Assembly (NCBI GenBank): GCA_026989135.1
Contig: JALSJZ010000106.1
Span: 1 to 59,635, forward strand
Direction: 5' to 3'
DNA from: Sedimenticola sp.
GTDB taxonomy: Bacteria > Pseudomonadota > Gammaproteobacteria > Chromatiales > Chromatiaceae
Length of the DNA stretch: 59,635 nt
Below the pieces are notes generated by a model. That model searched no databases. It was not told the origin of the DNA and saw only the letters and a program-made list of their open reading frames with translations. Within the stretch, counting starts at the first letter, position 1. Each line of letters opens with the position of its first letter. This document shows, one piece after another, positions 1 to 59,635 of this stretch. The position numbers and the translations under genes were made by a program.

Positions 1-353
1 TGTAGTTCATCATCAGCTAATACTGCAATATCAGAGGCGCTGTAGAGCAGGGCAGAGTGGGTGTCGTTGTGAATGGCCAGCCGCAGTTGTCGTGAGTGAT
101 TTGGGAATTCATAAGCGGGGCCGGTGTGCCAGCGCCCATAGAGCTGATTGTGGCTGTAGATATTCAGGCCATTGCTGAAGCGGGTCAATATCGCCTTGCC
201 CCGGCTCTCTACGGCCCAGACCTTGTTGCCACTGAATATCTTTTCAAATGGCTTTAGATGCTCCTGGCCAAAGAAGAGTTCTTTGACTGTTTTATCTTTG
301 ATGGCTTTGGCTATCTTGTCAGCAGCACGGCGTATCTCTGGACCTTCGGGCAT
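1..353 (-). CDS. nei: Endonuclease VIII (partial, cut by window edge)
   Basis: DNA glycosylase/AP lyase of the Fpg/Nei family that removes oxidised pyrimidines. The reading frame opens at ATG (353-351, minus strand) and runs off the left edge after about 117 codons. The N-terminus begins MPEGPEIRRAADKIAKAI, the family hallmark with the catalytic Pro2 and Glu3. It continues with SRGKAILTRFSN and IYSHNQLYGRW, which closely match E. coli Nei from memory. The zinc finger is not visible because the 3' part lies outside the window. The three lipoprotein genes that precede it on the same strand are only 46 bp away, so read-through is possible. Confidence 0.93.
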   Translation of the reverse strand, partial: MPEGPEIRRAADKIAKAIKDKTVKELFFGQEHLKPFEKIFSGNKVWAVESRGKAILTRFSNGLNIYSHNQLYGRWHTGPAYEFPNHSRQLRLAIHNDTHSALLYSASDIAVLADDEL

Positions 354-399
354 AAAATAGTCAGGTGCTAAAAAATCGGGTGGCGTTTTTTCTAAAATA

Positions 400-831
400 T
401 CAATCCACGGAGTGGGCGCTTAAAAACATTGATTTCCCTAAAGCGGTGAAGAAGTCCTGATATATCTCCGGGTCATTAATAGCGGTTAAATTATATTGTG
501 CATTTGCACGTACCAATAACTGTTGGCCCCCTCTGGGTCGAACAGTCACAGTCATGCGCAGCTGGTAGCCATCCAGTTTTGTAGCGCTTACCGAGCCAAG
601 TGTTTCGTCTGCTTTATCTACCACAAACCCTAAGTCCTGGAGTGTTGCTATTACGGTGCGAAGGGTCTTGTTTTTGTCTGTAGTGTCAAATGCCCTTGTT
701 TGAATGCTTCGCATTTTTACCTGGCTTTCACTGGTTTGCAGCAGTTGTTTACTTGAGTTGGTTTGGCATCCAGGCAAGCTGATCAGGGCGGCTAATAAAA
801 AAAGCGGTGTTGTTATTTTAGTAAATTTCAT
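400..831 (-). CDS. Small lipoprotein, paralogue of the upstream gene
   Basis: Predicted lipoprotein of 143 residues. The signal peptide ends in a lipobox, LPGC (Cys at about residue 22), so it should be lipid-anchored in the cell envelope. The mature part shares the pattern QTR(F/Y), LQDLGF, D..E..LG and PEIYQ(D/E)FF..L.K..FL with the 180-residue protein encoded just upstream, so the two are tandem paralogues. Its ATG overlaps the upstream stop by 4 bp (828-831), indicating translational coupling. No enzymatic motif is visible and I cannot name the function. Confidence 0.85.
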   Translation of the reverse strand: MKFTKITTPLFLLAALISLPGCQTNSSKQLLQTSESQVKMRSIQTRAFDTTDKNKTLRTVIATLQDLGFVVDKADETLGSVSATKLDGYQLRMTVTVRPRGGQQLLVRANAQYNLTAINDPEIYQDFFTALGKSMFLSAHSVD

Positions 832-1370
832 ATCTTATGCCCTTCCAAAAAGATGGCTTTTGATAAGCGGTCAAAAAATTCCTGATAGATTTCAGGCTGC
901 TCTAAACCTTCAACCCGAGTTATGCGGTTTTGTGTGTTCCAAACTATTCTTTGGAAGGTTACTCTGACCAGATGTCTTTGCTTATCGTCTGCTGATGCAG
1001 GGCGAACGACGAGGGATAGCCGTAGTTTCTGATTTTTATCAATGGCCATGGCTCCCCCGCCAAGCAGAGCAATTACAATAGCGGCGGCCACTTGACCTGC
1101 TTCGGTGGCGTCTCGCTCCTTCGATCCAACGATGAGCCCCAGCTTTGTTTCACTTTCATCGATATTGAACCCTAAATCTTGCATGACACCGGCTGATGCG
1201 GACAAAATATCCACTTCGGCAACGCCTTCATACATTCTTGTCTGCAAGGCTCTTTTCTGTAGAGATTCCGGCTTTAGTTTTAAAGCGTCTTTTGGGATGG
1301 TTTGGCACCCCGCCAATGCAACAATAACCACGGCAACACACCAGAGATACCATGTTCTTTGTTTAATCAT
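828..1370 (-). CDS. Lipoprotein with internal glycine-rich hydrophobic stretch
   Basis: Predicted lipoprotein of 180 residues; the lipobox is LAGC (Cys about residue 22). It shares a core with the downstream 143-residue lipoprotein but carries an extra segment around residues 90-115 (AAAIVIALLGGGAMA) that could insert into or lie on a membrane. It is the middle gene of a three-lipoprotein set, 15 bp downstream of the SmpA-like gene and overlapping the next gene by 4 bp. Function unknown. The set looks like an outer-membrane lipoprotein operon, by inference only. Confidence 0.85.
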   Translation of the reverse strand: MIKQRTWYLWCVAVVIVALAGCQTIPKDALKLKPESLQKRALQTRMYEGVAEVDILSASAGVMQDLGFNIDESETKLGLIVGSKERDATEAGQVAAAIVIALLGGGAMAIDKNQKLRLSLVVRPASADDKQRHLVRVTFQRIVWNTQNRITRVEGLEQPEIYQEFFDRLSKAIFLEGHKI

Positions 1371-1385
1371 GGAGCCATTCCTTTG

Positions 1386-1835
1386 TTAGAACCTCGATGT
1401 GTGGTACGCAAAATCCCGGACTTTTTTGTTGTCGTCAAATTTGATTATGACGGTGAGGGTGCGCTGGGATTTTGAGCTGGCTCCAGCACCTTGGCTATAC
1501 CCAGGGGCCACTCCACCGGCAACAGACCCTGTAATGCCTAAAATAAGTGCGGACACGCCGCCGCTGCTAGTGGAGTATGCGGTATCGGTTGCTATCTTGT
1601 CATAGATCCATACTTCCCGGCGCTCTTCATCGGTAGAGACAATGTTGGGTGAGCCTAAAGCAGCCGCCACCTCTGCACCGCTCATGCCGACCCTGATTTC
1701 ACGCTGAACCTTTCCTACCGTCATGCGATCTGAGGAATCATCTGATACAGACTGCCGGTGCTGTGCGGCAGTCATACAGCCAGACATGAGGGTTATGAGG
1801 ACGCTAGCCAGTACAAACATCAATATTTTGTTCAT
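1386..1835 (-). CDS. SmpA/BamE-like lipoprotein
   Basis: Predicted lipoprotein of 149 residues with lipobox LMSGC (Cys about residue 20). Residues 42-80 (GKVQREIRVGMSGAEVAAAL, then GSPNIV and an EVWIYD strand) fit the SmpA/OmlA fold, where 'vr.GMs..eV...lG.P' is typical. A Gly/Ser/Ala-rich insertion lies in the second half. A good ribosome-binding site (AAGGAG) sits about 8 nt upstream of the ATG, and the gene heads the three-gene lipoprotein operon. Family members bind envelope proteins such as the Bam complex; the partner here is unknown. Confidence 0.78.
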   Translation of the reverse strand: MNKILMFVLASVLITLMSGCMTAAQHRQSVSDDSSDRMTVGKVQREIRVGMSGAEVAAALGSPNIVSTDEERREVWIYDKIATDTAYSTSSGGVSALILGITGSVAGGVAPGYSQGAGASSKSQRTLTVIIKFDDNKKVRDFAYHTSRF

Positions 1836-2117
1836 ATTGCGTTACTCCTTGTATTTCGTGGGTTTCCGGTTGTTATCTGATTGGGAGTGGGGGTGCTGTA
1901 TACTGCAGTTATCCTGGTTTTATGAACCAATACACACTGTGCGAAGGAGGGGCAGGTATATAGGTTATAGTTGGTGAAATGGTCGTGCTGGATATATGGC
2001 AGGCGACAATAAAAATACTTCTTTGCTAAAGTAATTACAAGTTATTTGGCGATTTCATTCCATCTAATATTAATTGCACGTTAGAATCGCTCACCTTTCA
2101 AACCTGTGGTATCCACT

Positions 2118-3395
2118 ATGCAGTCTCCTGAGCTCCTCGCCCCTGCGGGCACCCTGAAAAACATGCGTTATGCCTTCGCCTATGGGGCGGATGCGGTCTA
2201 TGCAGGCCTGCCGCGCTATAGCCTGCGGGTACGCAATAATGATTTCCGGGAGGCCAATCTACAACTGGGGATCCAAGAGGCACATACGCTGGGCAGGCAG
2301 TTTTTTATCACCTGCAACCTGATGCCGCACGGCGCCAAACTCAAGACCTTTATTGCCGATCTGGAGCCGGTGGTGGCAATGGGGCCGGATGCGCTGATCA
2401 TGGCCGACCCCGGTCTGATCATGCTGGTGCGCGAGCGCTGGCCGGAACTGACACTGCATCTGTCGGTACAGGCCAATACGGTGAATGCTGCCGCAGTGAA
2501 GTTCTGGCAGGGGGTTGGCATCAAACGGGTGATCCTATCGAGAGAGCTGTCGCTGGATGAGGTGGAGGAGATCCGCCAGCAGTGTCCGGATATGGAGCTG
2601 GAGGTCTTTGTACACGGGGCGCTCTGCATCGCCTATTCGGGCCGCTGCATGCTCTCGGGCTACTTCAATCACCGGGATGCCAATCAGGGGGCCTGCACCA
2701 ACTCCTGTCGCTGGGAGTACAAAGTGACGGATTCGGATACAGGTCAGGCACGCAACCCCAAGGCGGATCAGCCGCTTTTTCTGGAAGAGCGCGAGCGCCC
2801 CGGTGAGATGATGCCAATCGAAGAGGACGAGCACGGCACCTATATCATGAACTCCAAGGATCTGCGGGCGGTGGAGCATGTCGAGCGGCTGGTGAAGATC
2901 GGGGTGGACAGCCTGAAGATCGAGGGGCGGACAAAATCCCACTACTACGCGGCGCGTACCACCCAGGTCTATCGCCGTGCGATTGATGATGCGGTGGCGC
3001 AACGCTCCTTCCAGGTGGGGCTGATGGCTGAGCTGGAAAACCTGGCCAATCGCGGTTACACCGATGGCTTTTATGAGCGCCACGAGAGCGAGCAGCTACA
3101 GAACTACCGTCAGAACAGCTCGGAGAGTGATCGGCAGATCTTTGTCGGCGAAGTGCTGGGAGCGCCGGACAGCGATGGCTTGACCGGAATCGAGGTAAAA
3201 AACAAGTTTGCGGTGGGTGATCGCCTGGAACTTCTGACATCCAGTGGCAATCATACCTTCACCCTGGAGGCGATGCTGGACAAGCACGGCAAGCCGCTGC
3301 AGGAGGCGCTGGGAAGCGGCTATCAGGTGCGCATAGCGCTGCCGGTGGCAACAGATGAGATGGGTTTGGTGACACGCTATATCCGGGGTGCTTGA
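2118..3395 (+). CDS. trhP: tRNA 5-hydroxyuridine synthesis protein TrhP (U32 family)
   Basis: Member of the peptidase-U32 family. TrhP (YegQ) takes part in prephenate-dependent 5-hydroxylation of uridine 34 in tRNA. The protein begins SPELLAPAGTLKNMRYAFAY and carries the U32 signature with conserved cysteines (HGALCIAYSGRCMLSGY, then NQGACTNSCRW) expected to hold an Fe-S cluster. The IEGRTKS block is also present. Similarity to E. coli YegQ runs nearly end to end. I chose ATG 2118 because it matches the family N-terminus; an in-frame GTG at 2106 would add four residues. The 3' gene, cysK, follows after 76 bp. Confidence 0.93.
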   Translation: MQSPELLAPAGTLKNMRYAFAYGADAVYAGLPRYSLRVRNNDFREANLQLGIQEAHTLGRQFFITCNLMPHGAKLKTFIADLEPVVAMGPDALIMADPGLIMLVRERWPELTLHLSVQANTVNAAAVKFWQGVGIKRVILSRELSLDEVEEIRQQCPDMELEVFVHGALCIAYSGRCMLSGYFNHRDANQGACTNSCRWEYKVTDSDTGQARNPKADQPLFLEERERPGEMMPIEEDEHGTYIMNSKDLRAVEHVERLVKIGVDSLKIEGRTKSHYYAARTTQVYRRAIDDAVAQRSFQVGLMAELENLANRGYTDGFYERHESEQLQNYRQNSSESDRQIFVGEVLGAPDSDGLTGIEVKNKFAVGDRLELLTSSGNHTFTLEAMLDKHGKPLQEALGSGYQVRIALPVATDEMGLVTRYIRGA

Positions 3396-3471
3396 AATTC
3401 TGAAGCAAAAAGTTGAATATCGAGCAACAGTACCTTTTGCATCCCATCCATTCAGGTAAGGAAAACAACGC

Positions 3472-4428
3472 ATGAACTATTTTGAAGACAACTCGCTCTC
3501 TATTGGCAACACCCCGCTGATCAAGCTGAACAAGGTAGTTGATGCGGACAAGACACTGGTGCTGGCCAAAATCGAAGGCCGCAACCCGGCCTACTCTGTA
3601 AAGTGCCGGATTGGTGCCGCCATGGTCTGGGAGGCCGAAAAGCAGGGGCTGCTCAAGCCAGGCATGGCGGTGGTCGAGCCCACCAGCGGCAACACCGGTA
3701 TTGCGCTGGCCTTTGTCTGCGCCTCGCGTGGCTATGACATTACCCTGGTGATGCCGGACACCATGAGCCTGGAGCGGCGCAAGGTACTCAAGGCGCTGGG
3801 TGCCAATCTGGTATTGACCGAAGGTGCCAAGGGGATGCCTGCTGCCATCGCCAAAGCGGAAGAGATTGCAGCGCAGGATCCCGATCACTACTACCTGCCA
3901 CAGCAGTTCAAAAACCCGGCCAACCCGGATATCCATGAGCAGACCACCGGCCCTGAGATTTGGGATGCAACTGATGGCAAGATTGATGTGCTGATCTCAG
4001 GCGTGGGTACCGGCGGCACTATTACCGGGGTTTCGCGCTATATCAAAAACAGCTGCGGCAAGGATATTCTCAGCATTGCGATAGAGCCAACCGCCAGCCC
4101 CGTCATTACCCAGGCGATGGCCGGTGAAGAGCTGACCCCGGGGCCGCACAAAATCCAGGGCATAGGCGCAGGTTTTATCCCGGATACGCTGGATCTCTCA
4201 GTGGTTGACCGCGTTGAGCAGGTTGAGAATGAAGAGGCGATTGAGTTTGCCCGCCGTCTGGCCACAGAAGAGGGCATTCTTTCTGGCATCTCCTGTGGTG
4301 CAGCGGTCGCTGTTGCCGCCCGTTTGGCACAGCAACCTGAATTTGCAGGCAAGACCATTGTGGTCATCATGCCAGATTCGGGCGAGCGTTATCTCTCCAG
4401 TATCTTGTTTGAAAATATTACCGATTGA
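3472..4428 (+). CDS. cysK: Cysteine synthase A (O-acetylserine sulfhydrylase)
   Basis: PLP enzyme that makes L-cysteine from O-acetylserine and sulfide in the cytoplasm. The PLP lysine is Lys44 in [11 protein letters not shown]. The substrate loop [12 protein letters not shown] (about 67-78), the phosphate-binding [10 protein letters not shown] (about 177-186) and the C-terminal [10 protein letters not shown] are all intact. Length (318) is normal for the CysK group. SVKCRIG and the [16 protein letters not shown] block favour CysK over CysM. The ribosome-binding site AAGGAA is about 9 nt before the ATG. The gene is followed by a long hairpin at 4443-4505. Confidence 0.96.
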
Positions 4429-4442
4429 TCCATGAAAATTTA

Positions 4443-4505
4443 GCGTGGCCAGCAAAAGTAGGTGCTTTAGGCTTCGCCTAAGACGCCTGCTTTTGGTAGC
4501 CACGC
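4443..4505 (+). terminator. Long imperfect hairpin downstream of cysK
   Basis: Two ~30-nt arms (4443-4472 and 4476-4505) pair with about six mismatches or wobbles around a 3-nt loop. The inner part is a perfect TAGGC/GCCTA with loop TTC. A7-T6 tracts follow at 4510-4530. It probably ends cysK transcription before the nrdJ control region. The long, regular arms also resemble a small dispersed palindromic element; no second copy was noticed in the window. Confidence 0.55.
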
Positions 4506-4611
4506 CCTGCAAAAAATTTTTAATTTTTTTGCTTACCCCCGGTCGAAATACCACCAATATCTCTCTGTTGTACCAGCTATTTCTTACTAAATTTGCCCTG
4601 TTTTTGAAGGC

Positions 4612-4640
4612 TTGACAGCGGCAACACATGGGCATACTCT
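4612..4640 (+). promoter_or_regulatory. Candidate sigma-70 promoter of nrdJa
   Basis: A perfect -35 hexamer TTGACA (4612-4617), a 17-nt spacer and a weak -10 TACTCT (4635-4640). A start near 4647 would place the two NrdR-type boxes immediately downstream, a logical position for repression. The weak -10 keeps confidence moderate. Confidence 0.45.
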
Positions 4641-4651
4641 TGTTCGCTCAA

Positions 4652-4667
4652 ACACAACATATAGTGT
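4652..4667 (+). promoter_or_regulatory. NrdR box 1
   Basis: ACACAACATATAGTGT is a 16-bp near-palindrome that fits the NrdR consensus (acaCwatATatwGtgt) on both half-sites. NrdR is the ATP/dATP-sensing repressor of ribonucleotide reductase genes. The second box starts 42 bp further on. Confidence 0.82.
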
Positions 4668-4693
4668 TTAGCAGTCTGGATTGGCCATAAAAC

Positions 4694-4709
4694 ATACAAC
4701 ATATAGGGC
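4694..4709 (+). promoter_or_regulatory. NrdR box 2 (degenerate)
   Basis: ATACAACATATAGGGC shares the core ACAACATATAG with box 1 but has a weaker right half. The start-to-start distance of 42 bp is four helical turns, a spacing typical of tandem NrdR boxes. Together they imply cooperative repression of nrdJa, about 190 bp upstream of its ATG. Confidence 0.75.
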
Positions 4710-4897
4710 ATGCGGTTTTTAAGTTATTGATATTTAGCCCTTTCAAGTCACTCCTGATTTTGAGCAGCGCTTGTCATAACTGCTCTGGCGATTTCGGATA
4801 AAAACTTTTTCCTGGCAGCTGCCATATATCCACTTTGAAAGCGGACTATATGTCGCACTGCTATAGCAAACCTAACTTGATCAGGGTGCTCTAAACA

Positions 4898-7054
4898 ATG
4901 AAGACCGCTCACCTTAAAGCTGTCCCATCCATTACAACGATTGATATTCCACTGCAGGCCGCGTCCCACGATATCTGGGATACCAAATACCGCCTCAAGA
5001 CCAAAGATGGCGATGCGGTGGATCAGGATGTCGACGCCACCCACCGTCGCGTGGCCAAGGCGCTGGCCGAGGCCGAAGAGGGTTCTGAGAATCAGCGGGA
5101 ATGGGAGGAGCGTTTCCTCTGGGCGTTGCGTCATGGCGCGATTCCGGCCGGTCGCATCACCTCTAATGCCGGGGCGCAGGCCTATAAACCAGCCACCTCC
5201 ACCATCAACTGTACCGTCTCCGGCATGGTGACCGACTCGATGAACGACATCCTCGGCAAGGTACACGAGGCGGGCCTCACGCTGAAGGCGGGTTGCGGCA
5301 TCGGCTATGAGTTCTCAACCCTGCGCCCCAAAGGGGCCTATGTCAGTGGAGCCGGCGCCTACACCTCCGGGCCGCTCTCCTTCATGGATATCTACGACAA
5401 GATGTGTTTTACCGTCTCATCCGCTGGCGGTCGTCGTGGCGCACAGATGGCCACCTTTGATATAGGGCACCCCGATGTGATGGACTTCATCCGCGCCAAA
5501 CGTGAGGATGGCCGTCTGCGCCAGTTCAATCTCTCGCTGCTGATCACCGAAGAGTTCATGGAGGCGGTCAAAAATGATGGCGACTGGGCGCTGGCTTTCC
5601 CGGTCACCGAGAAGGAGGTAACCGACGACAAGCTGGATCTGGGCAATGCCAAGCAGATTGTCTGGCGGGAGTGGCCGAGCCACAACGGCTACATCACGGG
5701 CGAGACCGGCCTGGTTGCCTGCAAGATCTACAAGATCATCCGTGCGCGCCGTCTGTGGGATGTCATCATGGCTTCGACCTACGATTTTGCCGAGCCGGGC
5801 TTCATCCTGATCGACAAGGTCAACGAGATGAACAACAACTGGTTCTGCGAAAATGTCCGCGCCACCAACCCCTGTGGCGAGCAGCCGCTGCCACCCTACG
5901 GTGCCTGCCTGCTGGGCTCGATCAATCTGACCAAATTTGTGCGCAAGCCCTTTACCCCGGAGGCCCATTTTGATTGGGAGAGCTTTGCCGAGGTGATCAC
6001 GGTCTTTACCCGCATGCTGGATAATGTGATAGAGGTCAACGGCCTGCCGTTACAGGAGCAGCGTGATGAGATTATGCGCAAGCGCCGCCATGGCATGGGT
6101 TATCTGGGGCTGGGTTCCACCATGACTATGATGTGCATGAAATATGGTTCTGAAGCGTCGCTTGAATTTACCGAACAGGTGACCAAAACGCTGGCGCTGG
6201 AGGGGTGGAAAGCAGGTCTGGCACTGGCCAGTGAAAAGGGTGCAGCACCTATTATGGATGAGGATTTCCCCGTCACCGCCGAGATGCTGACCCAGCGCCC
6301 GGAGATGGCGGTGGATGGCTGGAAGATTGGCGACAGCCTCAAGGGCCGGCTGCTCTTCTCGAAATACAGCCGCTATATGCAGCAGCTGGCAAAGGAGGAT
6401 CCCGCACTGGTGGAGGCGCTGTCAGAGATCGGCTGCCGCTTCACTCACCACAGCTCCATTGCGCCCACCGGCACCATCTCGCTCTCGCTGGCCAACAATG
6501 CCAGCAACGGCATCGAGCCCAGCTTTGCCCATCACTACTCACGCAACATCATTCGTGAAGGGAAGAAGAGCAAAGAGAAGGTCGATGTCTTCAGCTATGA
6601 ACTGCTGGCCTATCGTGATCAGGTCAACCCCAATGCCATGCCCTATGCTGAAAATGCCAGCGATCAGCTGCCTGATTACTTCATCGCCGCCGATGAGGTC
6701 AGCCCCAGGCAGCATGTCGATGTGCAGGCTGCGGCGCAGAAGTGGATCGACTCATCCATCTCAAAGACGGCCAATGTGCCGACTGATTACCCCTATGAAG
6801 AGTTCAAGAATATCTATCTCTACGCCTACGAGCAGGGGCTGAAGGGCTGTACTACCTTCCGTTTCAACCCGGAGGCCTTCCAGGGGGTGCTGGTCAAAGA
6901 GCAGGATCTGGAAAACACCATCTACAGTTTCACACTGGCCGATGGCTCAGTGGTAGAGGCCAAAGGTAATGAAGAGATCGAATATGATGGCGAGATGCAC
7001 AGCGCCGCCAACCTCTTTGACGCCCTGAAGGAAGGGTACTACGGTAAACTCTAA
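4898..7054 (+). CDS. nrdJa: Adenosylcobalamin-dependent ribonucleotide reductase, large subunit (class II)
   Basis: Catalytic subunit of the oxygen-independent class II reductase, which makes deoxyribonucleotides using adenosylcobalamin. It has 718 residues. The NPCGEQPLPPYGACLLGSIN block (Cys326) carries the Asn-Cys-Glu radical triad. Cys105 in STINCTVSG is the likely first reductive cysteine, and HHSSIAPTGTISL is the conserved C-terminal barrel loop. The redox tail is absent and is supplied by the separate gene at 7259, the split arrangement known as NrdJa/NrdJb in Pseudomonas aeruginosa. Two NrdR boxes lie upstream. No cobalamin riboswitch was recognised. Confidence 0.95.
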   Translation: MKTAHLKAVPSITTIDIPLQAASHDIWDTKYRLKTKDGDAVDQDVDATHRRVAKALAEAEEGSENQREWEERFLWALRHGAIPAGRITSNAGAQAYKPATSTINCTVSGMVTDSMNDILGKVHEAGLTLKAGCGIGYEFSTLRPKGAYVSGAGAYTSGPLSFMDIYDKMCFTVSSAGGRRGAQMATFDIGHPDVMDFIRAKREDGRLRQFNLSLLITEEFMEAVKNDGDWALAFPVTEKEVTDDKLDLGNAKQIVWREWPSHNGYITGETGLVACKIYKIIRARRLWDVIMASTYDFAEPGFILIDKVNEMNNNWFCENVRATNPCGEQPLPPYGACLLGSINLTKFVRKPFTPEAHFDWESFAEVITVFTRMLDNVIEVNGLPLQEQRDEIMRKRRHGMGYLGLGSTMTMMCMKYGSEASLEFTEQVTKTLALEGWKAGLALASEKGAAPIMDEDFPVTAEMLTQRPEMAVDGWKIGDSLKGRLLFSKYSRYMQQLAKEDPALVEALSEIGCRFTHHSSIAPTGTISLSLANNASNGIEPSFAHHYSRNIIREGKKSKEKVDVFSYELLAYRDQVNPNAMPYAENASDQLPDYFIAADEVSPRQHVDVQAAAQKWIDSSISKTANVPTDYPYEEFKNIYLYAYEQGLKGCTTFRFNPEAFQGVLVKEQDLENTIYSFTLADGSVVEAKGNEEIEYDGEMHSAANLFDALKEGYYGKL

Positions 7055-7218
7055 CCTAAATCCTGCAAGCGCTCGCACTCACATAGCGCAAGCTATTGAT
7101 CCGTATAGCGATATGAAACTTTTCGGCCATCACAATAAGGATGGCACTCAAAGTTGTCATTCACTCTACAAATCAATATCTTATACTCTGCAAGCACGAT
7201 CACTTGCAGGATTTAGGT
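7054..7218. repeat. MITE-like segment with 16-bp perfect terminal inverted repeats
   Basis: ACCTAAATCCTGCAAG at 7054-7069 is the exact reverse complement of 7203-7218. The 165-bp unit is flanked on both sides by CTA (7051-7053 and 7219-7221), which could be a 3-bp target duplication. It fills most of the gap between nrdJa and nrdJb and overlaps the last base of the nrdJa stop codon. No ORF is inside. It could be a miniature transposable element or a structured intercistronic RNA. Confidence 0.5.
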
Positions 7219-7258
7219 CTAAAGCGATATTGATTGCACGCAAACCAAGGTTATGACA

Positions 7259-7957
7259 ATGGCTATTAAAATCGATCAGAAAATTACGGGCTACAGTGTC
7301 CTCAAGGAGGAGGATCAGCAGGCAAATGCCGAGCTGGAGAAGGCGGCCGTGCAGGAGAGCAACATCGTCCAGATGCACGAAAAGGTCGCCCGCCCCGAGA
7401 TGCTGTTTGGATCTACCTACAAGATCACAACACCCCTCTCAGACCATGCCCTCTATGTCACGATCAACGACATCATCTTGAACCAAGGGACGCAACATGA
7501 GGTGCGGCGGCCGTTCGAGGTCTTCATCAACTCCAAGAATATGGATCACTTCCAGTGGATCGTGGCGCTGACGCGGATCATCTCTGCCGTCTTCCGCAAG
7601 GGTGGTGATGTGACCTTTCTGGTGGAAGAGCTGCGTTCTGTATTCGACCCCAGTGGCGGTTACTTCAAAAAGGGCGGCAAATTCATGCCATCACTGGTGG
7701 CTGAGATTGGCGATGTCATCTACTGCCATCTGGTGATGATCGGCATGATCAAAGAGGAGGAGCCAGGCGAGCATCAGCAGAAGATACTGGATGAGAAGCG
7801 CAAGCAGTTTGAGGCCTCCATCAAAATGAAAGACGCAGAGCATGGCAGCGAGTTTCCTGACGCGGCTCAACTGTGCAAAAAATGCAGCACCAAGGCAGTG
7901 ATTCAGATGGATGGTTGTTTGACCTGCCTGAATTGTGGGGATTCCAAGTGTTCTTGA
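7259..7957 (+). CDS. nrdJb: Class II ribonucleotide reductase, small C-terminal subunit
   Basis: Companion of NrdJa that supplies the C-terminal part, including the cysteines that re-reduce the active site. It has about 232 residues. The C-terminus holds CKKCSTKA followed by CLTCLNCGDSKCS, the redox/zinc-like cysteine tail of B12-dependent reductases. I chose ATG 7259 (MAIKIDQKITGY) because AAGG at 7247-7250 is then 8 nt away; ATG 7253 is in frame but too close. The gene lies 204 bp after nrdJa, separated by the inverted-repeat segment. Confidence 0.92.
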   Translation: MAIKIDQKITGYSVLKEEDQQANAELEKAAVQESNIVQMHEKVARPEMLFGSTYKITTPLSDHALYVTINDIILNQGTQHEVRRPFEVFINSKNMDHFQWIVALTRIISAVFRKGGDVTFLVEELRSVFDPSGGYFKKGGKFMPSLVAEIGDVIYCHLVMIGMIKEEEPGEHQQKILDEKRKQFEASIKMKDAEHGSEFPDAAQLCKKCSTKAVIQMDGCLTCLNCGDSKCS

Positions 7958-8049
7958 TGGCGTGGTGAGTTGGGCGTATTGTACTGAATGAAAATCCAAT
8001 AGCCCGGAGTGCCATTTGGATCAGGTTCAATTAAAGCAGTGGGAGATCA

Positions 8050-8709
8050 ATGGGGGAGTCGGATCAAAATCTTGAGCTAGAGGTGGGGACGCCTGTGCAG
8101 CTTCAGTTTGGCACGGATGGCACATCACAACGCTATGCGACCAAGATCATCGGCTATGTACATCCGACCAGCATTATTTTGCATACGCCGCAAAACAAGG
8201 GCAAGCCCATGCTGCTGCGAGAGGGGCAGATCACCACCGCCCGTTTTCTTGGCACCAACAATGTGTATGCCTTCGTCTCAAATGTGCGAGCGGTATTCCT
8301 GAAGCCATTTCCTCATCTCCATATTGCCTATCCGTCAGAGATCAAAAGCGCCTTCCTGCGGCAGGCAGAGCGGGTACGCACCGACATCCATGCCACTACG
8401 GTGAATCTTGATTCCGATTCAGAGCGCAAGGTTGACAGCCGAATCATCAATATCAGCGCCAATGGCGCATTGATAGCAAGCGCAGATGTTTTGGGCGAGG
8501 TGGGCACCAAACTACGGGTAATCATTGGGGTTGAATTTAACGATATTGAAAATGGTGTTGCGGTTATTGCTGTGGTTCGTAACATACGCAGAGAGCAGCC
8601 GGATGAAGAGGGACAGTATCATCATGGGGTGCAATTTATCATCAATACGATTACAGACTATCTCATGGTGCAGGGCGTGGTTTACAGCCAGTTGAATTCC
8701 ACCTGTTAA
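8050..8709 (+). CDS. Flagellar brake-type PilZ protein (YcgR-like)
   Basis: Cytoplasmic c-di-GMP effector of 219 residues. An N-terminal YcgR-type beta domain (about 8-100) precedes a PilZ domain. The PilZ c-di-GMP motifs are intact: RxxxR in RQAER (about 103-107) and [D/N]xSxxG as NISANG starting at Asn133. Proteins of this architecture slow the flagellar motor or affect surface behaviour when c-di-GMP rises. The ribosome-binding site GGGAG sits 4 nt before the ATG. The GGDEF protein at 36605 is a possible c-di-GMP source (inference). Confidence 0.87.
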   Translation: MGESDQNLELEVGTPVQLQFGTDGTSQRYATKIIGYVHPTSIILHTPQNKGKPMLLREGQITTARFLGTNNVYAFVSNVRAVFLKPFPHLHIAYPSEIKSAFLRQAERVRTDIHATTVNLDSDSERKVDSRIINISANGALIASADVLGEVGTKLRVIIGVEFNDIENGVAVIAVVRNIRREQPDEEGQYHHGVQFIINTITDYLMVQGVVYSQLNSTC

Positions 8710-8741
8710 CACCCTAAACCTGAGCAAGAGAGCAAGCCAAA

Positions 8742-9266
8742 GTGCCACAAACCAAGATTGATATTACCCCATCGCTCACCGTCCATGCGCTGCTGGAGGC
8801 CTATCCAGAGCTGGAGGATCTCTTGATCGGCATGGCTCCACCGTTCAAGAGGCTAAAGAACCCCATCCTGAGAAAGACGGTGGCCAAGGTGGCGACCATA
8901 GAGAATATTGCATCGGTTGGCGGCATTCCGCTCGATCTGCTGATTGGCAGACTTAGAGAGGCGGCAGGATTGCCGCAGAGCAGCAACAGCTACAGTGATC
9001 AGGATTACTTTGGCGATCCGCCGGAGTGGTTTTCGGCAGATAAGATCACATTTGCTGTGGATGAGAAAAAAGTGAGCGCCAAGGATGGGAAGTCACTGGT
9101 AGAGATTATGCTGGAGGCAGAGCAGGTCAACCCCGGTGATATTATCGAACTCACCACATCATTCCTGCCCGCGCCAGGGATTGACATCATGAAATCCAAA
9201 GGCTACCTGGCCTGGTCAAAAAAAGAGAGTGAAGACCGGGTCAACTCCTACTTTCTTAAACCATAG
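8742..9266 (+). CDS. DUF1858 + DUF2249 domain protein
   Basis: 174-residue soluble protein starting at GTG 8742. The N-terminus (KIDITPSLTVHALLEAYPEL) fits DUF1858, a helical domain found in hybrid-cluster and iron-sulfur/nitric-oxide-linked proteins. The C-terminal half (about 105-170: MLEAEQVNPGDIIELTT, then IDIMKSKGYLAW) fits DUF2249, a TusA-like fold. There is no Cys in the TusA active-site position, so simple sulfur transfer is unlikely. It may act in redox or metal homeostasis; the exact role is unknown. It lies 32 bp after the PilZ gene and may be co-transcribed. Confidence 0.7.
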   Translation: MPQTKIDITPSLTVHALLEAYPELEDLLIGMAPPFKRLKNPILRKTVAKVATIENIASVGGIPLDLLIGRLREAAGLPQSSNSYSDQDYFGDPPEWFSADKITFAVDEKKVSAKDGKSLVEIMLEAEQVNPGDIIELTTSFLPAPGIDIMKSKGYLAWSKKESEDRVNSYFLKP

Positions 9267-9283
9267 CGGCTGATTTTCCTGAG

Positions 9284-9727
9284 CTACAGGGCAAATACCT
9301 GGCGTATGATTTTGCCGAGCATCTCGACCTCCGGGGGGGAGTAGAGGGCTGTTATTCTCTTCCCTTTGCCATCAAAAAAGAGCGCACTGGCGGTGCTTAC
9401 AGCGTTGGCATTGGCAAATTGGCTGCCTCCGGGGGCGTTGATGTCTACCAGAATAAACTCCACCTCTGCCGTAAATTCGTCCCGTACCTGGCTAAAGCGC
9501 TCGATGAGCTGGTCGCTGACGGCATTGTTGCCATCATAGATGAGCACAATGGCAGGTCGGCCCTGTCCAATCAGCGAGGTATCGGAGTGGTAGCCTTGCG
9601 GCAGCATGGCCCAGCCAAATATCAGTATGCCGGTTGCAGTCAGCAGGATGACCAGTAGGTTCTGTTTTGTGGCGCCGCCCTGTCGAGTGCAGAGGTGCGT
9701 TTTGTGGTGGGTCTGTTGTCTGGTCAT
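9284..9727 (-). CDS. Membrane-anchored thioredoxin-fold protein without CxxC
   Basis: 147 residues. A basic N-terminus is followed by one membrane segment (about 24-43, LLVILLTATGILIFGWAM). The exported remainder has the thioredoxin-fold outline: a strand ending in VLIYDGN, FILVDIN, and a final strand then helix. The usual CxxC is replaced by DGNNAV and there are no active-site cysteines, so it cannot be a classical disulfide oxidoreductase. It may be a binding or scaffold variant. It is convergent with the DUF1858 gene (17 bp gap) and divergent from srmB. Confidence 0.6.
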   Translation of the reverse strand: MTRQQTHHKTHLCTRQGGATKQNLLVILLTATGILIFGWAMLPQGYHSDTSLIGQGRPAIVLIYDGNNAVSDQLIERFSQVRDEFTAEVEFILVDINAPGGSQFANANAVSTASALFFDGKGKRITALYSPPEVEMLGKIIRQVFAL

Positions 9728-9882
9728 GGTTTTTTGTCCTGGCAGGCGGGATATCTTATTCCATCAGCAGACAGCAGGTTTTGGTAATTGGTTCCCGCTG
9801 TTCTGCCATTGCAGGGCAACCGGCTGTTTTAGTGTAGAATCCACTGCTGTCCTGAACCCTTAATTTACAAAGGCCACCACTC

Positions 9883-11241
9883 TTGTTTTCTGAATTTGAT
9901 CTCGATAAGCGCCTGCTCAAGGCGGTTGATAAATTGGGTTTTGAAAAACCCACCCCGGTACAAACAGCGACCATTCCACCGGCCTTGGCACATAAAGATC
10001 TGCTGGTCAGCTCAGAGACGGGGAGCGGCAAGACGGCGGCTTTTCTGCTGCCAACACTGCACCAGATGCTGGTCAAAGCAGCGCCTGAGACAGGCAGCCG
10101 CATGCTGATACTGCTGCCCACCCGCGAACTGGCACGGCAGGTGATGAAGCATTTCAAACAGCTGGCAGCGTTTACCCATCTGAAGTTTGCCTTGATCTGC
10201 GGCGGCGAGACCTTCAAGTTTCAGCGCGCCATGTTCCGCAAAAATCCAGAGGTGATCATCGCCACCCCAGGGCGACTGCTGGAGCACATTGAGCACGGCA
10301 CCCCGGATTTTGAAGCGCTTGAATTCCTGATCCTGGATGAAGCCGACCGTATGCTGGATATGGGGTTGAGTGAAGATGTGCTAAAGATTGTCAGCTGCTG
10401 CAATGTCGATCGCCAGACGTTGCTCTTCTCGGCCACGCTCAATCACCGGGGGCTCTCGAAGATGATGGCCGGAATGCTGCGTGAGCCAGAGGCTATCCGG
10501 CTTAACAGCGTGCGGGATCGGCACCAAAATATCCGGCAGCAGATTATTGTGGCCGATGACAGCCTGCACAAAGGGCGTTTGACCGATTGGTTGCTAAGCA
10601 ATGAGACCTTCGACAAGGCGATGATCTTTACCAACACCCGCATTCAGGCCGATAAGTTGGGCAGTTACCTGCGCAGCAGAGGCCAGCGCATGGGTGTGCT
10701 GCACGGTGATCTGGAGCAGGATGAGCGCAACCGAATTATGCAGCTGCTGCGCCAGGGCATCATCAATGTATTGGTGGCCACCGATGTGGCAGCACGCGGG
10801 ATCGATGTCAAAGGGGTTGATCTGGTGATCAATTTTGATATGGCGCGCAGTGGCAAAGAGCATGTGCACCGTATCGGCCGTACCGGTCGTGCCGGGGAGG
10901 AGGGGCTGGCCATCTGTTTAATCAGCCCGCAGGAGTGGAATCTGATGTCCAGTGTCGGGCGCTATCTGCGAATTGATTTTGAGCAGCGCATGATTGAATC
11001 GCAGCTGGGCAAATATAAAGGGCCGCATAAAGTTAAAGCATCGGGAAAGGCCGCGGGTACAAAAAAAGAGAAAGAGAAGGATAGAGAGAAAAAGGAGCGA
11101 CAGAAGAAGAAGGGAAAAGAGGTGAAGATCAAGCAGCGCCACCGGGACAAGAAAAATATCGGCAAGCGGCGCAAACCAACCGTACAGATTGAAGATAAGC
11201 CCACGCCAAGTGGCTTCAAGCCACTGATGAAGAAAAAGTGA
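9883..11241 (+). CDS. srmB: DEAD-box ATP-dependent RNA helicase SrmB
   Basis: RNA helicase of 452 residues that in E. coli helps assemble the large ribosomal subunit. The helicase motifs are intact: SETGSGKTAA (motif I, about 46-55), PTRELA, TPGR, DEAD (152-155), SAT, and HRIGRTGRAG (about 329). The Lys/Glu-rich tail (about 385-450) contains KNIGKRRKP, a signature also seen in E. coli SrmB. Translation appears to start at TTG 9883, with AAAGG 9 nt upstream, because LFSEFDLDKRLL aligns with the SrmB N-terminus. A DUF3820 gene and yaeQ follow almost without gaps. Confidence 0.93.
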   Translation: MFSEFDLDKRLLKAVDKLGFEKPTPVQTATIPPALAHKDLLVSSETGSGKTAAFLLPTLHQMLVKAAPETGSRMLILLPTRELARQVMKHFKQLAAFTHLKFALICGGETFKFQRAMFRKNPEVIIATPGRLLEHIEHGTPDFEALEFLILDEADRMLDMGLSEDVLKIVSCCNVDRQTLLFSATLNHRGLSKMMAGMLREPEAIRLNSVRDRHQNIRQQIIVADDSLHKGRLTDWLLSNETFDKAMIFTNTRIQADKLGSYLRSRGQRMGVLHGDLEQDERNRIMQLLRQGIINVLVATDVAARGIDVKGVDLVINFDMARSGKEHVHRIGRTGRAGEEGLAICLISPQEWNLMSSVGRYLRIDFEQRMIESQLGKYKGPHKVKASGKAAGTKKEKEKDREKKERQKKKGKEVKIKQRHRDKKNIGKRRKPTVQIEDKPTPSGFKPLMKKK

Positions 11242-11247
11242 TGAGCC

Positions 11248-11493
11248 ATGGATAACAGCGAGATTTTGTTAGAGAAGGAAGATCTGGTCAGGCTGGCCAA
11301 AACCGAGATGCCCTTTGGCAAATATAAAGGGTCGCTGCTGATCGATCTGCCAGAACCCTACCTGCTCTGGTTTGCTGATAAAGGGTTTCCCGAGGGTCGG
11401 CTGGGGATGCTGCTGAAGCTCTCCTTAGAGATCAAGATCAATGGCCTGACTCATCTGATTGATCCACTGAAACAGCGTCCAACGCTCCACTGA
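11248..11493 (+). CDS. DUF3820 family small protein
   Basis: 81-residue protein centred on MPFGKYKGSLLIDLPEPYLL followed by WF, the hallmark of the DUF3820 family. It is sometimes linked to exonuclease-like quorum proteins by fold prediction, but no activity is established. It starts 6 bp after srmB, and its TGA overlaps the yaeQ ATG (TGATG at 11491-11495), so the three genes are probably one operon with translational coupling. Confidence 0.82.
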   Translation: MDNSEILLEKEDLVRLAKTEMPFGKYKGSLLIDLPEPYLLWFADKGFPEGRLGMLLKLSLEIKINGLTHLIDPLKQRPTLH

Positions 11494-12029
11494 TGGCGAT
11501 CAAATCAACCATATTCAAAGCCGATCTACAGATTGCAGATATGGATCGCAACTACTATCAGCCGCACCTTTTGACGCTGGCGCGCCACCCTTCCGAGACA
11601 GATGAGCGGATGATGGTCAGGCTGCTGGCTTTTGCACTGCACGCCGATAAGGCACTCTCTTTCACCAAAGGGCTGAGCAGTGATGAAGAACCGGATCTTT
11701 GGTTAAAAAATCTGAGTGATGAGGTTGAGCTATGGATCGATCTTGGCCAGCCAGACGAGAAGCGCATCCGCAAGGCCTGTGGGCGCGCCAAACAGGTGAT
11801 CATCTACTGTTACAGCAGCCGCAGTGCTACAGTCTGGTGGGAGCAAAACAGCAGCAAGCTACAGCGCTTTGACAATCTTAGAGTGATTCATATCCCGAAT
11901 GATGTCAGCAAGCAACTGGCCTATCTGGCGCAACGCAATATGCAGCTACAGTGCACCATACAGGATGGACAGCTCTGGCTGGCGGATGATGCCGAGTCGG
12001 TAGAGGTGAACTTGGCGGCCTGGAAGTGA
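11493..12029 (+). CDS. yaeQ: YaeQ family protein
   Basis: 178-residue protein of the YaeQ family, which has a PD-(D/E)XK nuclease-like fold. It has the family N-terminus MAIKSTIFKADLQIADMDR and the E-x-Q-type core EVELWIDLGQPDEKRIRKAC. YaeQ was linked to RfaH-type transcription elongation in E. coli, but the biochemical role is unclear. It is the last gene of the srmB-DUF3820-yaeQ unit and is convergent with ybiT (55 bp gap; a short CGGAAG/CTTCCG hairpin at 12037-12053 lies between). Confidence 0.9.
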   Translation: MAIKSTIFKADLQIADMDRNYYQPHLLTLARHPSETDERMMVRLLAFALHADKALSFTKGLSSDEEPDLWLKNLSDEVELWIDLGQPDEKRIRKACGRAKQVIIYCYSSRSATVWWEQNSSKLQRFDNLRVIHIPNDVSKQLAYLAQRNMQLQCTIQDGQLWLADDAESVEVNLAAWK

Positions 12030-12084
12030 GTAGCTGCGGAAGCCCCACTTCCGATAGAGCGGATGAATGGGGATAGCGCTTGCG

Positions 12085-13701
12085 TTATGACGCCTTGCTG
12101 CTGACCTCGATCTCAACCCCCTGGCTGTGCAGATAGTCGTCATAGCTGCCGCTGAAGTTGACGATGCCGTCGGCTGTCAGTTCAATGATGCGGGTGGCCA
12201 GCGATGATACAAATTCACGGTCGTGGCTCACGAAGAGCAGGGTGCCGGGGAAGTTCTCCAACGCCAGGTTGAGCGACTCAATGGTCTCCATATCCATGTG
12301 GTTGGTTGGTTCATCCATTAGCAGGATGTTGGGCTGCTGTAGCATGATTTTGCCAAACAGCATGCGCCCCTGCTCGCCACCAGAGAGGACATTGACCTGC
12401 TTGTTGATCTCATCCTGAGAGAAGAGCAGCCGCCCCAAAGTGCCGCGAATCACCTGCTCGTCATCGCTCTCTTTGCCCCACTGTTCCATCCAGTCGTAGA
12501 GGTTTGTCTCTTCGCTGAAGTCTGCGGAGTGATCCTGGGCGTAGTAGCCGATATTACTGTTTTCTGACCACTTTACCGTGCCGCTGTCGGGTGTCAGATC
12601 ACCCACCAGGGTGCGCAGCAGGGTGGTCTTGCCGATGCCGTTGGGGCCGATGATGGCAACCCGTTCGCCCACTTCGATCATCAGGTCTAACTTGCTGAAG
12701 AGCGGTTGCCCTTCGAATCCTTTGCTGACGCCTTCCAGCTCCAGCGCCAGACGAAAGAGCTTTTTCTCCTGGTTGAAGCGGATGTAGGGGCTGATCCGGC
12801 TGGAGGGTTTGATCTCATCCAGCTCGATTTTGTCGATCTGCCGGGCGCGGGAGGTGGCCTGCTTGGCCTTGGATGCGTTGGCAGAGAAGCGGCTGACAAA
12901 GGTCTGCAGCTCGGCAATCTTGGCCTTTTTCTTGGCGTTATCGGCGTACATGCGCTCGCGGATCTGGGTGGAGGCGATCATGTAGTCGTCGTAGTTGCCG
13001 GGGTAGACGCGGATCTCGCCGTAGTCGAGATCGGCCATGTGGGTGCAGACGCTGTTCAGAAAATGACGATCATGTGAAATGATGATCATGGTACTGTTGC
13101 GTTTGTTCAGCTCGTTTTCCAGCCAGCGAATGGTATTGATGTCGAGGTTGTTGGTCGGCTCGTCCAGCAGCATGATGTCTGGGTCGGCAAACAGTGCCTG
13201 TGCCAGCAATACTCGCAGTTTCCAGCCGGGGGCGACGGCGCTCATCAGGCCATTGTGCTGCTCCAGTGGGATATCCAGCCCCAGCAGCAGCTCACCCGCG
13301 CGGGACTCGGCGGTGTAGCCATCCATCTCGGCAAATTCGACCTCCAGTTCGGCTACCTTCATGCCCTCCTCTTCGCTCATCTCGGGCAGGGCGTAGATGC
13401 GGTCGCGCTCCTGTTTGACCACCCACAGCTCTGCGTGACCCATGATGACGGTATCCAGAACCGTCTCCTCTTCAAAAGCAAACTGGTCTTGGCGCAGTTT
13501 GCCGAGCCGCTCGTTAGGGGCAAGATTGATGTTGCCAGCGGTGGGATCCAGATCGCCTCCGAGGATTTTCATAAAGGTCGATTTGCCACAACCATTGGCT
13601 CCGATCAGGCCGTAGCGGTTGCCGCCACCAAATTTGACAGAGACGTTTTCAAACAGGGGCTTGGCCCCGAATTGCATAGTGATGTTGGCGGTAGAGATCA
13701 A
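12085..13701 (-). CDS. ybiT: ABC-F family ATPase YbiT
   Basis: Soluble ABC-F ATPase of 538 residues that acts on the ribosome (translation factor family). Two nucleotide-binding domains are present. The first has Walker [10 protein letters not shown] (about 35-43), the family-typical degenerate signature [10 protein letters not shown] and Walker [12 protein letters not shown]. The second has [18 protein letters not shown] and [11 protein letters not shown]. The inter-domain linker contains [19 protein letters not shown]. The start is TTG 13701, which aligns with the E. coli YbiT Met nine residues before MQFG. A short upstream ORF overlaps this start, and a hairpin with a U-run lies in the leader. 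Confidence 0.93.
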
Positions 13702-13766
13702 GGTGTTATTCCGTATCGCCGCTCCCGCGCTTCCTGCGCCCGCGGCATACCGTACGTCCTGTACAT
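13698..13766 (-). CDS. Possible leader peptide upstream of ybiT
   Basis: A 22-codon ORF ([18 protein letters not shown], then GITP) starts at ATG 13766, directly after a U-run, and ends with TGA overlapping the ybiT TTG start as TTGA. It contains six arginines. ybiT itself has a weak ribosome-binding site, so translation may depend on coupling. Many ABC-F genes are controlled by leader peptides or attenuation. No clear ribosome-binding site precedes this ORF, so it may be accidental. Confidence 0.3.
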
Positions 13767-13802
13767 AAAAAACGCCCTGGCAGATAGGTCTCAGGGCGTT
13801 TT
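13767..13802 (-). terminator. Hairpin with U-run in the ybiT leader
   Basis: AAAACGCCCTG and CAGGGCGTTTT (13792-13802 and 13769-13779) pair perfectly around a 12-nt loop. On the minus strand six T's (13772-13767) follow the arm, giving an intrinsic-terminator shape inside the ybiT leader. It could be an attenuator, or a bidirectional terminator insulating ybiT from the divergent cluster at 13921. Confidence 0.6.
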
Positions 13803-13920
13803 GGGATTTGGTAATTGACCATTATCTCACAACTTACTCCGGTGGGAAGAAAAAAAGGGTGCGATGTGGGAAAGGCTCTCCTAAAATGGGTGCTGATTTC
13901 AGCCTCAGCGAACGTTATCT

Positions 13921-15168
13921 ATGGAAAAATTGAACCAGGTTTTATTGCATCCCAAAAATAGGGTGGGTGCAGATCTTGAAGCGTGGCTTGCGCATGTGGG
14001 TGGAGAGGGGTTGCAGGTTGCGCTGCAAGACCCTTCCCGATTGGTTGCACTGGTAAAGGAGGCAGAACTGCCCGGCCTGGGCGGGAGCGGCTTCCCGGTG
14101 CATATCAAGTGGGCGGCGGTTGCGCAGCAGAGAGAGGCAAAAGAGAAATACCTGATCTGCAATGGCAACGAGGATGAACCCGGCACCTTTAAGGATCGTA
14201 TGCTGCTGGAAGAGACACCGCACCAGATCATTGAAGGGGCAACGATCACCGCGCTGGCGACCGGGATCAACCGAATTGTTTTTTACATCAACCCCGATCT
14301 GGACGGCGGCATTGACGCGATGCGTACCGCAGTGGCGCAGTGGCAAGCGTCTGGGCTTGTGGACAAGGCGGCCGTGGCGTTGAAAAGAGCGCTGAAGTAT
14401 CAGGTGGTGGAAAGTTCCGGTCACTATATTGGCGGTGAAGAGACGGCGGCCATTGAGTCGGTGGAGGGAAAATTCCCCTTCCCGCGTGGCAAGCCGCCGT
14501 ATCCTGCCCAGCATGGTGTGCATGGCTATCCCACGCTGGTCAACAATATGGAGACCATGGCCAATATCCCCCATCTGGTGCGCAATGGTGCGCAGTGGTT
14601 TAAGGATCAGGGCATTGGCAAAGCGGGTGGCACCAAGATCTTCTGTCTGAGTGGTGATGTGCTGAAACCCGGCTCCTACGAGCTGCCAATGGGTACGCCG
14701 CTGAAGGATCTGATCTACACCTACGGTGGCGGTGTGTTGCTGGGGAAAAAACTGAAGGCGGTGTTTACCGGCGGCCCATCGAATACCATTCTGACTCCGA
14801 AGGATCTGGATGTGCCGCTGGATTTTGACTCGGTGCGGGCGCGCCGCTCCAGCCTGGGAACCGGAGCGATGATCGTGATCTCTGAAGGAACCGGCATCGT
14901 CAAGCGGGTTTCAGAGTATGTCGATTTCTTTGCCCACTCCTCCTGTGGCCAGTGTCCGCCCTGCAAGACGGGTACTTATTATATATCTCAGCTGCTGGGC
15001 AAGATTGATACCGGCCAGGGGCGGCAGGCCGATCTCGATTCGCTGGAAAATCTATGCGAGATACTGCCGGGCAGTGGACGCTGCCATCTGCTGGATGGTG
15101 CAGTGAAGGTGCTGGAGAGTTCACTCTACCATTTCAAGGATGAGTATGAGCAGGCGCTCAGACGGTAG
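13921..15168 (+). CDS. Stand-alone NuoF/HoxF-like NADH-binding flavoprotein subunit
   Basis: 415-residue homologue of the NADH-oxidising subunit of complex I. The NAD(H) loop is GLGGSGFPVHIKW (about 52-64), the FMN loop is CNGNEDEPGTFKDR (about 80-93), and GGEETAAIESVEGKFPFPR is typical of NuoF. The N3-type [4Fe-4S] site is complete: Cys342, Cys345, Cys348 (CGQCPPC) and Cys388 (GSGRC). The usual Arg-Gly-Gly-Ala-Gly loop is altered to Leu-Gly-Gly-Ser-Gly. There is no NuoE, NuoG or hydrogenase nearby. It heads the kor/rnf cluster, so it may pass electrons between NADH and that system (inference). Confidence 0.85.
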   Translation: MEKLNQVLLHPKNRVGADLEAWLAHVGGEGLQVALQDPSRLVALVKEAELPGLGGSGFPVHIKWAAVAQQREAKEKYLICNGNEDEPGTFKDRMLLEETPHQIIEGATITALATGINRIVFYINPDLDGGIDAMRTAVAQWQASGLVDKAAVALKRALKYQVVESSGHYIGGEETAAIESVEGKFPFPRGKPPYPAQHGVHGYPTLVNNMETMANIPHLVRNGAQWFKDQGIGKAGGTKIFCLSGDVLKPGSYELPMGTPLKDLIYTYGGGVLLGKKLKAVFTGGPSNTILTPKDLDVPLDFDSVRARRSSLGTGAMIVISEGTGIVKRVSEYVDFFAHSSCGQCPPCKTGTYYISQLLGKIDTGQGRQADLDSLENLCEILPGSGRCHLLDGAVKVLESSLYHFKDEYEQALRR

Positions 15169-15262
15169 TGTGCTCCCCTGTTGGGTAACCGATGGATTAT
15201 GACGGCTATAAACAATGACTTATGCTCAATGAAAAAAAGATAAATTTAAGTGATTATATTAT

Positions 15263-15291
15263 TTGACCTCGCGGCTCACTTTTGACATAGT
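15263..15291 (+). promoter_or_regulatory. Candidate sigma-70 promoter upstream of korA
   Basis: TTGACC (15263-15268), a 17-nt spacer and CATAGT (15286-15291) resemble -35/-10 elements, five and four matches respectively. The gap between the NuoF-like gene and korA is 286 bp, the longest in the cluster, so a separate promoter here is plausible. Confidence 0.4.
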
Positions 15292-15376
15292 GCGGCCTCT
15301 TTGAGAATTATTGCAGCGATTTTTAGGGCTGTTTCTGCCTGTAAAATCCAACGGAAAGCCTATAGTTTCGGGCGGT

Positions 15377-15417
15377 GCGCACAGCTTCACTACTGCGCGC
15401 AGCCATAAGTTTTTTTT
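15377..15417 (+). terminator. Possible attenuator hairpin before korA
   Basis: GCGCACA (15377-15383) pairs with TGCGCGC (15394-15400), with one mismatch and a 10-nt loop. Eight T's follow at 15410-15417. It lies 38 bp before the korA ATG. It could end the NuoF-like transcript or attenuate korA. The stem is short and the T-run is 9 nt away, so confidence is low. Confidence 0.3.
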
Positions 15418-15454
15418 AAAAATACATCCTTGAGAGTACTTCACGGGAAGGCCT

Positions 15455-17359
15455 ATGACTAAACAAGCAACAGCGCAAAAAAGCAATGTCGCTGAGATTT
15501 CCGCAGGAAAACCAAAGCGTATTGAAGAGCATATTATTGAGGTTGTCAGTGACTCTGGCGAAGGTGCCCAGAAGTGTGGGCAGACCTTTGGCACAGTTAG
15601 TGGCAAGATGGGGAACGGCGTCTGGACAGTGGAGATCATCCCTGCTGAGATTCAGCCGCCCGCCCGTTCGAAGGAGGGTGCCAGTGGTGTTCGCATCCGG
15701 CTGGGTTCCAAATATGTCACCAACATGGGTGACCAGGCTGATCTGGTTATCGCCTTCAATGAACAGGTGCTCTACAACCGCATCGTAAACGGTGCCTTTC
15801 GCAAGGGTACAGTGGTTCTGCTGGAGAGCAAGTGGGCAGAGGATCCGCAGCCAGCCATCCGCGAGCAGTATGCTGCCGCGCTGGCCGACTTCAATGAGCG
15901 CGGCCTGATTATTCATGAGCTGCCGCTTGAGAAAGAGTGCCTCAAGATTGTTAAAAATGCCCGTCAGGGCAAAAACATGTTTGTGCTTGGCATGCTCTGC
16001 CGTATCTACAGTCGTGACACCCAGCGCGCTCTGGATGAGATTGCAAAGGTCTTCGCGCGAAAGGGCGAGAAGGTGATCAAGCCAAACCACGAGCTGTTTA
16101 AGGCTGGCTACCAGTATGCTGCTGAGAATCTTGATTATCATTACGAGGTTATCCCAGAGCGTGAGGGGCTGCAGAAGCCTACCGTGGTAACCAACGGTAA
16201 TACCGCCGTTGGGCTGGGTATACTGGCTTCCGGTATGGATATGCTGGCGATGTATCCGATCACTCCGGCAACCTCTGTCTCTCACTATGTGTCAGAGGTG
16301 TTTCACCATACCGGCGGGTTTATGCATCAGGCTGAGGATGAGATCGCGGCTGTTGCCTATGCCGTAGGCTCCTCCTTTGCAGGCAGAACCGCTGTTACGG
16401 TCACCTCTGGCCCCGGTATGGCGCTTAAGACCGAGATTCTGGGTCTGGCGGTGATGTGTGAGGTACCGCTGGTAGTTGTCAATGTGCAGCGTGGCGGCCC
16501 GGCAACCGGCCAGCCGACCAAGATCGAGCAGGGTGATCTGCTCTCAGCGATCTACAGCATGCCTGGCGACGCACCCAAAATCGTCATGGCGCCAGCCACC
16601 ATCTCCGAGTGCTTTCACTTTGTGATCACGGCACGCAAGCTGGCTGAAGCCTTCCGCACCCCGGTCATTATCCTGACCGATGCCAACCTGGCGACCGCTG
16701 TACAACCCTATGATCGTCCAGAGCCTCAGGCCGAATGGCTCTCTGCGCCGATTGACCAGTCCGAGTGGGACAAAAATATTCCACCCTATGACTGGGATGA
16801 TGAGACCGGCCTGTCACCACGGCCAATCCCAGGTCAGCCCGGTGGTGAGTACGTCCTGACCGGCCTGGCTCACACCAAGCGCAGTAAGGTGGCCTACGAC
16901 TCCATGTCAAACCAGATCGGTTGTAACATGCGCAGCCGCAAGATGTCCGCCTTTGCCGCCACCTTGCAGCGCCCCGAGATCTATGGTGACAAAGAGGGCG
17001 ACATCCTGGTTCTCTCCTGGGGTTCTACCATGGGCGCCGTACGGGAGGCCGTGGATCGCATGCGAGCAGATGGCCACAAAATATCCAACGTACACCTGCG
17101 ATTCCTGCATCCGTTTGAGAAGGATCTGAAAGAGATCTTCTCCAAATTTAAGAAGGTGATGACTGTCGAGCTGAACTACAGCGACGACCCTGATATGCCG
17201 CTGATCACCGATGCCACTCGCCGCTATGCGCAGCTGGCCAATATCCTGCGTCATCATACGCTGCTGGATATTGACTGCTGGTCTATCGTGCAGGCAGCCC
17301 CGCTGCAGCCCGGTGTGATTTGTGAGGCCGTTCTTGGTCGTCTGAAGAAACTGAATTAG
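15455..17359 (+). CDS. korA: 2-oxoglutarate:acceptor oxidoreductase, fused gamma-alpha subunit
   Basis: 634-residue subunit of the 2-oxoacid:ferredoxin oxidoreductase family, which interconverts 2-oxoglutarate with succinyl-CoA plus CO2 using low-potential electrons. An N-terminal gamma domain (about 28-215, GAQKCGQTFGTVSGKMGNGV) is fused to the alpha domain. The alpha domain has YPITPATSVSHYVSEVF (about 268), QAEDEIAAVAYAVGSSFAG, VTSGPGMALKTEILGLA and QRGGPATGQPTKIEQGDL, all typical of KorA. Assignment to 2-oxoglutarate rests on KorA-like motifs plus the sucCD neighbours; another 2-oxoacid is possible. Ribosome-binding site GGGAAGG is 4 nt before the ATG. korB follows after 12 bp. Confidence 0.9.
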   Translation: MTKQATAQKSNVAEISAGKPKRIEEHIIEVVSDSGEGAQKCGQTFGTVSGKMGNGVWTVEIIPAEIQPPARSKEGASGVRIRLGSKYVTNMGDQADLVIAFNEQVLYNRIVNGAFRKGTVVLLESKWAEDPQPAIREQYAAALADFNERGLIIHELPLEKECLKIVKNARQGKNMFVLGMLCRIYSRDTQRALDEIAKVFARKGEKVIKPNHELFKAGYQYAAENLDYHYEVIPEREGLQKPTVVTNGNTAVGLGILASGMDMLAMYPITPATSVSHYVSEVFHHTGGFMHQAEDEIAAVAYAVGSSFAGRTAVTVTSGPGMALKTEILGLAVMCEVPLVVVNVQRGGPATGQPTKIEQGDLLSAIYSMPGDAPKIVMAPATISECFHFVITARKLAEAFRTPVIILTDANLATAVQPYDRPEPQAEWLSAPIDQSEWDKNIPPYDWDDETGLSPRPIPGQPGGEYVLTGLAHTKRSKVAYDSMSNQIGCNMRSRKMSAFAATLQRPEIYGDKEGDILVLSWGSTMGAVREAVDRMRADGHKISNVHLRFLHPFEKDLKEIFSKFKKVMTVELNYSDDPDMPLITDATRRYAQLANILRHHTLLDIDCWSIVQAAPLQPGVICEAVLGRLKKLN

Positions 17360-17371
17360 GAGATTACGTCG

Positions 17372-18325
17372 ATGTTCGGACTTAAAGCAGATTGGTCACT
17401 TGACGTTCAAGACCGCTATTTTACCCTTGAAGATTATGAAGGTGCGCAGCCACGCTGGTGCACCGGTTGTGGCGACCATGGTGTATTGACCGCCGTGCAA
17501 AAGGTCTGCCGGGAAGCACAGCTTGCACCCGAGAAGATTGTCAATGTATCAGGCATCGGCTGTTCAAGCCGCCTGCCGCACTATATGAAGACCTACGGCT
17601 TTCACGGCCTGCATGGTCGGGCGCTGCCTTTTGCCTCTGGCATCAAGGCGCGCCGCCCGGATCTGGATGTCTGGGTCTCCACCGGTGATGGTGACTGCTT
17701 CTCCATTGGCGGCTGCCACTGGATACATGGCATACGTTACAATGTTGATATGGTTGTTCTGGTATTTGATAACGCCATTTATGGCCTGACCAAAAATCAG
17801 ACCTCACCCACCAGCCCGCAGGAGCTCAAGACCAGCACCCATCCAACCGGCTCTTTCCTGCCAGCAATGAATCCGCTGACCATCACCCTGGGTATCACTA
17901 ATGTATCCTTCGTGGCGCAGGTGGTGGATTGGAATCCACTGCTGGTCTATGAAACCATCAAGATGGCGCATGCTCACCGCGGCACTAGCTTTGTGCGCAT
18001 CATCCAGCGTTGCCCGGTCTTCGTAGAGGATGTGCATAAAGAGATGGTGAATGACCCATCTCAGATTCTGCTGCTGAAGCATGAGAACGGCATCCCGACC
18101 AACGAAGCTGTTGAGCGCATCTATCCAAACCAGATCGAGCATGACCCGACTGACTGGAGTGCGGCGATGAATATTGCTCGTGATGAGAGCAGGGTTCCCT
18201 GTGGGCTGCTTTACCACGACCCGAATGCCCCGGTCTATGACGACTGGAGCAACGTAGGCATGGGCATGTCTGACGAAGAGAAGATCGCCGGTGTTAACAA
18301 GGCGCTTGACTCCTTCTCGATCTAA
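17372..18325 (+). CDS. korB: 2-oxoglutarate:acceptor oxidoreductase, beta subunit (thiamine-binding)
   Basis: 317-residue catalytic partner of KorA that binds thiamine diphosphate and an Fe-S cluster. Cys30 and Cys33 (CTGCGDHG) and Cys64 (GIGCSSRLPHY) are cluster ligands of the family; a later Cys in IIQRCPVF is the likely fourth. The thiamine/Mg motif is STGDGDCFSIGGCHWIH, followed by FDNAIYGLTKNQTSPTSP, with all key residues intact. The active catalysis of the cluster therefore sits in KorAB. It starts 12 bp after korA with an AGGAG site, and the 827-residue gene follows after 24 bp. Confidence 0.92.
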   Translation: MFGLKADWSLDVQDRYFTLEDYEGAQPRWCTGCGDHGVLTAVQKVCREAQLAPEKIVNVSGIGCSSRLPHYMKTYGFHGLHGRALPFASGIKARRPDLDVWVSTGDGDCFSIGGCHWIHGIRYNVDMVVLVFDNAIYGLTKNQTSPTSPQELKTSTHPTGSFLPAMNPLTITLGITNVSFVAQVVDWNPLLVYETIKMAHAHRGTSFVRIIQRCPVFVEDVHKEMVNDPSQILLLKHENGIPTNEAVERIYPNQIEHDPTDWSAAMNIARDESRVPCGLLYHDPNAPVYDDWSNVGMGMSDEEKIAGVNKALDSFSI

Positions 18326-18349
18326 CCGCTACAGGCAGACTCCACGATT

Positions 18350-20833
18350 ATGACAGCACAAGCTAGTAAAAAGCAGCCGCTGCAGGAATCAGAGCGAAGC
18401 GCGGGAGGAGTACCTTTCCTCCCCGCTTCTGCTGATGCCTCTGACGAGCTGATGAACACTCTGCGCCACTTTCATCTGGGTGAGCCTGGCGCTAAATCCA
18501 CACTTGGCAAAGTGAGCAGCGAGTTCCTGCCCGTCTCACTCAACAGCTTTCGGGATGTCACGAAGGTCAGGTACGACTACCCGTTATTCCTCTATCCAGC
18601 GCAGAGTGCCGGTGATGTTTTGGCAAAGCCGCTCTCCCGCTTCCTTGGCGATGTAGTCGAGGGTTTTGCACCCGCTGCCGAAAGTGCGCGGATTCTCAAA
18701 GACAATCTTGCCTGGATTGAGCGCGAGCTGTGCAGCAAATTGCAAGGGCAGGAGGCGCCGGTAGATGCGGCTCCTCTGGTTGCTGATGCAGCACAGGCGT
18801 TGCAGAAGCAGCTTGACCTGAAGGGCGAGCACGTTGAACGTCTGCAGGCCGATCTGGATCAGCTGGTCGCTGCTGTTGAAGAGGGTAGTCAGTTTCTTGG
18901 CTACGGGCGTCTGGCCGCGGTCTATCTGCTGCTGCATGTGGCGCGCTGTAAATCGCTGCCGCGCCGTGCGGCATTCCATCAGGAGATCGCCCAACTGGCT
19001 GCCAGCCTGAAAGCGTTGTTGGCCGTGGAAAAAGGCAAGACCGCTGCAGCAAGGAAATCAACCGCTATCAAGCAGAGCATTGGTGTCTCAAGCGGCTATT
19101 TCAACACCGCATCCATGTCAAAGATGATGAACCACTCACAGGGTTCTGCATCAATGGCGGTTGCGCGGCGCAAGCGTGTTGAAGCTGCGCTGGGAGTTCT
19201 TGAGTCCTATCAGAGCGATCCTGTGCTGGTGCGTGCCGTGCATGCCAACAAGCTGGGTGAGACGCTATTGTCAGATGCGGCTGATTTTGCATCTGTCAGC
19301 GATGTGGATCCCTGCTCAGTAGCTGCGGCCACCTTTGATGCAGAGGCAGAGAAACTGGCTAAGGTTTTTGCTGCGGTACGCATTGCCAAGCTGGAGAGCA
19401 GAGATGCCTACAGGCCTGCAATTCATGATGCCTGGTTCAAAAATTTTGGGTGGGAAGGCTTCTCCCCGGAAGAGCTGCTGCTGGTACCGACCGTTGTTGC
19501 CATTGATAATGCCAACGATGTCGCAACCAGCGGTCTCTGTTCCTTTTCGCAGCTGCTGAGTTCCGGTCGTCCGGTACAGATATTGGTGCGGGTTCAGGCG
19601 CACAGCAATCCGGCTGCGGCGGAGGGTGAAGACCCATTTGCGCGTTACCGTGTGGAGCTGGGTTACCTGGGTATCAGCCACCGCCAGGCTGTGGTTGCCC
19701 AGTCCTCTGCGGCACGTTATGAGCATCTGCTGGAACAGTACGGCTTGGCGCTTGATGCCACCTGCACTGGTCTGCATTTGGTCAGCACGGGTGTTAAGTC
19801 ATCCGAAGGCGGCTCGCTTGATCCGTGGTTTGTGGCCAGTGCCGCACTGGAAGGGCGCGCCCATCCAGCCTTTCTGATCAATCCCGATGCAGGCGATGAT
19901 TTTGCTTCGCGCATGGATTTCAGCGGCAATCCGCAGGCCGAGCATGATTGGCCAAACCACAACTACAGCTATATTGACGCAGACGGCAACACAGTAAATT
20001 CAGAGCTCTCTTTCACCTTTGCCGATTATGCGTTGCTGATTCCAAGTCTGAAGGCGCACTTTGGCGTGGTCACAGAAGGGCATAGTGCGGATGATCTTGT
20101 GCCGGTTGCGCAGTGGTTGACGCTGCCAGAAGAGCAGGCCAACAGCAGCGTACCCTTCATCTGGGCGGTGGATGGCAACGATGTGATGCAGCGTCTGGTG
20201 ATCTCCCGTGCACTGGTCATGGCCTGTCGTGATCGCCGCAACTACTGGCGCACCCTTCAGGAGCTGGCCGGTGTGCGCAGCCGTTATATAGAGCTGGCGG
20301 TGCAGCGTGCCAGTGAAGAGGCGCAAGCCGCTGCCGCTGCCGAGATTGAGGCCATGCACAGCGAGCAGGCTGAAGAACTGGAGCGTGTCCGCAGTGAAAC
20401 AGCGGGCGAGGCACTGGGTCGATTGGCTAATGCGCTGGTGGGAATGGATCTCTCAGCGGCACTGCCTGCCGCCGGTGCGCCGGCTGTGGCAACCGCAGCG
20501 TCTGCTGCATCGGCAGAAGAGGCGGAACCAGAGGCAGCAGCTGAGCCTGAAGCGGCACCCGAACCTGAAGAGGAAGAGGTGAGCTTCGATGATCCGTGGA
20601 TCGAAACGATTCTATGCACCACCTGCAATGACTGTATCAATCTCAACCCGCTGATGTTCGTCTACGACGATAACAAGCAGGCCTATATTGCAGATGCAAC
20701 GGCTGGAACCTTTGCCCAACTGGTAGAGTCGGCTGAGTTCTGTCCTGCCAACTGCATCCATCCAGGCAAACCCCTGAACCCGGATGAGCCTGATCTGGAT
20801 GATCTGATCAAGCGGGCAGAAGCGTACAACTAG
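18350..20833 (+). CDS. PFOR-related redox protein with C-terminal ferredoxin domain
   Basis: 827-residue protein I do not recognise as a named family. Residues ~30-330 are mostly helical with a possible coiled coil (about 150-185). Residues ~375-650 resemble a degenerate PFOR thiamine domain: LVPTVVAIDNANDV, then SGRPVQILVRV, then ISHRQAVVAQSSAARYEHLL, parallel to the 1541-residue protein encoded at 21780. Both share the block WRTLQELAG (here ~632) followed by a helical tail. An Ala/Glu/Pro-rich linker (about 705-745) leads to a ferredoxin module with Cys756, Cys759, Cys762, Cys798 and Cys802 (CTTCNDC, EFCPANCIHPGKP). The thiamine motif is missing. Likely an electron-transfer or scaffold subunit of the Kor system (inference). 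Confidence 0.7.
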   Translation: MTAQASKKQPLQESERSAGGVPFLPASADASDELMNTLRHFHLGEPGAKSTLGKVSSEFLPVSLNSFRDVTKVRYDYPLFLYPAQSAGDVLAKPLSRFLGDVVEGFAPAAESARILKDNLAWIERELCSKLQGQEAPVDAAPLVADAAQALQKQLDLKGEHVERLQADLDQLVAAVEEGSQFLGYGRLAAVYLLLHVARCKSLPRRAAFHQEIAQLAASLKALLAVEKGKTAAARKSTAIKQSIGVSSGYFNTASMSKMMNHSQGSASMAVARRKRVEAALGVLESYQSDPVLVRAVHANKLGETLLSDAADFASVSDVDPCSVAAATFDAEAEKLAKVFAAVRIAKLESRDAYRPAIHDAWFKNFGWEGFSPEELLLVPTVVAIDNANDVATSGLCSFSQLLSSGRPVQILVRVQAHSNPAAAEGEDPFARYRVELGYLGISHRQAVVAQSSAARYEHLLEQYGLALDATCTGLHLVSTGVKSSEGGSLDPWFVASAALEGRAHPAFLINPDAGDDFASRMDFSGNPQAEHDWPNHNYSYIDADGNTVNSELSFTFADYALLIPSLKAHFGVVTEGHSADDLVPVAQWLTLPEEQANSSVPFIWAVDGNDVMQRLVISRALVMACRDRRNYWRTLQELAGVRSRYIELAVQRASEEAQAAAAAEIEAMHSEQAEELERVRSETAGEALGRLANALVGMDLSAALPAAGAPAVATAASAASAEEAEPEAAAEPEAAPEPEEEEVSFDDPWIETILCTTCNDCINLNPLMFVYDDNKQAYIADATAGTFAQLVESAEFCPANCIHPGKPLNPDEPDLDDLIKRAEAYN

Positions 20834-20846
20834 GGATTGCCGCCAT

Positions 20847-20908
20847 AGGAGCAAGGCGCGGAACGAGCTGCCCTGGGGCAGTGGCTTCCTGCGCCTCTCC
20901 TGGCTCCC
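20847..20908 (+). other. Intercistronic inverted repeat before the rnfB homologue
   Basis: The 96-bp gap holds nested complementary segments. GGAGCAAGGCGC (from 20849) partly pairs with GCGCCTCTCCTGGCTCC (20891-20907), and a central CTGCCCTGGGGCAG forms a small perfect hairpin. There is no U-run. It may stabilise or process the mRNA between the two genes. Low confidence. Confidence 0.3.
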
Positions 20909-20929
20909 TGACAACGAAGCGAATATCAA

Positions 20930-21787
20930 ATGTCATTTGATCTCGGAACACTATTTTCTGCACCGGGCATCATGCTCGGCCTGGGACTGTTCTTTGGTAT
21001 TGTCCTTGCCGTGGCCTACCGATACCTGAAGGTAGAGGAAGATCCACGCATCGACGATACCGAAGCGTTGCTCCCGGGTACCAACTGCGGTGCCTGCGGT
21101 GAACCCGGCTGTCGCGCCTTCTCTGAGAAATTGGTCTCAGGCGAGGTGGAGCCAAGCCTGTGCACCGTTGCAAGTCCGGATGTACTGGAGAGCATTGCCG
21201 AATATCTCGGAGTGGATGCGGGTGAGCAGAACAAGCGGGTAGCGCGGCTGCGCTGCGCCGGTGGTGTGGCAGAAGCGCATCAGATCGCGGAGTACAAAGG
21301 TTTTGATGGCTGCCGGGCTGCGGATATGGTTGCAGGTGGTGGCAAGGGCTGCTCCTGGGGCTGCCTGGGACTTGCCGACTGCGAGATCTCCTGCACCTTC
21401 GGCGCAATCATTATGAATGACAATGGCCTGCCAAAGGTCGAGGTCGATCTCTGTACCGCCTGTGGCGACTGCGTTGATGCCTGTCCACGCGATCTGTTTG
21501 AGATTTTGCCGCTTAACGAAAAACTCTACGTTCAATGCAACAACCCCTTAGCTGGTGATGATGCAGTGGCGCTGTGTACCGTAGCTTGTGATGCCTGTGG
21601 CCGCTGTGCCCTGGATGCCGAGCCGGGCGTAGTGGTCATGGAGAACAATCTGCCCATCGTGCATTTTGATCTCGGTACTGCAAAACCAAAAGCCACCTAC
21701 CGCTGCCCGACCGGGGCAATAAAGTGGCTGGAGGGTAACCAGTTCGAAGAACATAGCCAAGAGAAGAGCCAGAAACGACATGCCTAG
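20930..21787 (+). CDS. rnfB: RnfB homologue (Fe-S subunit with membrane anchor)
   Basis: 285-residue polyferredoxin. One N-terminal membrane helix (about 10-30) is followed by the RnfB-type four-Fe domain, LPGTNCGACGEPGC (Cys53, 56, 61, then a fourth Cys near 78). A longer RnfB-like region with ferredoxin-type sites follows: CSWGCLGLADCEISC and CTACGDCVDACPRD. It resembles the long clostridial-type RnfB, but the last two ferredoxin motifs are degraded. CDACGRCALDAEPG lacks its fourth Cys, and only one Cys remains in the final motif. The rnfCDGEA operon downstream lacks rnfB, so this is the only candidate for that role in the window. Its stop overlaps the start of the 1541-residue gene by 8 bp. 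Confidence 0.82.
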   Translation: MSFDLGTLFSAPGIMLGLGLFFGIVLAVAYRYLKVEEDPRIDDTEALLPGTNCGACGEPGCRAFSEKLVSGEVEPSLCTVASPDVLESIAEYLGVDAGEQNKRVARLRCAGGVAEAHQIAEYKGFDGCRAADMVAGGGKGCSWGCLGLADCEISCTFGAIIMNDNGLPKVEVDLCTACGDCVDACPRDLFEILPLNEKLYVQCNNPLAGDDAVALCTVACDACGRCALDAEPGVVVMENNLPIVHFDLGTAKPKATYRCPTGAIKWLEGNQFEEHSQEKSQKRHA

Positions 21788-24700
21788 TAATAATACCATG
21801 GCCATCCGCCTGTACCGGCGCCTATTTGTTTCTTCCAAGAGAGCCGTAAAGGAAGATGGGATAGAGACCGTTCTGGATGGGAATACAGCCGTTGCCGTAA
21901 CCGAAGCCGCTATCTCTGGAGCCGCTGCCCTGGGCAGTAGTTTTCCAGGGGTCGGCGCTAACCAAGCGTGGCGATCCGAGCAAGAGCAGCGTGACAGTAA
22001 CGCTTTTGGCGGGCAGATCAGCTCCTGCGAGACAGATGGGCCGCGTGGCGCACTCGCCGCTGCGACTGGGCTTGCCCTGTCGGGTGGGCGGGCTACAGTC
22101 TTTATCTCCGGGCAGGATGCTGCGGCGGTTCAGGATCAGCTGCGAATCGCTGCCAACCGTCATCTTCCGCTGGTGATGCATCTTGAAAACAGCGCGCTCT
22201 CAGGCCAGGGTTCGACCTTGGGCACGGGGCATGAGGCAATACACCTGTGTGCCGATTCCGGTCTCTTCACACTGGTGGCCTCCACCGTGCAAGAGGCGGT
22301 GGACTTCACCCTGATTGCCCGCCGCGTTGCTGAGCGTGCATTGGTGCCGGGCGTGGTGGCGATGGATGGGGAACAGACCGCCCGTTCGCTGCAAAATGTC
22401 AGATTGGCCTCGCAAGAGCTGGCAGAGCGGTTCATTGGCGCATCCGATGCCACTATCCCGACTCCCACCGATGCGCAAAAAATGCTGTTTGGCGACCACC
22501 GTCGCCAGGTGCCGAACTGGCATGACCTGGACAACCCGGTGATGCATGGCGCGCTACAGGGTGCCGAGGTCTATGCCTTGGGCGCGATTGGACAGAGTGC
22601 CTTTTTCGAACAGCATCTGCCTGCCATCCTGCAACAGGCGATTGCCGATTTTGCAGCGCAGACAGGCAGGGACTACTCCCCTGTAACCGATTTTGAGTTG
22701 GGCACGGATAGCGCAGAGTGGCCTCGCTACTCAGCGGATGACGCAAAACTGGTATTGGTGGCGCAGGGTTCGGCCATTGAGACAGCAAAGGCCGTTGCCG
22801 CACATGTTCTGTCAGAGACCGGAGAGCGGGTTGGCGTGGTTGGCATCCATGCGGTGCGCCCGTTTCCATCTGCTGAGATTGTCAGCCGGCTGCGTGGCCG
22901 TGCCAATGTTGTGGTTCTGGAACGTGCTGAAACCCCGCTGGCGGGTGATGCCCCACTGACCCGCGAGATACGGGCCGCCTTTGACCAGGCGCAAGAGAAC
23001 AGCCGCTATGGCGAACAGACCCATCCTGGTGTCCCTGCAATGGACGAAAAGGCCCGCCCTCGACTGCGCACCGTAGTCTATGGTGTTGGTGGTCAGCCGG
23101 TACGCAGTGCAGATCTGATTGCGCTGTGCCGGGATCTGGAGCAACTCAATGGCTCACGCCACTATCTGGGTGTCGATCTTGCGCAGAGATCGACCAGCTA
23201 CCCCAAACGCCAGGTATTGCTGGACAACCTGAACCGTGCCTATCCCGAGATTGCCAAACAGGGTCTGCGCTCAACCATAGCAGCACCTGATCTGCGCCCT
23301 GAAAATGCACTGACCATTGCGGTGCACCGCATGACGGGTCAGGGTGGAGAGGGGCTGGTGGATGAGGCGGGAAGCTATCTGCACCAACTGGTTGGCGGTG
23401 AGCTTCGCAGCCGGACAGGCCTGAGCTGGGAGCGCTGGGGTGCCTGCTGTACCGATCTGGTAACACATGCCGGGAGCGGGCTGCTGGATAGCGGCGACGA
23501 TATCACGGTTGACTTCTCTATTCTGGCGGCCAAACGCCCCAATCCACTGTTCAAGCCCCATACACAGCTGCGCGATGGTGGTGCTTTGATGGTATTGTCA
23601 GCAGGCACTGACAAGGCGGTATGGCAAGGCCTCTCAGCGGATACCCGCGCAGCAGTCAAACAGAAAGGTTTAACCCTCTATGCGGTCATGCCGCGCAGTA
23701 AAGATGCCAAGGTTCCAGGCATTCCGGCTGCCGATCTGACCCGCGAACATCTGCTGGGTGCCCTCTTCAAGGCGCTGCTGGATGCCGAGGCAGTCGATGT
23801 CAAGGCGCGCCGACTTATCCCTGCCCGCGAAGAGGCGTTGGATAACCTCCCCAGTGGGACGAGCAGCGCGCTTCTGGCCGCTTTTCAGACCGGCATGGCG
23901 GCTGTCAGAAAGATTGATTATGCGGCACTGAGTGAGCCTGCTCGCACAGTGGCCAAAACCGATTCAACCCCTATTGCAGTGCGCCAGCTCAAGAGCAAAA
24001 ACGAGCGCCACGACAGCCTGCCCAGATTCTGGGATCAGGTCGGCATCCTCTACCGTAATGGTGAGGCTGACACACAGACCGCCGACCCCTATATCACAGC
24101 AGGCACCCTGCCGCCGTTGACCTCAACCTTCCGTGACCTGAGCGACACCCGCCGCATGTTGCCTGCATTCGACCCAACCGAGTGTACCGGTTGTGGCAAA
24201 TGCTGGAGCAGCTGCCCGGAAGGTGCTATCGGCGCGGTTGCCGTGACCCCGGGCGCACTGATTGATGCCGGTATCAAGATTGCCGGTGGCGATGCGCTAC
24301 GCCCATCCGGTTCAAAAATCGCCGGGCGGATCTGTAGCCAGGTTCGCACCGGAAAGGCCAAAAGTGGTTCGGCAAGTGCGTTGCTGGAAGAGGGCTACGC
24401 CTGGCTGTCAGAGAAGATGCCGCTGCCAGAGGATCGTAAGCAGGCGATGGATGAGGCCTTCGAGGCGGTCAATGCCCGGATTGGCGCACTCCCGGTTGCG
24501 GTCACCGCCCCTCTTTTCAACGACCTGGAAGCCGAGAAAAAGGATAGCGGTGCGCTGCTGGCGCTGGCGATCAACCCGAATGCCTGCAAGAACTGCGGTA
24601 TCTGCGTCACCGTGTGTGAGCCAGGCTCCATGCAGGCAGAGAAGCAGGATGAGACGCATCTGCAACAGGCGCGTGAGATTTGGGATATTTGGGGCAACAC

Positions 24701-26405
24701 CCCCGACACCCCTTCAGAGATCATAGAAAAGGTCAGTGACAACCCGGAGGTTGGCGCAATGGCTGCGGTCATGCTGTCACGCTACTGTGCCATGGCGGTG
24801 GCGGGTGGTGATGGCGCTGAGTCCGGGTCGGGCGAGAAGATCGCCGTCCGCATGGCGCTGGCAGCGACGGAATATCATCAGCAGCCGCTGCTGCACAGTT
24901 TTACCAAGGAGATTGCAGAGACCCTGCAACAGCTGAAGGATCAGATCCGTGAAGAGATCGCTTCCGCGCTGCCGGTGGATAATCTGGATGCCCTGACAGC
25001 GGGTCTGAATCAGCTCAAGAGCGGAATCGTCGATGTCGGTGAGCTGACCAGCCACATCGAGACCTCGGTTGAAGAGGGCAATGTCAACGCGGTGCGGCTG
25101 CGCCGACTGGTCGATCTGGCCAAGGCGTTGGGTGAGCTGCACTGGCGGCTTGCAGAGGGTGAGACCGGACTGGGGCGTTCCCGCTTTGGCCTGGCGATTG
25201 CGCCGGGCACGGTTGCGGCCTGGGCGGGTGTCTTCCCCAACAACCCATTCCAGGTGCCGGTTGCAATAGACACCACTGGCGATACCGCACAGATGGCCGC
25301 CGGTCTGCTGCAGGGGCAGTTGCGCGAGGCAACAGAGGCACAACGCCTGCTGCGAGCTGCAAAACTGGAGCTGGAGCAGCCTACCGGCATCCAACAGCTG
25401 CGTGACGAGCTGGATGGGCTGGGCTGGCAGGATCTGAATGATCAGGAGCGTGCGCTCTGCCCGCCGCTGTTACTGGTTGGCAATGATGAGGCGCTGGCCG
25501 GGCGTGGTTTTTCACAGGTGGCCTGGTTGTTGAAATCCGGGCTGCCGGTAAAGATCCTGCTGCTTGCCGATCTGGGTCTTGGCCTCGACAGCGGCGATCT
25601 GAGGGACGCTGCGGTGGCCTCGTCGCGTGATCCCAAGGCGGATCTGGGGCTGATGGCGATGGCACAGCGAGTGGCCTATGTGGCTCAGAGCTCTATCGCG
25701 GCAGCGGATCATCTCCGTCAAAGCGTACGGGAAGCCCTTAAATACAAGGGGCCGGCGCTGATTCATCTGCATGTTCCCAGCCCAGGGCGGCACGGTTTTT
25801 CCGTAAGCCAGACCCTGCAGCAGGCAGAGCTTGCGCTGAATAGCCGTGCCTTTCCACTGTTTAGATATAATCCTGCTGCGGAAGGTGTATTTGGCTCCCG
25901 TATCACGCTGGAAGGCAATCCGGAGCTGAATGCCCCCTGGGTCGCCAACGAGGACGGTACACCGTTTACCCCCGTGCAGTGGGCATTGAGTGAAAGCCGT
26001 TTTGCGGGTCGCTTTGTACCGATCACCAGCGAAGACCCGGCACCCACCGCACTGGATCTCTGGCTGGGGCTGGAGGCTGATGCACGTCAGGGGAAAACGC
26101 CATTTATTCAGCGGCCGGAAGAGAGTGGCGAGACACAGCGCATCCGTGTCGATGCCGAGCTGGCCGCTGAGATTGCCGAACGTGCCCAGAGCTGGCGCAC
26201 CTTGCAGGAGCTGGCGGGTATCGAGACCCCCTTTGCCGCAGCTATCGTTCAAGCGACAGAGGAGCGTCTGGCAAAAGAGCATGAGGCAGCACTGGCAGCA
26301 TTGAAGAGCGAGTATCAGCAACAGAGCAGTGCGCAGCAGAGTGGCGCGCAGGCAGAGACATCCGCCCATGTGCGTGAGCAATTGCTGAAGCTGGCAGGTT
26401 ATTAA
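21780..26405 (+). CDS. Giant PFOR-homologous redox protein, thiamine site lost
   Basis: 1541 residues. The order follows pyruvate:ferredoxin oxidoreductase. Domains I-II lie at ~25-420 (VVVLERAETPLAGDAPLTRE). A gamma-like domain III is at ~500-690 (VHRMTGQGGEGL). A two-cluster ferredoxin domain has Cys802, 805, 808, 812 and Cys936, 939, 942, 946. A domain VI-like part is at ~1225-1460 (DLGLMAMAQRVAYVAQSS, then RAFPLFRYNP). A helical tail follows. The GDGWAYDIGYGG-type thiamine motif is replaced by VGNDEALAGRGFSQV, and the cysteines for the proximal cluster are absent. It is therefore probably not an oxidoreductase for pyruvate but an electron conduit or scaffold for KorAB. Translation is coupled to the rnfB homologue by an 8-bp overlap. 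Confidence 0.8.
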   Translation: MPSNNTMAIRLYRRLFVSSKRAVKEDGIETVLDGNTAVAVTEAAISGAAALGSSFPGVGANQAWRSEQEQRDSNAFGGQISSCETDGPRGALAAATGLALSGGRATVFISGQDAAAVQDQLRIAANRHLPLVMHLENSALSGQGSTLGTGHEAIHLCADSGLFTLVASTVQEAVDFTLIARRVAERALVPGVVAMDGEQTARSLQNVRLASQELAERFIGASDATIPTPTDAQKMLFGDHRRQVPNWHDLDNPVMHGALQGAEVYALGAIGQSAFFEQHLPAILQQAIADFAAQTGRDYSPVTDFELGTDSAEWPRYSADDAKLVLVAQGSAIETAKAVAAHVLSETGERVGVVGIHAVRPFPSAEIVSRLRGRANVVVLERAETPLAGDAPLTREIRAAFDQAQENSRYGEQTHPGVPAMDEKARPRLRTVVYGVGGQPVRSADLIALCRDLEQLNGSRHYLGVDLAQRSTSYPKRQVLLDNLNRAYPEIAKQGLRSTIAAPDLRPENALTIAVHRMTGQGGEGLVDEAGSYLHQLVGGELRSRTGLSWERWGACCTDLVTHAGSGLLDSGDDITVDFSILAAKRPNPLFKPHTQLRDGGALMVLSAGTDKAVWQGLSADTRAAVKQKGLTLYAVMPRSKDAKVPGIPAADLTREHLLGALFKALLDAEAVDVKARRLIPAREEALDNLPSGTSSALLAAFQTGMAAVRKIDYAALSEPARTVAKTDSTPIAVRQLKSKNERHDSLPRFWDQVGILYRNGEADTQTADPYITAGTLPPLTSTFRDLSDTRRMLPAFDPTECTGCGKCWSSCPEGAIGAVAVTPGALIDAGIKIAGGDALRPSGSKIAGRICSQVRTGKAKSGSASALLEEGYAWLSEKMPLPEDRKQAMDEAFEAVNARIGALPVAVTAPLFNDLEAEKKDSGALLALAINPNACKNCGICVTVCEPGSMQAEKQDETHLQQAREIWDIWGNTPDTPSEIIEKVSDNPEVGAMAAVMLSRYCAMAVAGGDGAESGSGEKIAVRMALAATEYHQQPLLHSFTKEIAETLQQLKDQIREEIASALPVDNLDALTAGLNQLKSGIVDVGELTSHIETSVEEGNVNAVRLRRLVDLAKALGELHWRLAEGETGLGRSRFGLAIAPGTVAAWAGVFPNNPFQVPVAIDTTGDTAQMAAGLLQGQLREATEAQRLLRAAKLELEQPTGIQQLRDELDGLGWQDLNDQERALCPPLLLVGNDEALAGRGFSQVAWLLKSGLPVKILLLADLGLGLDSGDLRDAAVASSRDPKADLGLMAMAQRVAYVAQSSIAAADHLRQSVREALKYKGPALIHLHVPSPGRHGFSVSQTLQQAELALNSRAFPLFRYNPAAEGVFGSRITLEGNPELNAPWVANEDGTPFTPVQWALSESRFAGRFVPITSEDPAPTALDLWLGLEADARQGKTPFIQRPEESGETQRIRVDAELAAEIAERAQSWRTLQELAGIETPFAAAIVQATEERLAKEHEAALAALKSEYQQQSSAQQSGAQAETSAHVREQLLKLAGY

Positions 26406-26492
26406 GAGTAAGGGAGGGCTATTTGCGCGTGGCCAGCTTGCCCCCGCTGCTGATAGCTTAAGCAAATTTACCGACAAATTGAGTAAAAGCCT

Positions 26493-27653
26493 ATGAACCT
26501 ACATGAATATCAAGCGAAGGGTCTCTTCGCAGAGTATGGAATCCCCATCCCTGCGGGACAGATGGTCGATTCAGTAAATGACGCTGAATCTGCGGCCAAT
26601 GCCATCGGCGGTGAGGCCTGGGTGGTCAAGGCGCAGATACATGCCGGTGGGCGAGGCAAAGCCGGTGGTGTGAAGCTGGTCAAAAGCATCGATGAGCTGA
26701 AGCTGGAGACGGATCGCATGTTGGGAAGCGCTCTGGCCACCTTCCAGACCCATGGGCGTGAGCTGCCGGTCAGCCAGGTGCTGATTGAGCAGACACTGGA
26801 TATCGACCGAGAGCTCTACCTGAGTGCTGTGGTTGACCGTGCAACCGAGCGGGTTGTCTTCATGGCCTCTGCATCGGGCGGTATGGATATTGAAGAGGTT
26901 GCCGAGGCAACGCCGGAGAAGATCGTCACCGTCTGTGCCGATCCGGCCGCAGGCCTGCAACCCTACCAGTGTCGCCAGGCGGCCTTTCGTATGGGGCTGG
27001 AGGGGAAGCAGGTTGGTGCGCTGACCCGAATCATGATGGGGCTTTACCGACTGTTTGATGACAAAGATATGAGCCTGGTCGAGATCAACCCGCTGATCGT
27101 GACTGGCGATGGTGATCTGCTGGCACTGGATGGCAAGATCAACATTGATGACAACGCCCTCTATCGCCACCCGGATCTGCTGGAGATGCGTGACGAGAGC
27201 CAAGAAGATGCGCAGGAGTGTGAGGCGCAGAAGCATGACCTCAACTACATCACCCTGGACGGCAATATCGGCTGCATGGTCAACGGTGCAGGTCTGGCGA
27301 TGGCCACCATGGATCTGATCAAACTGCACGGTGGTGATCCGGCCAACTTTCTGGATGTAGGCGGTGGCACCACTGCTGAGCGCGTAGCCGCTGCTTTCAA
27401 ACTGATCCTGAGCGACGCCAAGGTGGAGGCCATTCTGGTGAACATCTTCGGTGGCATCGTTCGCTGTGATCTGATTGCAGAAGGGATCATCGCCGCAGTG
27501 AAAGATGTGGGTATCTCAATCCCGGTCGTTGTGCGGCTGGAGGGTACCAATGCGCCACAGGGGCGGGAGCTGCTGGATCAGAGTGGTCTGAACCTGATCT
27601 CTGCCGAAGGGTTGACCGATGCGGCCAAGAAGGTCGTCGCATCCATCGCCTGA
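26493..27653 (+). CDS. sucC: Succinyl-CoA synthetase, beta subunit
   Basis: ATP-grasp subunit of succinyl-CoA synthetase (386 residues). It begins [18 protein letters not shown] and has [20 protein letters not shown] (nucleotide grasp). The CoA-ligase half has [25 protein letters not shown] and [15 protein letters not shown]. With KorAB upstream, the pair can convert succinate to 2-oxoglutarate in the reductive direction, or the reverse. It follows the 1541-residue gene after 87 bp. A lipoprotein gene separates it from sucD, which is unusual. Confidence 0.96.
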
Positions 27654-27684
27654 CCAACGGCTGCATACAATCTCGACGTCGGTT

Positions 27685-28047
27685 ATGGGGAGATCACTGA
27701 AGACCCTGGTTACCGGTTTCACCATTGCAGTGCTGGGAGCAGTACTGACAGGATGCTCAGGAGAGCCAACGGAAGCGGATCTGAAAAAGGCACTGCAATC
27801 CGAGATGGAGAGAGCCAATGAGCTGGCGCAGACCATGTTGGGTGAAGAGGCGGGCGCTGCGGTTGCAACAACGATCCATGCCCTCGACAAGCTCAACTGC
27901 AAGCGGAGCGAAGTGGATGGCAAGCAGGAGTATCGCTGCCGGGTGGAGATGGATATAACCTACCCCCCCGCCAAGCGCCAGAAGCGCAAGGCCAGCATAC
28001 GAATGGTGAAAGAAGATAGTGGCTGGACGGTTGTGAAGCGCTTCTGA
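27685..28047 (+). CDS. Small lipoprotein between sucC and sucD
   Basis: 120-residue predicted lipoprotein. The signal peptide (MGRSLKTLVTGFTIAVLGAV) ends in lipobox LTGC. The mature part has a helical, charged first half and a strand-rich second half containing two Cys (LNCKRS, YRCRVEMD) and ending in SGWTVVKRF, reminiscent of DUF4878/NTF2-like folds. I chose ATG 27685, 31 bp after the sucC stop, because it gives a proper signal peptide; an in-frame start at 27619 would overlap sucC. Function unknown. Its place inside the cluster suggests envelope-side support of the Rnf system, by inference only. Confidence 0.75.
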   Translation: MGRSLKTLVTGFTIAVLGAVLTGCSGEPTEADLKKALQSEMERANELAQTMLGEEAGAAVATTIHALDKLNCKRSEVDGKQEYRCRVEMDITYPPAKRQKRKASIRMVKEDSGWTVVKRF

Positions 28048-28093
28048 TCGTCTGCTAGCGGCTTTAGCTGAATGCTGATACAGGAATATTAAA

Positions 28094-28969
28094 ATGAGTA
28101 TTTTAATCAATAAAGAGACCAAGGTTGTCGTCCAGGGCTACACGGGAAAGCAGGGTACATTCCATGCTGAACAGGCCATTGCGTACGGCACCAACATCAT
28201 TGGTGGCGTGACCCCCGGCAAGGGCGGTCAATCCCATCTGGATCGGCCGGTGTTCAACACTGTGGCCGATGCGGTCGATGCAACCGGCGCGGATGCCAGC
28301 ATGATCTATGTGCCACCCGCCTTTGCAGCCGATGCCATTCTGGAAGCGGCCGATGCCGGTATCAAGGTGATTGTCTGCATCACCGAGGGTATCCCGGTTG
28401 TGGATATGCTGAAGGTGAAGGCTGCGCTGCGTGGTCACAACAAGCCCTATCTGATTGGCCCCAACTGCCCTGGCGTGATCACGCCAGGCGAGTGCAAGAT
28501 CGGCATCATGCCGGGTGCCATCCATCAGCCGGGCAAGATTGGTGTTGTGTCACGCTCCGGTACCTTGACTTATGAGGCAGTACGCCAGACCACCCTGGCC
28601 GGTCTGGGGCAGTCCACCTGCGTCGGCATCGGTGGCGATCCCATCCACGGCATGAACTTTATCGACTGCCTGAAGCTGTTCCAGGAAGACCCACAGACCG
28701 AAGGGATCATCATGGTGGGTGAGATCGGCGGCAGCAAAGAGGAGGAGGCCGCAGAGTACATCAAGGCCAATGTCAGCAAGCCGGTTGTCTCCTATATTGC
28801 GGGTCTGACAGCGCCTCCAGGGCGTCGTATGGGACATGCGGGAGCCATCATCTCGGGCGGCAAGGGTGCCGCCACCGACAAGATTGCCGCACTGGAAGCG
28901 GCCGGCGTTACGGTCTCCCGCTCACCGGCTGACATGGGCGAGCATATGGCTCAACTGATGAATGGCTAA
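28094..28969 (+). CDS. sucD: Succinyl-CoA synthetase, alpha subunit
   Basis: 291-residue CoA-binding subunit that carries the phosphohistidine. The N-terminus [18 protein letters not shown] and the CoA loop [10 protein letters not shown] are typical. The catalytic His248 lies in [14 protein letters not shown]. The family motif [12 protein letters not shown] is also present. It works with SucC encoded at 26493. It starts 46 bp after the intervening lipoprotein gene, and rnfC follows closely. Confidence 0.96.
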
Positions 28970-29008
28970 TCGCCCTCCTGTAGTGTGGCAACTGATAACC
29001 GTTTTACT

Positions 29009-30349
29009 ATGAATCTATTTCGGCGATTAAGTAACAGCTTTGATCATGGGGTATTCCCCCATCATCACAAAGAGCAGACGGAGCAACTCGCAATCCAGCG
29101 CCTCCCTTTTGGCAAGCGCTTTGTGATCCCGCTTGGTCAGCATGTAGGCGCACCAGCCAAACCGATAGTGCAGGCAGGCGATGCAGTAAAGCGTGGCCAG
29201 ATGATTGCCGAGCCGGGTGGCTTTGTCTCCGTGGCACTGCATAGCCCCGTTACCGGGCGCGTGACCGGCGTCGATCCAGAGCGCTATGCCGACGGTACCT
29301 TTCAAGAGGCGATCGTGATTGAGGCGGATCAATATGATGCGCAGCAGATGGAGGTTCACCCCATCGACTGGGAATCGCTCTCAATCGAGGCGTTCATCAG
29401 CGAGGTGCAGAAGGCCGGCATCGTGGGGTTGGGCGGCGCTGCATTCCCGTGTCATGTGAAGTACGCCATCCCGGATGGCAACAAGATCCGTCATCTGCTG
29501 ATCAATGGCGCTGAGTGTGAACCCTATCTGACCAATGACCACCGCCAGATGGTGGAGCAGACAGAGGCGCTGCTCTATGGCGCGGAGATTGTGCGTCAGA
29601 AGCTGGGTGCAGAAGAGATTGTCATCGGTGTCGAGAAGAACAAGCCCGATGCGATCAAGGCATTGCAGGATGCGATCAAGCCTGGGCAGCCCGTCCGCGT
29701 GATGCCACTGGAGGTAAAATACCCCCAGGGCGCGGAGAAGATGCTGATCAAATCCGTGTTCGGTGTTGAGGTGCCAGCTGGCAAGCTGCCGCGTGATGTC
29801 GAGGTGGCAGTCAATAACGTCGGCACCATCATCGCCATTGCCGAATATTTTCAGACCGGCAAGCCGTTGATCGAGCGTGTGGTTACGGTTTCGGGGCCAG
29901 GTGTCTCCTACCCTGCCAACCTGATCGTGCCACTCGGAACCTCGATACGTGAAGTGCTGGATTATGCCGGCGGACTCACAGATGAGACACGCCAGGTGGT
30001 TCTGGGCGGCCCGATGATGGGTGATTCGATTGCCGATCTCGATGCGCCAATGCTCAAAGGCAGCGCAGGCGTACTGGCGCTGACAGAAAACGAGACCGGG
30101 CGACCACCGGAGTACAACTGCATCCGCTGTGGCCGTTGCGTTGAAGCCTGTCCCTACTTCCTGAATCCGGCTCGTTTTGCACGTCTGGCAAAGGCGCGCA
30201 TGTTTGAAGAGATGGCTGAAACCTATAAGGTTATGGATTGTGTAGAGTGTGGCTGTTGCACCTACTCATGCCCTTCAGGCATTCCGATTGTACAGCATAT
30301 TCGTACAGCTAAAGATCATCTGCGTTCCATGAAGGGGAAGGTTCAGTGA
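29009..30349 (+). CDS. rnfC: Rnf complex subunit C (NADH/FMN, Fe-S)
   Basis: Peripheral NADH-side subunit of the Rnf ion-pumping NAD:ferredoxin oxidoreductase. It has an RnfC barrel-sandwich start (HQ-type HHHKEQTE, PLGQHVGAPAKPIVQAGD). It also has the nucleotide loop GLGGAAFPCHVKY, NGAECEPYLTNDHR, and two ferredoxin sites (CIRCGRCVEACPYF and CVECGCCTYSCPSG). Length is about 446 residues, the short clostridial type, without the long Ala/Lys-rich tail of the E. coli RsxC. I chose ATG 29009 (MNLFRRLSNSF); an in-frame GTG at 28985 is possible. The stop overlaps the rnfD start. Confidence 0.93.
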   Translation: MNLFRRLSNSFDHGVFPHHHKEQTEQLAIQRLPFGKRFVIPLGQHVGAPAKPIVQAGDAVKRGQMIAEPGGFVSVALHSPVTGRVTGVDPERYADGTFQEAIVIEADQYDAQQMEVHPIDWESLSIEAFISEVQKAGIVGLGGAAFPCHVKYAIPDGNKIRHLLINGAECEPYLTNDHRQMVEQTEALLYGAEIVRQKLGAEEIVIGVEKNKPDAIKALQDAIKPGQPVRVMPLEVKYPQGAEKMLIKSVFGVEVPAGKLPRDVEVAVNNVGTIIAIAEYFQTGKPLIERVVTVSGPGVSYPANLIVPLGTSIREVLDYAGGLTDETRQVVLGGPMMGDSIADLDAPMLKGSAGVLALTENETGRPPEYNCIRCGRCVEACPYFLNPARFARLAKARMFEEMAETYKVMDCVECGCCTYSCPSGIPIVQHIRTAKDHLRSMKGKVQ

Positions 30350-31356
30350 CACAAAAGGATCCAAAACTTCTTATACAGCCCGGGCCACAGCTGCGGCAGC
30401 AGATGACCACCCCTGTGGTTATGCGTGATGTCTGGTATGCGCTAACCCCTGCCACCCTGGCCGGCATCTGGTTCTTTGGTTTGGGTGCATTTCTGGTGCT
30501 GCTGGCATGTATTGCTGGAGCGGTTCTGGTCGAGTGGTATTTTGCCCCTGAAGAGAAACGAGGCTATTTCCTTGGTGATGGCACAGCCATCCTTACGGGT
30601 TGGTTGCTGGGGCTTACGCTGCCGCCTGCGCTGCCTTTGTGGATGGCCTTTCTCGGTGGTGTTGTTGCGGTTGGTATAGGAAAGACCATCTGGGGAGGAA
30701 TGGGTGCCAACATATTCAACCCTGCGCTGGTTGGCCGTGCCTTTCTGCTGGCCACCTTTCCGATTGCGATGACCACCTGGACAGCCCCTGGGGACTTTTT
30801 CACCATTCCTTCATCCCTTTTTGCACTGCCTCTGATGACCGGTGTTGTTGATACAGTTACGCAAGCCTCACCGCTGGGCATGATGAAGTTTGAGCATGTC
30901 GATACCCCATTCATCGACCTGCTGTTCGGCAATACATCAGGTTCCTTGGGCGAGACCAGCGGACTGTTGCTGATTCTTGGCGGCCTCTATCTCTGGTGGC
31001 GACGCGATCTTGATTGGCGTATTCCAGTGGGCATCCTGGGTACTGCAATAATCTTCTCGTTGATTCTCTTTATGGTCGATGCGGATAAGTATCCAGGGCC
31101 AATCTTTACCGTATTCTCAGGCGGCATGCTGCTCGGTGCCATCTTTATGGCCACTGACCCGGTCACCTCGCCACTGACACAGAAGGGAACCTGGATCTTT
31201 GCCATTGGTATTGGACTCCTGGTTGTGCTCATCCGCGTCTTTGGTGGCTTTCCAGAGGGGATGATGTATGCCATTCTGCTGATGAATGCGGCAACACCTT
31301 TGATTGACATGTACACCCAGCCACGGGTATTTGGACGGGAGCTGGATCAAAAATGA
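30346..31356 (+). CDS. rnfD: Rnf complex subunit D (membrane flavoprotein)
   Basis: 336-residue polytopic membrane subunit, NqrB-like, with about eight to nine hydrophobic segments. The covalent FMN region contains FMATDPVTSPLTQKG, and the conserved loop GGMGANIFNPALVGRAFLL is present. Translation starts at GTG 30346 within the rnfC stop (GTGA), which implies coupling; the 3' end overlaps rnfG by 4 bp. Confidence 0.94.
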   Translation: MTQKDPKLLIQPGPQLRQQMTTPVVMRDVWYALTPATLAGIWFFGLGAFLVLLACIAGAVLVEWYFAPEEKRGYFLGDGTAILTGWLLGLTLPPALPLWMAFLGGVVAVGIGKTIWGGMGANIFNPALVGRAFLLATFPIAMTTWTAPGDFFTIPSSLFALPLMTGVVDTVTQASPLGMMKFEHVDTPFIDLLFGNTSGSLGETSGLLLILGGLYLWWRRDLDWRIPVGILGTAIIFSLILFMVDADKYPGPIFTVFSGGMLLGAIFMATDPVTSPLTQKGTWIFAIGIGLLVVLIRVFGGFPEGMMYAILLMNAATPLIDMYTQPRVFGRELDQK

Positions 31357-32051
31357 GTGAAGATAAAGTAGAGCAGGCTGCTGTAGCAGATGAGCCCAGT
31401 CCGGCTCGCCTGATTGGTACGCTTGCGATTGCCGGGCTGGTTTCAGGGGTCATTATTATTGCGATCTATCTGGCTACCTTTGAGACCATCAAAGAGAACA
31501 AGGCGCGTGAGTTGCGTGAAGCTGTCTTCCGGGTGCTTCCCAATGTAAGCAAGATGCAGAAGCTGTTGCTCAAAGAGGGCAAGCTGGAGGTCTCTTACAA
31601 AGAGGAGAAAGGTGAAGAGCCCATTTATGCCGGTTATGACGACAACAACACATTCATGGGGTACGCCATTCCAAGTGATGGGCCAGGGTTTGCAGATACC
31701 ATAAGTGTGCTTTATGGCTATCGCCCATCGGATCGCAAGGTGATCGGTATGTGGATACTTGCCAGCCGCGAAACCCCCGGTCTGGGTGATAAAATCTATA
31801 AAGATGCGGCATTTGTTGCCAACTTTGATGATCTGGCTATTGAACCTCCTATTGTCGCTACGAAGAGGGGGAAAAGTAAGCCTAATGAGATAGATGCGAT
31901 CACGGGTGCCACGATCTCCTCTGTCGCAGTGGCAAGAATTATCAACAAGGGTAACGACTATTGGGTTTCCAGGCTGCCAGAACCAGGCGCTGAACCTGCT
32001 TATGTAGAGGTGGAAACCCCACCTGAAGCTGAAGATGCTCAAGCGCAGTAG
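31353..32051 (+). CDS. rnfG: Rnf complex subunit G (covalent FMN)
   Basis: 232-residue subunit with one N-terminal membrane helix (about 22-44) and a periplasmic FMN-binding domain. The FMN attachment motif is TGATISS (acceptor Thr in D-A-I-T-G-A-T). ASRETPGLGDKI is the other family hallmark. ATG overlaps the rnfD stop (ATGA). The C-terminus is rich in Glu/Pro and is probably disordered. FMN attachment would need an ApbE flavin transferase, which is not in this window. Confidence 0.94.
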   Translation: MSEDKVEQAAVADEPSPARLIGTLAIAGLVSGVIIIAIYLATFETIKENKARELREAVFRVLPNVSKMQKLLLKEGKLEVSYKEEKGEEPIYAGYDDNNTFMGYAIPSDGPGFADTISVLYGYRPSDRKVIGMWILASRETPGLGDKIYKDAAFVANFDDLAIEPPIVATKRGKSKPNEIDAITGATISSVAVARIINKGNDYWVSRLPEPGAEPAYVEVETPPEAEDAQAQ

Positions 32052-32096
32052 CTGAGACATCCTGAAAAATGACCGACTAAATTAGAAATACTAATC

Positions 32097-32741
32097 ATGG
32101 CTAAAGAACAACTCGCATACGATGAATTTATGAAGGGCCTCTGGCGTGAAAACCCTGTTTTCGTGCAGGTCTTGGGGTTGTGTCCACTGCTTGCGGTAAC
32201 CAACTCGGCCATCAACGGATTGGCCATGGGGCTTGCCAGCTTTTTCGTACTGCTTGGCTCCAGTATTCTGGTCTCACTGTTTAAAAGCTACATCCCCAAG
32301 CAGGTGCGTATCTCCTGTTTTATTATCATAATCGCCACCTTTGTTACCGTTGTGGACTATACATTGGCAGCAGCGTTGCCTGTTATCCATAAAGAGCTGG
32401 GTGCCTTTATCCCACTGATTGTTGCCAACTGTCTGATTCTTGGCCGTATGGAGGCGTTTGCATCGCGCAATACCTTGCGCATGTCGGTTGCTGATGCCTT
32501 CGGCATGGGAGCTGGTTTTCTCTTTGCCCTGGTTTCCCTGGGTGCTGTGCGTGAGATTCTGGGCGTTGGCGAGCTCTTTGGCATCGCCCTGTTTGGGGCG
32601 AATTTTGAACCATGGGTTATTATGATTCTACCTCCTGGCGGCTTTATTACGCTGGGCGTCATGTTGCTCTACTTCAACTGGCTTGAAGAGAAGAAGAATA
32701 AGATCGACAAGCAGCTGGCTACAGAAGATGGAGTAAACTGA
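32097..32741 (+). CDS. rnfE: Rnf complex subunit E
   Basis: 214-residue integral membrane subunit, NqrD-like, with six hydrophobic segments. It has the paired cysteine motifs LGLCPLLAVTNS (first half) and VANCLILGRMEAF (second half), which together with RnfA hold the intramembrane iron centre. It lies 45 bp downstream of rnfG and 1 bp before rnfA. Confidence 0.94.
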   Translation: MAKEQLAYDEFMKGLWRENPVFVQVLGLCPLLAVTNSAINGLAMGLASFFVLLGSSILVSLFKSYIPKQVRISCFIIIIATFVTVVDYTLAAALPVIHKELGAFIPLIVANCLILGRMEAFASRNTLRMSVADAFGMGAGFLFALVSLGAVREILGVGELFGIALFGANFEPWVIMILPPGGFITLGVMLLYFNWLEEKKNKIDKQLATEDGVN

Positions 32742-32742
32742 A

Positions 32743-33324
32743 ATGGGTGATCTAGGTTGGATTTTTATCAGCACACTGCTGATCAATAACTTTGTACTGG
32801 CTTATTTCCTTGGACTCTGCCCTTTCCTGGGGGTATCCAATAAGCTTGAAGTCTCGTTTCGACTCGGCCTGGCAACCATCTTTGTGATGGTGGTTACCGC
32901 GCTATGTGCCTGGTTTCTTAATACCTATGTTTTGATCCATGCCCCCTATCTGCGCCTGATCAGTTTTATTGTTGTGATAGCCAGTGTGGTGCAGTTGATA
33001 GAGATGGCCATCAAAAAAACGAGTCCAGCGCTCTTTCGTGCGCTGGGTATCTTCCTGCCACTGATCACTACCAACTGTGCAATCCTCGGCCTTGCCATCT
33101 TTGCAACCAACAAAGGCTATGGGCTCTGGGAAGGGTTGGTCTATGCCTTGGGTGCAGGTATGGGTTTCACGCTGGCTATTGTACTGATGGCGGGTATGCG
33201 ACAAGAGGTTGAAAAGGTCAATGCCATGCCAAAGCTTATTAGAGGTTTTGCGTTTAACCTTATAATTTCAGGCATCTTGTCCATGGCCTTCATGGGCTTT
33301 GCCGGGCTTTTTAGTTCAAGCTGA
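32743..33324 (+). CDS. rnfA: Rnf complex subunit A
   Basis: 193-residue integral membrane subunit, NqrE-like and paralogous to RnfE. Cysteine motifs LGLCPFLGVSNK and TTNCAILGLAIF match those of RnfE and complete the intramembrane iron site. Six hydrophobic segments are seen. It is the last recognisable structural subunit of the rnfCDGEA set; a small Cys-rich membrane protein gene begins 4 bp later. rnfB is absent here. Confidence 0.94.
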   Translation: MGDLGWIFISTLLINNFVLAYFLGLCPFLGVSNKLEVSFRLGLATIFVMVVTALCAWFLNTYVLIHAPYLRLISFIVVIASVVQLIEMAIKKTSPALFRALGIFLPLITTNCAILGLAIFATNKGYGLWEGLVYALGAGMGFTLAIVLMAGMRQEVEKVNAMPKLIRGFAFNLIISGILSMAFMGFAGLFSSS

Positions 33325-33328
33325 TAGC

Positions 33329-33511
33329 ATGTCCATCTGGAACCATCTCTTTGCTCTGATTGGCCTGGTAGCCCTCTGTGCAGGTTGGGTAGCTTTCCAG
33401 ATGTGGTTGAATAAGAAGGATCCTGCAAAACCAAAATTTGAAACAAAAGGATGCGGATGCCACACCACTAAATCCAAGTGTGTCGAAAACAAGGTTAACC
33501 CCAAAAAATAA
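33329..33511 (+). CDS. Small Cys-rich membrane protein, NqrM-like candidate
   Basis: 60-residue protein: one membrane helix (about 5-26) followed by a basic loop and a cysteine motif, CGCHTTKSKC. Its shape recalls NqrM (DUF539), which helps install the iron centre between NqrD and NqrE. RnfA and RnfE are homologues of those proteins, and this gene follows rnfA by 4 bp. Sequence identity to NqrM cannot be judged here, so the role is inferred from size, topology, cysteines and position. I chose ATG 33329; an in-frame start upstream would overlap rnfA. Confidence 0.55.
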   Translation: MSIWNHLFALIGLVALCAGWVAFQMWLNKKDPAKPKFETKGCGCHTTKSKCVENKVNPKK

Positions 33512-33523
33512 TCAGGCTGGCAA

Positions 33524-33919
33524 ATGCTCGCATGGGATCAGAAGTGGTCGGTTGGTGTTGAAGGTATTGATCTTCAGCATCGCTATTTTATTGATCTCAT
33601 CAACCGGATTTATGCTGAGATAGAAGCCAGGGATCTTGCCCACCAAACAAGGCTTATCAATGAGCTGGGCAGCTACACTCAACAGCACTTCATGAGTGAA
33701 GAGAATATCATGCACAAATTGGGTTTTCCTGGCATGGAGAAGCATTGTGCAACCCATCAGGAGCTGCTTGAGGAGTTGAACGGGCAGATCGGCCTCTATC
33801 TTGTTGATATGCTTGATGCGGCAGAGATTGCCTCTAATCTGGCTGACTGGCTTATTCCTCATGTCACGATCGAGGATAGAGAGTTTGCCGGGTTTATCAG
33901 GCAGCTGGAGCTGCAATAG
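33524..33919 (+). CDS. Bacteriohemerythrin
   Basis: 131-residue four-helix di-iron protein that binds oxygen. It has the full family pattern: W-D near the start, IDLQHRYFIDLINRIY (first His), QHFMSEENIM (His, Glu), HCATHQELL (two His) and WLIPHVTIEDREF (His, Asp). No extra domain is attached. It begins 12 bp after the small Cys-rich gene and may be transcribed with rnf, in which case it could shield or deliver oxygen near oxygen-labile Fe-S proteins (inference). The start is ATG 33524, with a weak ribosome-binding site. Confidence 0.93.
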   Translation: MLAWDQKWSVGVEGIDLQHRYFIDLINRIYAEIEARDLAHQTRLINELGSYTQQHFMSEENIMHKLGFPGMEKHCATHQELLEELNGQIGLYLVDMLDAAEIASNLADWLIPHVTIEDREFAGFIRQLELQ

Positions 33920-33921
33920 CT

Positions 33922-35214
33922 TTATTGCCCCATCTGGTTTGACGTAACAAAATCCTGATCATCCGGTCGATAGTTATGCATGGCGCCCATGGCATCCAGT
34001 GCCGACATTAAAAAGCCGCTAGCGGTTATGCGGCCCAGGCCACCTTGTATGCAGTGGCTCTCTCCAAATGCGCGGCAGTTGTCCCGGCGTGTCTCCGGAT
34101 AGTGCAGCAGTGTGGGGACCGGGTCGGCGCAGTGGCTGCCATGGATAGAGTCGGTTGAGTGGTCTCCGGAGACTCCAATAACCAGATTATTGGATAGCAG
34201 CGGTGCCAGTGCTGCATCGAAATGCTCAAGAAAATCCCGTTTTTCAGTTGGCAGCAGATCATGGGCGCAGATATCCGGTGCCTTGATGTGCAGAAATACC
34301 ATGTCATGATCTTTCAGGGCGTTCTGAGCTGCTGAGATCTTGGCGCTCAGATCAGTATTGGCCAGTGCGGTAAATTCCGGCTGTGTGATAACGGTATATC
34401 CAAGCAGTTTGCCCAGACCACAGACGCTGCGCTCACCGGCTATCAGCGCCGCTTTGAGTTGCAGATGGTTGATGATGCTTCGGCTTGTGTGAAACATTCC
34501 CGCCCCACGGGTGATGATGCCGTTGGCGGGCAGCAGCCCCTGCTCTCTGCGCTGCTGATTGACTGGGTGGTTCTCCAACCGCTGGTGCGCCTCGGTAATG
34601 AAGTGGTTGATTGCGCTGGCGGTTCGGATGGCGGCACGGTCATTCGGGTTGTGTGGTCTGCTCTCTATGGTGGTGCCCAGCCCACAGGTCTCGTCAGGGT
34701 CTGTGTCGCTCACGGCGGCTGACAGCCCCTCTCCCGATAATCTCAGTACCGCACGGTGTTGTGTGGCCGGTTTAAGGGTTGCGGTGATGCCATCGCCAAC
34801 GGCTATCCCTTGCAGCGCCCTGGCCAGCTGATCGGTTCCTTTGTTGATACGTCCGGCCCGACGGTCGGTGACGGTGAGCCGCTGATGGCTGCTTTCAAGT
34901 GTTGCAAAGTTGCAGCGGATGGCAATATCGCCCGGCGCCATGGAGAGCCCGATACCTGCTGCCTCAACCGGGCCGCGGGATAGCCTGACGGCATCTGCGG
35001 GGATCAGCCCCAGCAGGATGCCGGTGCCGGTGTGGGTAGCGACCGGGATGCCGGGTGCCAGTGGGTCTACCAGCCCGCACAGCCCTTCAGCGACCAATCT
35101 GTCCAGATGCGGGGTGTGAGCCGCCTCCAGAGGGGTGGCATCATCGAGTGGCGCACAGGGTCGGTCGCCCAGGCCGTCGAGGATGATCATCAGCCCCTTG
35201 TAGCGCAGATTCAT
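33922..35214 (-). CDS. apgM: Archaeal-type phosphoglycerate mutase homologue (ApgM family)
   Basis: 430-residue alkaline-phosphatase-superfamily protein, related to the 2,3-bisphosphoglycerate-independent mutase of archaea. The N-terminus (GLMIILDGLGDRP) gives a metal Asp, and PLEAAHTPHLDRLVAEGLCG, RGPVEAAGIGLSMAPGDIA and RCNFATLE are typical. At the nucleophile loop, where family members usually have a SDT-type sequence, it has ATHTGTG, so the nucleophile is probably Thr. C-terminal metal ligands are visible in APDICAHDL and GVSGDHSTDS. The start overlaps the end of the kinase gene upstream by 4 bp. It may act on 2-, 3- or 2,3-bisphosphoglycerate. Confidence 0.82.
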   Translation of the reverse strand: MNLRYKGLMIILDGLGDRPCAPLDDATPLEAAHTPHLDRLVAEGLCGLVDPLAPGIPVATHTGTGILLGLIPADAVRLSRGPVEAAGIGLSMAPGDIAIRCNFATLESSHQRLTVTDRRAGRINKGTDQLARALQGIAVGDGITATLKPATQHRAVLRLSGEGLSAAVSDTDPDETCGLGTTIESRPHNPNDRAAIRTASAINHFITEAHQRLENHPVNQQRREQGLLPANGIITRGAGMFHTSRSIINHLQLKAALIAGERSVCGLGKLLGYTVITQPEFTALANTDLSAKISAAQNALKDHDMVFLHIKAPDICAHDLLPTEKRDFLEHFDAALAPLLSNNLVIGVSGDHSTDSIHGSHCADPVPTLLHYPETRRDNCRAFGESHCIQGGLGRITASGFLMSALDAMGAMHNYRPDDQDFVTSNQMGQ

Positions 35215-36395
35215 ACGAACACCTCTTCGGGCGTGCTGGAAAAATCCTTGGAGAGGGCGTTGATGACGGCTCCCATAACGGCTCTTATGGCATCCTCGCG
35301 GTTATCGTTGGCGATGATATTCAGATTGGCTTGCTCAGCGGCTGTCAGCAGATAGGTCTGTAGCCGCCAGATGGCATCAAAATTATCCAGATACCGTTTG
35401 GCACGGCGGTTGGGAGCCTGCTGTCCGCGCCCGGTAAAGCGTTGGCGCAGAAGCTTTTTGTCGGCAACGCGGAGCATGATGGGGACAACGATGGCATTCT
35501 CATCCTGTGGGATATTGTCCAGAAAGGAGGGGTGCATGTGCACCCCTTCAAGTATCAGTGAGACCCGCTCCTTGAGCGTGCGTTGCAGTACAGCTTCGGC
35601 GGCAACAGAGAGCAGTTCAACCTGTGTGAGAAAACCATCTATCAGCAGGCCGTCGCGGTCTGTGAGTGACTCAGTGGGGGATGGCAGCGCCTTCCAGGCA
35701 TCAAATGATGAGGTGTGCAGGATCGGCAGCAGGCGATGGGGCAGCATCATGCGCATCACCTCGCGCAGCATGTCGGTAGACTGGGTGCGCACAATATCCA
35801 GCCGGGTGGCCAGCTCGGTTGCCAGGGTACTTTTTCCACTGCCGGGTGCGCCGCCAATAAGAATCAGCAGAGGGCGGTTGCCGTGGCGGTAATCGCTCCA
35901 GACCAGATAGCGTTTTGCGGCATCGGCCCCCAGCTCCCGCCGGAGATAACGGTGGGTCAGCAGCCCCAGCTCGCGTGAGCTGATACGCTCTGTGCTCTGG
36001 CTGACAAGATGGTCGTAGATTCTGGCCACAATGCTCATCGCCCCCTCCTCTGCCAACCCGCAGCACTCCAGGCTGCGTCGTAACTCCCCTCTGGAGAAGG
36101 GGAAACTCTGCATGTTGGAGCGTTCGACCAGAATGGTGGCGGGGGTATGGGAGGAGGTCTGGTAGCGCTGTGCTGTGGCCTCTCCAAAAGAGGCTTCCAG
36201 TTCTTGTGCTACCAGCTCCCGCAGGTCGCTGGTGGAGATTTCGGTTTTATTATCCAATAGCCGCCGGATTGATGATGCGGTGTTGAAGGCATCCTCAAAT
36301 GAGAGTCCAGCGGCCTGTAGTGAGCGGGTAAGTATGCCCCTTAAAAAAGGGGTCTGCCTGCCTGTTGCCAAGTCTATGATGAGCGTTTTTGCCAT
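35211..36395 (-). CDS. 2-phosphoglycerate kinase with ATP-cone domains
   Basis: 394-residue protein. Residues ~1-165 contain two ATP-cone-like repeats (for example PFLRGILTRSLQAAGLSFED and FPFSRGELRRSLECCG). The C-terminal kinase domain has Walker A GGAPGSGKST (about 178-187), then a STDMLREVMR block and LILEGVHMHPSFL. This architecture matches the archaeal/bacterial 2-phosphoglycerate kinase family, which forms 2,3-bisphosphoglycerate on the way to cyclic 2,3-diphosphoglycerate in methanogens. The next gene codes for a phosphoglycerate mutase homologue, overlapping by 4 bp, which supports a phosphoglycerate substrate. The cyclising enzyme was not seen. Confidence 0.78.
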   Translation of the reverse strand: MAKTLIIDLATGRQTPFLRGILTRSLQAAGLSFEDAFNTASSIRRLLDNKTEISTSDLRELVAQELEASFGEATAQRYQTSSHTPATILVERSNMQSFPFSRGELRRSLECCGLAEEGAMSIVARIYDHLVSQSTERISSRELGLLTHRYLRRELGADAAKRYLVWSDYRHGNRPLLILIGGAPGSGKSTLATELATRLDIVRTQSTDMLREVMRMMLPHRLLPILHTSSFDAWKALPSPTESLTDRDGLLIDGFLTQVELLSVAAEAVLQRTLKERVSLILEGVHMHPSFLDNIPQDENAIVVPIMLRVADKKLLRQRFTGRGQQAPNRRAKRYLDNFDAIWRLQTYLLTAAEQANLNIIANDNREDAIRAVMGAVINALSKDFSSTPEEVFV

Positions 36396-36604
36396 GGTGC
36401 CTGTGAGGGTCGGTTGTGCTTGCAGACACTGTACGGCTAACCTGGATTAAAGTGAAGATGTTTGATGCCTCTTGTGCAGGTTACCGGGCAGGCAGAGCAG
36501 GGGATACCTGGGCAATAAAGTTAGGGGATGGCGTGCCGCTATAAGCTCTGCCAGTCGTATTGAAAATAGCCAAAATATAAAAAATTATTACTCTAGGGGA
36601 ACCC

Positions 36605-37903
36605 ATGTATCAGTCAGCCAATAAGGTGCTCATAGTCGAAGACAGTCGGGCAATCAACAAAATGCTTGCGCATCACATTGCAACACAGTTGCATATTGAT
36701 GTTGAATCTGCGGTCTCCATGCAGGAGGCCAAACAGATTCTTGATGCACAGAGCGAGCAGTTTTTTGTTGCAATCCTTGACCTGAATCTTCCAGATGCGC
36801 CCAATGGTGAGGTGGTCGATATGGTTCTGGGTCTGGGGATACCCCCGATCATACTCACCGGCAGCATGTGTGATGATCTGCATGATGAGATGTTGGAAAA
36901 GCCCATTGTTGACTATGTGATAAAACGCAATCTCAATGAGATTGAGTATGTCATCGAAACAGTACAGCGTCTGCGGGAAAACAGGGATAGAAAGGTTCTG
37001 GTGGTGGATGATTCAAGATCATCCCGACAGCTGCTGTCGTCACTGTTACGTCGTCACTACCTGGAGGTGTTGGAGGCCTGTGATGGGGTTGAGGCACTTG
37101 ATGTGCTCTCTGAGAATGATGACATTCTGCTGATGGTTACAGATTACAACATGCCAAGAATGGATGGCATGGAGCTGATCACCAAGGTGCGTGAGAAAAA
37201 GTCGCGCCACGAACTGGCCATTATCGGGATCTCCACCTCAGGTTCAGGCACTGTCTCTATTAAACTGCTGAAATCAGGTGCCAATGATTTTATTACCCGC
37301 CCCTTTATGCATGAGGAGTTCTACTGTCGCATCAATCAAAATATTGATGCGGTTGCCAGCTATTGCAAGTTGAGAGATGCCGCAGACCGTGATTTTCTAA
37401 CCGGCCTTTTTAACCGGAAATATCTCTTTAATACGGGTAGTAAGCTGTTTCAGAATGCGCAGCGAAAAAACATCAGCCTGACAGTGGCGATGCTTGATAT
37501 TGATTTTTTCAAAAAGATAAATGATACGCATGGCCACCATATTGGTGATCTGGCGCTGAAACATGTTGCATCAATATTTACACAGCAGCTTCGCCAGGCG
37601 GATGTTATCACCCGCTTTGGTGGTGAGGAGTTCTGCATGCTATGCGTCAATGTCAGTGGCAGCAGTGCCGAGGTGCTGTTTACCCGCTTCCGGGAGACCA
37701 TAGCCGATACCCCGCTGGTGGTTGGTGATCTGGTTGTGCCGATGACGGTGAGCATTGGCTACAGCATGGAGCTGACCGATTCGCTTGATCACATGATAAG
37801 CGATGCGGATGCGGCGCTGTACGATGCGAAAGGGGGAGGGCGTAACCGGGTGGTACGCTTTGTAAAAAATGAAGAGATCCCTTACATCAGAAAAATCAGC
37901 TGA
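36605..37903 (+). CDS. Double-receiver diguanylate cyclase
   Basis: 432-residue cytoplasmic response regulator: receiver 1 (~5-125, phospho-acceptor Asp59), receiver 2 (~130-250, Asp180 in VTDYNMPRMDGMEL) and a GGDEF domain (~270-425). The catalytic motif is GGEEF (339-343), which is functional in this family. The inhibitory RxxD site is intact (RQAD, 330-333), so product feedback is likely. The second receiver has the standard Lys-region PF. Receiver 1 lacks the usual K-P switch (VIKRNL), so it may be a poor phosphate acceptor. No partner histidine kinase is adjacent. GGGGAA lies about 5 nt before the ATG. Confidence 0.92.
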   Translation: MYQSANKVLIVEDSRAINKMLAHHIATQLHIDVESAVSMQEAKQILDAQSEQFFVAILDLNLPDAPNGEVVDMVLGLGIPPIILTGSMCDDLHDEMLEKPIVDYVIKRNLNEIEYVIETVQRLRENRDRKVLVVDDSRSSRQLLSSLLRRHYLEVLEACDGVEALDVLSENDDILLMVTDYNMPRMDGMELITKVREKKSRHELAIIGISTSGSGTVSIKLLKSGANDFITRPFMHEEFYCRINQNIDAVASYCKLRDAADRDFLTGLFNRKYLFNTGSKLFQNAQRKNISLTVAMLDIDFFKKINDTHGHHIGDLALKHVASIFTQQLRQADVITRFGGEEFCMLCVNVSGSSAEVLFTRFRETIADTPLVVGDLVVPMTVSIGYSMELTDSLDHMISDADAALYDAKGGGRNRVVRFVKNEEIPYIRKIS

Positions 37904-37933
37904 GGGTTGCACCCTGTAAGCCAAGCTGGCTGC

Positions 37934-39757
37934 TTAATGCTCCTGCCGCCCATAGAGTGAGGCGTAGAGTCCGTCGTTATGGATCAGCTCATCGTGTCGA
38001 CCCTCCTCCACAATGCGGCCATCCTCAAATACCAGCACCCGGTCGGCCTGTTTCACCGCACTCAGACGGTGGGCAATGATGATGGTGGTGCGGCCGCGCA
38101 GAAACGCCTGTAACGCACTGTGCAGCTGGCTCTCGGTGGTGGTATCGAGTGCGGATGTTGCCTCATCCAGAATCACGACCCTGGGGTCGGTCAGCACCAT
38201 CCGGGCGACGGCCAGACGCTGACGCTGACCACCGGAGAGGCGAATGCCAAAGCGCCCGACCTGTGTCTCCAGCCCCTGCTCCAGCCCTTGAATGGTTTCA
38301 CGCAGCTGAGCGATCTCAAGTGCGTGCCACAGCGCCTCTTCCGAGACCTCCCGCCCCAGCGTCAGGTTTTGACGAATGGTGTCGTTGAACAGAGCCGGGT
38401 GTTGCAGCACGGTGGCTACATTGTCTCTGACCACATCCATGCCGATCTGTGTGACCGGGATGCCGTCAAAATAGAGTTCACCCGATTGCGCGGGGTAAAG
38501 TCCCAGCAGCACCTGCACCAGCGTGGTTTTGCCGCCGCCACTGGCACCCACCAGTGCGACCTTTTCGCCACTGCGGATCTTGAGTGAGACATGATCCAGC
38601 ACCTGTGGCCCATCGCCGTAGGCAAAGCAGATATCTTTCAGCTCTACAGAGGTGGTGGGTTTATCAGCAAAGGGGTTTTTTAGGTGGGGGTGCTCTGGCT
38701 CCAGATCGACCCGGATCAGCTGGTTGATACGCCCCAGTGCCGCGCTGGCACCATTGTAGGTGTATTGAATGGCCAGGATCTCCTGCACCGGCCCCATCAT
38801 GAACCAGAGGTAGGCAAAGACGGCCATCATCTGGCCGATGGAGAGGTCGGAATAGAGCACCATGAACATGCTGACGGCGCGGAAGGTATCAAAGCCAAAT
38901 AGGAAGATGACAAAGGAGAGGCGGGCAGCGGCATCGCTCTTCCAGGTAAAGGCGGTGGAGTGGTGGCGGATCTTCCCGGCCTGGTCGATGATGCGGTGGA
39001 TGTAGTGGCGCTCACGGTTGCTGGCGCGGATCTGCTGGATGGCATCCAGTGTCTCTGCCAGGGATTCCTGAAAGGCCTGGTAGGCGCTGTTCTCACGGCG
39101 CTTCAGCTGCTTGACCTTGCGCCCGAATACCGTAGTGACATAGATCACCACCGGGTTGAAAATCAGGATAAAGAGCGCCAGCTGCCAGTTCATCCAGAGC
39201 AGCACCACGGCGGTGCCGATGATGCTGAGCACAGCGACCAGAAATTTGCTGGTGGCGACACCGATAAACTGGTCGACTGCATCCAGGTCGGTGACCAGGT
39301 GGGAGGCAACCGTGCTGCTGCCCATGGTTTCATATTCGGCCATGGAGATGCGCTCCAGCCGCAGCAGCAGCACCCGGCGCATGCGGTAGATGACATCCTT
39401 GGAGATGAGGGTGAACTGACGCATCTGCCAGACGCCAAGCACCAGGGCGATCAACCGCAGCAGCAGTGTCAGAATCAGGATGGCGGTGATATAGAGTGCA
39501 GGGCCATGCCAGCTCTCCGGGAAGAGCCCGTTCATGATTTCGATGGATGTCCCAGGCTGATTCAGCAGCACCTCATCCACCAGCAGCGGGATAAAGAGCG
39601 GGATAGGCACACTCACCACGGCACCAAGGATGGCGATGATATTGGCCAGCACCAGCTCCCGTTTGTGGCTCTTGATCATCCCGATCAGCTCGCGCCAGCT
39701 GAAATCGGTATTGCGGATGGTCGGTTCGGGTTGGCCGGTGGTGCTATCTGCTGGCAT
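37934..39757 (-). CDS. ABC exporter, fused permease and ATPase
   Basis: 607-residue half-transporter of the MsbA/LmrA type. Six membrane helices span ~30-340. The nucleotide-binding domain has Walker A GASGGGKTT (~400), signature LSGGQRQRL (~503), Walker B VVILDEATSALD (~523) and the H-loop IIIAHRLS. It probably works as a homodimer in the inner membrane exporting a lipid, peptide or drug; the substrate cannot be inferred. The neighbours (a chemoreceptor and a GGDEF gene) do not point to one. Confidence 0.9.
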   Translation of the reverse strand: MPADSTTGQPEPTIRNTDFSWRELIGMIKSHKRELVLANIIAILGAVVSVPIPLFIPLLVDEVLLNQPGTSIEIMNGLFPESWHGPALYITAILILTLLLRLIALVLGVWQMRQFTLISKDVIYRMRRVLLLRLERISMAEYETMGSSTVASHLVTDLDAVDQFIGVATSKFLVAVLSIIGTAVVLLWMNWQLALFILIFNPVVIYVTTVFGRKVKQLKRRENSAYQAFQESLAETLDAIQQIRASNRERHYIHRIIDQAGKIRHHSTAFTWKSDAAARLSFVIFLFGFDTFRAVSMFMVLYSDLSIGQMMAVFAYLWFMMGPVQEILAIQYTYNGASAALGRINQLIRVDLEPEHPHLKNPFADKPTTSVELKDICFAYGDGPQVLDHVSLKIRSGEKVALVGASGGGKTTLVQVLLGLYPAQSGELYFDGIPVTQIGMDVVRDNVATVLQHPALFNDTIRQNLTLGREVSEEALWHALEIAQLRETIQGLEQGLETQVGRFGIRLSGGQRQRLAVARMVLTDPRVVILDEATSALDTTTESQLHSALQAFLRGRTTIIIAHRLSAVKQADRVLVFEDGRIVEEGRHDELIHNDGLYASLYGRQEH

Positions 39758-39834
39758 ATCGTTTGATGGCTGATTCAGGGCGAGGGCGATTGTAGCCTAA
39801 AATCGACCCTCCCGTTTGAGAAACAGCGCTTTTC

Positions 39835-39862
39835 CAAGATCCACAATCAATTGTGGATCTTG
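39835..39862. terminator. Perfect 13-bp palindromic hairpin
   Basis: CAAGATCCACAAT pairs perfectly with ATTGTGGATCTTG around a 2-nt CA centre. It lies 42 bp after the chemoreceptor stop on the minus strand and before the ABC exporter. There is no long U-run, so it could be a weak terminator, a processing site or a dimeric protein-binding site. Confidence 0.45.
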
Positions 39863-39904
39863 CCTTCTCTTTCAGCTGTATAGCCGGATGATCTCCATAT
39901 TCCG

Positions 39905-42232
39905 TTACACGCGGAACTGCCCAACCAGGCTTTGCAGCTTGGTGGCCAGCTGCGCCAGTTCATCACTTGCAGCGGCGGTATTTTCTGTGCCGGCTGCTGT
40001 CTGCTCTGCCATATCGCGAATGCTTACGATGTTGCGGTTGATCTCCTCTGCCACCACGCTCTGCTCCTCTGCGGCGCTGGCAATCTGTGTGCTCATGTCA
40101 TTGATGTTTTCCACGACTCCAGCGATGCTGGTGAGTGATGCGCCAGCGTTGGTTGCATGCTCAACAGCAGACTGAGCCTGTTTTTGGCTCTGCTCCATAA
40201 CGCCTACCGCCTGTTGGGAGCCAGACTGGAGTTTATCGATCATCTGGTGGATCTCTTTGGTGGATTGCTGGGTGCGGCTGGCCAGGTTGCGCACCTCATC
40301 GGCCACTACGGCAAAACCGCGCCCCTGCTCGCCGGCCCGAGCCGCCTCAATGGCGGCGTTGAGTGCCAGCAGGTTGGTCTGCTCTGCAATCCCTTTGATG
40401 ACGTCCAGGATGGCGCTGATGCTGTCGGTATCCTGCTGTACAGATTGAATGACAGAGGCGGCACTCTCAATCTGGCTGGCCAGCTCACTGATCTGGGCAA
40501 TGGCCTGATCCACCACTTGTCGGCCCTCTCTGGATTCCGTGTTGGCCTCGGCAGAGGCGCTAGCGGTGCTGGAGGTATTGGTTGCCACCTCCTGTACTGT
40601 GGCGCTCATCTCATTCATGGCGGTGGCGACCTGTGTCGTCTCTGCCAGCTGTTGCTGAACGGCTTCGGTTGTCTGGCGGGTGATGACAGAGGTCTCCTCC
40701 GCCGCTGTAGCCAGCTGGCAGGTGTTGCTGGAGACCTGTTGCAGGATGGAGCGGAATTTTGCCAGCATGGCATTGATGGCTTGTGCAGTCTGGCCCAGTT
40801 CATCGTTGGAGTTGATGTCGATTTGCCGGGTCAGGTCAGATTCACTTTCAATGTCGCGGATGGTTTTGCTGAGCTGGGTGATGGGTCTGGTGACGCTGCT
40901 CGCAAACCAGAGGCTGACACCAAGAGCAACTATAATCAGTGCAATGGTAATGCCCGCTGACAGAAACAGGATCTCTTCTGTCAGGGTGTCAGCGGCGGCA
41001 AAGGCCTCGGTCTTGTCGATTTCACTCATGATGGCCCAGTGCAGGCCGTCAATCTCGATTGGGGCATAGGCGGAGAGAACCGGCACGTTCCGGTAGTCTG
41101 GAAAGATGTCAAAGCCGGTGGTTCCGGCCAGAGCCGCCTTGCTGCCGGGGGAGTTGACCGGTTGCAGGTTGATGCTGGTTCCTTTGGCGCGGATCAGTTG
41201 CAGGGTCTTTTGATCTATACCCGTGTTGCTGAGAGCCTGCAGGTAGCTCTCTTTATCTTCAATGAGAAAACGACTCATGCTGCGCAGGGTGTTATCGGCA
41301 CCTACCAGATAGGTCTCGCCGGAGAGCCCCAGCCCGGCATGTCTCCAGTTTCTGTTATGGGTCATCGTTGCGTTGATCCGGTCAATGGGCATCTGGAAGA
41401 TCAGCACACCAATTTTTTCTCCATCCTTAAAAACAGGGGAGGCGATAAAGGCTGCCGGATCCTGATAGGAGGGTGGGTAGGCGGCAAAATCAGAGAGTGC
41501 CACAAAGTCAGGTGAGCTGGCCTGGTTTGCCTTGCGGAATACCTCACCAATGCCGGTATTGGCGAAGGGGCCGCTTTTTAGAGAGGTGGCATAGTCCAGC
41601 TCTTTGAATACGGAGTAGATGATGTTGCCCGTTTCGGAGTCAACCAGAAAGATGTCGTAGTACTCAAATCTATTCAGATAATCGCGGACTACAGGATGAA
41701 AGCGGGCATGTTGCCGGCCATAGCTTGAATAACCGCCGGGGTCGTCCAGCCTGTCCTTTTCACCCAGAGGGTTGGGGTTGGCCTTGATGAAGTGATATTG
41801 AAGCGCCACGGAGTCTGCATCCAGCTGTGCCAGCCACTGGGCGGTGCTGGCCTGCTTGCCAGGGTTGCGCTGCTGGTATTCACGGCTGAAATCCCCGCTG
41901 TAGTATTGCCCCAGCTGACGGCGCAGTGTTTCGATATCGGTGGTGGAGCTCTCTTGCCGGAAGAGAGGAAAGCTGTCCTTGAAGGATGACACTGCTTCAA
42001 CCACCATAAGGTCTTTTGAAAAGGTCAGTATTTGGTTGCGAATGGTGCCAAAGTAGCCCTCAATGTTCTCCTTGGTGGCGTTACGAACCGCAACCAGGCG
42101 CTCTTTTGAGGCGGCTTCAAGTGCTTCATGGCTGGTGCTGGTTGCGACCATCTGGATGGCAAGACTGGCGATGATCACTGGAACGGCGGCCAATAGTGTG
42201 GCGCCGATTATCATTTTCTGTTTTAGAAGCAT
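39905..42232 (-). CDS. Methyl-accepting chemotaxis protein with large periplasmic sensor
   Basis: 775-residue chemoreceptor. TM1 (~7-29) and TM2 (~420-442) enclose a periplasmic domain of about 390 residues with a Cache-like look ([39 protein letters not shown]). A HAMP domain (~443-495) and a long signalling helix pair follow. The conserved hairpin is [19 protein letters not shown] plus VRNLA. I chose ATG 42232 because GGAG lies 9 nt upstream and the mature N-terminus begins with TM1; a longer reading frame upstream overlaps a chemoreceptor remnant. No CheR-binding pentapeptide was seen at the end. The ligand is unknown. Confidence 0.92.
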
Positions 42233-42284
42233 TGTATGCTCTCCTAACTTTGTAAATTGCTGACGTCTCTCTCTGCATATTTGA

Positions 42285-42490
42285 GATCGGTGTGAGCCAG
42301 AGAAAATCTTTTTCATTGCAGCGCAGCGTGAGTATGTCGCGCTCAATTTCCGTGACCTTCAGATGCATAAGGTTTACATTACCGAACTCATGCATGGCGT
42401 ATTGCTGGAACAGCGCCATAAAGATCATGGCCAGCGTGACCAGTCCTCCCAACAGGTAAAGCTTTGCCTTGGTGGTTAAAGATATATCTG
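42285..42490 (-). pseudogene. N-terminal remnant of a second chemoreceptor
   Basis: On the minus strand, an open frame reads KLYLLGGLVTLAMIFMAL (a membrane helix), then [20 protein letters not shown]. That is the start of the sensor helix bundle found in many chemoreceptors (E.D.L.LRR.EKDFL). It has no good start codon, only TTG 42452 in mid-helix, and the similarity stops at about 42285, after which the frame runs unrelated into the next gene. It looks like the leftover of a gene deleted or recombined at the junction with the intact receptor. Confidence 0.55.
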
Positions 42491-42596
42491 GATGTAGCTT
42501 ATGTCTAAAGCATCGGCTACAACCCCATATTCTTGAGGGAAAAATTCAGGTATTTTAAGCGGCTATCTTGTTGTGGAAATAATCAGTGGTAGATTT

Positions 42597-43430
42597 ATGA
42601 AAGGTATAACTCAATGGGCTGTTCTAATCCTGCTGTTGCCGGGGCTGCTCTGGGCAGAAACGCAACCCGAGCTGAAGCTTGTGGGTGACTTTGTCCAGGG
42701 TGGTCTGGTACAGGGGGTGACACAGCCTGGTGCCACGGTGAAGGTGGATGGCAAGCCGGTGCGGGTCTCTGAGGCCGGGCTGTTTCTGGTCGGGTTTGGG
42801 CGTGATGCGCCGGCCGAGTCGCTGGTTCAGGTCAGCTATCCCGATGGCCGCATGGCAGAGCAGTTGCTCAGGGTGGCCAAACGTGAGTACAGGGTACAGC
42901 GTATCGACGGCCTGCCAAAGCGCAAGGTAACGCCCCGTTCAAAAGAGGATTTGGCACGCATCCGCAAAGAGTCTGCGCTGTCGCGCAGTGCCCGTAAGCG
43001 GGATGACCCCCGCACAGATTTTCTGGTCGGTTTTATCTGGCCGGTGACGGGGCCGATCTCTGGTGTCTACGGCAGTCAGCGCATCCTGAATGGCCAGCCC
43101 AGACGCCCTCACTTTGGGGTCGATATTGCACGACCCACCGGCACGCCGGTAGTGGCGCCTGCAGCCGGTATCGTGACCCTGGCGCATCCCGATATGTTCT
43201 TCTCGGGGGGGACTTTGATCCTGGATCACGGCCACGGCCTGTCGTCATCCTTCCTGCATCTGAGCCGCATTCTGGTTGAAGAGGGGCAGCGAATTGAACA
43301 GGGTGAGCTGATTGCCGAGATAGGTGCGACGGGTCGCGTAACAGGTGCCCATCTGGATTGGCGCATGAACCTCTTTACCAAGCGGATTGATCCCCAACTG
43401 CTGGTGCCGCCAATGCCGCAGGAGAAGTAA
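42597..43430 (+). CDS. Periplasmic M23-family peptidase
   Basis: 277-residue exported protein with signal peptide MKGITQWAVLILLLPGLLWA. An N-terminal beta-rich region (~25-130) precedes an M23 (LytM) domain. The first metal motif HFGVD (HxxxD) is intact. The second site reads GAHLDWRM, where the usual HxH is HxD, so the second ligand is Asp or the enzyme has altered activity. It probably acts on peptidoglycan or regulates an amidase. I chose ATG 42597 for the signal peptide; an in-frame GTG at 42573 exists. It is convergent with the next gene (3 bp gap). Confidence 0.87.
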   Translation: MKGITQWAVLILLLPGLLWAETQPELKLVGDFVQGGLVQGVTQPGATVKVDGKPVRVSEAGLFLVGFGRDAPAESLVQVSYPDGRMAEQLLRVAKREYRVQRIDGLPKRKVTPRSKEDLARIRKESALSRSARKRDDPRTDFLVGFIWPVTGPISGVYGSQRILNGQPRRPHFGVDIARPTGTPVVAPAAGIVTLAHPDMFFSGGTLILDHGHGLSSSFLHLSRILVEEGQRIEQGELIAEIGATGRVTGAHLDWRMNLFTKRIDPQLLVPPMPQEK

Positions 43431-43433
43431 GGG

Positions 43434-44006
43434 TTAATCGCAAACCAGTCCGGGCACTTTTATATCGTAATATTGCATATCCTTAAGGGCGTGAGGCAGG
43501 ACGCTTTTCTCCCCCAGCAGCTCAAAGTAGAGCCGCCCCGCCTGGGCAATCGCTTTCTGTTTGTAGGACTCTTTGGCCTCTTTTCTGACCCTGTCCCACT
43601 GGGTATAGAGCGTGGCAAATTCAGGCAGCGCCATCAGTTTCAGATAGAGGGCGTTGGTGCAGTCACGTCCGCGACAGGCATTCTTGATCCAGTTTGGGGT
43701 GGCATTGGTAAAGCCGTGGCGCAGCTTTAATTTACGCATGTCCTTTTCGGCAAAATGGCGAAATACAAACTGGTCTATCCTGGCAAACAGCGCATGTCTT
43801 GACAGTACCGGGGCATACACTTTGTAGGTCTCGGGGTGTTTTTGTGCGTAGACCCGATGCATCTTTTCAAACAGAGCGCCCCGGTTATCGCTGTATTCAT
43901 CGTAGTGCTTTATCAGGCACGCAACGCTCTCATTCGCAGAGGCGAAGCTGGAGAACAGCATCAGAAACAACAGTGCAATCGGGATCTTCAAGGTTATTTG
44001 ATGCAA
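43434..44006 (-). CDS. Exported hypothetical protein
   Basis: 190 residues with a clear signal peptide (MHQITLKIPIALLFLMLFSS, cleavage after FASA). The mature part is helical and basic, with conserved-looking Cys near CLIKHY, ACRGRDC and the C-terminal LVCD, suggesting disulfides. No family is recognised. It is convergent with the M23 peptidase gene and stands apart from rsfS by 73 bp. Confidence 0.7.
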   Translation of the reverse strand: MHQITLKIPIALLFLMLFSSFASANESVACLIKHYDEYSDNRGALFEKMHRVYAQKHPETYKVYAPVLSRHALFARIDQFVFRHFAEKDMRKLKLRHGFTNATPNWIKNACRGRDCTNALYLKLMALPEFATLYTQWDRVRKEAKESYKQKAIAQAGRLYFELLGEKSVLPHALKDMQYYDIKVPGLVCD

Positions 44007-44079
44007 CAGCCAAGGCAGAGGTGTGTGAGGTCTTTTTATAATTTGGGTGGGATAGTATCAGGGTTTTCCATCAACTGCC

Positions 44080-44430
44080 TTATCCGCTGGTTTCGCCTGT
44101 TTGTGACGCATCCATCTGCCACAGTCGCTCCAGCTGGTAGAAGTCACGCACCTTGGGCAGCATGATGTGAACGATGACGCCATTGATATCAACCAGCGCC
44201 CATTCGCCTTCGTCTACCCCTTCTAAGCCCAAAGGGGTCTCTCCCGCTTTTTTGGCCTGGAAGGCGACGCTCTCGGCAAGGGATTTAACATGCCGACTGG
44301 AGGTGCCGCTGGCAATCACCATAATATCGGTGATGCTGCTTCGGCCTCTGACATCAATGACGGTGATCTCTTTGGCCTTCATATCTTCCAGGACCTTGAT
44401 GACCAGATCGCGTAATGCTTCAACTTGCAT
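44080..44430 (-). CDS. rsfS: Ribosomal silencing factor RsfS
   Basis: 116-residue protein that binds ribosomal protein uL14 and blocks subunit joining. It has the family core DVRGRSSITDIMVIASGTSS, EGVDEGEWALVDI and VIVHIM, and ends in FYQLERLW. I chose ATG 44430 (MQVEALRDLVIKVLEDM) because GGAGAAGG lies directly upstream; a longer frame runs into the metH end. nadD and rlmH, its common neighbours, are not here. It follows metH by 58 bp on the same strand. Confidence 0.93.
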   Translation of the reverse strand: MQVEALRDLVIKVLEDMKAKEITVIDVRGRSSITDIMVIASGTSSRHVKSLAESVAFQAKKAGETPLGLEGVDEGEWALVDINGVIVHIMLPKVRDFYQLERLWQMDASQTGETSG

Positions 44431-44488
44431 GCCTTCTCCTGAGGTTGCAGCAGCCACCTTGTGTGGCTTAAGGGTTAATGATAACCGA

Positions 44489-47400
44489 TCAGGGTGATGT
44501 GGAGTAGCCAAGCACCGGTGTCAGCCAACGCTCGGCCTCTGACAGGCTCATCCCTTTGCGCCGGGCATAATCTTCAACCTGATCACGACCGATCTTGCCG
44601 GTGCTGAAGTAGCGCGCCTGGGGGTGGGCAAAATAGAGGCCGCTGACGGATGCGCCAGGGTGCATGGCGTAGCTCTCGGTCAGCTGGATGCCGGTATTTT
44701 CCTCTACCTGCAACAGTGCCCAGAGCACGCCCTTTTCGGTGTGCTCCGGGCTGGCCGGATAGCCTGCCGCAGGCCGGATGCCCAGGTATTTCTCTGCGAT
44801 CAACTCATCATTGGTAAGCTGCTCGTCGGCGCTGTAGCCCCAGAGTTCTCGGCGCACCCGCCCGTGCATCCATTCCGCCAGCGCTTCCGCCAGACGGTCG
44901 GCCAGCGCCTTGAGCATGATGCTGCTGTAGTCGTCATGATCGGCCTTGAACTCTGCCAGCTTTTTCTCGATGCCGATACCCGCAGTGACCGCAAAGGCAC
45001 CGATGTGGTCTGCGACTCCGCTATCTTCGGGAGCGATAAAGTCAGCCAGGCAGAGGTTGGGTTCACCGGCCTGTTTTTTGTTTATCTGCTGCCGGATAAA
45101 ACGGAAGTGAGTGCTAACTTCGTTGCGGCTTTCATCGGTGTAGAGCACCACGTCATCAGCCCCGCAGCGAGCGGCTGGGAAGAGGCCGATTATGGCCTTG
45201 GCCTGAAGCCAGTTTTCGTCGATGATCTGCTTCAGCATGGTTTGAGCATCCTGAAAGAGGCGGTTTGCCTCGACCCCTTTTTTGGGGTCATCCAGGATGG
45301 CGGGATAACGCTTTTTCATCTCCCAGGCGTGGAAGAAGGGTGTCCAGTCGATGTATTTTGCTATATCGGCCAGAGAGATTTCATCAAAGCACTGGATGCC
45401 AGGCTGGTTGGGTTTGACAGGCTGAAAGGTTGTCCAATCGGTCTGCACCGCGTTGGCGCGAGCCGCGTCCAGTGAGACCAGTTTGCGTTGACTGTTTTTG
45501 GCCAGACGTGCTGTGCGAGCCTTGGCGTAATTACGCTTGATGGATTGAACATATTCGTCCCGCTGGGTTGCGGATAACAGCTTGCCGGCAACACCTACCG
45601 CCAGCGAGGCGTCCAGCACATGCACGACGGCCTGGTCATATTCGGGGTCGATCTTCACCGCGGCGTGGATCTTGGAGGTGGTGGCTCCCCCCACCAGCAG
45701 CGGCACCTCAAAGCCCTGCCGCTGCATCTCTTTGGCAATGTGTACCATCTCATCCAGCGAGGGGGTGATCAGGCCGGAGAGACCGATAATGTCAACCTGC
45801 TGCTCCCGTGCCTGCTGCAGAATGGTCTCGGCAGGCACCATTACGCCGGCATCGATCACCTCGTAGTTGTTGCACTCCAGCACCACGGCGACGATGTTTT
45901 TGCCGATGTCATGCACATCGCCCTTGACCGTTGCCAGCAGGATGCGGCCTGCGGATTGTGCCCCGCCATCTTTCTCCTTCTCCATATAGGGCTGCAACCA
46001 GGCAACGGCCTTTTTCATCACCCGGGCGGATTTAACCACCTGTGGCAGAAACATCTTGCCTTCGCCGAACAGCTTGCCCACATGGTTCATGCCGGACATC
46101 AGCGGGCCGTCGATGACGTGCAGCGGCCGGCCCAATGCCTCCAATGCTTCGGCGGTATCTTCAATGATGAATTTGGTCAGACCTTTGACCAGTGCATGCT
46201 CCAGCCGCTGGGTGACGGGCTGTTCGCGCCAGGTCAGATCCTCTGTTTGTACCGCAACACTGCCGTCACCCCGGTACTTTTCGGCCACATCCAGCAGCCG
46301 CTCGGTGGCATCTGGACGGCGGTTGAGCACCATATCCTCGACCAGGTCGCGCAGCTCGGCGGGCAGCTCATCGTAGATTGCCAGCTGCCCGGCATTGACG
46401 ATGCCCATGTCCAGCCCGGCACGGATGGCGTGGTAGAGAAATACCGCGTGGATTGCCTCGCGTACCGGGTTGTTGCCGCGGAAGGCGAAAGAGATGTTGG
46501 AGACACCGGCGGAGACCAGTGCATGCGGCAGGCTCTGTTTGATCTCTGCCGTGGCCTCGATAAAGTCCAGGCCGTAGCGATCATGCTCCTGCATGCCGGT
46601 GCCGACGGTCAGCACGGCGGGGTCGAAGATGATGTCCTCTGCGGGAAAGCCGAGCTGTTGGGTCAGGATGTTGTAGGCGCGGCTGCAGATCTCGATCTTG
46701 CGTGCCCGTGAGTCGGCCTGCCCCTGCTCATCAAAGGCCATGACGACTACGGCGGCACCAAAACGGCGAATGATTTTAGCCTGCTCGATAAATTTTTCGT
46801 CACCCTCTTTGAGCGAGATGGAGTTGACGATCCCTTTGCCCTGGATGCATTTAAGCCCGGCTTCCAGCACCTCCCATTTGGAGGAGTCGATCATGGTGGG
46901 CACCTTGGCGACCTCAGGCTCTCCCTCAATCAGGTTCAGAAAACGCACCATCGACGGAACAGACTCCAGCATCGCATCATCCATATTGACATCGATGATC
47001 TGTGCGCCCGTCTCCACCTGCTGGTGGGCGATCTCCAGTGCGGTCTCGTAATCCTCCTCCATGATCAGCCGTTTAAAACGCGCAGAGCCGGCTACGTTGG
47101 CACGTTCACCAATGTTTACGAAGAGGCTGTCGGCGGTGATGTTGCACGGCTCCTGGCCGGCCAGGCGACAGGCCGGTTGCAGTTTGGGTGGTTTGCGTGG
47201 TGCTATCTCTGCTACCGCATCGGCCATCATCTTGATGTGATCCGGTGAGGTGCCGCAGCAGCCGCCTATGATATTCAGAAAGCCGCTCTGCGCCCACTCG
47301 GTGATCTTGGCGGCCATCTCCTCCGGCCCCAGGTCATACTCGCCCAGCTCGTTGGGCTTGCCGGCGTTGGGGTGGGCAGAGGTGCGCACCTCGGAGATGC

Positions 47401-48181
47401 GTGCAAACTCCTCTACATGCTGGCGCAGCTGGTCCGGCCCCAGGGCGCAGTTCAGGCCAAAGGTGATCGGTCTGGCATGTCGCAGGGAGTTATAGAATGC
47501 CTCGGCGGTCTGCCCTGACAGGGTGCGCCCCGCCTCATCGGTGATGGTGCCGGAGATCATGATCGGCAGCCGGATGCCATCCTCCTCAAAGAGCTGTTGC
47601 ACGGCATAGATGGCGGCCTTGGCATTGAGGGTGTCGAATACCGTCTCGATCAGGATGATGTCGGCACCGCCCTCAATCAGCCCGCGCGTCGCCTCGGTGT
47701 ACTCCTCCCGCAGCTCGTCAAAGGTGATGGATTGCGCCCCCACAGAGGCTGAAGCCATCTTCTGGGTTGGCCCCAACACACCAGCCACGAAGCGTGGTTT
47801 TTCAGGGGTGGTGTATTTATCAGCAGCCTCTCTGGCCAGCCGGGCGGCGGCTACATTCAGCTCATAGGCAAATTCCGAGAGTTGAAACTTGATCAGGTCA
47901 CTGCGGGTTGCGCCAAAGCTGTTGGTTTCGACAATATCCGCACCGGCGGCCAGATACTGTTCATGGATGCCCTGGATCAGATCGGGCTGAGTCAGCACCA
48001 GCAGGTCATTCATCCCCTTGAGACTGGTCGGCCAGTCGGCAAATTGCTCGCCGCGATAATCGGTCTCCTCCAGCTTGTGACGCTGAACCATGGTGCCCAT
48101 GGCACCATCCAGGATCATGATCCGCTGGTTCATAATCGCTTCCAGTTCGGCGGTGCGGTCTTTGGGGGGGGCTTTGGTCAT
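44489..48181 (-). CDS. metH: Cobalamin-dependent methionine synthase
   Basis: 1230-residue cytosolic enzyme that transfers a methyl group from methyltetrahydrofolate to homocysteine. Modules in order: homocysteine domain (~20-330; zinc Cys in [11 protein letters not shown]-terminal GAMGTMVQ), methyltetrahydrofolate domain (~355-615; [12 protein letters not shown]), cobalamin cap and binding domain (~655-890; lower-axial His ~757 in DVHDIGKNI), and S-adenosylmethionine reactivation domain ([31 protein letters not shown]). All modules look intact. No cobalamin riboswitch was recognised upstream. Together with nrdJ it shows the cell depends on vitamin B12. Confidence 0.97.
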
Positions 48182-48316
48182 GGTGAATCCAGGCTTGCGG
48201 GGGGAAACGACCTATTATATCCCGGAAAATCCATGCTGTGTCTTACAATGTTCAGCTTGAAGATCTGTGGGTTTCGGCTATCTGGCAGGAGAGTGTTTCC
48301 TGCCAGACGGAATCTG

Positions 48317-48925
48317 TTATTTTTTATCCGTGGCGGTTTTTTCAGGCAGGCACTGGCGCATCTCTGCAATCAGATTTATCGCTTTGTCGGTATCTGTATC
48401 GGGGGTCAGCTCCTCCATGAGCTGCAATAGCCGGGAGCAGCGCAGATGTTCTGTTTGCACCCAGTCTCCCGCCTTGTTTAGTACATCGTGATCAACCGCT
48501 GGTTCTGGCTTATGGCGCAGATCCAAAAAGCGGACGGCATCAAAAATCTCTCTTAGAGGGGTGATGATCTTTGCAACATAGCGTGACCAAAACCACTCGA
48601 TTGCAATAACCAGTGATACATTGGCCAGAACAATCACACCCATTGCAGATACAAGGTGATGCACCAGGATCGGCATGCCTTCCTGCACGCCTGGGTGAAC
48701 ACGAAAGAGTTGATCTTCAACCACCTGATGCAGCTCGTCATGCAGGATTATCAGGCCCACCACAATCAGCAACAGCTCAAACAATAGAACAGCTGCAATA
48801 AGCCCCCCCTGAAGACGGCTGTCTATATAGCGGCTGACTCGACGGCTATCACGCACCCGTGGTTTTAACGGCTGCGACCGCTTACCCCACTTGGGCATTT
48901 TTAGTTTGATTATATGTTGTGGCAT
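48317..48925 (-). CDS. HAMP-like membrane protein, partner of cytochrome
   Basis: 202 residues. Two membrane helices (~42-62 and ~88-112) are followed by a HAMP-like cytoplasmic helix (YVAKIITPLREIFDAV, then a helical stretch). There is no enzymatic output domain. Its start overlaps the end of the cytochrome gene by 16 bp. The gene at 49682-50233 has a similar plan. It may sense or dock with the cytochrome; no named family is recognised. Confidence 0.65.
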   Translation of the reverse strand: MPQHIIKLKMPKWGKRSQPLKPRVRDSRRVSRYIDSRLQGGLIAAVLLFELLLIVVGLIILHDELHQVVEDQLFRVHPGVQEGMPILVHHLVSAMGVIVLANVSLVIAIEWFWSRYVAKIITPLREIFDAVRFLDLRHKPEPAVDHDVLNKAGDWVQTEHLRCSRLLQLMEELTPDTDTDKAINLIAEMRQCLPEKTATDKK

Positions 48926-49710
48926 TGAAAACAGAGGGCCGAACCCTTATTAGACATAACCAACTCTCCATGCTTTTCATTATAGGCCTGGTGGCAGCTT
49001 ACACAGCTGAGCTTGCCGTCAGGGAGGGTGATTTTCTCAGAAAGAGTATCTAATGCATGGTATTTCTCTTTACCGCTGGCATTATATTGAACCCCAACCG
49101 GGTGCGGCATGGTGGTCTGGCTGTGTGCCAGAATAACACCCGATACCTCTCGTACATTCTCGTAATGGCAACTCATGCAGTGCTGGCTGCGCGAATCAAG
49201 AATCTCTATGAATGAATTCTTTGGGGGCTGAGCCAAATGAACTCCATTCAGGACAGAAACCCCACCATCGGCCATCTGATAAAAGAACTCAATCTCATGG
49301 CATGAGAGGCACAGCTCCTTGCCCCGTTTGTCACCGCGCATCAGCCCTGGGTTGTCGCCATGCACCAGATGACAGCTGCTACAGGTCAGATCACCTTTCC
49401 AGTCCACGGGGTATTCGGCCGGCAACAGACGCCCGGCCTGAAAACCACTGGGATGGCTGACGGCCAGTGCATCAATATGGCACCCTTTGCAGAGGCGCTC
49501 CTGTGTGTCAATGAGTTGATGTGCATTACCCGCTGTTACTGCATTTCCAGCAAGATGGCATGTCTGGCACGCTGTAGAATCCAGATGCCGGTTTTTTGCA
49601 CTGGCAAAGCCAAGCAATCCATAAATCAGGCCGATGCCGATACAGAGGAACAGCAGGGTGTATATTCGCACCTGGAAAGCCCTAACCCAACCGAACACGC
49701 CGCACGTCAT
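48910..49710 (-). CDS. Seven-haem c-type cytochrome, membrane-anchored
   Basis: 266 residues. An N-terminal membrane anchor (~17-38) is followed by a periplasmic region with seven CxxCH haem sites (CQTCH, CKGCH, CSSCH, CLSCH, CMSCH, CVSCH, CFQCH). The spacing resembles the doubled CXXCH type (NapC/NrfH or cytochrome c3-like electron carriers), but no enzyme motif is seen. The gene overlaps its upstream neighbour by 29 bp and its downstream neighbour by 16 bp, so the three genes are translated together. It is probably a periplasmic electron carrier; partner unknown. Confidence 0.85.
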   Translation of the reverse strand: MTCGVFGWVRAFQVRIYTLLFLCIGIGLIYGLLGFASAKNRHLDSTACQTCHLAGNAVTAGNAHQLIDTQERLCKGCHIDALAVSHPSGFQAGRLLPAEYPVDWKGDLTCSSCHLVHGDNPGLMRGDKRGKELCLSCHEIEFFYQMADGGVSVLNGVHLAQPPKNSFIEILDSRSQHCMSCHYENVREVSGVILAHSQTTMPHPVGVQYNASGKEKYHALDTLSEKITLPDGKLSCVSCHQAYNEKHGELVMSNKGSALCFQCHNI

Positions 49711-50233
49711 CTTTTAATGCATTAATATATGATTTTATTGCATTTTCATCCTTTGCCTCCTTCAATAGCTCCTGCTCGAGATGATCAAGCATCGAGCCGA
49801 CACAGGCATAGTGGTCATGCAGCATGTTCACAGCGGTTTGCAGCTGCTGTGAAACATCTTGCAGGCAGTCCCTTTTGCGGATGCCAGGGAGGTCGCGGCT
49901 GCTTGATGCCAGCTCAAGATTTCGGGCCATTCGAAACAGTGGCCCAGCAATTCTAAAGCTGGCATACAGTGTCAGTATCCAAGATGCCAGACCGACACAA
50001 AACAGCAGAAACAGCCCTGCCATTATCAGCATGGCATCCAGGTTTTTTGCGGTAACCGTATAAGACTGCATCAAACCAAGGTAATCAAGACCCTGCCCAT
50101 CTTCAAAAAAGAGCACCGCAGCAAGCAGCACCAATCCAGCGGCAAGCATGGTTGCCATAGTGATTCTGGAGATCATTTTAAACCGCAGAGTAGCGGCCCA
50201 GTAGGGATCAATCTTTTGCACTAAGCCCTCCAT
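49682..50233 (-). CDS. HAMP-like membrane protein upstream of cytochrome
   Basis: 183 residues with two membrane helices (~25-45 and ~68-92). The following segment, SFRIAGPLFRMARNLELA, is typical of a HAMP AS1 helix with the conserved Pro. The rest is helical with a Glu-rich coiled coil (LDHLEQELLKEAKDEN) and no enzyme domain. With the 202-residue protein it brackets the cytochrome gene. Both could form a transmembrane unit reporting on cytochrome redox state (inference). Confidence 0.68.
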   Translation of the reverse strand: MEGLVQKIDPYWAATLRFKMISRITMATMLAAGLVLLAAVLFFEDGQGLDYLGLMQSYTVTAKNLDAMLIMAGLFLLFCVGLASWILTLYASFRIAGPLFRMARNLELASSSRDLPGIRKRDCLQDVSQQLQTAVNMLHDHYACVGSMLDHLEQELLKEAKDENAIKSYINALKDDVRRVRLG

Positions 50234-50648
50234 ATACCCTTATTGTTGTGCAGCCTGTGGGGATACAAACGATGCATCGCATCAATTGCTACCCCGAATT
50301 TCCATTTGGATAGACCCAACAGCATGCAACAGTTTTTACGTTTACAATCATAATAAGCACTTTCAGCATAGCAGAAGATTTCCGCTTGAGGTGCTTGTGC
50401 CGTGTTCAATATAAAGAGGGTCTGGGTTAAGCAGAAAGCAGAGTGGATACCGTTCGTGGCCGGGGGGCAAAAACCACTATAAAACTTGGGGACTTAACAG
50501 TGATTGCTCCATTGGCAGGCATCCAGAGCGTAGATGTTTTGGGCATTGGCCTATGGCGGGATTCAGGATTTTAAACCCTAATTTAGGTTTTGCCCCCTCT
50601 TGCTGTTTGCAGCGGAGATCTTGCATCAGTTTCTGATGTAACGGGCTG
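50234..50648. other. Gene-poor gap with imperfect inverted repeat
   Basis: 415 bp between two minus-strand operons. No convincing CDS: short frames at 50221-50409 and 50477-50695 lack family features. GGGGGCAAAAACC (50463-50475) and GGTTTTGCCCCC (50586-50597) are inverted repeats with one extra base in the left arm, and a smaller AAACC/GGTTT hairpin adjoins the right arm. The promoter of the 49682-50233 gene is expected near its right end (~50300), but no clear consensus was found. Confidence 0.4.
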
Positions 50649-51407
50649 TCAACCCAGCTTGTGACCTGTCGCATCAAAGATGGGGCTTCGGGCAATGCCC
50701 CATCGGTTTAGCCGGTAAAGCACAGAGGTATGAATCACTCCGAAGCCATAGACCACACTGCGCTGAAAATTGATGGAGGAGGCCTCTTTAAAGTATTTTG
50801 TTGGGCAGGAGAGCTCGCCAATCGAGAAGCCAAAGTAGGCGATCTGTGCCAGCATCTGATTATCGAATACAAAATCATCTGAATTTTCATTCAGTGGCAG
50901 GGTCTCTAAAACCTCGCGGGAGAAGGCGCGATAGCCGGTGTGGTATTCAGAGAGTTTTTTTGACATCAGGGTGTTTTGAAACAGGGTCAGCAGCCGGTTG
51001 GCGATATACTTATACGGAGGCATCCCCCCCTTTAGAGCACCCTCTGTCAGGATTCTTGAACCCAGTACGCAATCATAGGTGCCGGTGGCGACCATTGAGG
51101 CCATGGCCACCAACAGCTTGGGGGTGTACTGATAGTCCGGGTGCAGCATGATAATGACATCTGCACCCTGATCCAGCGCGGCTCGGTAACAGGTCTTCTG
51201 GTTGGCACCGTAGCCTTGGTTTTTGGGGTGTTCGATGGTCTTTAGCCCCAGCTCTTTGGCAATGCGCACGGTATGATCTGAGCTGGCATCATCGACCAGT
51301 ATCACATCATCAACAAAGGCAAAATCCACCTCGCTGTAGGTCTGCCTCAATGTGGCTTCAGCGTTATATGCTGGCATTACCACAGCCACTCGTTTGCCGT
51401 GAATCAT
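50649..51407 (-). CDS. Family 2 glycosyltransferase (dolichol-phosphate-mannose-synthase-like)
   Basis: 252 residues. The GT-A fold begins [20 protein letters not shown], with [12 protein letters not shown] for sugar nucleotide, MLHPDYQY for the metal (usual D-D/D-x-D variant), and [17 protein letters not shown] as the acceptor region. There is no membrane segment of its own. It probably transfers a sugar to a lipid carrier, matching the polytopic protein encoded 9 bp upstream. Donor unknown. Confidence 0.87.
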
Positions 51408-51416
51408 GATGGTTGT

Positions 51417-53402
51417 CTATCTTATCTGTTGCTGTAGATATTTTGCCTTGGCGTAATCGGGGTCGATGGCCAGGATTTTATTGAGCTCATCCATGGCCTC
51501 CTGCTTACGCTTCAATGCCACAAGAACCAGGCTGTGATTGAATCGCACATCCAGATTATCCGGTGCACTGCTGACGGCTCGCTTTGAGTATCTCAGTGAT
51601 GTTGAAAACTGCTGCTTCTGGTAATAGATAAAGGAGAGATCAGAGAGTGCTTCCGTGTGTGAGCCATCGTGCTCAAGCAGTTGCAGATAATATCTTATTG
51701 CCTGCTCGGTACGGTTCAGTTCCAGGCTGCTCTTTGCCATCTCAAACAGTATCTCTTGGCGGTGCAGTCCGGTGGGAAGCAGCAGCTCCAGATTGGCGAG
51801 CAGCTGTGGCTTTAGCCCCATGTTGCGATAGAAGGCATTCAGTATGAAGCGGCCGTCGGGGCGCACATCCCCCCCTGCTGGCAGCGCAGAGTCGCTGCTG
51901 AAGATAATGGGTGTTGCACTGCCCCGTGCGCTGTTTTTTACAAAGTATGAGGCGGCAAAATCATAGTAGACCAGTGACCAGTCGGGATGCCGGTAGAGTG
52001 CCGGAGCCAGCAGCCTGGACTCCGGAGCGGTGTGGTGCAGCAGTGCCGATTGGATCTTGTATTTTTCGATCCACCGCTGCCATGCGGGAAAGCTCTGTAG
52101 TGCGGCCTGTTTGGCTGCAAAAAAGGGCGCGCCATAGATCTCCCAGCGGCCATCCATAAAGGGGATGCGCTCGGGGTAGAGGTGGTAGAGGTAGAAGCCG
52201 CCGAGGCGATTGGTGTTGTAGACCTGCCCCTGAATATTATGTTGCCGGATAAAGTCGGGCAGCCTGTGTGGGAAGAAGTCGGGGGTCACGCCCAATCCGG
52301 TGCGGGCGGGGATCTCCATATCAAGATAGTAGGCCCCTGAGAGCGGGTAGCTGCTCCATGCCAGCAGTGCAGCCAGCAGCGTCCCTTTCAGAAACCGCGC
52401 CATGGCGGGCTTAAGTGTAAGCCGGGATAGCCGACCGGCAAGCTGCTCCCCCACAAAAGGGGCGGCGACCAGTGCAAACAGCACGATATTGCGTCGCCCG
52501 GTGAAGGCAGCCAGGCAGAGTGCGCCGACAATGAGCAGCCGTGGAACAGAGATCTGCCTTGGATTGAGGGCGATGGAGATCAGTACCAGCAGCATGAGAC
52601 CCGCAAAAAACCAGAAGGCAGAGGCCCCCATCGCAGCCTTGCCAAAGGTGGGGCTTAGCTCATTGACGGCCTGCATGTATTCAGGGGCATCCTTGCCCAC
52701 CTCGCTGAACAGCAGAAAGCTGTACTCCAGTGCGCCTGTGCCATAGGGCGAGGCCAGCAGACTGAGGCCGATCAGCAGCAGCAAAATGGAGAGCTGGCGG
52801 AGCTGGTTGTCCTGCTTGCGGACAGCGCAGATGAGATGAGCCAGCCAGTAACAGCCCACCATAAAGAGGCCGATCACAAACAGGCCATGGCTGTTGACCC
52901 AGATGATCTGTAGTGCCACCAGAAGGGCAATCTGGGCGGGTGTCTGGTATCTGGCCTGTCGCAGCAGGCTGTAGAAGAGGGGGATCATCAGAAAGGTGAT
53001 GATCTCAGGCCGGGGCAGAAACCGCTCTGCTGATGCCCCCACCACCAAAAAAGTGATAAAAACGGCCGCTGCCGTGCCGCTATAGAGATGCGTTTCGCGG
53101 TAGACGATAAACAGCGTCGCCCCCCAGATCAGTAGCATAAAAAGTATCGGGCCATTGAGCCCCGCTACAGCATGGGTGATGGCCAGTGCAACCTGAAACA
53201 GCCAGTGTGAATCATGGTAGGGTTGATTGAGCGCACCTGCGGAGTAGATATTAAACTCAGGAACCTGAAGCGTTTGCAGAATATCCCTGCCAATCACCAG
53301 GTGCCACCAGACATCGAGCGAGCAAAGTTCATGCAGCAGAAAAGCGGCGGTTACCCAGATCAGTGCGGCAGGCAGCAGCCTGTTAAATGGCAAAGCGGTC
53401 AT
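51417..53402 (-). CDS. Polytopic membrane protein with C-terminal TPR repeats
   Basis: 661 residues with about ten membrane helices (~10-370), then a periplasmic or cytoplasmic region ending in TPR repeats (~545-660, for example FNHSLVLVALKRKQEAMDEL). Motifs near the start (CSLDVWWHLVIGRDIL and YHDSHWLFQ) resemble GT-C-like or oligosaccharide-transfer membrane proteins, where 'DlWWHL..G' is typical. It is upstream of the GT2 gene, so both probably work in one glycan or lipid-sugar pathway. Substrate unknown. Confidence 0.72.
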   Translation of the reverse strand: MTALPFNRLLPAALIWVTAAFLLHELCSLDVWWHLVIGRDILQTLQVPEFNIYSAGALNQPYHDSHWLFQVALAITHAVAGLNGPILFMLLIWGATLFIVYRETHLYSGTAAAVFITFLVVGASAERFLPRPEIITFLMIPLFYSLLRQARYQTPAQIALLVALQIIWVNSHGLFVIGLFMVGCYWLAHLICAVRKQDNQLRQLSILLLLIGLSLLASPYGTGALEYSFLLFSEVGKDAPEYMQAVNELSPTFGKAAMGASAFWFFAGLMLLVLISIALNPRQISVPRLLIVGALCLAAFTGRRNIVLFALVAAPFVGEQLAGRLSRLTLKPAMARFLKGTLLAALLAWSSYPLSGAYYLDMEIPARTGLGVTPDFFPHRLPDFIRQHNIQGQVYNTNRLGGFYLYHLYPERIPFMDGRWEIYGAPFFAAKQAALQSFPAWQRWIEKYKIQSALLHHTAPESRLLAPALYRHPDWSLVYYDFAASYFVKNSARGSATPIIFSSDSALPAGGDVRPDGRFILNAFYRNMGLKPQLLANLELLLPTGLHRQEILFEMAKSSLELNRTEQAIRYYLQLLEHDGSHTEALSDLSFIYYQKQQFSTSLRYSKRAVSSAPDNLDVRFNHSLVLVALKRKQEAMDELNKILAIDPDYAKAKYLQQQIR

Positions 53403-53454
53403 TCATTGAGCTTGGTGGTGTGCATTGAATCCACTGTAGCAGGTTGGTTTTGCA

Positions 53455-54162
53455 ATGCAATTAAGCGGTAATAAAATCAGACGCATTGCGCTGCTGATGC
53501 TGCTGCTGGGGGCAGTGGGCTGGGCTGCAACCCACTATGGCGAGTTTGATGTTGAGCAGCTTGAATCCTGGGTGGGCAGCACGGGCTATTATGCCCCTGT
53601 GGCCTATATGCTGTTCGCCGCTGCGGCTACGGTTTTATTGGTGCCAGGCTCCTTTTTTGTGCTGGCAGGCGGGGTGCTGTTCGGGCCGCTGCTGGGAACC
53701 CTCTACTCGCTTTTCGGTGCCACCCTGGGTGCCGCACTGGCCTTTCTGATTGCACGCTATATTGCGGCTGGCTGGATTGCCCGCAAGAGCCGTGGCCGCT
53801 TCAAACAGCTGATGGATGGGGTGGAGGCAGAGGGGTGGCACTTTGTGGCCTTTGTTCGGCTGGTACCCCTCTTTCCCTTTTTTCTGCTCAACTATGCCCT
53901 GGGGCTGACACGGATCAGGTTTTATCCCTATATTCTGGTGACTTTTATCTGTAGCCTGCCGGGCGTGGCGGCCATCACCTATCTGGGGTATCTGGGGAGA
54001 GAGGCGGCGGCAGGCGGGGATGCGCTGATTCAAAAATCGCTGATTGCACTTGGGTTGCTGGTCATCATGGCCTACCTGCCGCGATTTGCCAAACGCCTGC
54101 ATGATCAAAAGAAGGCCGATCAGATTCAGCGCACCAAAACCAGTGAGAGTGCGGGCCAGTAG
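53455..54162 (+). CDS. VTT/DedA-family membrane protein (TVP38/TMEM64-like)
   Basis: 235-residue integral membrane protein. The VTT core is seen as PGSFFVLAGGVLFGPLLGTLYS, GATLGAALAFLIARY and FVRLVPLFPFFLLNYALGLTRI. Relatives move lipids between membrane leaflets. It ends in a Lys/Glu-rich tail (HDQKKADQIQRTKTSESAGQ). Its last 37 bp overlap tail-to-tail with the minus-strand dctM gene. Confidence 0.88.
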   Translation: MQLSGNKIRRIALLMLLLGAVGWAATHYGEFDVEQLESWVGSTGYYAPVAYMLFAAAATVLLVPGSFFVLAGGVLFGPLLGTLYSLFGATLGAALAFLIARYIAAGWIARKSRGRFKQLMDGVEAEGWHFVAFVRLVPLFPFFLLNYALGLTRIRFYPYILVTFICSLPGVAAITYLGYLGREAAAGGDALIQKSLIALGLLVIMAYLPRFAKRLHDQKKADQIQRTKTSESAGQ

Positions 54163-55397
54163 GTAATGATCAGCACGGCCAGCAATAGAATCAGAAACCA
54201 GGGCAGGGTGGCGCGGTAGAGCTGCAGGATAGGTTTTTTGAAGCGGTAACTGGCAATAAACAGGTTCATCCCCACCGGCGGCGTGAAGTAGCCGATCTGC
54301 ATATTGGCCAGAAAGATGATGCCCAAATGTACCGGGTCGATGCCATATCCCAGTGCAATTGGCAGCAGCAGCGGTACAATCAACACCAGGGCAGAGAAGA
54401 TATCCAGCATGGTACCCAGGATCAGCAGAAACAGATTGAGCAGGATCAGAAAGGTTAGCTTGTCCGTCACCAGCTCACGAATGGTCTCAAACAGACGGGT
54501 GGGAATCTCGGCATCGATGAGATAGCTGGTTGAGGCCAGAGACATGCCAAGAATCACCAGGATGCCACCGACCAGCACCATCGCCTCGCGCATAATCTTT
54601 GGCAGATCCCTTGGGCGGATCTCACGATGAATCAGCACCTCCACCAGCAGCACATAGAAGGCGGTCACAGCAGCCGCCTCTGAGATTGCAAAATAGCCGC
54701 TATAGACACCGCCCAGCACCACTATGGGCAGCGGAATCTCCCAGGCCGCCTCACGCAGGGCGGCACCCGCTTCTGTCCATGAGAAGGTCGACAGTGGCTG
54801 GTTGCGGCTGGACCAGATGCTCCAGGCTGCCAGCATCGTTAGCATCAGCAGTCCAGGCAGAACCCCGGCCAGAAACATATTCTCTACCGTGATGCCATCA
54901 CCTATCCCCAGCTGTTGGGCAATGACGGCGTAGAGGATCAGCGGCAGAGCCGGGGCAAAGAGCAGCCCCAGGCTGCCAGAGGTGGTGACCAGCCCCAGGC
55001 TGAAGTTCTGTTGATAGCCTGCCTGAACCAATGCCGGGTAGAGCAGCGCTCCCAGTGCTACGATGGTGACACCGGAAGCGCCGGTAAAGGCGGTAAAGAG
55101 TGCGCAGGCGACCAGTGAGACAACCGCCAGCCCTCCGGGCAGCCACCCCAGCAGGGCATGGGTTACACGCACCAGCCGCTGTGGTGCCTGGCTCTCGCTC
55201 AGCAGATAACCGGCAAAGGTAAAGAGTGGAATGGCCAGCAGCACCGGCATCTCGGCGATGCGGTAGAACTCGATGGTGACGACGGAGAGGTCAATCTCCG
55301 AGTGGTAAAACCCCAGCAGCGCACTGGCTGCAATAATGATAAATAGCGGGGTACCCAGCAGCGCCAGAAAGATCAGCAACAGCCCGGTCAGGATCAT
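54126..55397 (-). CDS. dctM: TRAP transporter large permease (DctM)
   Basis: 423 residues with 12 or so hydrophobic segments. Family features include PLFTFAGYLLSESQAPQRLVR, ASGVTIVALGALLYPALVQAGY and IDPVHLGIIFLANMQIGYFTPPVG. It forms the sodium-dependent channel with DctQ. The ATG overlaps the dctQ stop by 4 bp. The final 37 bp overlap the convergent VTT gene. Confidence 0.93.
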   Translation of the reverse strand: MILTGLLLIFLALLGTPLFIIIAASALLGFYHSEIDLSVVTIEFYRIAEMPVLLAIPLFTFAGYLLSESQAPQRLVRVTHALLGWLPGGLAVVSLVACALFTAFTGASGVTIVALGALLYPALVQAGYQQNFSLGLVTTSGSLGLLFAPALPLILYAVIAQQLGIGDGITVENMFLAGVLPGLLMLTMLAAWSIWSSRNQPLSTFSWTEAGAALREAAWEIPLPIVVLGGVYSGYFAISEAAAVTAFYVLLVEVLIHREIRPRDLPKIMREAMVLVGGILVILGMSLASTSYLIDAEIPTRLFETIRELVTDKLTFLILLNLFLLILGTMLDIFSALVLIVPLLLPIALGYGIDPVHLGIIFLANMQIGYFTPPVGMNLFIASYRFKKPILQLYRATLPWFLILLLAVLIITYWPALSLVLVR

Positions 55398-55885
55398 TTC
55401 ATCCCCTGGGGTCTGATCTGCAGCAGCCCGGATAGCAGAAAGCGCAGCGCCATCACGCCAAACCCCAGCGGGATAATCAGCTCACACGCCCAGGCCGGGA
55501 CAGTGGCAAACAGGATGCTCCCATCCTGCCATTCGAAGTAGACAAAGCGGCCACCATGCCAGGCCAACAGCCCACAGATAAAGGCGCTGAAGAGGTCGGT
55601 TGCCAGCTGCATATACCCCTTCAGCGGCGCTGGCAGAAAGCGGCTCAAGAGATCAATCTTGATGTGATTGTTATCCCGCGTGGCAGCCATTGCGCCCAAA
55701 AGGGTAACCCAGAGTACCGCCACGCGCAGGGCAGGATCGGCCCAGCTCAGCCCGGTAGACCAGCCGTTGCGCAGCACGATCTGCAGGGTTGCGAGCAGAA
55801 TCATGCCGGTCAGCAGCAGCACCAGCAGGCCATTCTCAATGGTTAAGATGCGCTGCTGGGCACGTTGCAGAAGTGAGCGGTTCAT
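55394..55885 (-). CDS. dctQ: TRAP transporter small permease (DctQ)
   Basis: 163 residues with four membrane helices; LATLQIVLRNGWSTGLSWAD and TRDNNHIKIDLLSRFLP fit DctQ. I chose ATG 55885 (MNRSLLQRAQQRIL), which overlaps the cupin stop; a longer frame upstream lies within the cupin gene. It pairs with DctM and accepts substrate from DctP encoded at 56869. Confidence 0.9.
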   Translation of the reverse strand: MNRSLLQRAQQRILTIENGLLVLLLTGMILLATLQIVLRNGWSTGLSWADPALRVAVLWVTLLGAMAATRDNNHIKIDLLSRFLPAPLKGYMQLATDLFSAFICGLLAWHGGRFVYFEWQDGSILFATVPAWACELIIPLGFGVMALRFLLSGLLQIRPQGMK

Positions 55886-56208
55886 CACTGCCCATCCGCA
55901 AAGATATGAATGGCCAGCCAGATGCAGCGTGGCTCGGATGAGGTGGTAATCACCCGGTGCGGGGTGTGGGCGGGGATAAAGCAGCTCTCCCCGCGCTGCA
56001 GGGCGATCTCTTCGCCATCCAGCTCCAGTTGTGCCTCTCCTTGCAGCAGTGCCACCCACTCATCCTGCGGCTGGTTGTAGTGCCTGGTTTCAGGATTGTC
56101 ACTGCTGATGATGCGCTCAATCACAACATTTCTGTGACGCAGCAGCTCTTCAAAGTGTTCGCCTTGAGTCAGTTCGGGGATGGGAGAGAAAAGATTTACT
56201 GGGGGCAT
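55885..56208 (-). CDS. Small cupin-domain protein
   Basis: 107-residue single-cupin protein. The motif 1 region reads HYNQPQDEWVALLQGEAQLELDGEE (shown in parts: Q-x5-E, L-x-G), and motif 2 is PAHTPHRVI. One or two of the usual His ligands are present (H in HYNQPQDEW and HTPHRV), so metal binding is plausible. It is fused operonically with dctQ (overlap at 55885) and sits between the TRAP genes. Substrate unknown; it might process or sense the transported molecule. Confidence 0.8.
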   Translation of the reverse strand: MPPVNLFSPIPELTQGEHFEELLRHRNVVIERIISSDNPETRHYNQPQDEWVALLQGEAQLELDGEEIALQRGESCFIPAHTPHRVITTSSEPRCIWLAIHIFADGQ

Positions 56209-56265
56209 ACCCTCATTTATAGAGGATTGCTGCGCAGACAGGAATCAATATTTTTAGGCAGGCAC

Positions 56266-56300
56266 AAAAAAGGCCGCCGTTCATTGAACGTCGGCCTTTT
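56266..56300 (-). terminator. Intrinsic terminator after cytochrome c5 gene
   Basis: AAAAGGCCGCCGTTCA (56268-56283) and TGAACGTCGGCCTTTT (56285-56300) pair with one mismatch around a very short loop. On the minus strand the arm is followed by six T's. It closes the cytochrome c5 gene before the cupin-dctQM operon, so the TRAP genes are split into two transcripts. Confidence 0.85.
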
Positions 56301-56336
56301 GATAAGACTACCAGATGGTAGCTTTACATAGACGAC

Positions 56337-56660
56337 TTACTGGCTCTTTTTGATCATGTAATCAACAGCAGCCTTCAGCTCTTCGTCCGTGCAATCCGGG
56401 CAGGTGCCGCGAGGGGTCATTGCAGGGTTGACCTTGGAGCCGTTGATGGCTACGTCATACAGTGCATCTGCACCTTTGGCGATACGTGGAGCCCATGCCT
56501 CTTTGTTGCCAACCTCTGGAGACATAACTGCTGCCGCCATTGGAGCATCATGGCAGTTCTTGCATGTTGCGTTGTATATCTCTTCACCAGAACGGGCCTG
56601 GGCGTTCATTCCGAATACCACCATACCGGCAGCAGCCAATGCGATAATGGTTTTTTTCAT
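56337..56660 (-). CDS. Cytochrome c5 family protein
   Basis: 107-residue periplasmic electron carrier. Signal peptide MKKTIIALAAAGMVVFGMNAQA; haem site CKNCH (about 34-38); axial Met in NPAMTPRG; disulfide-forming C-x2-C in GTCPDCTDEEL, typical of cytochrome c5. It lies within the TRAP locus but has its own terminator and a long upstream region containing an FNR-like palindrome. Partner oxidase or reductase unknown. Confidence 0.92.
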   Translation of the reverse strand: MKKTIIALAAAGMVVFGMNAQARSGEEIYNATCKNCHDAPMAAAVMSPEVGNKEAWAPRIAKGADALYDVAINGSKVNPAMTPRGTCPDCTDEELKAAVDYMIKKSQ

Positions 56661-56798
56661 ACGATCTATCTCCGCGAAGGCCCCATCTCTAGTCCTGTTG
56701 TAAACTGTTTTGGGGCATCAGTTGTAGTGAACAAATAGTTGACCATACAGCTAATGTATTAGGGTCAAACAAAAAGAGCAAGGATTTATACCAGTGCT

Positions 56799-56814
56799 TT
56801 TGACATTGGTCAAA
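56799..56814. promoter_or_regulatory. FNR/CRP-like palindrome upstream of cytochrome c5
   Basis: TTTGACATTGGTCAAA is a perfect dyad (TTGAC-N4-GTCAA) close to the FNR/ANR/DNR consensus TTGAT-N4-ATCAA. It lies 139 bp before the cytochrome ATG. A second, looser TTGACC/GGTCAA pair is at 56739-56768. Redox control is possible, but the T-to-C change at the key base leaves this uncertain. Confidence 0.4.
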
Positions 56815-56868
56815 TTTAATTTCCGATCAAGTTACTCAAGTTTTCGCTCTGGATCTGAGAAACTGGAT

Positions 56869-57867
56869 TTATTGATCCCCGGAATCTCTCAGCTTTTTAA
56901 GATGTTGGCGTAACTGCCCCAGCATCTCTGACGAATAGACACCCTCTTCTCCCATTTGGTTCACAGCCTGGTCGATAATTGTTTGCCACTGGGCAATGTC
57001 TCTGGATGAGGGGCGGGTCAACTGGATGCCCTGGCGCTGCAGTGCCTCACGGGCGTTGCGGTTATCCTGTCGGCTCTGCTGGTTGATTTTGCGGAAGGCG
57101 CTCTCCATCACGCGCCGCACTGTGGCCTGATCCGGTTTTGAGAGTCTCTGGAAGGCACGCTTTTGAATCACCAGCATGCCGTACAGATAGAGCAGTGGCA
57201 TATCGGTAAGATATTTCACCTGGGTGTGCCACTGCAAGGCGATGGCTGCTGTGGGTGAGATGCTTACAGTATCAATCAGCCCGGTCTGCAGGCCGGTCAG
57301 TACATCGGTCAGCGGCAGAGGGATAGGTGAGACCGAGAGCGCCTCGAAGACAACACGGCTGACCCGATCGCCCTCCGGTACCCAGACCCGCTGCTTTCTC
57401 AGCTGCTCAACCTGGGTGAGGGGCTGGTTGGACATCAGGTAGGCAAACCCACCTTCGCTGATGCCAAAGCTGACGAACCCCCTCTTCTCCAGTGCATCGC
57501 TGAGGAGTGGATCCATGCGTTCGCGCACATAGTCCACTTCGGCATAGGAGTGAAACATAAATGGCAGGCTGTAGAGCTGGCAGTCCGGGCAGATGGGGAT
57601 CAGCCCACCGCCGGTGAGTGCGCCGCCCTGAAGCTGTCCCACCCGGATCTTGCGCAGCACGCTTTTGTCATTGCCCATCACCCCACCCGGATAAAAGCGG
57701 ATTTTGACCCGCCCCTGGGTGGCCTCTTTGACCTCTTTTGCCCCCTCCCGCATGATCTGCATCCAGCGGGTTCCATCGGGAGCCAGGGTGGCGATCTTCA
57801 GGGTGCCGGGCTGAGCCTGGGCGGGTGGTGAAAGGGCAAAGAGTATCAGCAGTAAAAAGAGAGGCAT
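56869..57867 (-). CDS. dctP: TRAP transporter substrate-binding protein (DctP/TatP-like)
   Basis: 332-residue periplasmic protein. Signal peptide MPLFLLLILFALSPPAQAQ. The DctP fold starts LKIATLAPDGTRWMQIMREGA, and RVWVPEGDRVSRVVFEAL provides the conserved Arg region that contacts the carboxylate. LTDVLTGLQTGLIDTVSI is typical. The next gene upstream (12 bp) encodes a TatT-like lipoprotein, so this is probably the TatP partner of a TPR-associated TRAP system. Ligand unknown. Confidence 0.9.
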   Translation of the reverse strand: MPLFLLLILFALSPPAQAQPGTLKIATLAPDGTRWMQIMREGAKEVKEATQGRVKIRFYPGGVMGNDKSVLRKIRVGQLQGGALTGGGLIPICPDCQLYSLPFMFHSYAEVDYVRERMDPLLSDALEKRGFVSFGISEGGFAYLMSNQPLTQVEQLRKQRVWVPEGDRVSRVVFEALSVSPIPLPLTDVLTGLQTGLIDTVSISPTAAIALQWHTQVKYLTDMPLLYLYGMLVIQKRAFQRLSKPDQATVRRVMESAFRKINQQSRQDNRNAREALQRQGIQLTRPSSRDIAQWQTIIDQAVNQMGEEGVYSSEMLGQLRQHLKKLRDSGDQ

Positions 57868-57879
57868 GGGGACTCCGGG

Positions 57880-58743
57880 TCAGAAGTAATCATCAGCCAG
57901 CAGCTCTCGTGCCTGTTGCTGTGCCAGGGTGTTGCTCAGGGTCAGTTCAGGCTCAACCGGGTCGGCTTCGAGCACCTCGTTTAGCAGCCGGTCGTGCAGT
58001 GGCTGGTTAAACAGCAGCCGGGCATAGCGGCGGGCAAACTCAACCTTGGCCATCAAATCCCTGCCATTGGAATATTGAATGGCCTGTTCAAAGTGTGTCT
58101 TTCCCACCTCCGGTCTGCCGCCCATGGCCGGTGGCAGTTGTGTGTGCATGACACCAAGATAGAGCTGGGCGCGCCCCCGGTCATGCCCCGGCTCCAGGGT
58201 GGTGACCCGTTGCAGGATATGCTCCACCTTGGGGAGATCGGCCAGGGCCTCCCAGCTGTCGCTATGCGCCTGAATCCAGCCTGCCCAGCTGGTTGCGTAG
58301 GTGTAGAGCGCCCCCAGGTCTGCGGAGCCGACTGCTTCGATGTAGGGGGCAAACTCCTTGAACGGTTTGGTTTCATGTGCACAGACTGCGGGCTGTCTGC
58401 CACAGAGTGCGCGCCGGGCATAACCCCTGGCTCTGGTGCTCAGCCGCTTGCGCCGGGTGGCATCCTTTACCAGACCTGCCGCATAGGCACCGTAAAGCCG
58501 TGCACCGGCAATCAACAGTGCACGATCATCTGGAGCCTCTTCGATCATTCCGTCCAGCAGCAAAAGATAGGCGGGTGCCCCTGCGCGTACAATATCCGGG
58601 TCATCCTGATTGAGCATGGCACGGGAGATGCTGTCCGCCATCTTCTCGGTTTTTGAGGCCAGAGAGCTGCACCCGGCCAGAATGGCTGCTATCAGCAAAA
58701 AAGGGAGCAGCTTGGAGAAATCAGGTCGCTTCACAGGACTCAC
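57880..58743 (-). CDS. tatT: TatT-like TPR lipoprotein of a TRAP system
   Basis: 287-residue predicted lipoprotein with lipobox ILAGC (Cys about residue 25). The mature part is all-helical with TPR-like pairs. The family signature region is GALYTYATSWAGWIQAHSDSW followed by a DLPKVE segment. This resembles the TatT family (Treponema Tp0956 type), which forms a trimer and docks the TRAP binding protein. It precedes dctP by 12 bp. Two Cys (LCGRQPAVC) may form a disulfide. Confidence 0.85.
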   Translation of the reverse strand: MSPVKRPDFSKLLPFLLIAAILAGCSSLASKTEKMADSISRAMLNQDDPDIVRAGAPAYLLLLDGMIEEAPDDRALLIAGARLYGAYAAGLVKDATRRKRLSTRARGYARRALCGRQPAVCAHETKPFKEFAPYIEAVGSADLGALYTYATSWAGWIQAHSDSWEALADLPKVEHILQRVTTLEPGHDRGRAQLYLGVMHTQLPPAMGGRPEVGKTHFEQAIQYSNGRDLMAKVEFARRYARLLFNQPLHDRLLNEVLEADPVEPELTLSNTLAQQQARELLADDYF

Positions 58744-58756
58744 TGTTTTATTCTGT

Positions 58757-58779
58757 AGGGCTACAAGTTAGCCCTTTTT
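58757..58779 (+). terminator. Hairpin with T-run in leader of the symporter gene
   Basis: AGGGCTA (58757-58763) pairs with TAGCCCT (58769-58775) around CAAGT, followed by five T's. It lies 40-60 bp before the symporter start and faces the same way. As the upstream gene is divergent, it cannot be its terminator; it may be an attenuator or stop antisense transcription. Confidence 0.5.
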
Positions 58780-58817
58780 GTGGCAACCCACAAGCCGATT
58801 GCGGCTTATGACGGGAG

Positions 58818-59635
58818 ATGTTGAATGTGGAGATGATTGCCAGCCTGATAGAGAGAGTGAATGGCCTGGTCTGGGGCAGATATATGCTGGTGCTGATTCT
58901 TGGTACCGGCCTCTATCTGATGATAGGCCTGAAAGCGATGCCGTTGCGTCAGCTCAAGTACGGTTTTCGTATGCTCTGGGCGGGGCGGCAGGGTCGGGGG
59001 GAGGGCGATGTCAGCCCCTTTAACGCATTGATGACCTCGCTTGCTGCAACCATTGGAACCGGCAATATCGCCGGTGTTGCCACCGCCATCTTCATCGGTG
59101 GCCCAGGTGCGCTCTTCTGGATGTGGTGTACGGCACTGCTGGGCATGGCCACAAAGTATGCAGAGGCGGTCTGTGCTGTCCACTACCGGGAGGTCGATGA
59201 GCAGGGCAACCATGTGGGCGGCCCCATGTACTACATCAAAAACGGACTGAGCCATAACTGGCGCTGGCTGGGTGCGGCCTTTGCCATTTTTGGCGCGCTG
59301 GCCGGTTTTGGCATCGGCAATACTGTGCAGGCCAACTCTGTGGCGGCGGCCTTGAATTCAGGTGCTTTTGGTGTCCCGCATTGGGTTACCGGGCTGGTGA
59401 TGGCGGTGCTGGTGGCGCTGGTGCTGATCGGCGGTATCCGGCGTATTGCTGAGGTGGCAGGCAAGCTGGTGCCCTTTATGGCGGTGGCCTATCTCTCTGC
59501 CGGTCTGATTATTCTGATCCTCAATGTGACAGAGATCCCCGCTGCTCTGGTTCTGATCGTTACCGATGCCTTCACCCCAACGGCGGCTACGGGAGGCTTT
59601 GCGGGAGCCTCAATCATGCTGGCGATCCAGATGGG
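58818..59635 (+). CDS. Alanine/glycine:cation symporter (partial, cut by window edge)
   Basis: Sodium- or proton-driven amino-acid importer of the AGCS family in the inner membrane. The 272 codons visible stay open to the right edge. Motifs include FNALMTSLAATIGTGNIAGVA (20 shown in parts: ATIGTGNIAG), GGPGALFWMW, MATKYAEAVCAVHYR and GGPMYYIKNGL, all typical. The start is uncertain: ATG 58818 gives the longest frame, but GGGAG at 58813-58817 fits GTG 58827 better. The remaining helices lie beyond the window. Confidence 0.9.
   Translation, partial: MLNVEMIASLIERVNGLVWGRYMLVLILGTGLYLMIGLKAMPLRQLKYGFRMLWAGRQGRGEGDVSPFNALMTSLAATIGTGNIAGVATAIFIGGPGALFWMWCTALLGMATKYAEAVCAVHYREVDEQGNHVGGPMYYIKNGLSHNWRWLGAAFAIFGALAGFGIGNTVQANSVAAALNSGAFGVPHWVTGLVMAVLVALVLIGGIRRIAEVAGKLVPFMAVAYLSAGLIILILNVTEIPAALVLIVTDAFTPTAATGGFAGASIMLAIQM

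Follow-up and report, generated by a model that had tools for sequence, protein, structure and literature searches.

How a two-subunit 2-oxoglutarate synthase is supplied with low-potential electrons is a question that concerns aerobic and microaerophilic sulfur oxidisers, and it is raised by an operon of Sedimenticola sp. in which an 827-residue protein (T827) of uncertain class lies between korB and rnfB. The window analysed here is a stretch of 59,635 nucleotides (contig JALSJZ010000106.1 of assembly GCA_026989135.1), and its operon runs in the order NuoF-KorA-KorB-T827-RnfB-N1541-(SucCD)-RnfCDGEA, where N1541 is a protein of 1541 residues. Its genes are:

13921..15168, + strand: NuoF-like NADH/FMN flavoprotein (Complex1_51K; conserved position; present in part of the operons)
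15455..17359, + strand: KorA, 2-oxoacid:acceptor oxidoreductase alpha, a gamma-alpha fusion (TIGR03710 above cut-off; POR, POR_N, PFOR_II)
17372..18325, + strand: KorB, beta subunit with TPP-binding domain (TPP_enzyme_C, PFO_beta_C; TIGR02177 below cut-off)
18350..20833, + strand: T827, read here as a dead PFOR C-terminal half with a tethered ferredoxin (profile, model and column counts, dN/dS)
20930..21787, + strand: RnfB-like polyferredoxin (TIGR01944 above cut-off; FeS, Fer4)
21780..26405, + strand: N1541, read here as a dead full-length PFOR (hhalign to intact PFOR 100%, E 1e-176; column counts)
26493..27653, + strand: SucC, succinyl-CoA synthetase beta (ORF; named by sequence recognition; conserved position in relatives)
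28094..28969, + strand: SucD, succinyl-CoA synthetase alpha (ORF; named by sequence recognition; conserved position in relatives)
28985..33324, + strand: rnfC, rnfD, rnfG, rnfE and rnfA (ORFs; named by sequence recognition; conserved block in relatives)

No NuoE was seen beside the NuoF-like gene upstream of korAB, which could be a direct entry for NADH. Between sucC and sucD, this genus and one neighbour carry a small gene (27619-28047) for about 120-140 residues, whose product has a signal and a cysteine suggestive of a lipoprotein and is without a Pfam match. Upstream of the operon, a DUF1858 protein (8742-9266) adjoins a PilZ protein. Scanning the window with Rfam gave no matches, and promoter and terminator scans gave no clear excess over shuffles.

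The reading frame of T827 starts 24 bp past the korB stop. In the closest relatives it aligns over residues 1-827, and no internal stop interrupts it. Fer4_13 is the sole Pfam domain recognised in it, above cut-off in the window protein and found in 39 of 39 orthologues, and a sequence search of the PDB with the whole protein and with its profile likewise matched only the ferredoxin part. Over the N-terminal region, Pfam and NCBIfam scans gave nothing above any cut-off; a match to the NCBIfam model IglI_fam (E 0.001 and 19 bits, where the cut-off is 100; 4 of the 39 members) was set aside as chance. The earlier note on this DNA had stated that the first 330 residues match nothing recognisable, which is true of Pfam models and fails at the level of profiles, where these residues are homologous to PFOR in the region of domain V and early domain VI.

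The relative that reveals this homology is an intact PFOR of 1636-1656 residues (about 1650), which sits between rnfB and rnfCDGEA in other genomes of the same family and contains all PFOR domains followed by a linker and a C-terminal Fer4_13 ferredoxin. From about residue 58 onwards, T827 is colinear with residues 763-1646 of this protein (profile-profile probability 100%, E 3.4e-86). Taken in pieces, residues 1-318 match intact PFOR 760-1108 (hhalign 94.6%, E 7e-8; reversed control 0.21), residues 319-660 match 1157-1507 (hhalign E 4.8e-55) and residues 740-827 match at the expected place (E 1.1e-28); reversed controls, made for the two larger pieces, scored 0.2-0.6. The exact register in residues 85-318 is less certain, because their separate match is weaker (36%, E 4e-4). 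The AF2 model (pLDDT 77.6, pTM 0.67) agrees with these alignments, since its residues 76-641 match residues 691-1170 of Moorella thermoacetica PFOR (6cin) with Z 20.1; Desulfovibrio PFOR and the beta subunits of OFORs rank next, well above unrelated ThDP enzymes, which reach Z about 9. T827 agrees with PFOR/NifJ (6cin and D. africanus 1b0p) in both the homology and the fold of domains V-VI, and differs from it by the lack of domains I-III, of TPP and proximal-cluster residues, and by the added tail ferredoxin. Domains I, II and III are missing, as the match begins at intact PFOR 763 and POR_N, PFOR_II and POR are absent in the 39 members. Because the profile pieces and the structural match both fit PFOR, the N-terminal region is no unknown domain: it is a domain V in degraded form, together with the beginning of domain VI. 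By sequence, then, T827 represents the C-terminal half of an Rnf-linked PFOR of about 1650 residues, and its parts can be assigned as follows:

18521..19303, + strand: residues 58-318, remnant of PFOR domain V with both clusters lost, and start of domain VI (hhalign, column counts, fold match from residue 76)
19304..20329, + strand: residues 319-660, degenerate PFOR domain VI without TPP motif (hhalign; GDG and NTGGQ lost)
20441..20584, + strand: residues 698-745, Ala/Glu-rich flexible linker (pLDDT <50; omega 0.10-0.19)
20585..20830, + strand: residues 746-827, predicted single-cluster [4Fe-4S] ferredoxin domain (Fer4_13; 1dax match; omega 0-0.05)

The earlier note had traced T827 and the end of the 1541-residue protein to a common PFOR domain VI, and this descent is upheld by sequence, profile and structure. 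Residues 320-672 align with N1541 1168-1511 (BLASTP, 27% identity, E 3e-24), and the profile of residues 319-660 matches N1541 with E 2.8e-31 (reversed control 0.46). Residues 375-650, proposed there as the PFOR remnant, do not belong to an unrelated fold by profile-profile search or fold comparison; what needed correction was the extent, since nearly the whole protein corresponds to the C-terminal half of PFOR. In a domain VI tree, T827 and N1541 each arise once (100/100), on long stems within the family of Rnf-linked PFORs, and the clade nearest to T827 is that of the intact gammaproteobacterial PFOR (94/92), with which it shares 28% profile identity. The tree thus does not show T827 and N1541 as sister groups, but a joint clade of the two is still compatible with the AU test (p 0.34), and either one or two losses of catalysis would fit.

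The intact Rnf-linked PFOR (L031, L033, L038, L041, L124, L125) has a C-terminal half, linker and ferredoxin colinear with T827 and, unlike T827, has domains I-III, two domain-V clusters, a proximal cluster and a TPP motif, and lies outside a korAB operon. The flexible ferredoxin arm is, on this alignment, no innovation of T827 and was inherited from the intact protein. A second relative, split into two genes of 677 and 558 residues upstream of frd-like, sucCD and korA genes (L119:9478-13206, with the same split in L120-L122), covers in its second gene the same domain V-VI half as T827, but its motifs are intact and it has no tail ferredoxin.

The loss of active-site residues was counted in a joint alignment of 39 T827, 21 N1541 and 6 intact proteins. 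In the T827 orthologues, all the TPP and proximal-cluster residues examined have gone, apart from one Asn that most of them keep. None of the 39 keeps any of the four proximal [4Fe-4S] cysteines, the second of which is replaced by Tyr in all 39 (invariant Tyr185); the Asp of GDG is Ala in 35/39 and the Thr of NTGGQ is Pro in 38/39, with its Asn kept in 34/39. Both domain-V [4Fe-4S] motifs are gapped or replaced throughout (39/39). Judged by these residues, T827 is catalytically dead. It could still be argued that the protein is enzymatic, with a novel chemistry or cofactor in a remodelled pocket, given that its domain VI stays constrained and that invariant residues peculiar to it occur in the pocket region. 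We consider this very improbable, since domain I is absent, and with it the other half of the TPP site, and no alternative catalytic motif was recognised in place of GDG, NTGGQ and the proximal-cluster cysteines. Nor is T827 a decaying PFOR pseudogene, a reading that the lost active-site residues might invite and to which we give practically no weight: the reading frame is intact in dozens of genomes, lost residues were replaced by conserved ones, such as the Tyr in 39/39, and dN/dS, which rules this reading out, is 0.07-0.09 against five close relatives, like its neighbours (0.05-0.11 for KorA and KorB). T827 and N1541 are both under strong purifying selection.

Constraint is not even along the protein. 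The C-terminal domain has both the CxxCxxC...CP motif and the Fer4_13 profile match that mark a single-cluster ferredoxin, and it is a predicted [4Fe-4S] domain of this kind, with Cys756, 759, 762 and 798 as its cysteines and Cys802 likewise invariant; all five are present in 39/39 orthologues. The same CxxCxxC...CPxxC layout is found in D. africanus ferredoxin I (1dax; Fer4_13), which is a free small protein, whereas the ferredoxin of T827 is a tethered domain. Both the separate ferredoxin and the Ala/Glu-rich linker noticed earlier were thus borne out, with residues 698-745 predicted to be disordered. Omega is 0-0.05 in the ferredoxin tail, 0.10-0.19 in the linker and 0.05-0.085 in domain VI. 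PFOR domain VI corresponds to KorB, so one can conceive of a mixed oligomer of KorAB or N1541 in which T827 occupies one position. It could then be mainly a structural or assembly pseudo-beta subunit which stabilises or regulates that oligomer, its ferredoxin being accessory or oxygen-sensing. The dead domain VI is indeed as constrained as the rest, with its own invariant residues, and the fold matches PorB, OorB and the M. marinus OGOR beta subunit. A purely structural role needs neither five invariant cysteines nor a ferredoxin tail that is the most constrained part of the protein, and we regard this role as rather unlikely, while giving it more weight than the other alternatives.

Conserved T827 genes were collected from 45 loci, all but one belonging to Gammaproteobacteria that oxidise sulfur or are related to such bacteria, and carriers include Sedimenticola, Thiodiazotropha, Thiocystis, Thiorhodococcus, Thiosymbion, Beggiatoaceae, Thiomargarita, Thioploca and Achromatium, other Gammaproteobacteria, one Methylophaga-labelled MAG and one Planctomycetota contig. 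At least two are named strain-collection isolates (Thiocystis violacea DSM 208 and Thiorhodococcus mannitoliphagus DSM 18266). KorB is the immediate upstream neighbour in 29 of 40 testable loci, and RnfB the immediate downstream neighbour in 28 of 37. Where the operon has come apart, T827 mostly remains with korAB and N1541 with rnfB: T827 is found downstream of korAB, at most a few genes off, in broken operons (L053, L061, L063, L072, L078, L083), and in separated loci N1541 adjoins rnfB, often with more rnf genes (L127, L128, L131, L133, L136-L138). Several Beggiatoaceae and Chromatiaceae loci have T827 away from korAB (L059, L066, L069, L074, L075, L082), and some of its genes are solitary. 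In one Thiodiazotropha MAG (L080), korA, korB, T827 and N1541 are each interrupted, which may reflect sequencing errors.

A matching KorB (51-67% identity) is encoded in 19/19 T827 genomes tested through their loci, and T827 was never found without its KorAB type in the genomes tested. In the window's family, a KorB of 63-100% identity is accompanied by T827 in 12 of 13 genomes, one of which has only an N-terminal fragment at a contig edge, and five genomes with only a KorB of about 45% have no T827, counts that come from genomes not phylogenetically independent; in the 13th genome korB is at a contig end. Linkage to and co-occurrence with KorAB, as looked for in an accessory subunit of a dimeric OGOR, are thus both found, and the electron delivery to KorB that the earlier note suggested would fit them.

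N1541 raises the possibility of another partner. It keeps both domain-V cluster motifs in 21/21 proteins and has lost GDG, NTGGQ and the catalytic Glu of domain I; the first proximal Cys is Glu in 21/21, CLGCGEK having changed to ESGSGEK, and the proximal cluster and tail ferredoxin are absent. From these residues, N1541 is a second dead PFOR with a cluster set complementary to that of T827, a point absent from the earlier note. Among gammaproteobacterial genomes whose T827 is unlinked or lies on a truncated locus, 16 of the 17 checked have a full or partial N1541, and both proteins come from the Rnf-linked PFOR family, which would suit a reading in which T827 works only with N1541, as a heteromeric ferredoxin-docking part of Rnf serving any low-potential pool, with the korAB neighbourhood incidental. 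We hold this to be improbable, given that a separated T827 mostly stays by korAB and not by rnfB, that its presence follows the type of KorB, and that two Planctomycetota-lineage genomes (L086, L143:269-4000) have KorA-KorB-T827 and no detected N1541. The T827 relative in L143 has 35% identity over its full length and keeps the tail ferredoxin; that in L086 is cut by the contig end.

Taken together, we think it rather probable that T827, a PFOR half without catalysis, was taken on by a two-subunit 2-oxoglutarate:ferredoxin oxidoreductase as its electron-transfer subunit, with a probable relay via N1541 to RnfB. Descent, the lost active-site residues, the complementary clusters, purifying selection, linkage and co-occurrence are firm from sequence, whereas we infer the docking of T827 and the path and direction of the electrons, as follows. 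The dead PFOR body would serve as a docking platform, and the [4Fe-4S] ferredoxin on its flexible linker would be a mobile carrier exchanging electrons with the single cluster of KorB. N1541, genetically tied to RnfB and with two domain-V clusters, would probably be the next station, giving a path RnfC/NAD(H) - RnfB - 1541-aa clusters - 827-aa ferredoxin - KorB - TPP, in which flow would be mostly towards CO2 fixation in the window's lineage (ATP-citrate lyase present, no RuBisCO found). Since the Planctomycetota-lineage genomes encode KorAB and a T827 relative but no N1541 was detected in them, a relay through N1541 is not a requirement and is less certain than the partnership with KorAB. A ferredoxin adjoining an OFOR also need not be its cellular partner.

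By analogy, T827 most likely acts for KorAB in the manner of the PorD/KorD/OorD delta subunits, as a dedicated Fe-S subunit of an OFOR. It differs from them in origin and size and in having a single-cluster ferredoxin, and it lies outside that family, PorD_KorD TIGR02179 giving no match in the 39 members at E 0.01.

The genome of the window encodes an OGDH E1 subunit, ATP-citrate lyase and one intact NifJ-type PFOR, plus a partial POR_N match. Since ATP-citrate lyase is present and RuBisCO was not found in this genome, KorAB is likely the carboxylase of a reductive TCA cycle here; other T827 carriers have RuBisCO. A more tentative idea, to which we give somewhat less than even weight, is that the two dead PFOR descendants, one tied to RnfB and one to KorAB, form a wired path by which the ion-driven Rnf complex is coupled directly to a CO2-fixing 2-oxoglutarate synthase. 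If so, NADH and an ion gradient could power reductive carboxylation without a free ferredoxin pool. For the low-potential electron supply of two-subunit 2-oxoglutarate synthases, the operon offers a concrete and testable answer, in which a retired enzyme is used as a wire.

Dimeric korAB has been noted in these groups (PMC6315080; PMC4853749), and in Endoriftia a 'PFOR-like' gene is reported to fall together with dimeric korAB under sulfide limitation (PMC11636981); this gene may be T827 or N1541. Our literature search found no paper on a dead PFOR or on a link between KOR and Rnf. Annotations of 'PFOR' or 'PFOR-like' in these genomes may count proteins unable to make pyruvate, a warning that extends to expression studies of tubeworm symbionts. 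One genome (L037) has, besides the other two kinds of PFOR, a third of 1710 residues that belongs to the intact-type family (L037:9666-14795); the 20 kb retrieved there contain no rnf genes.
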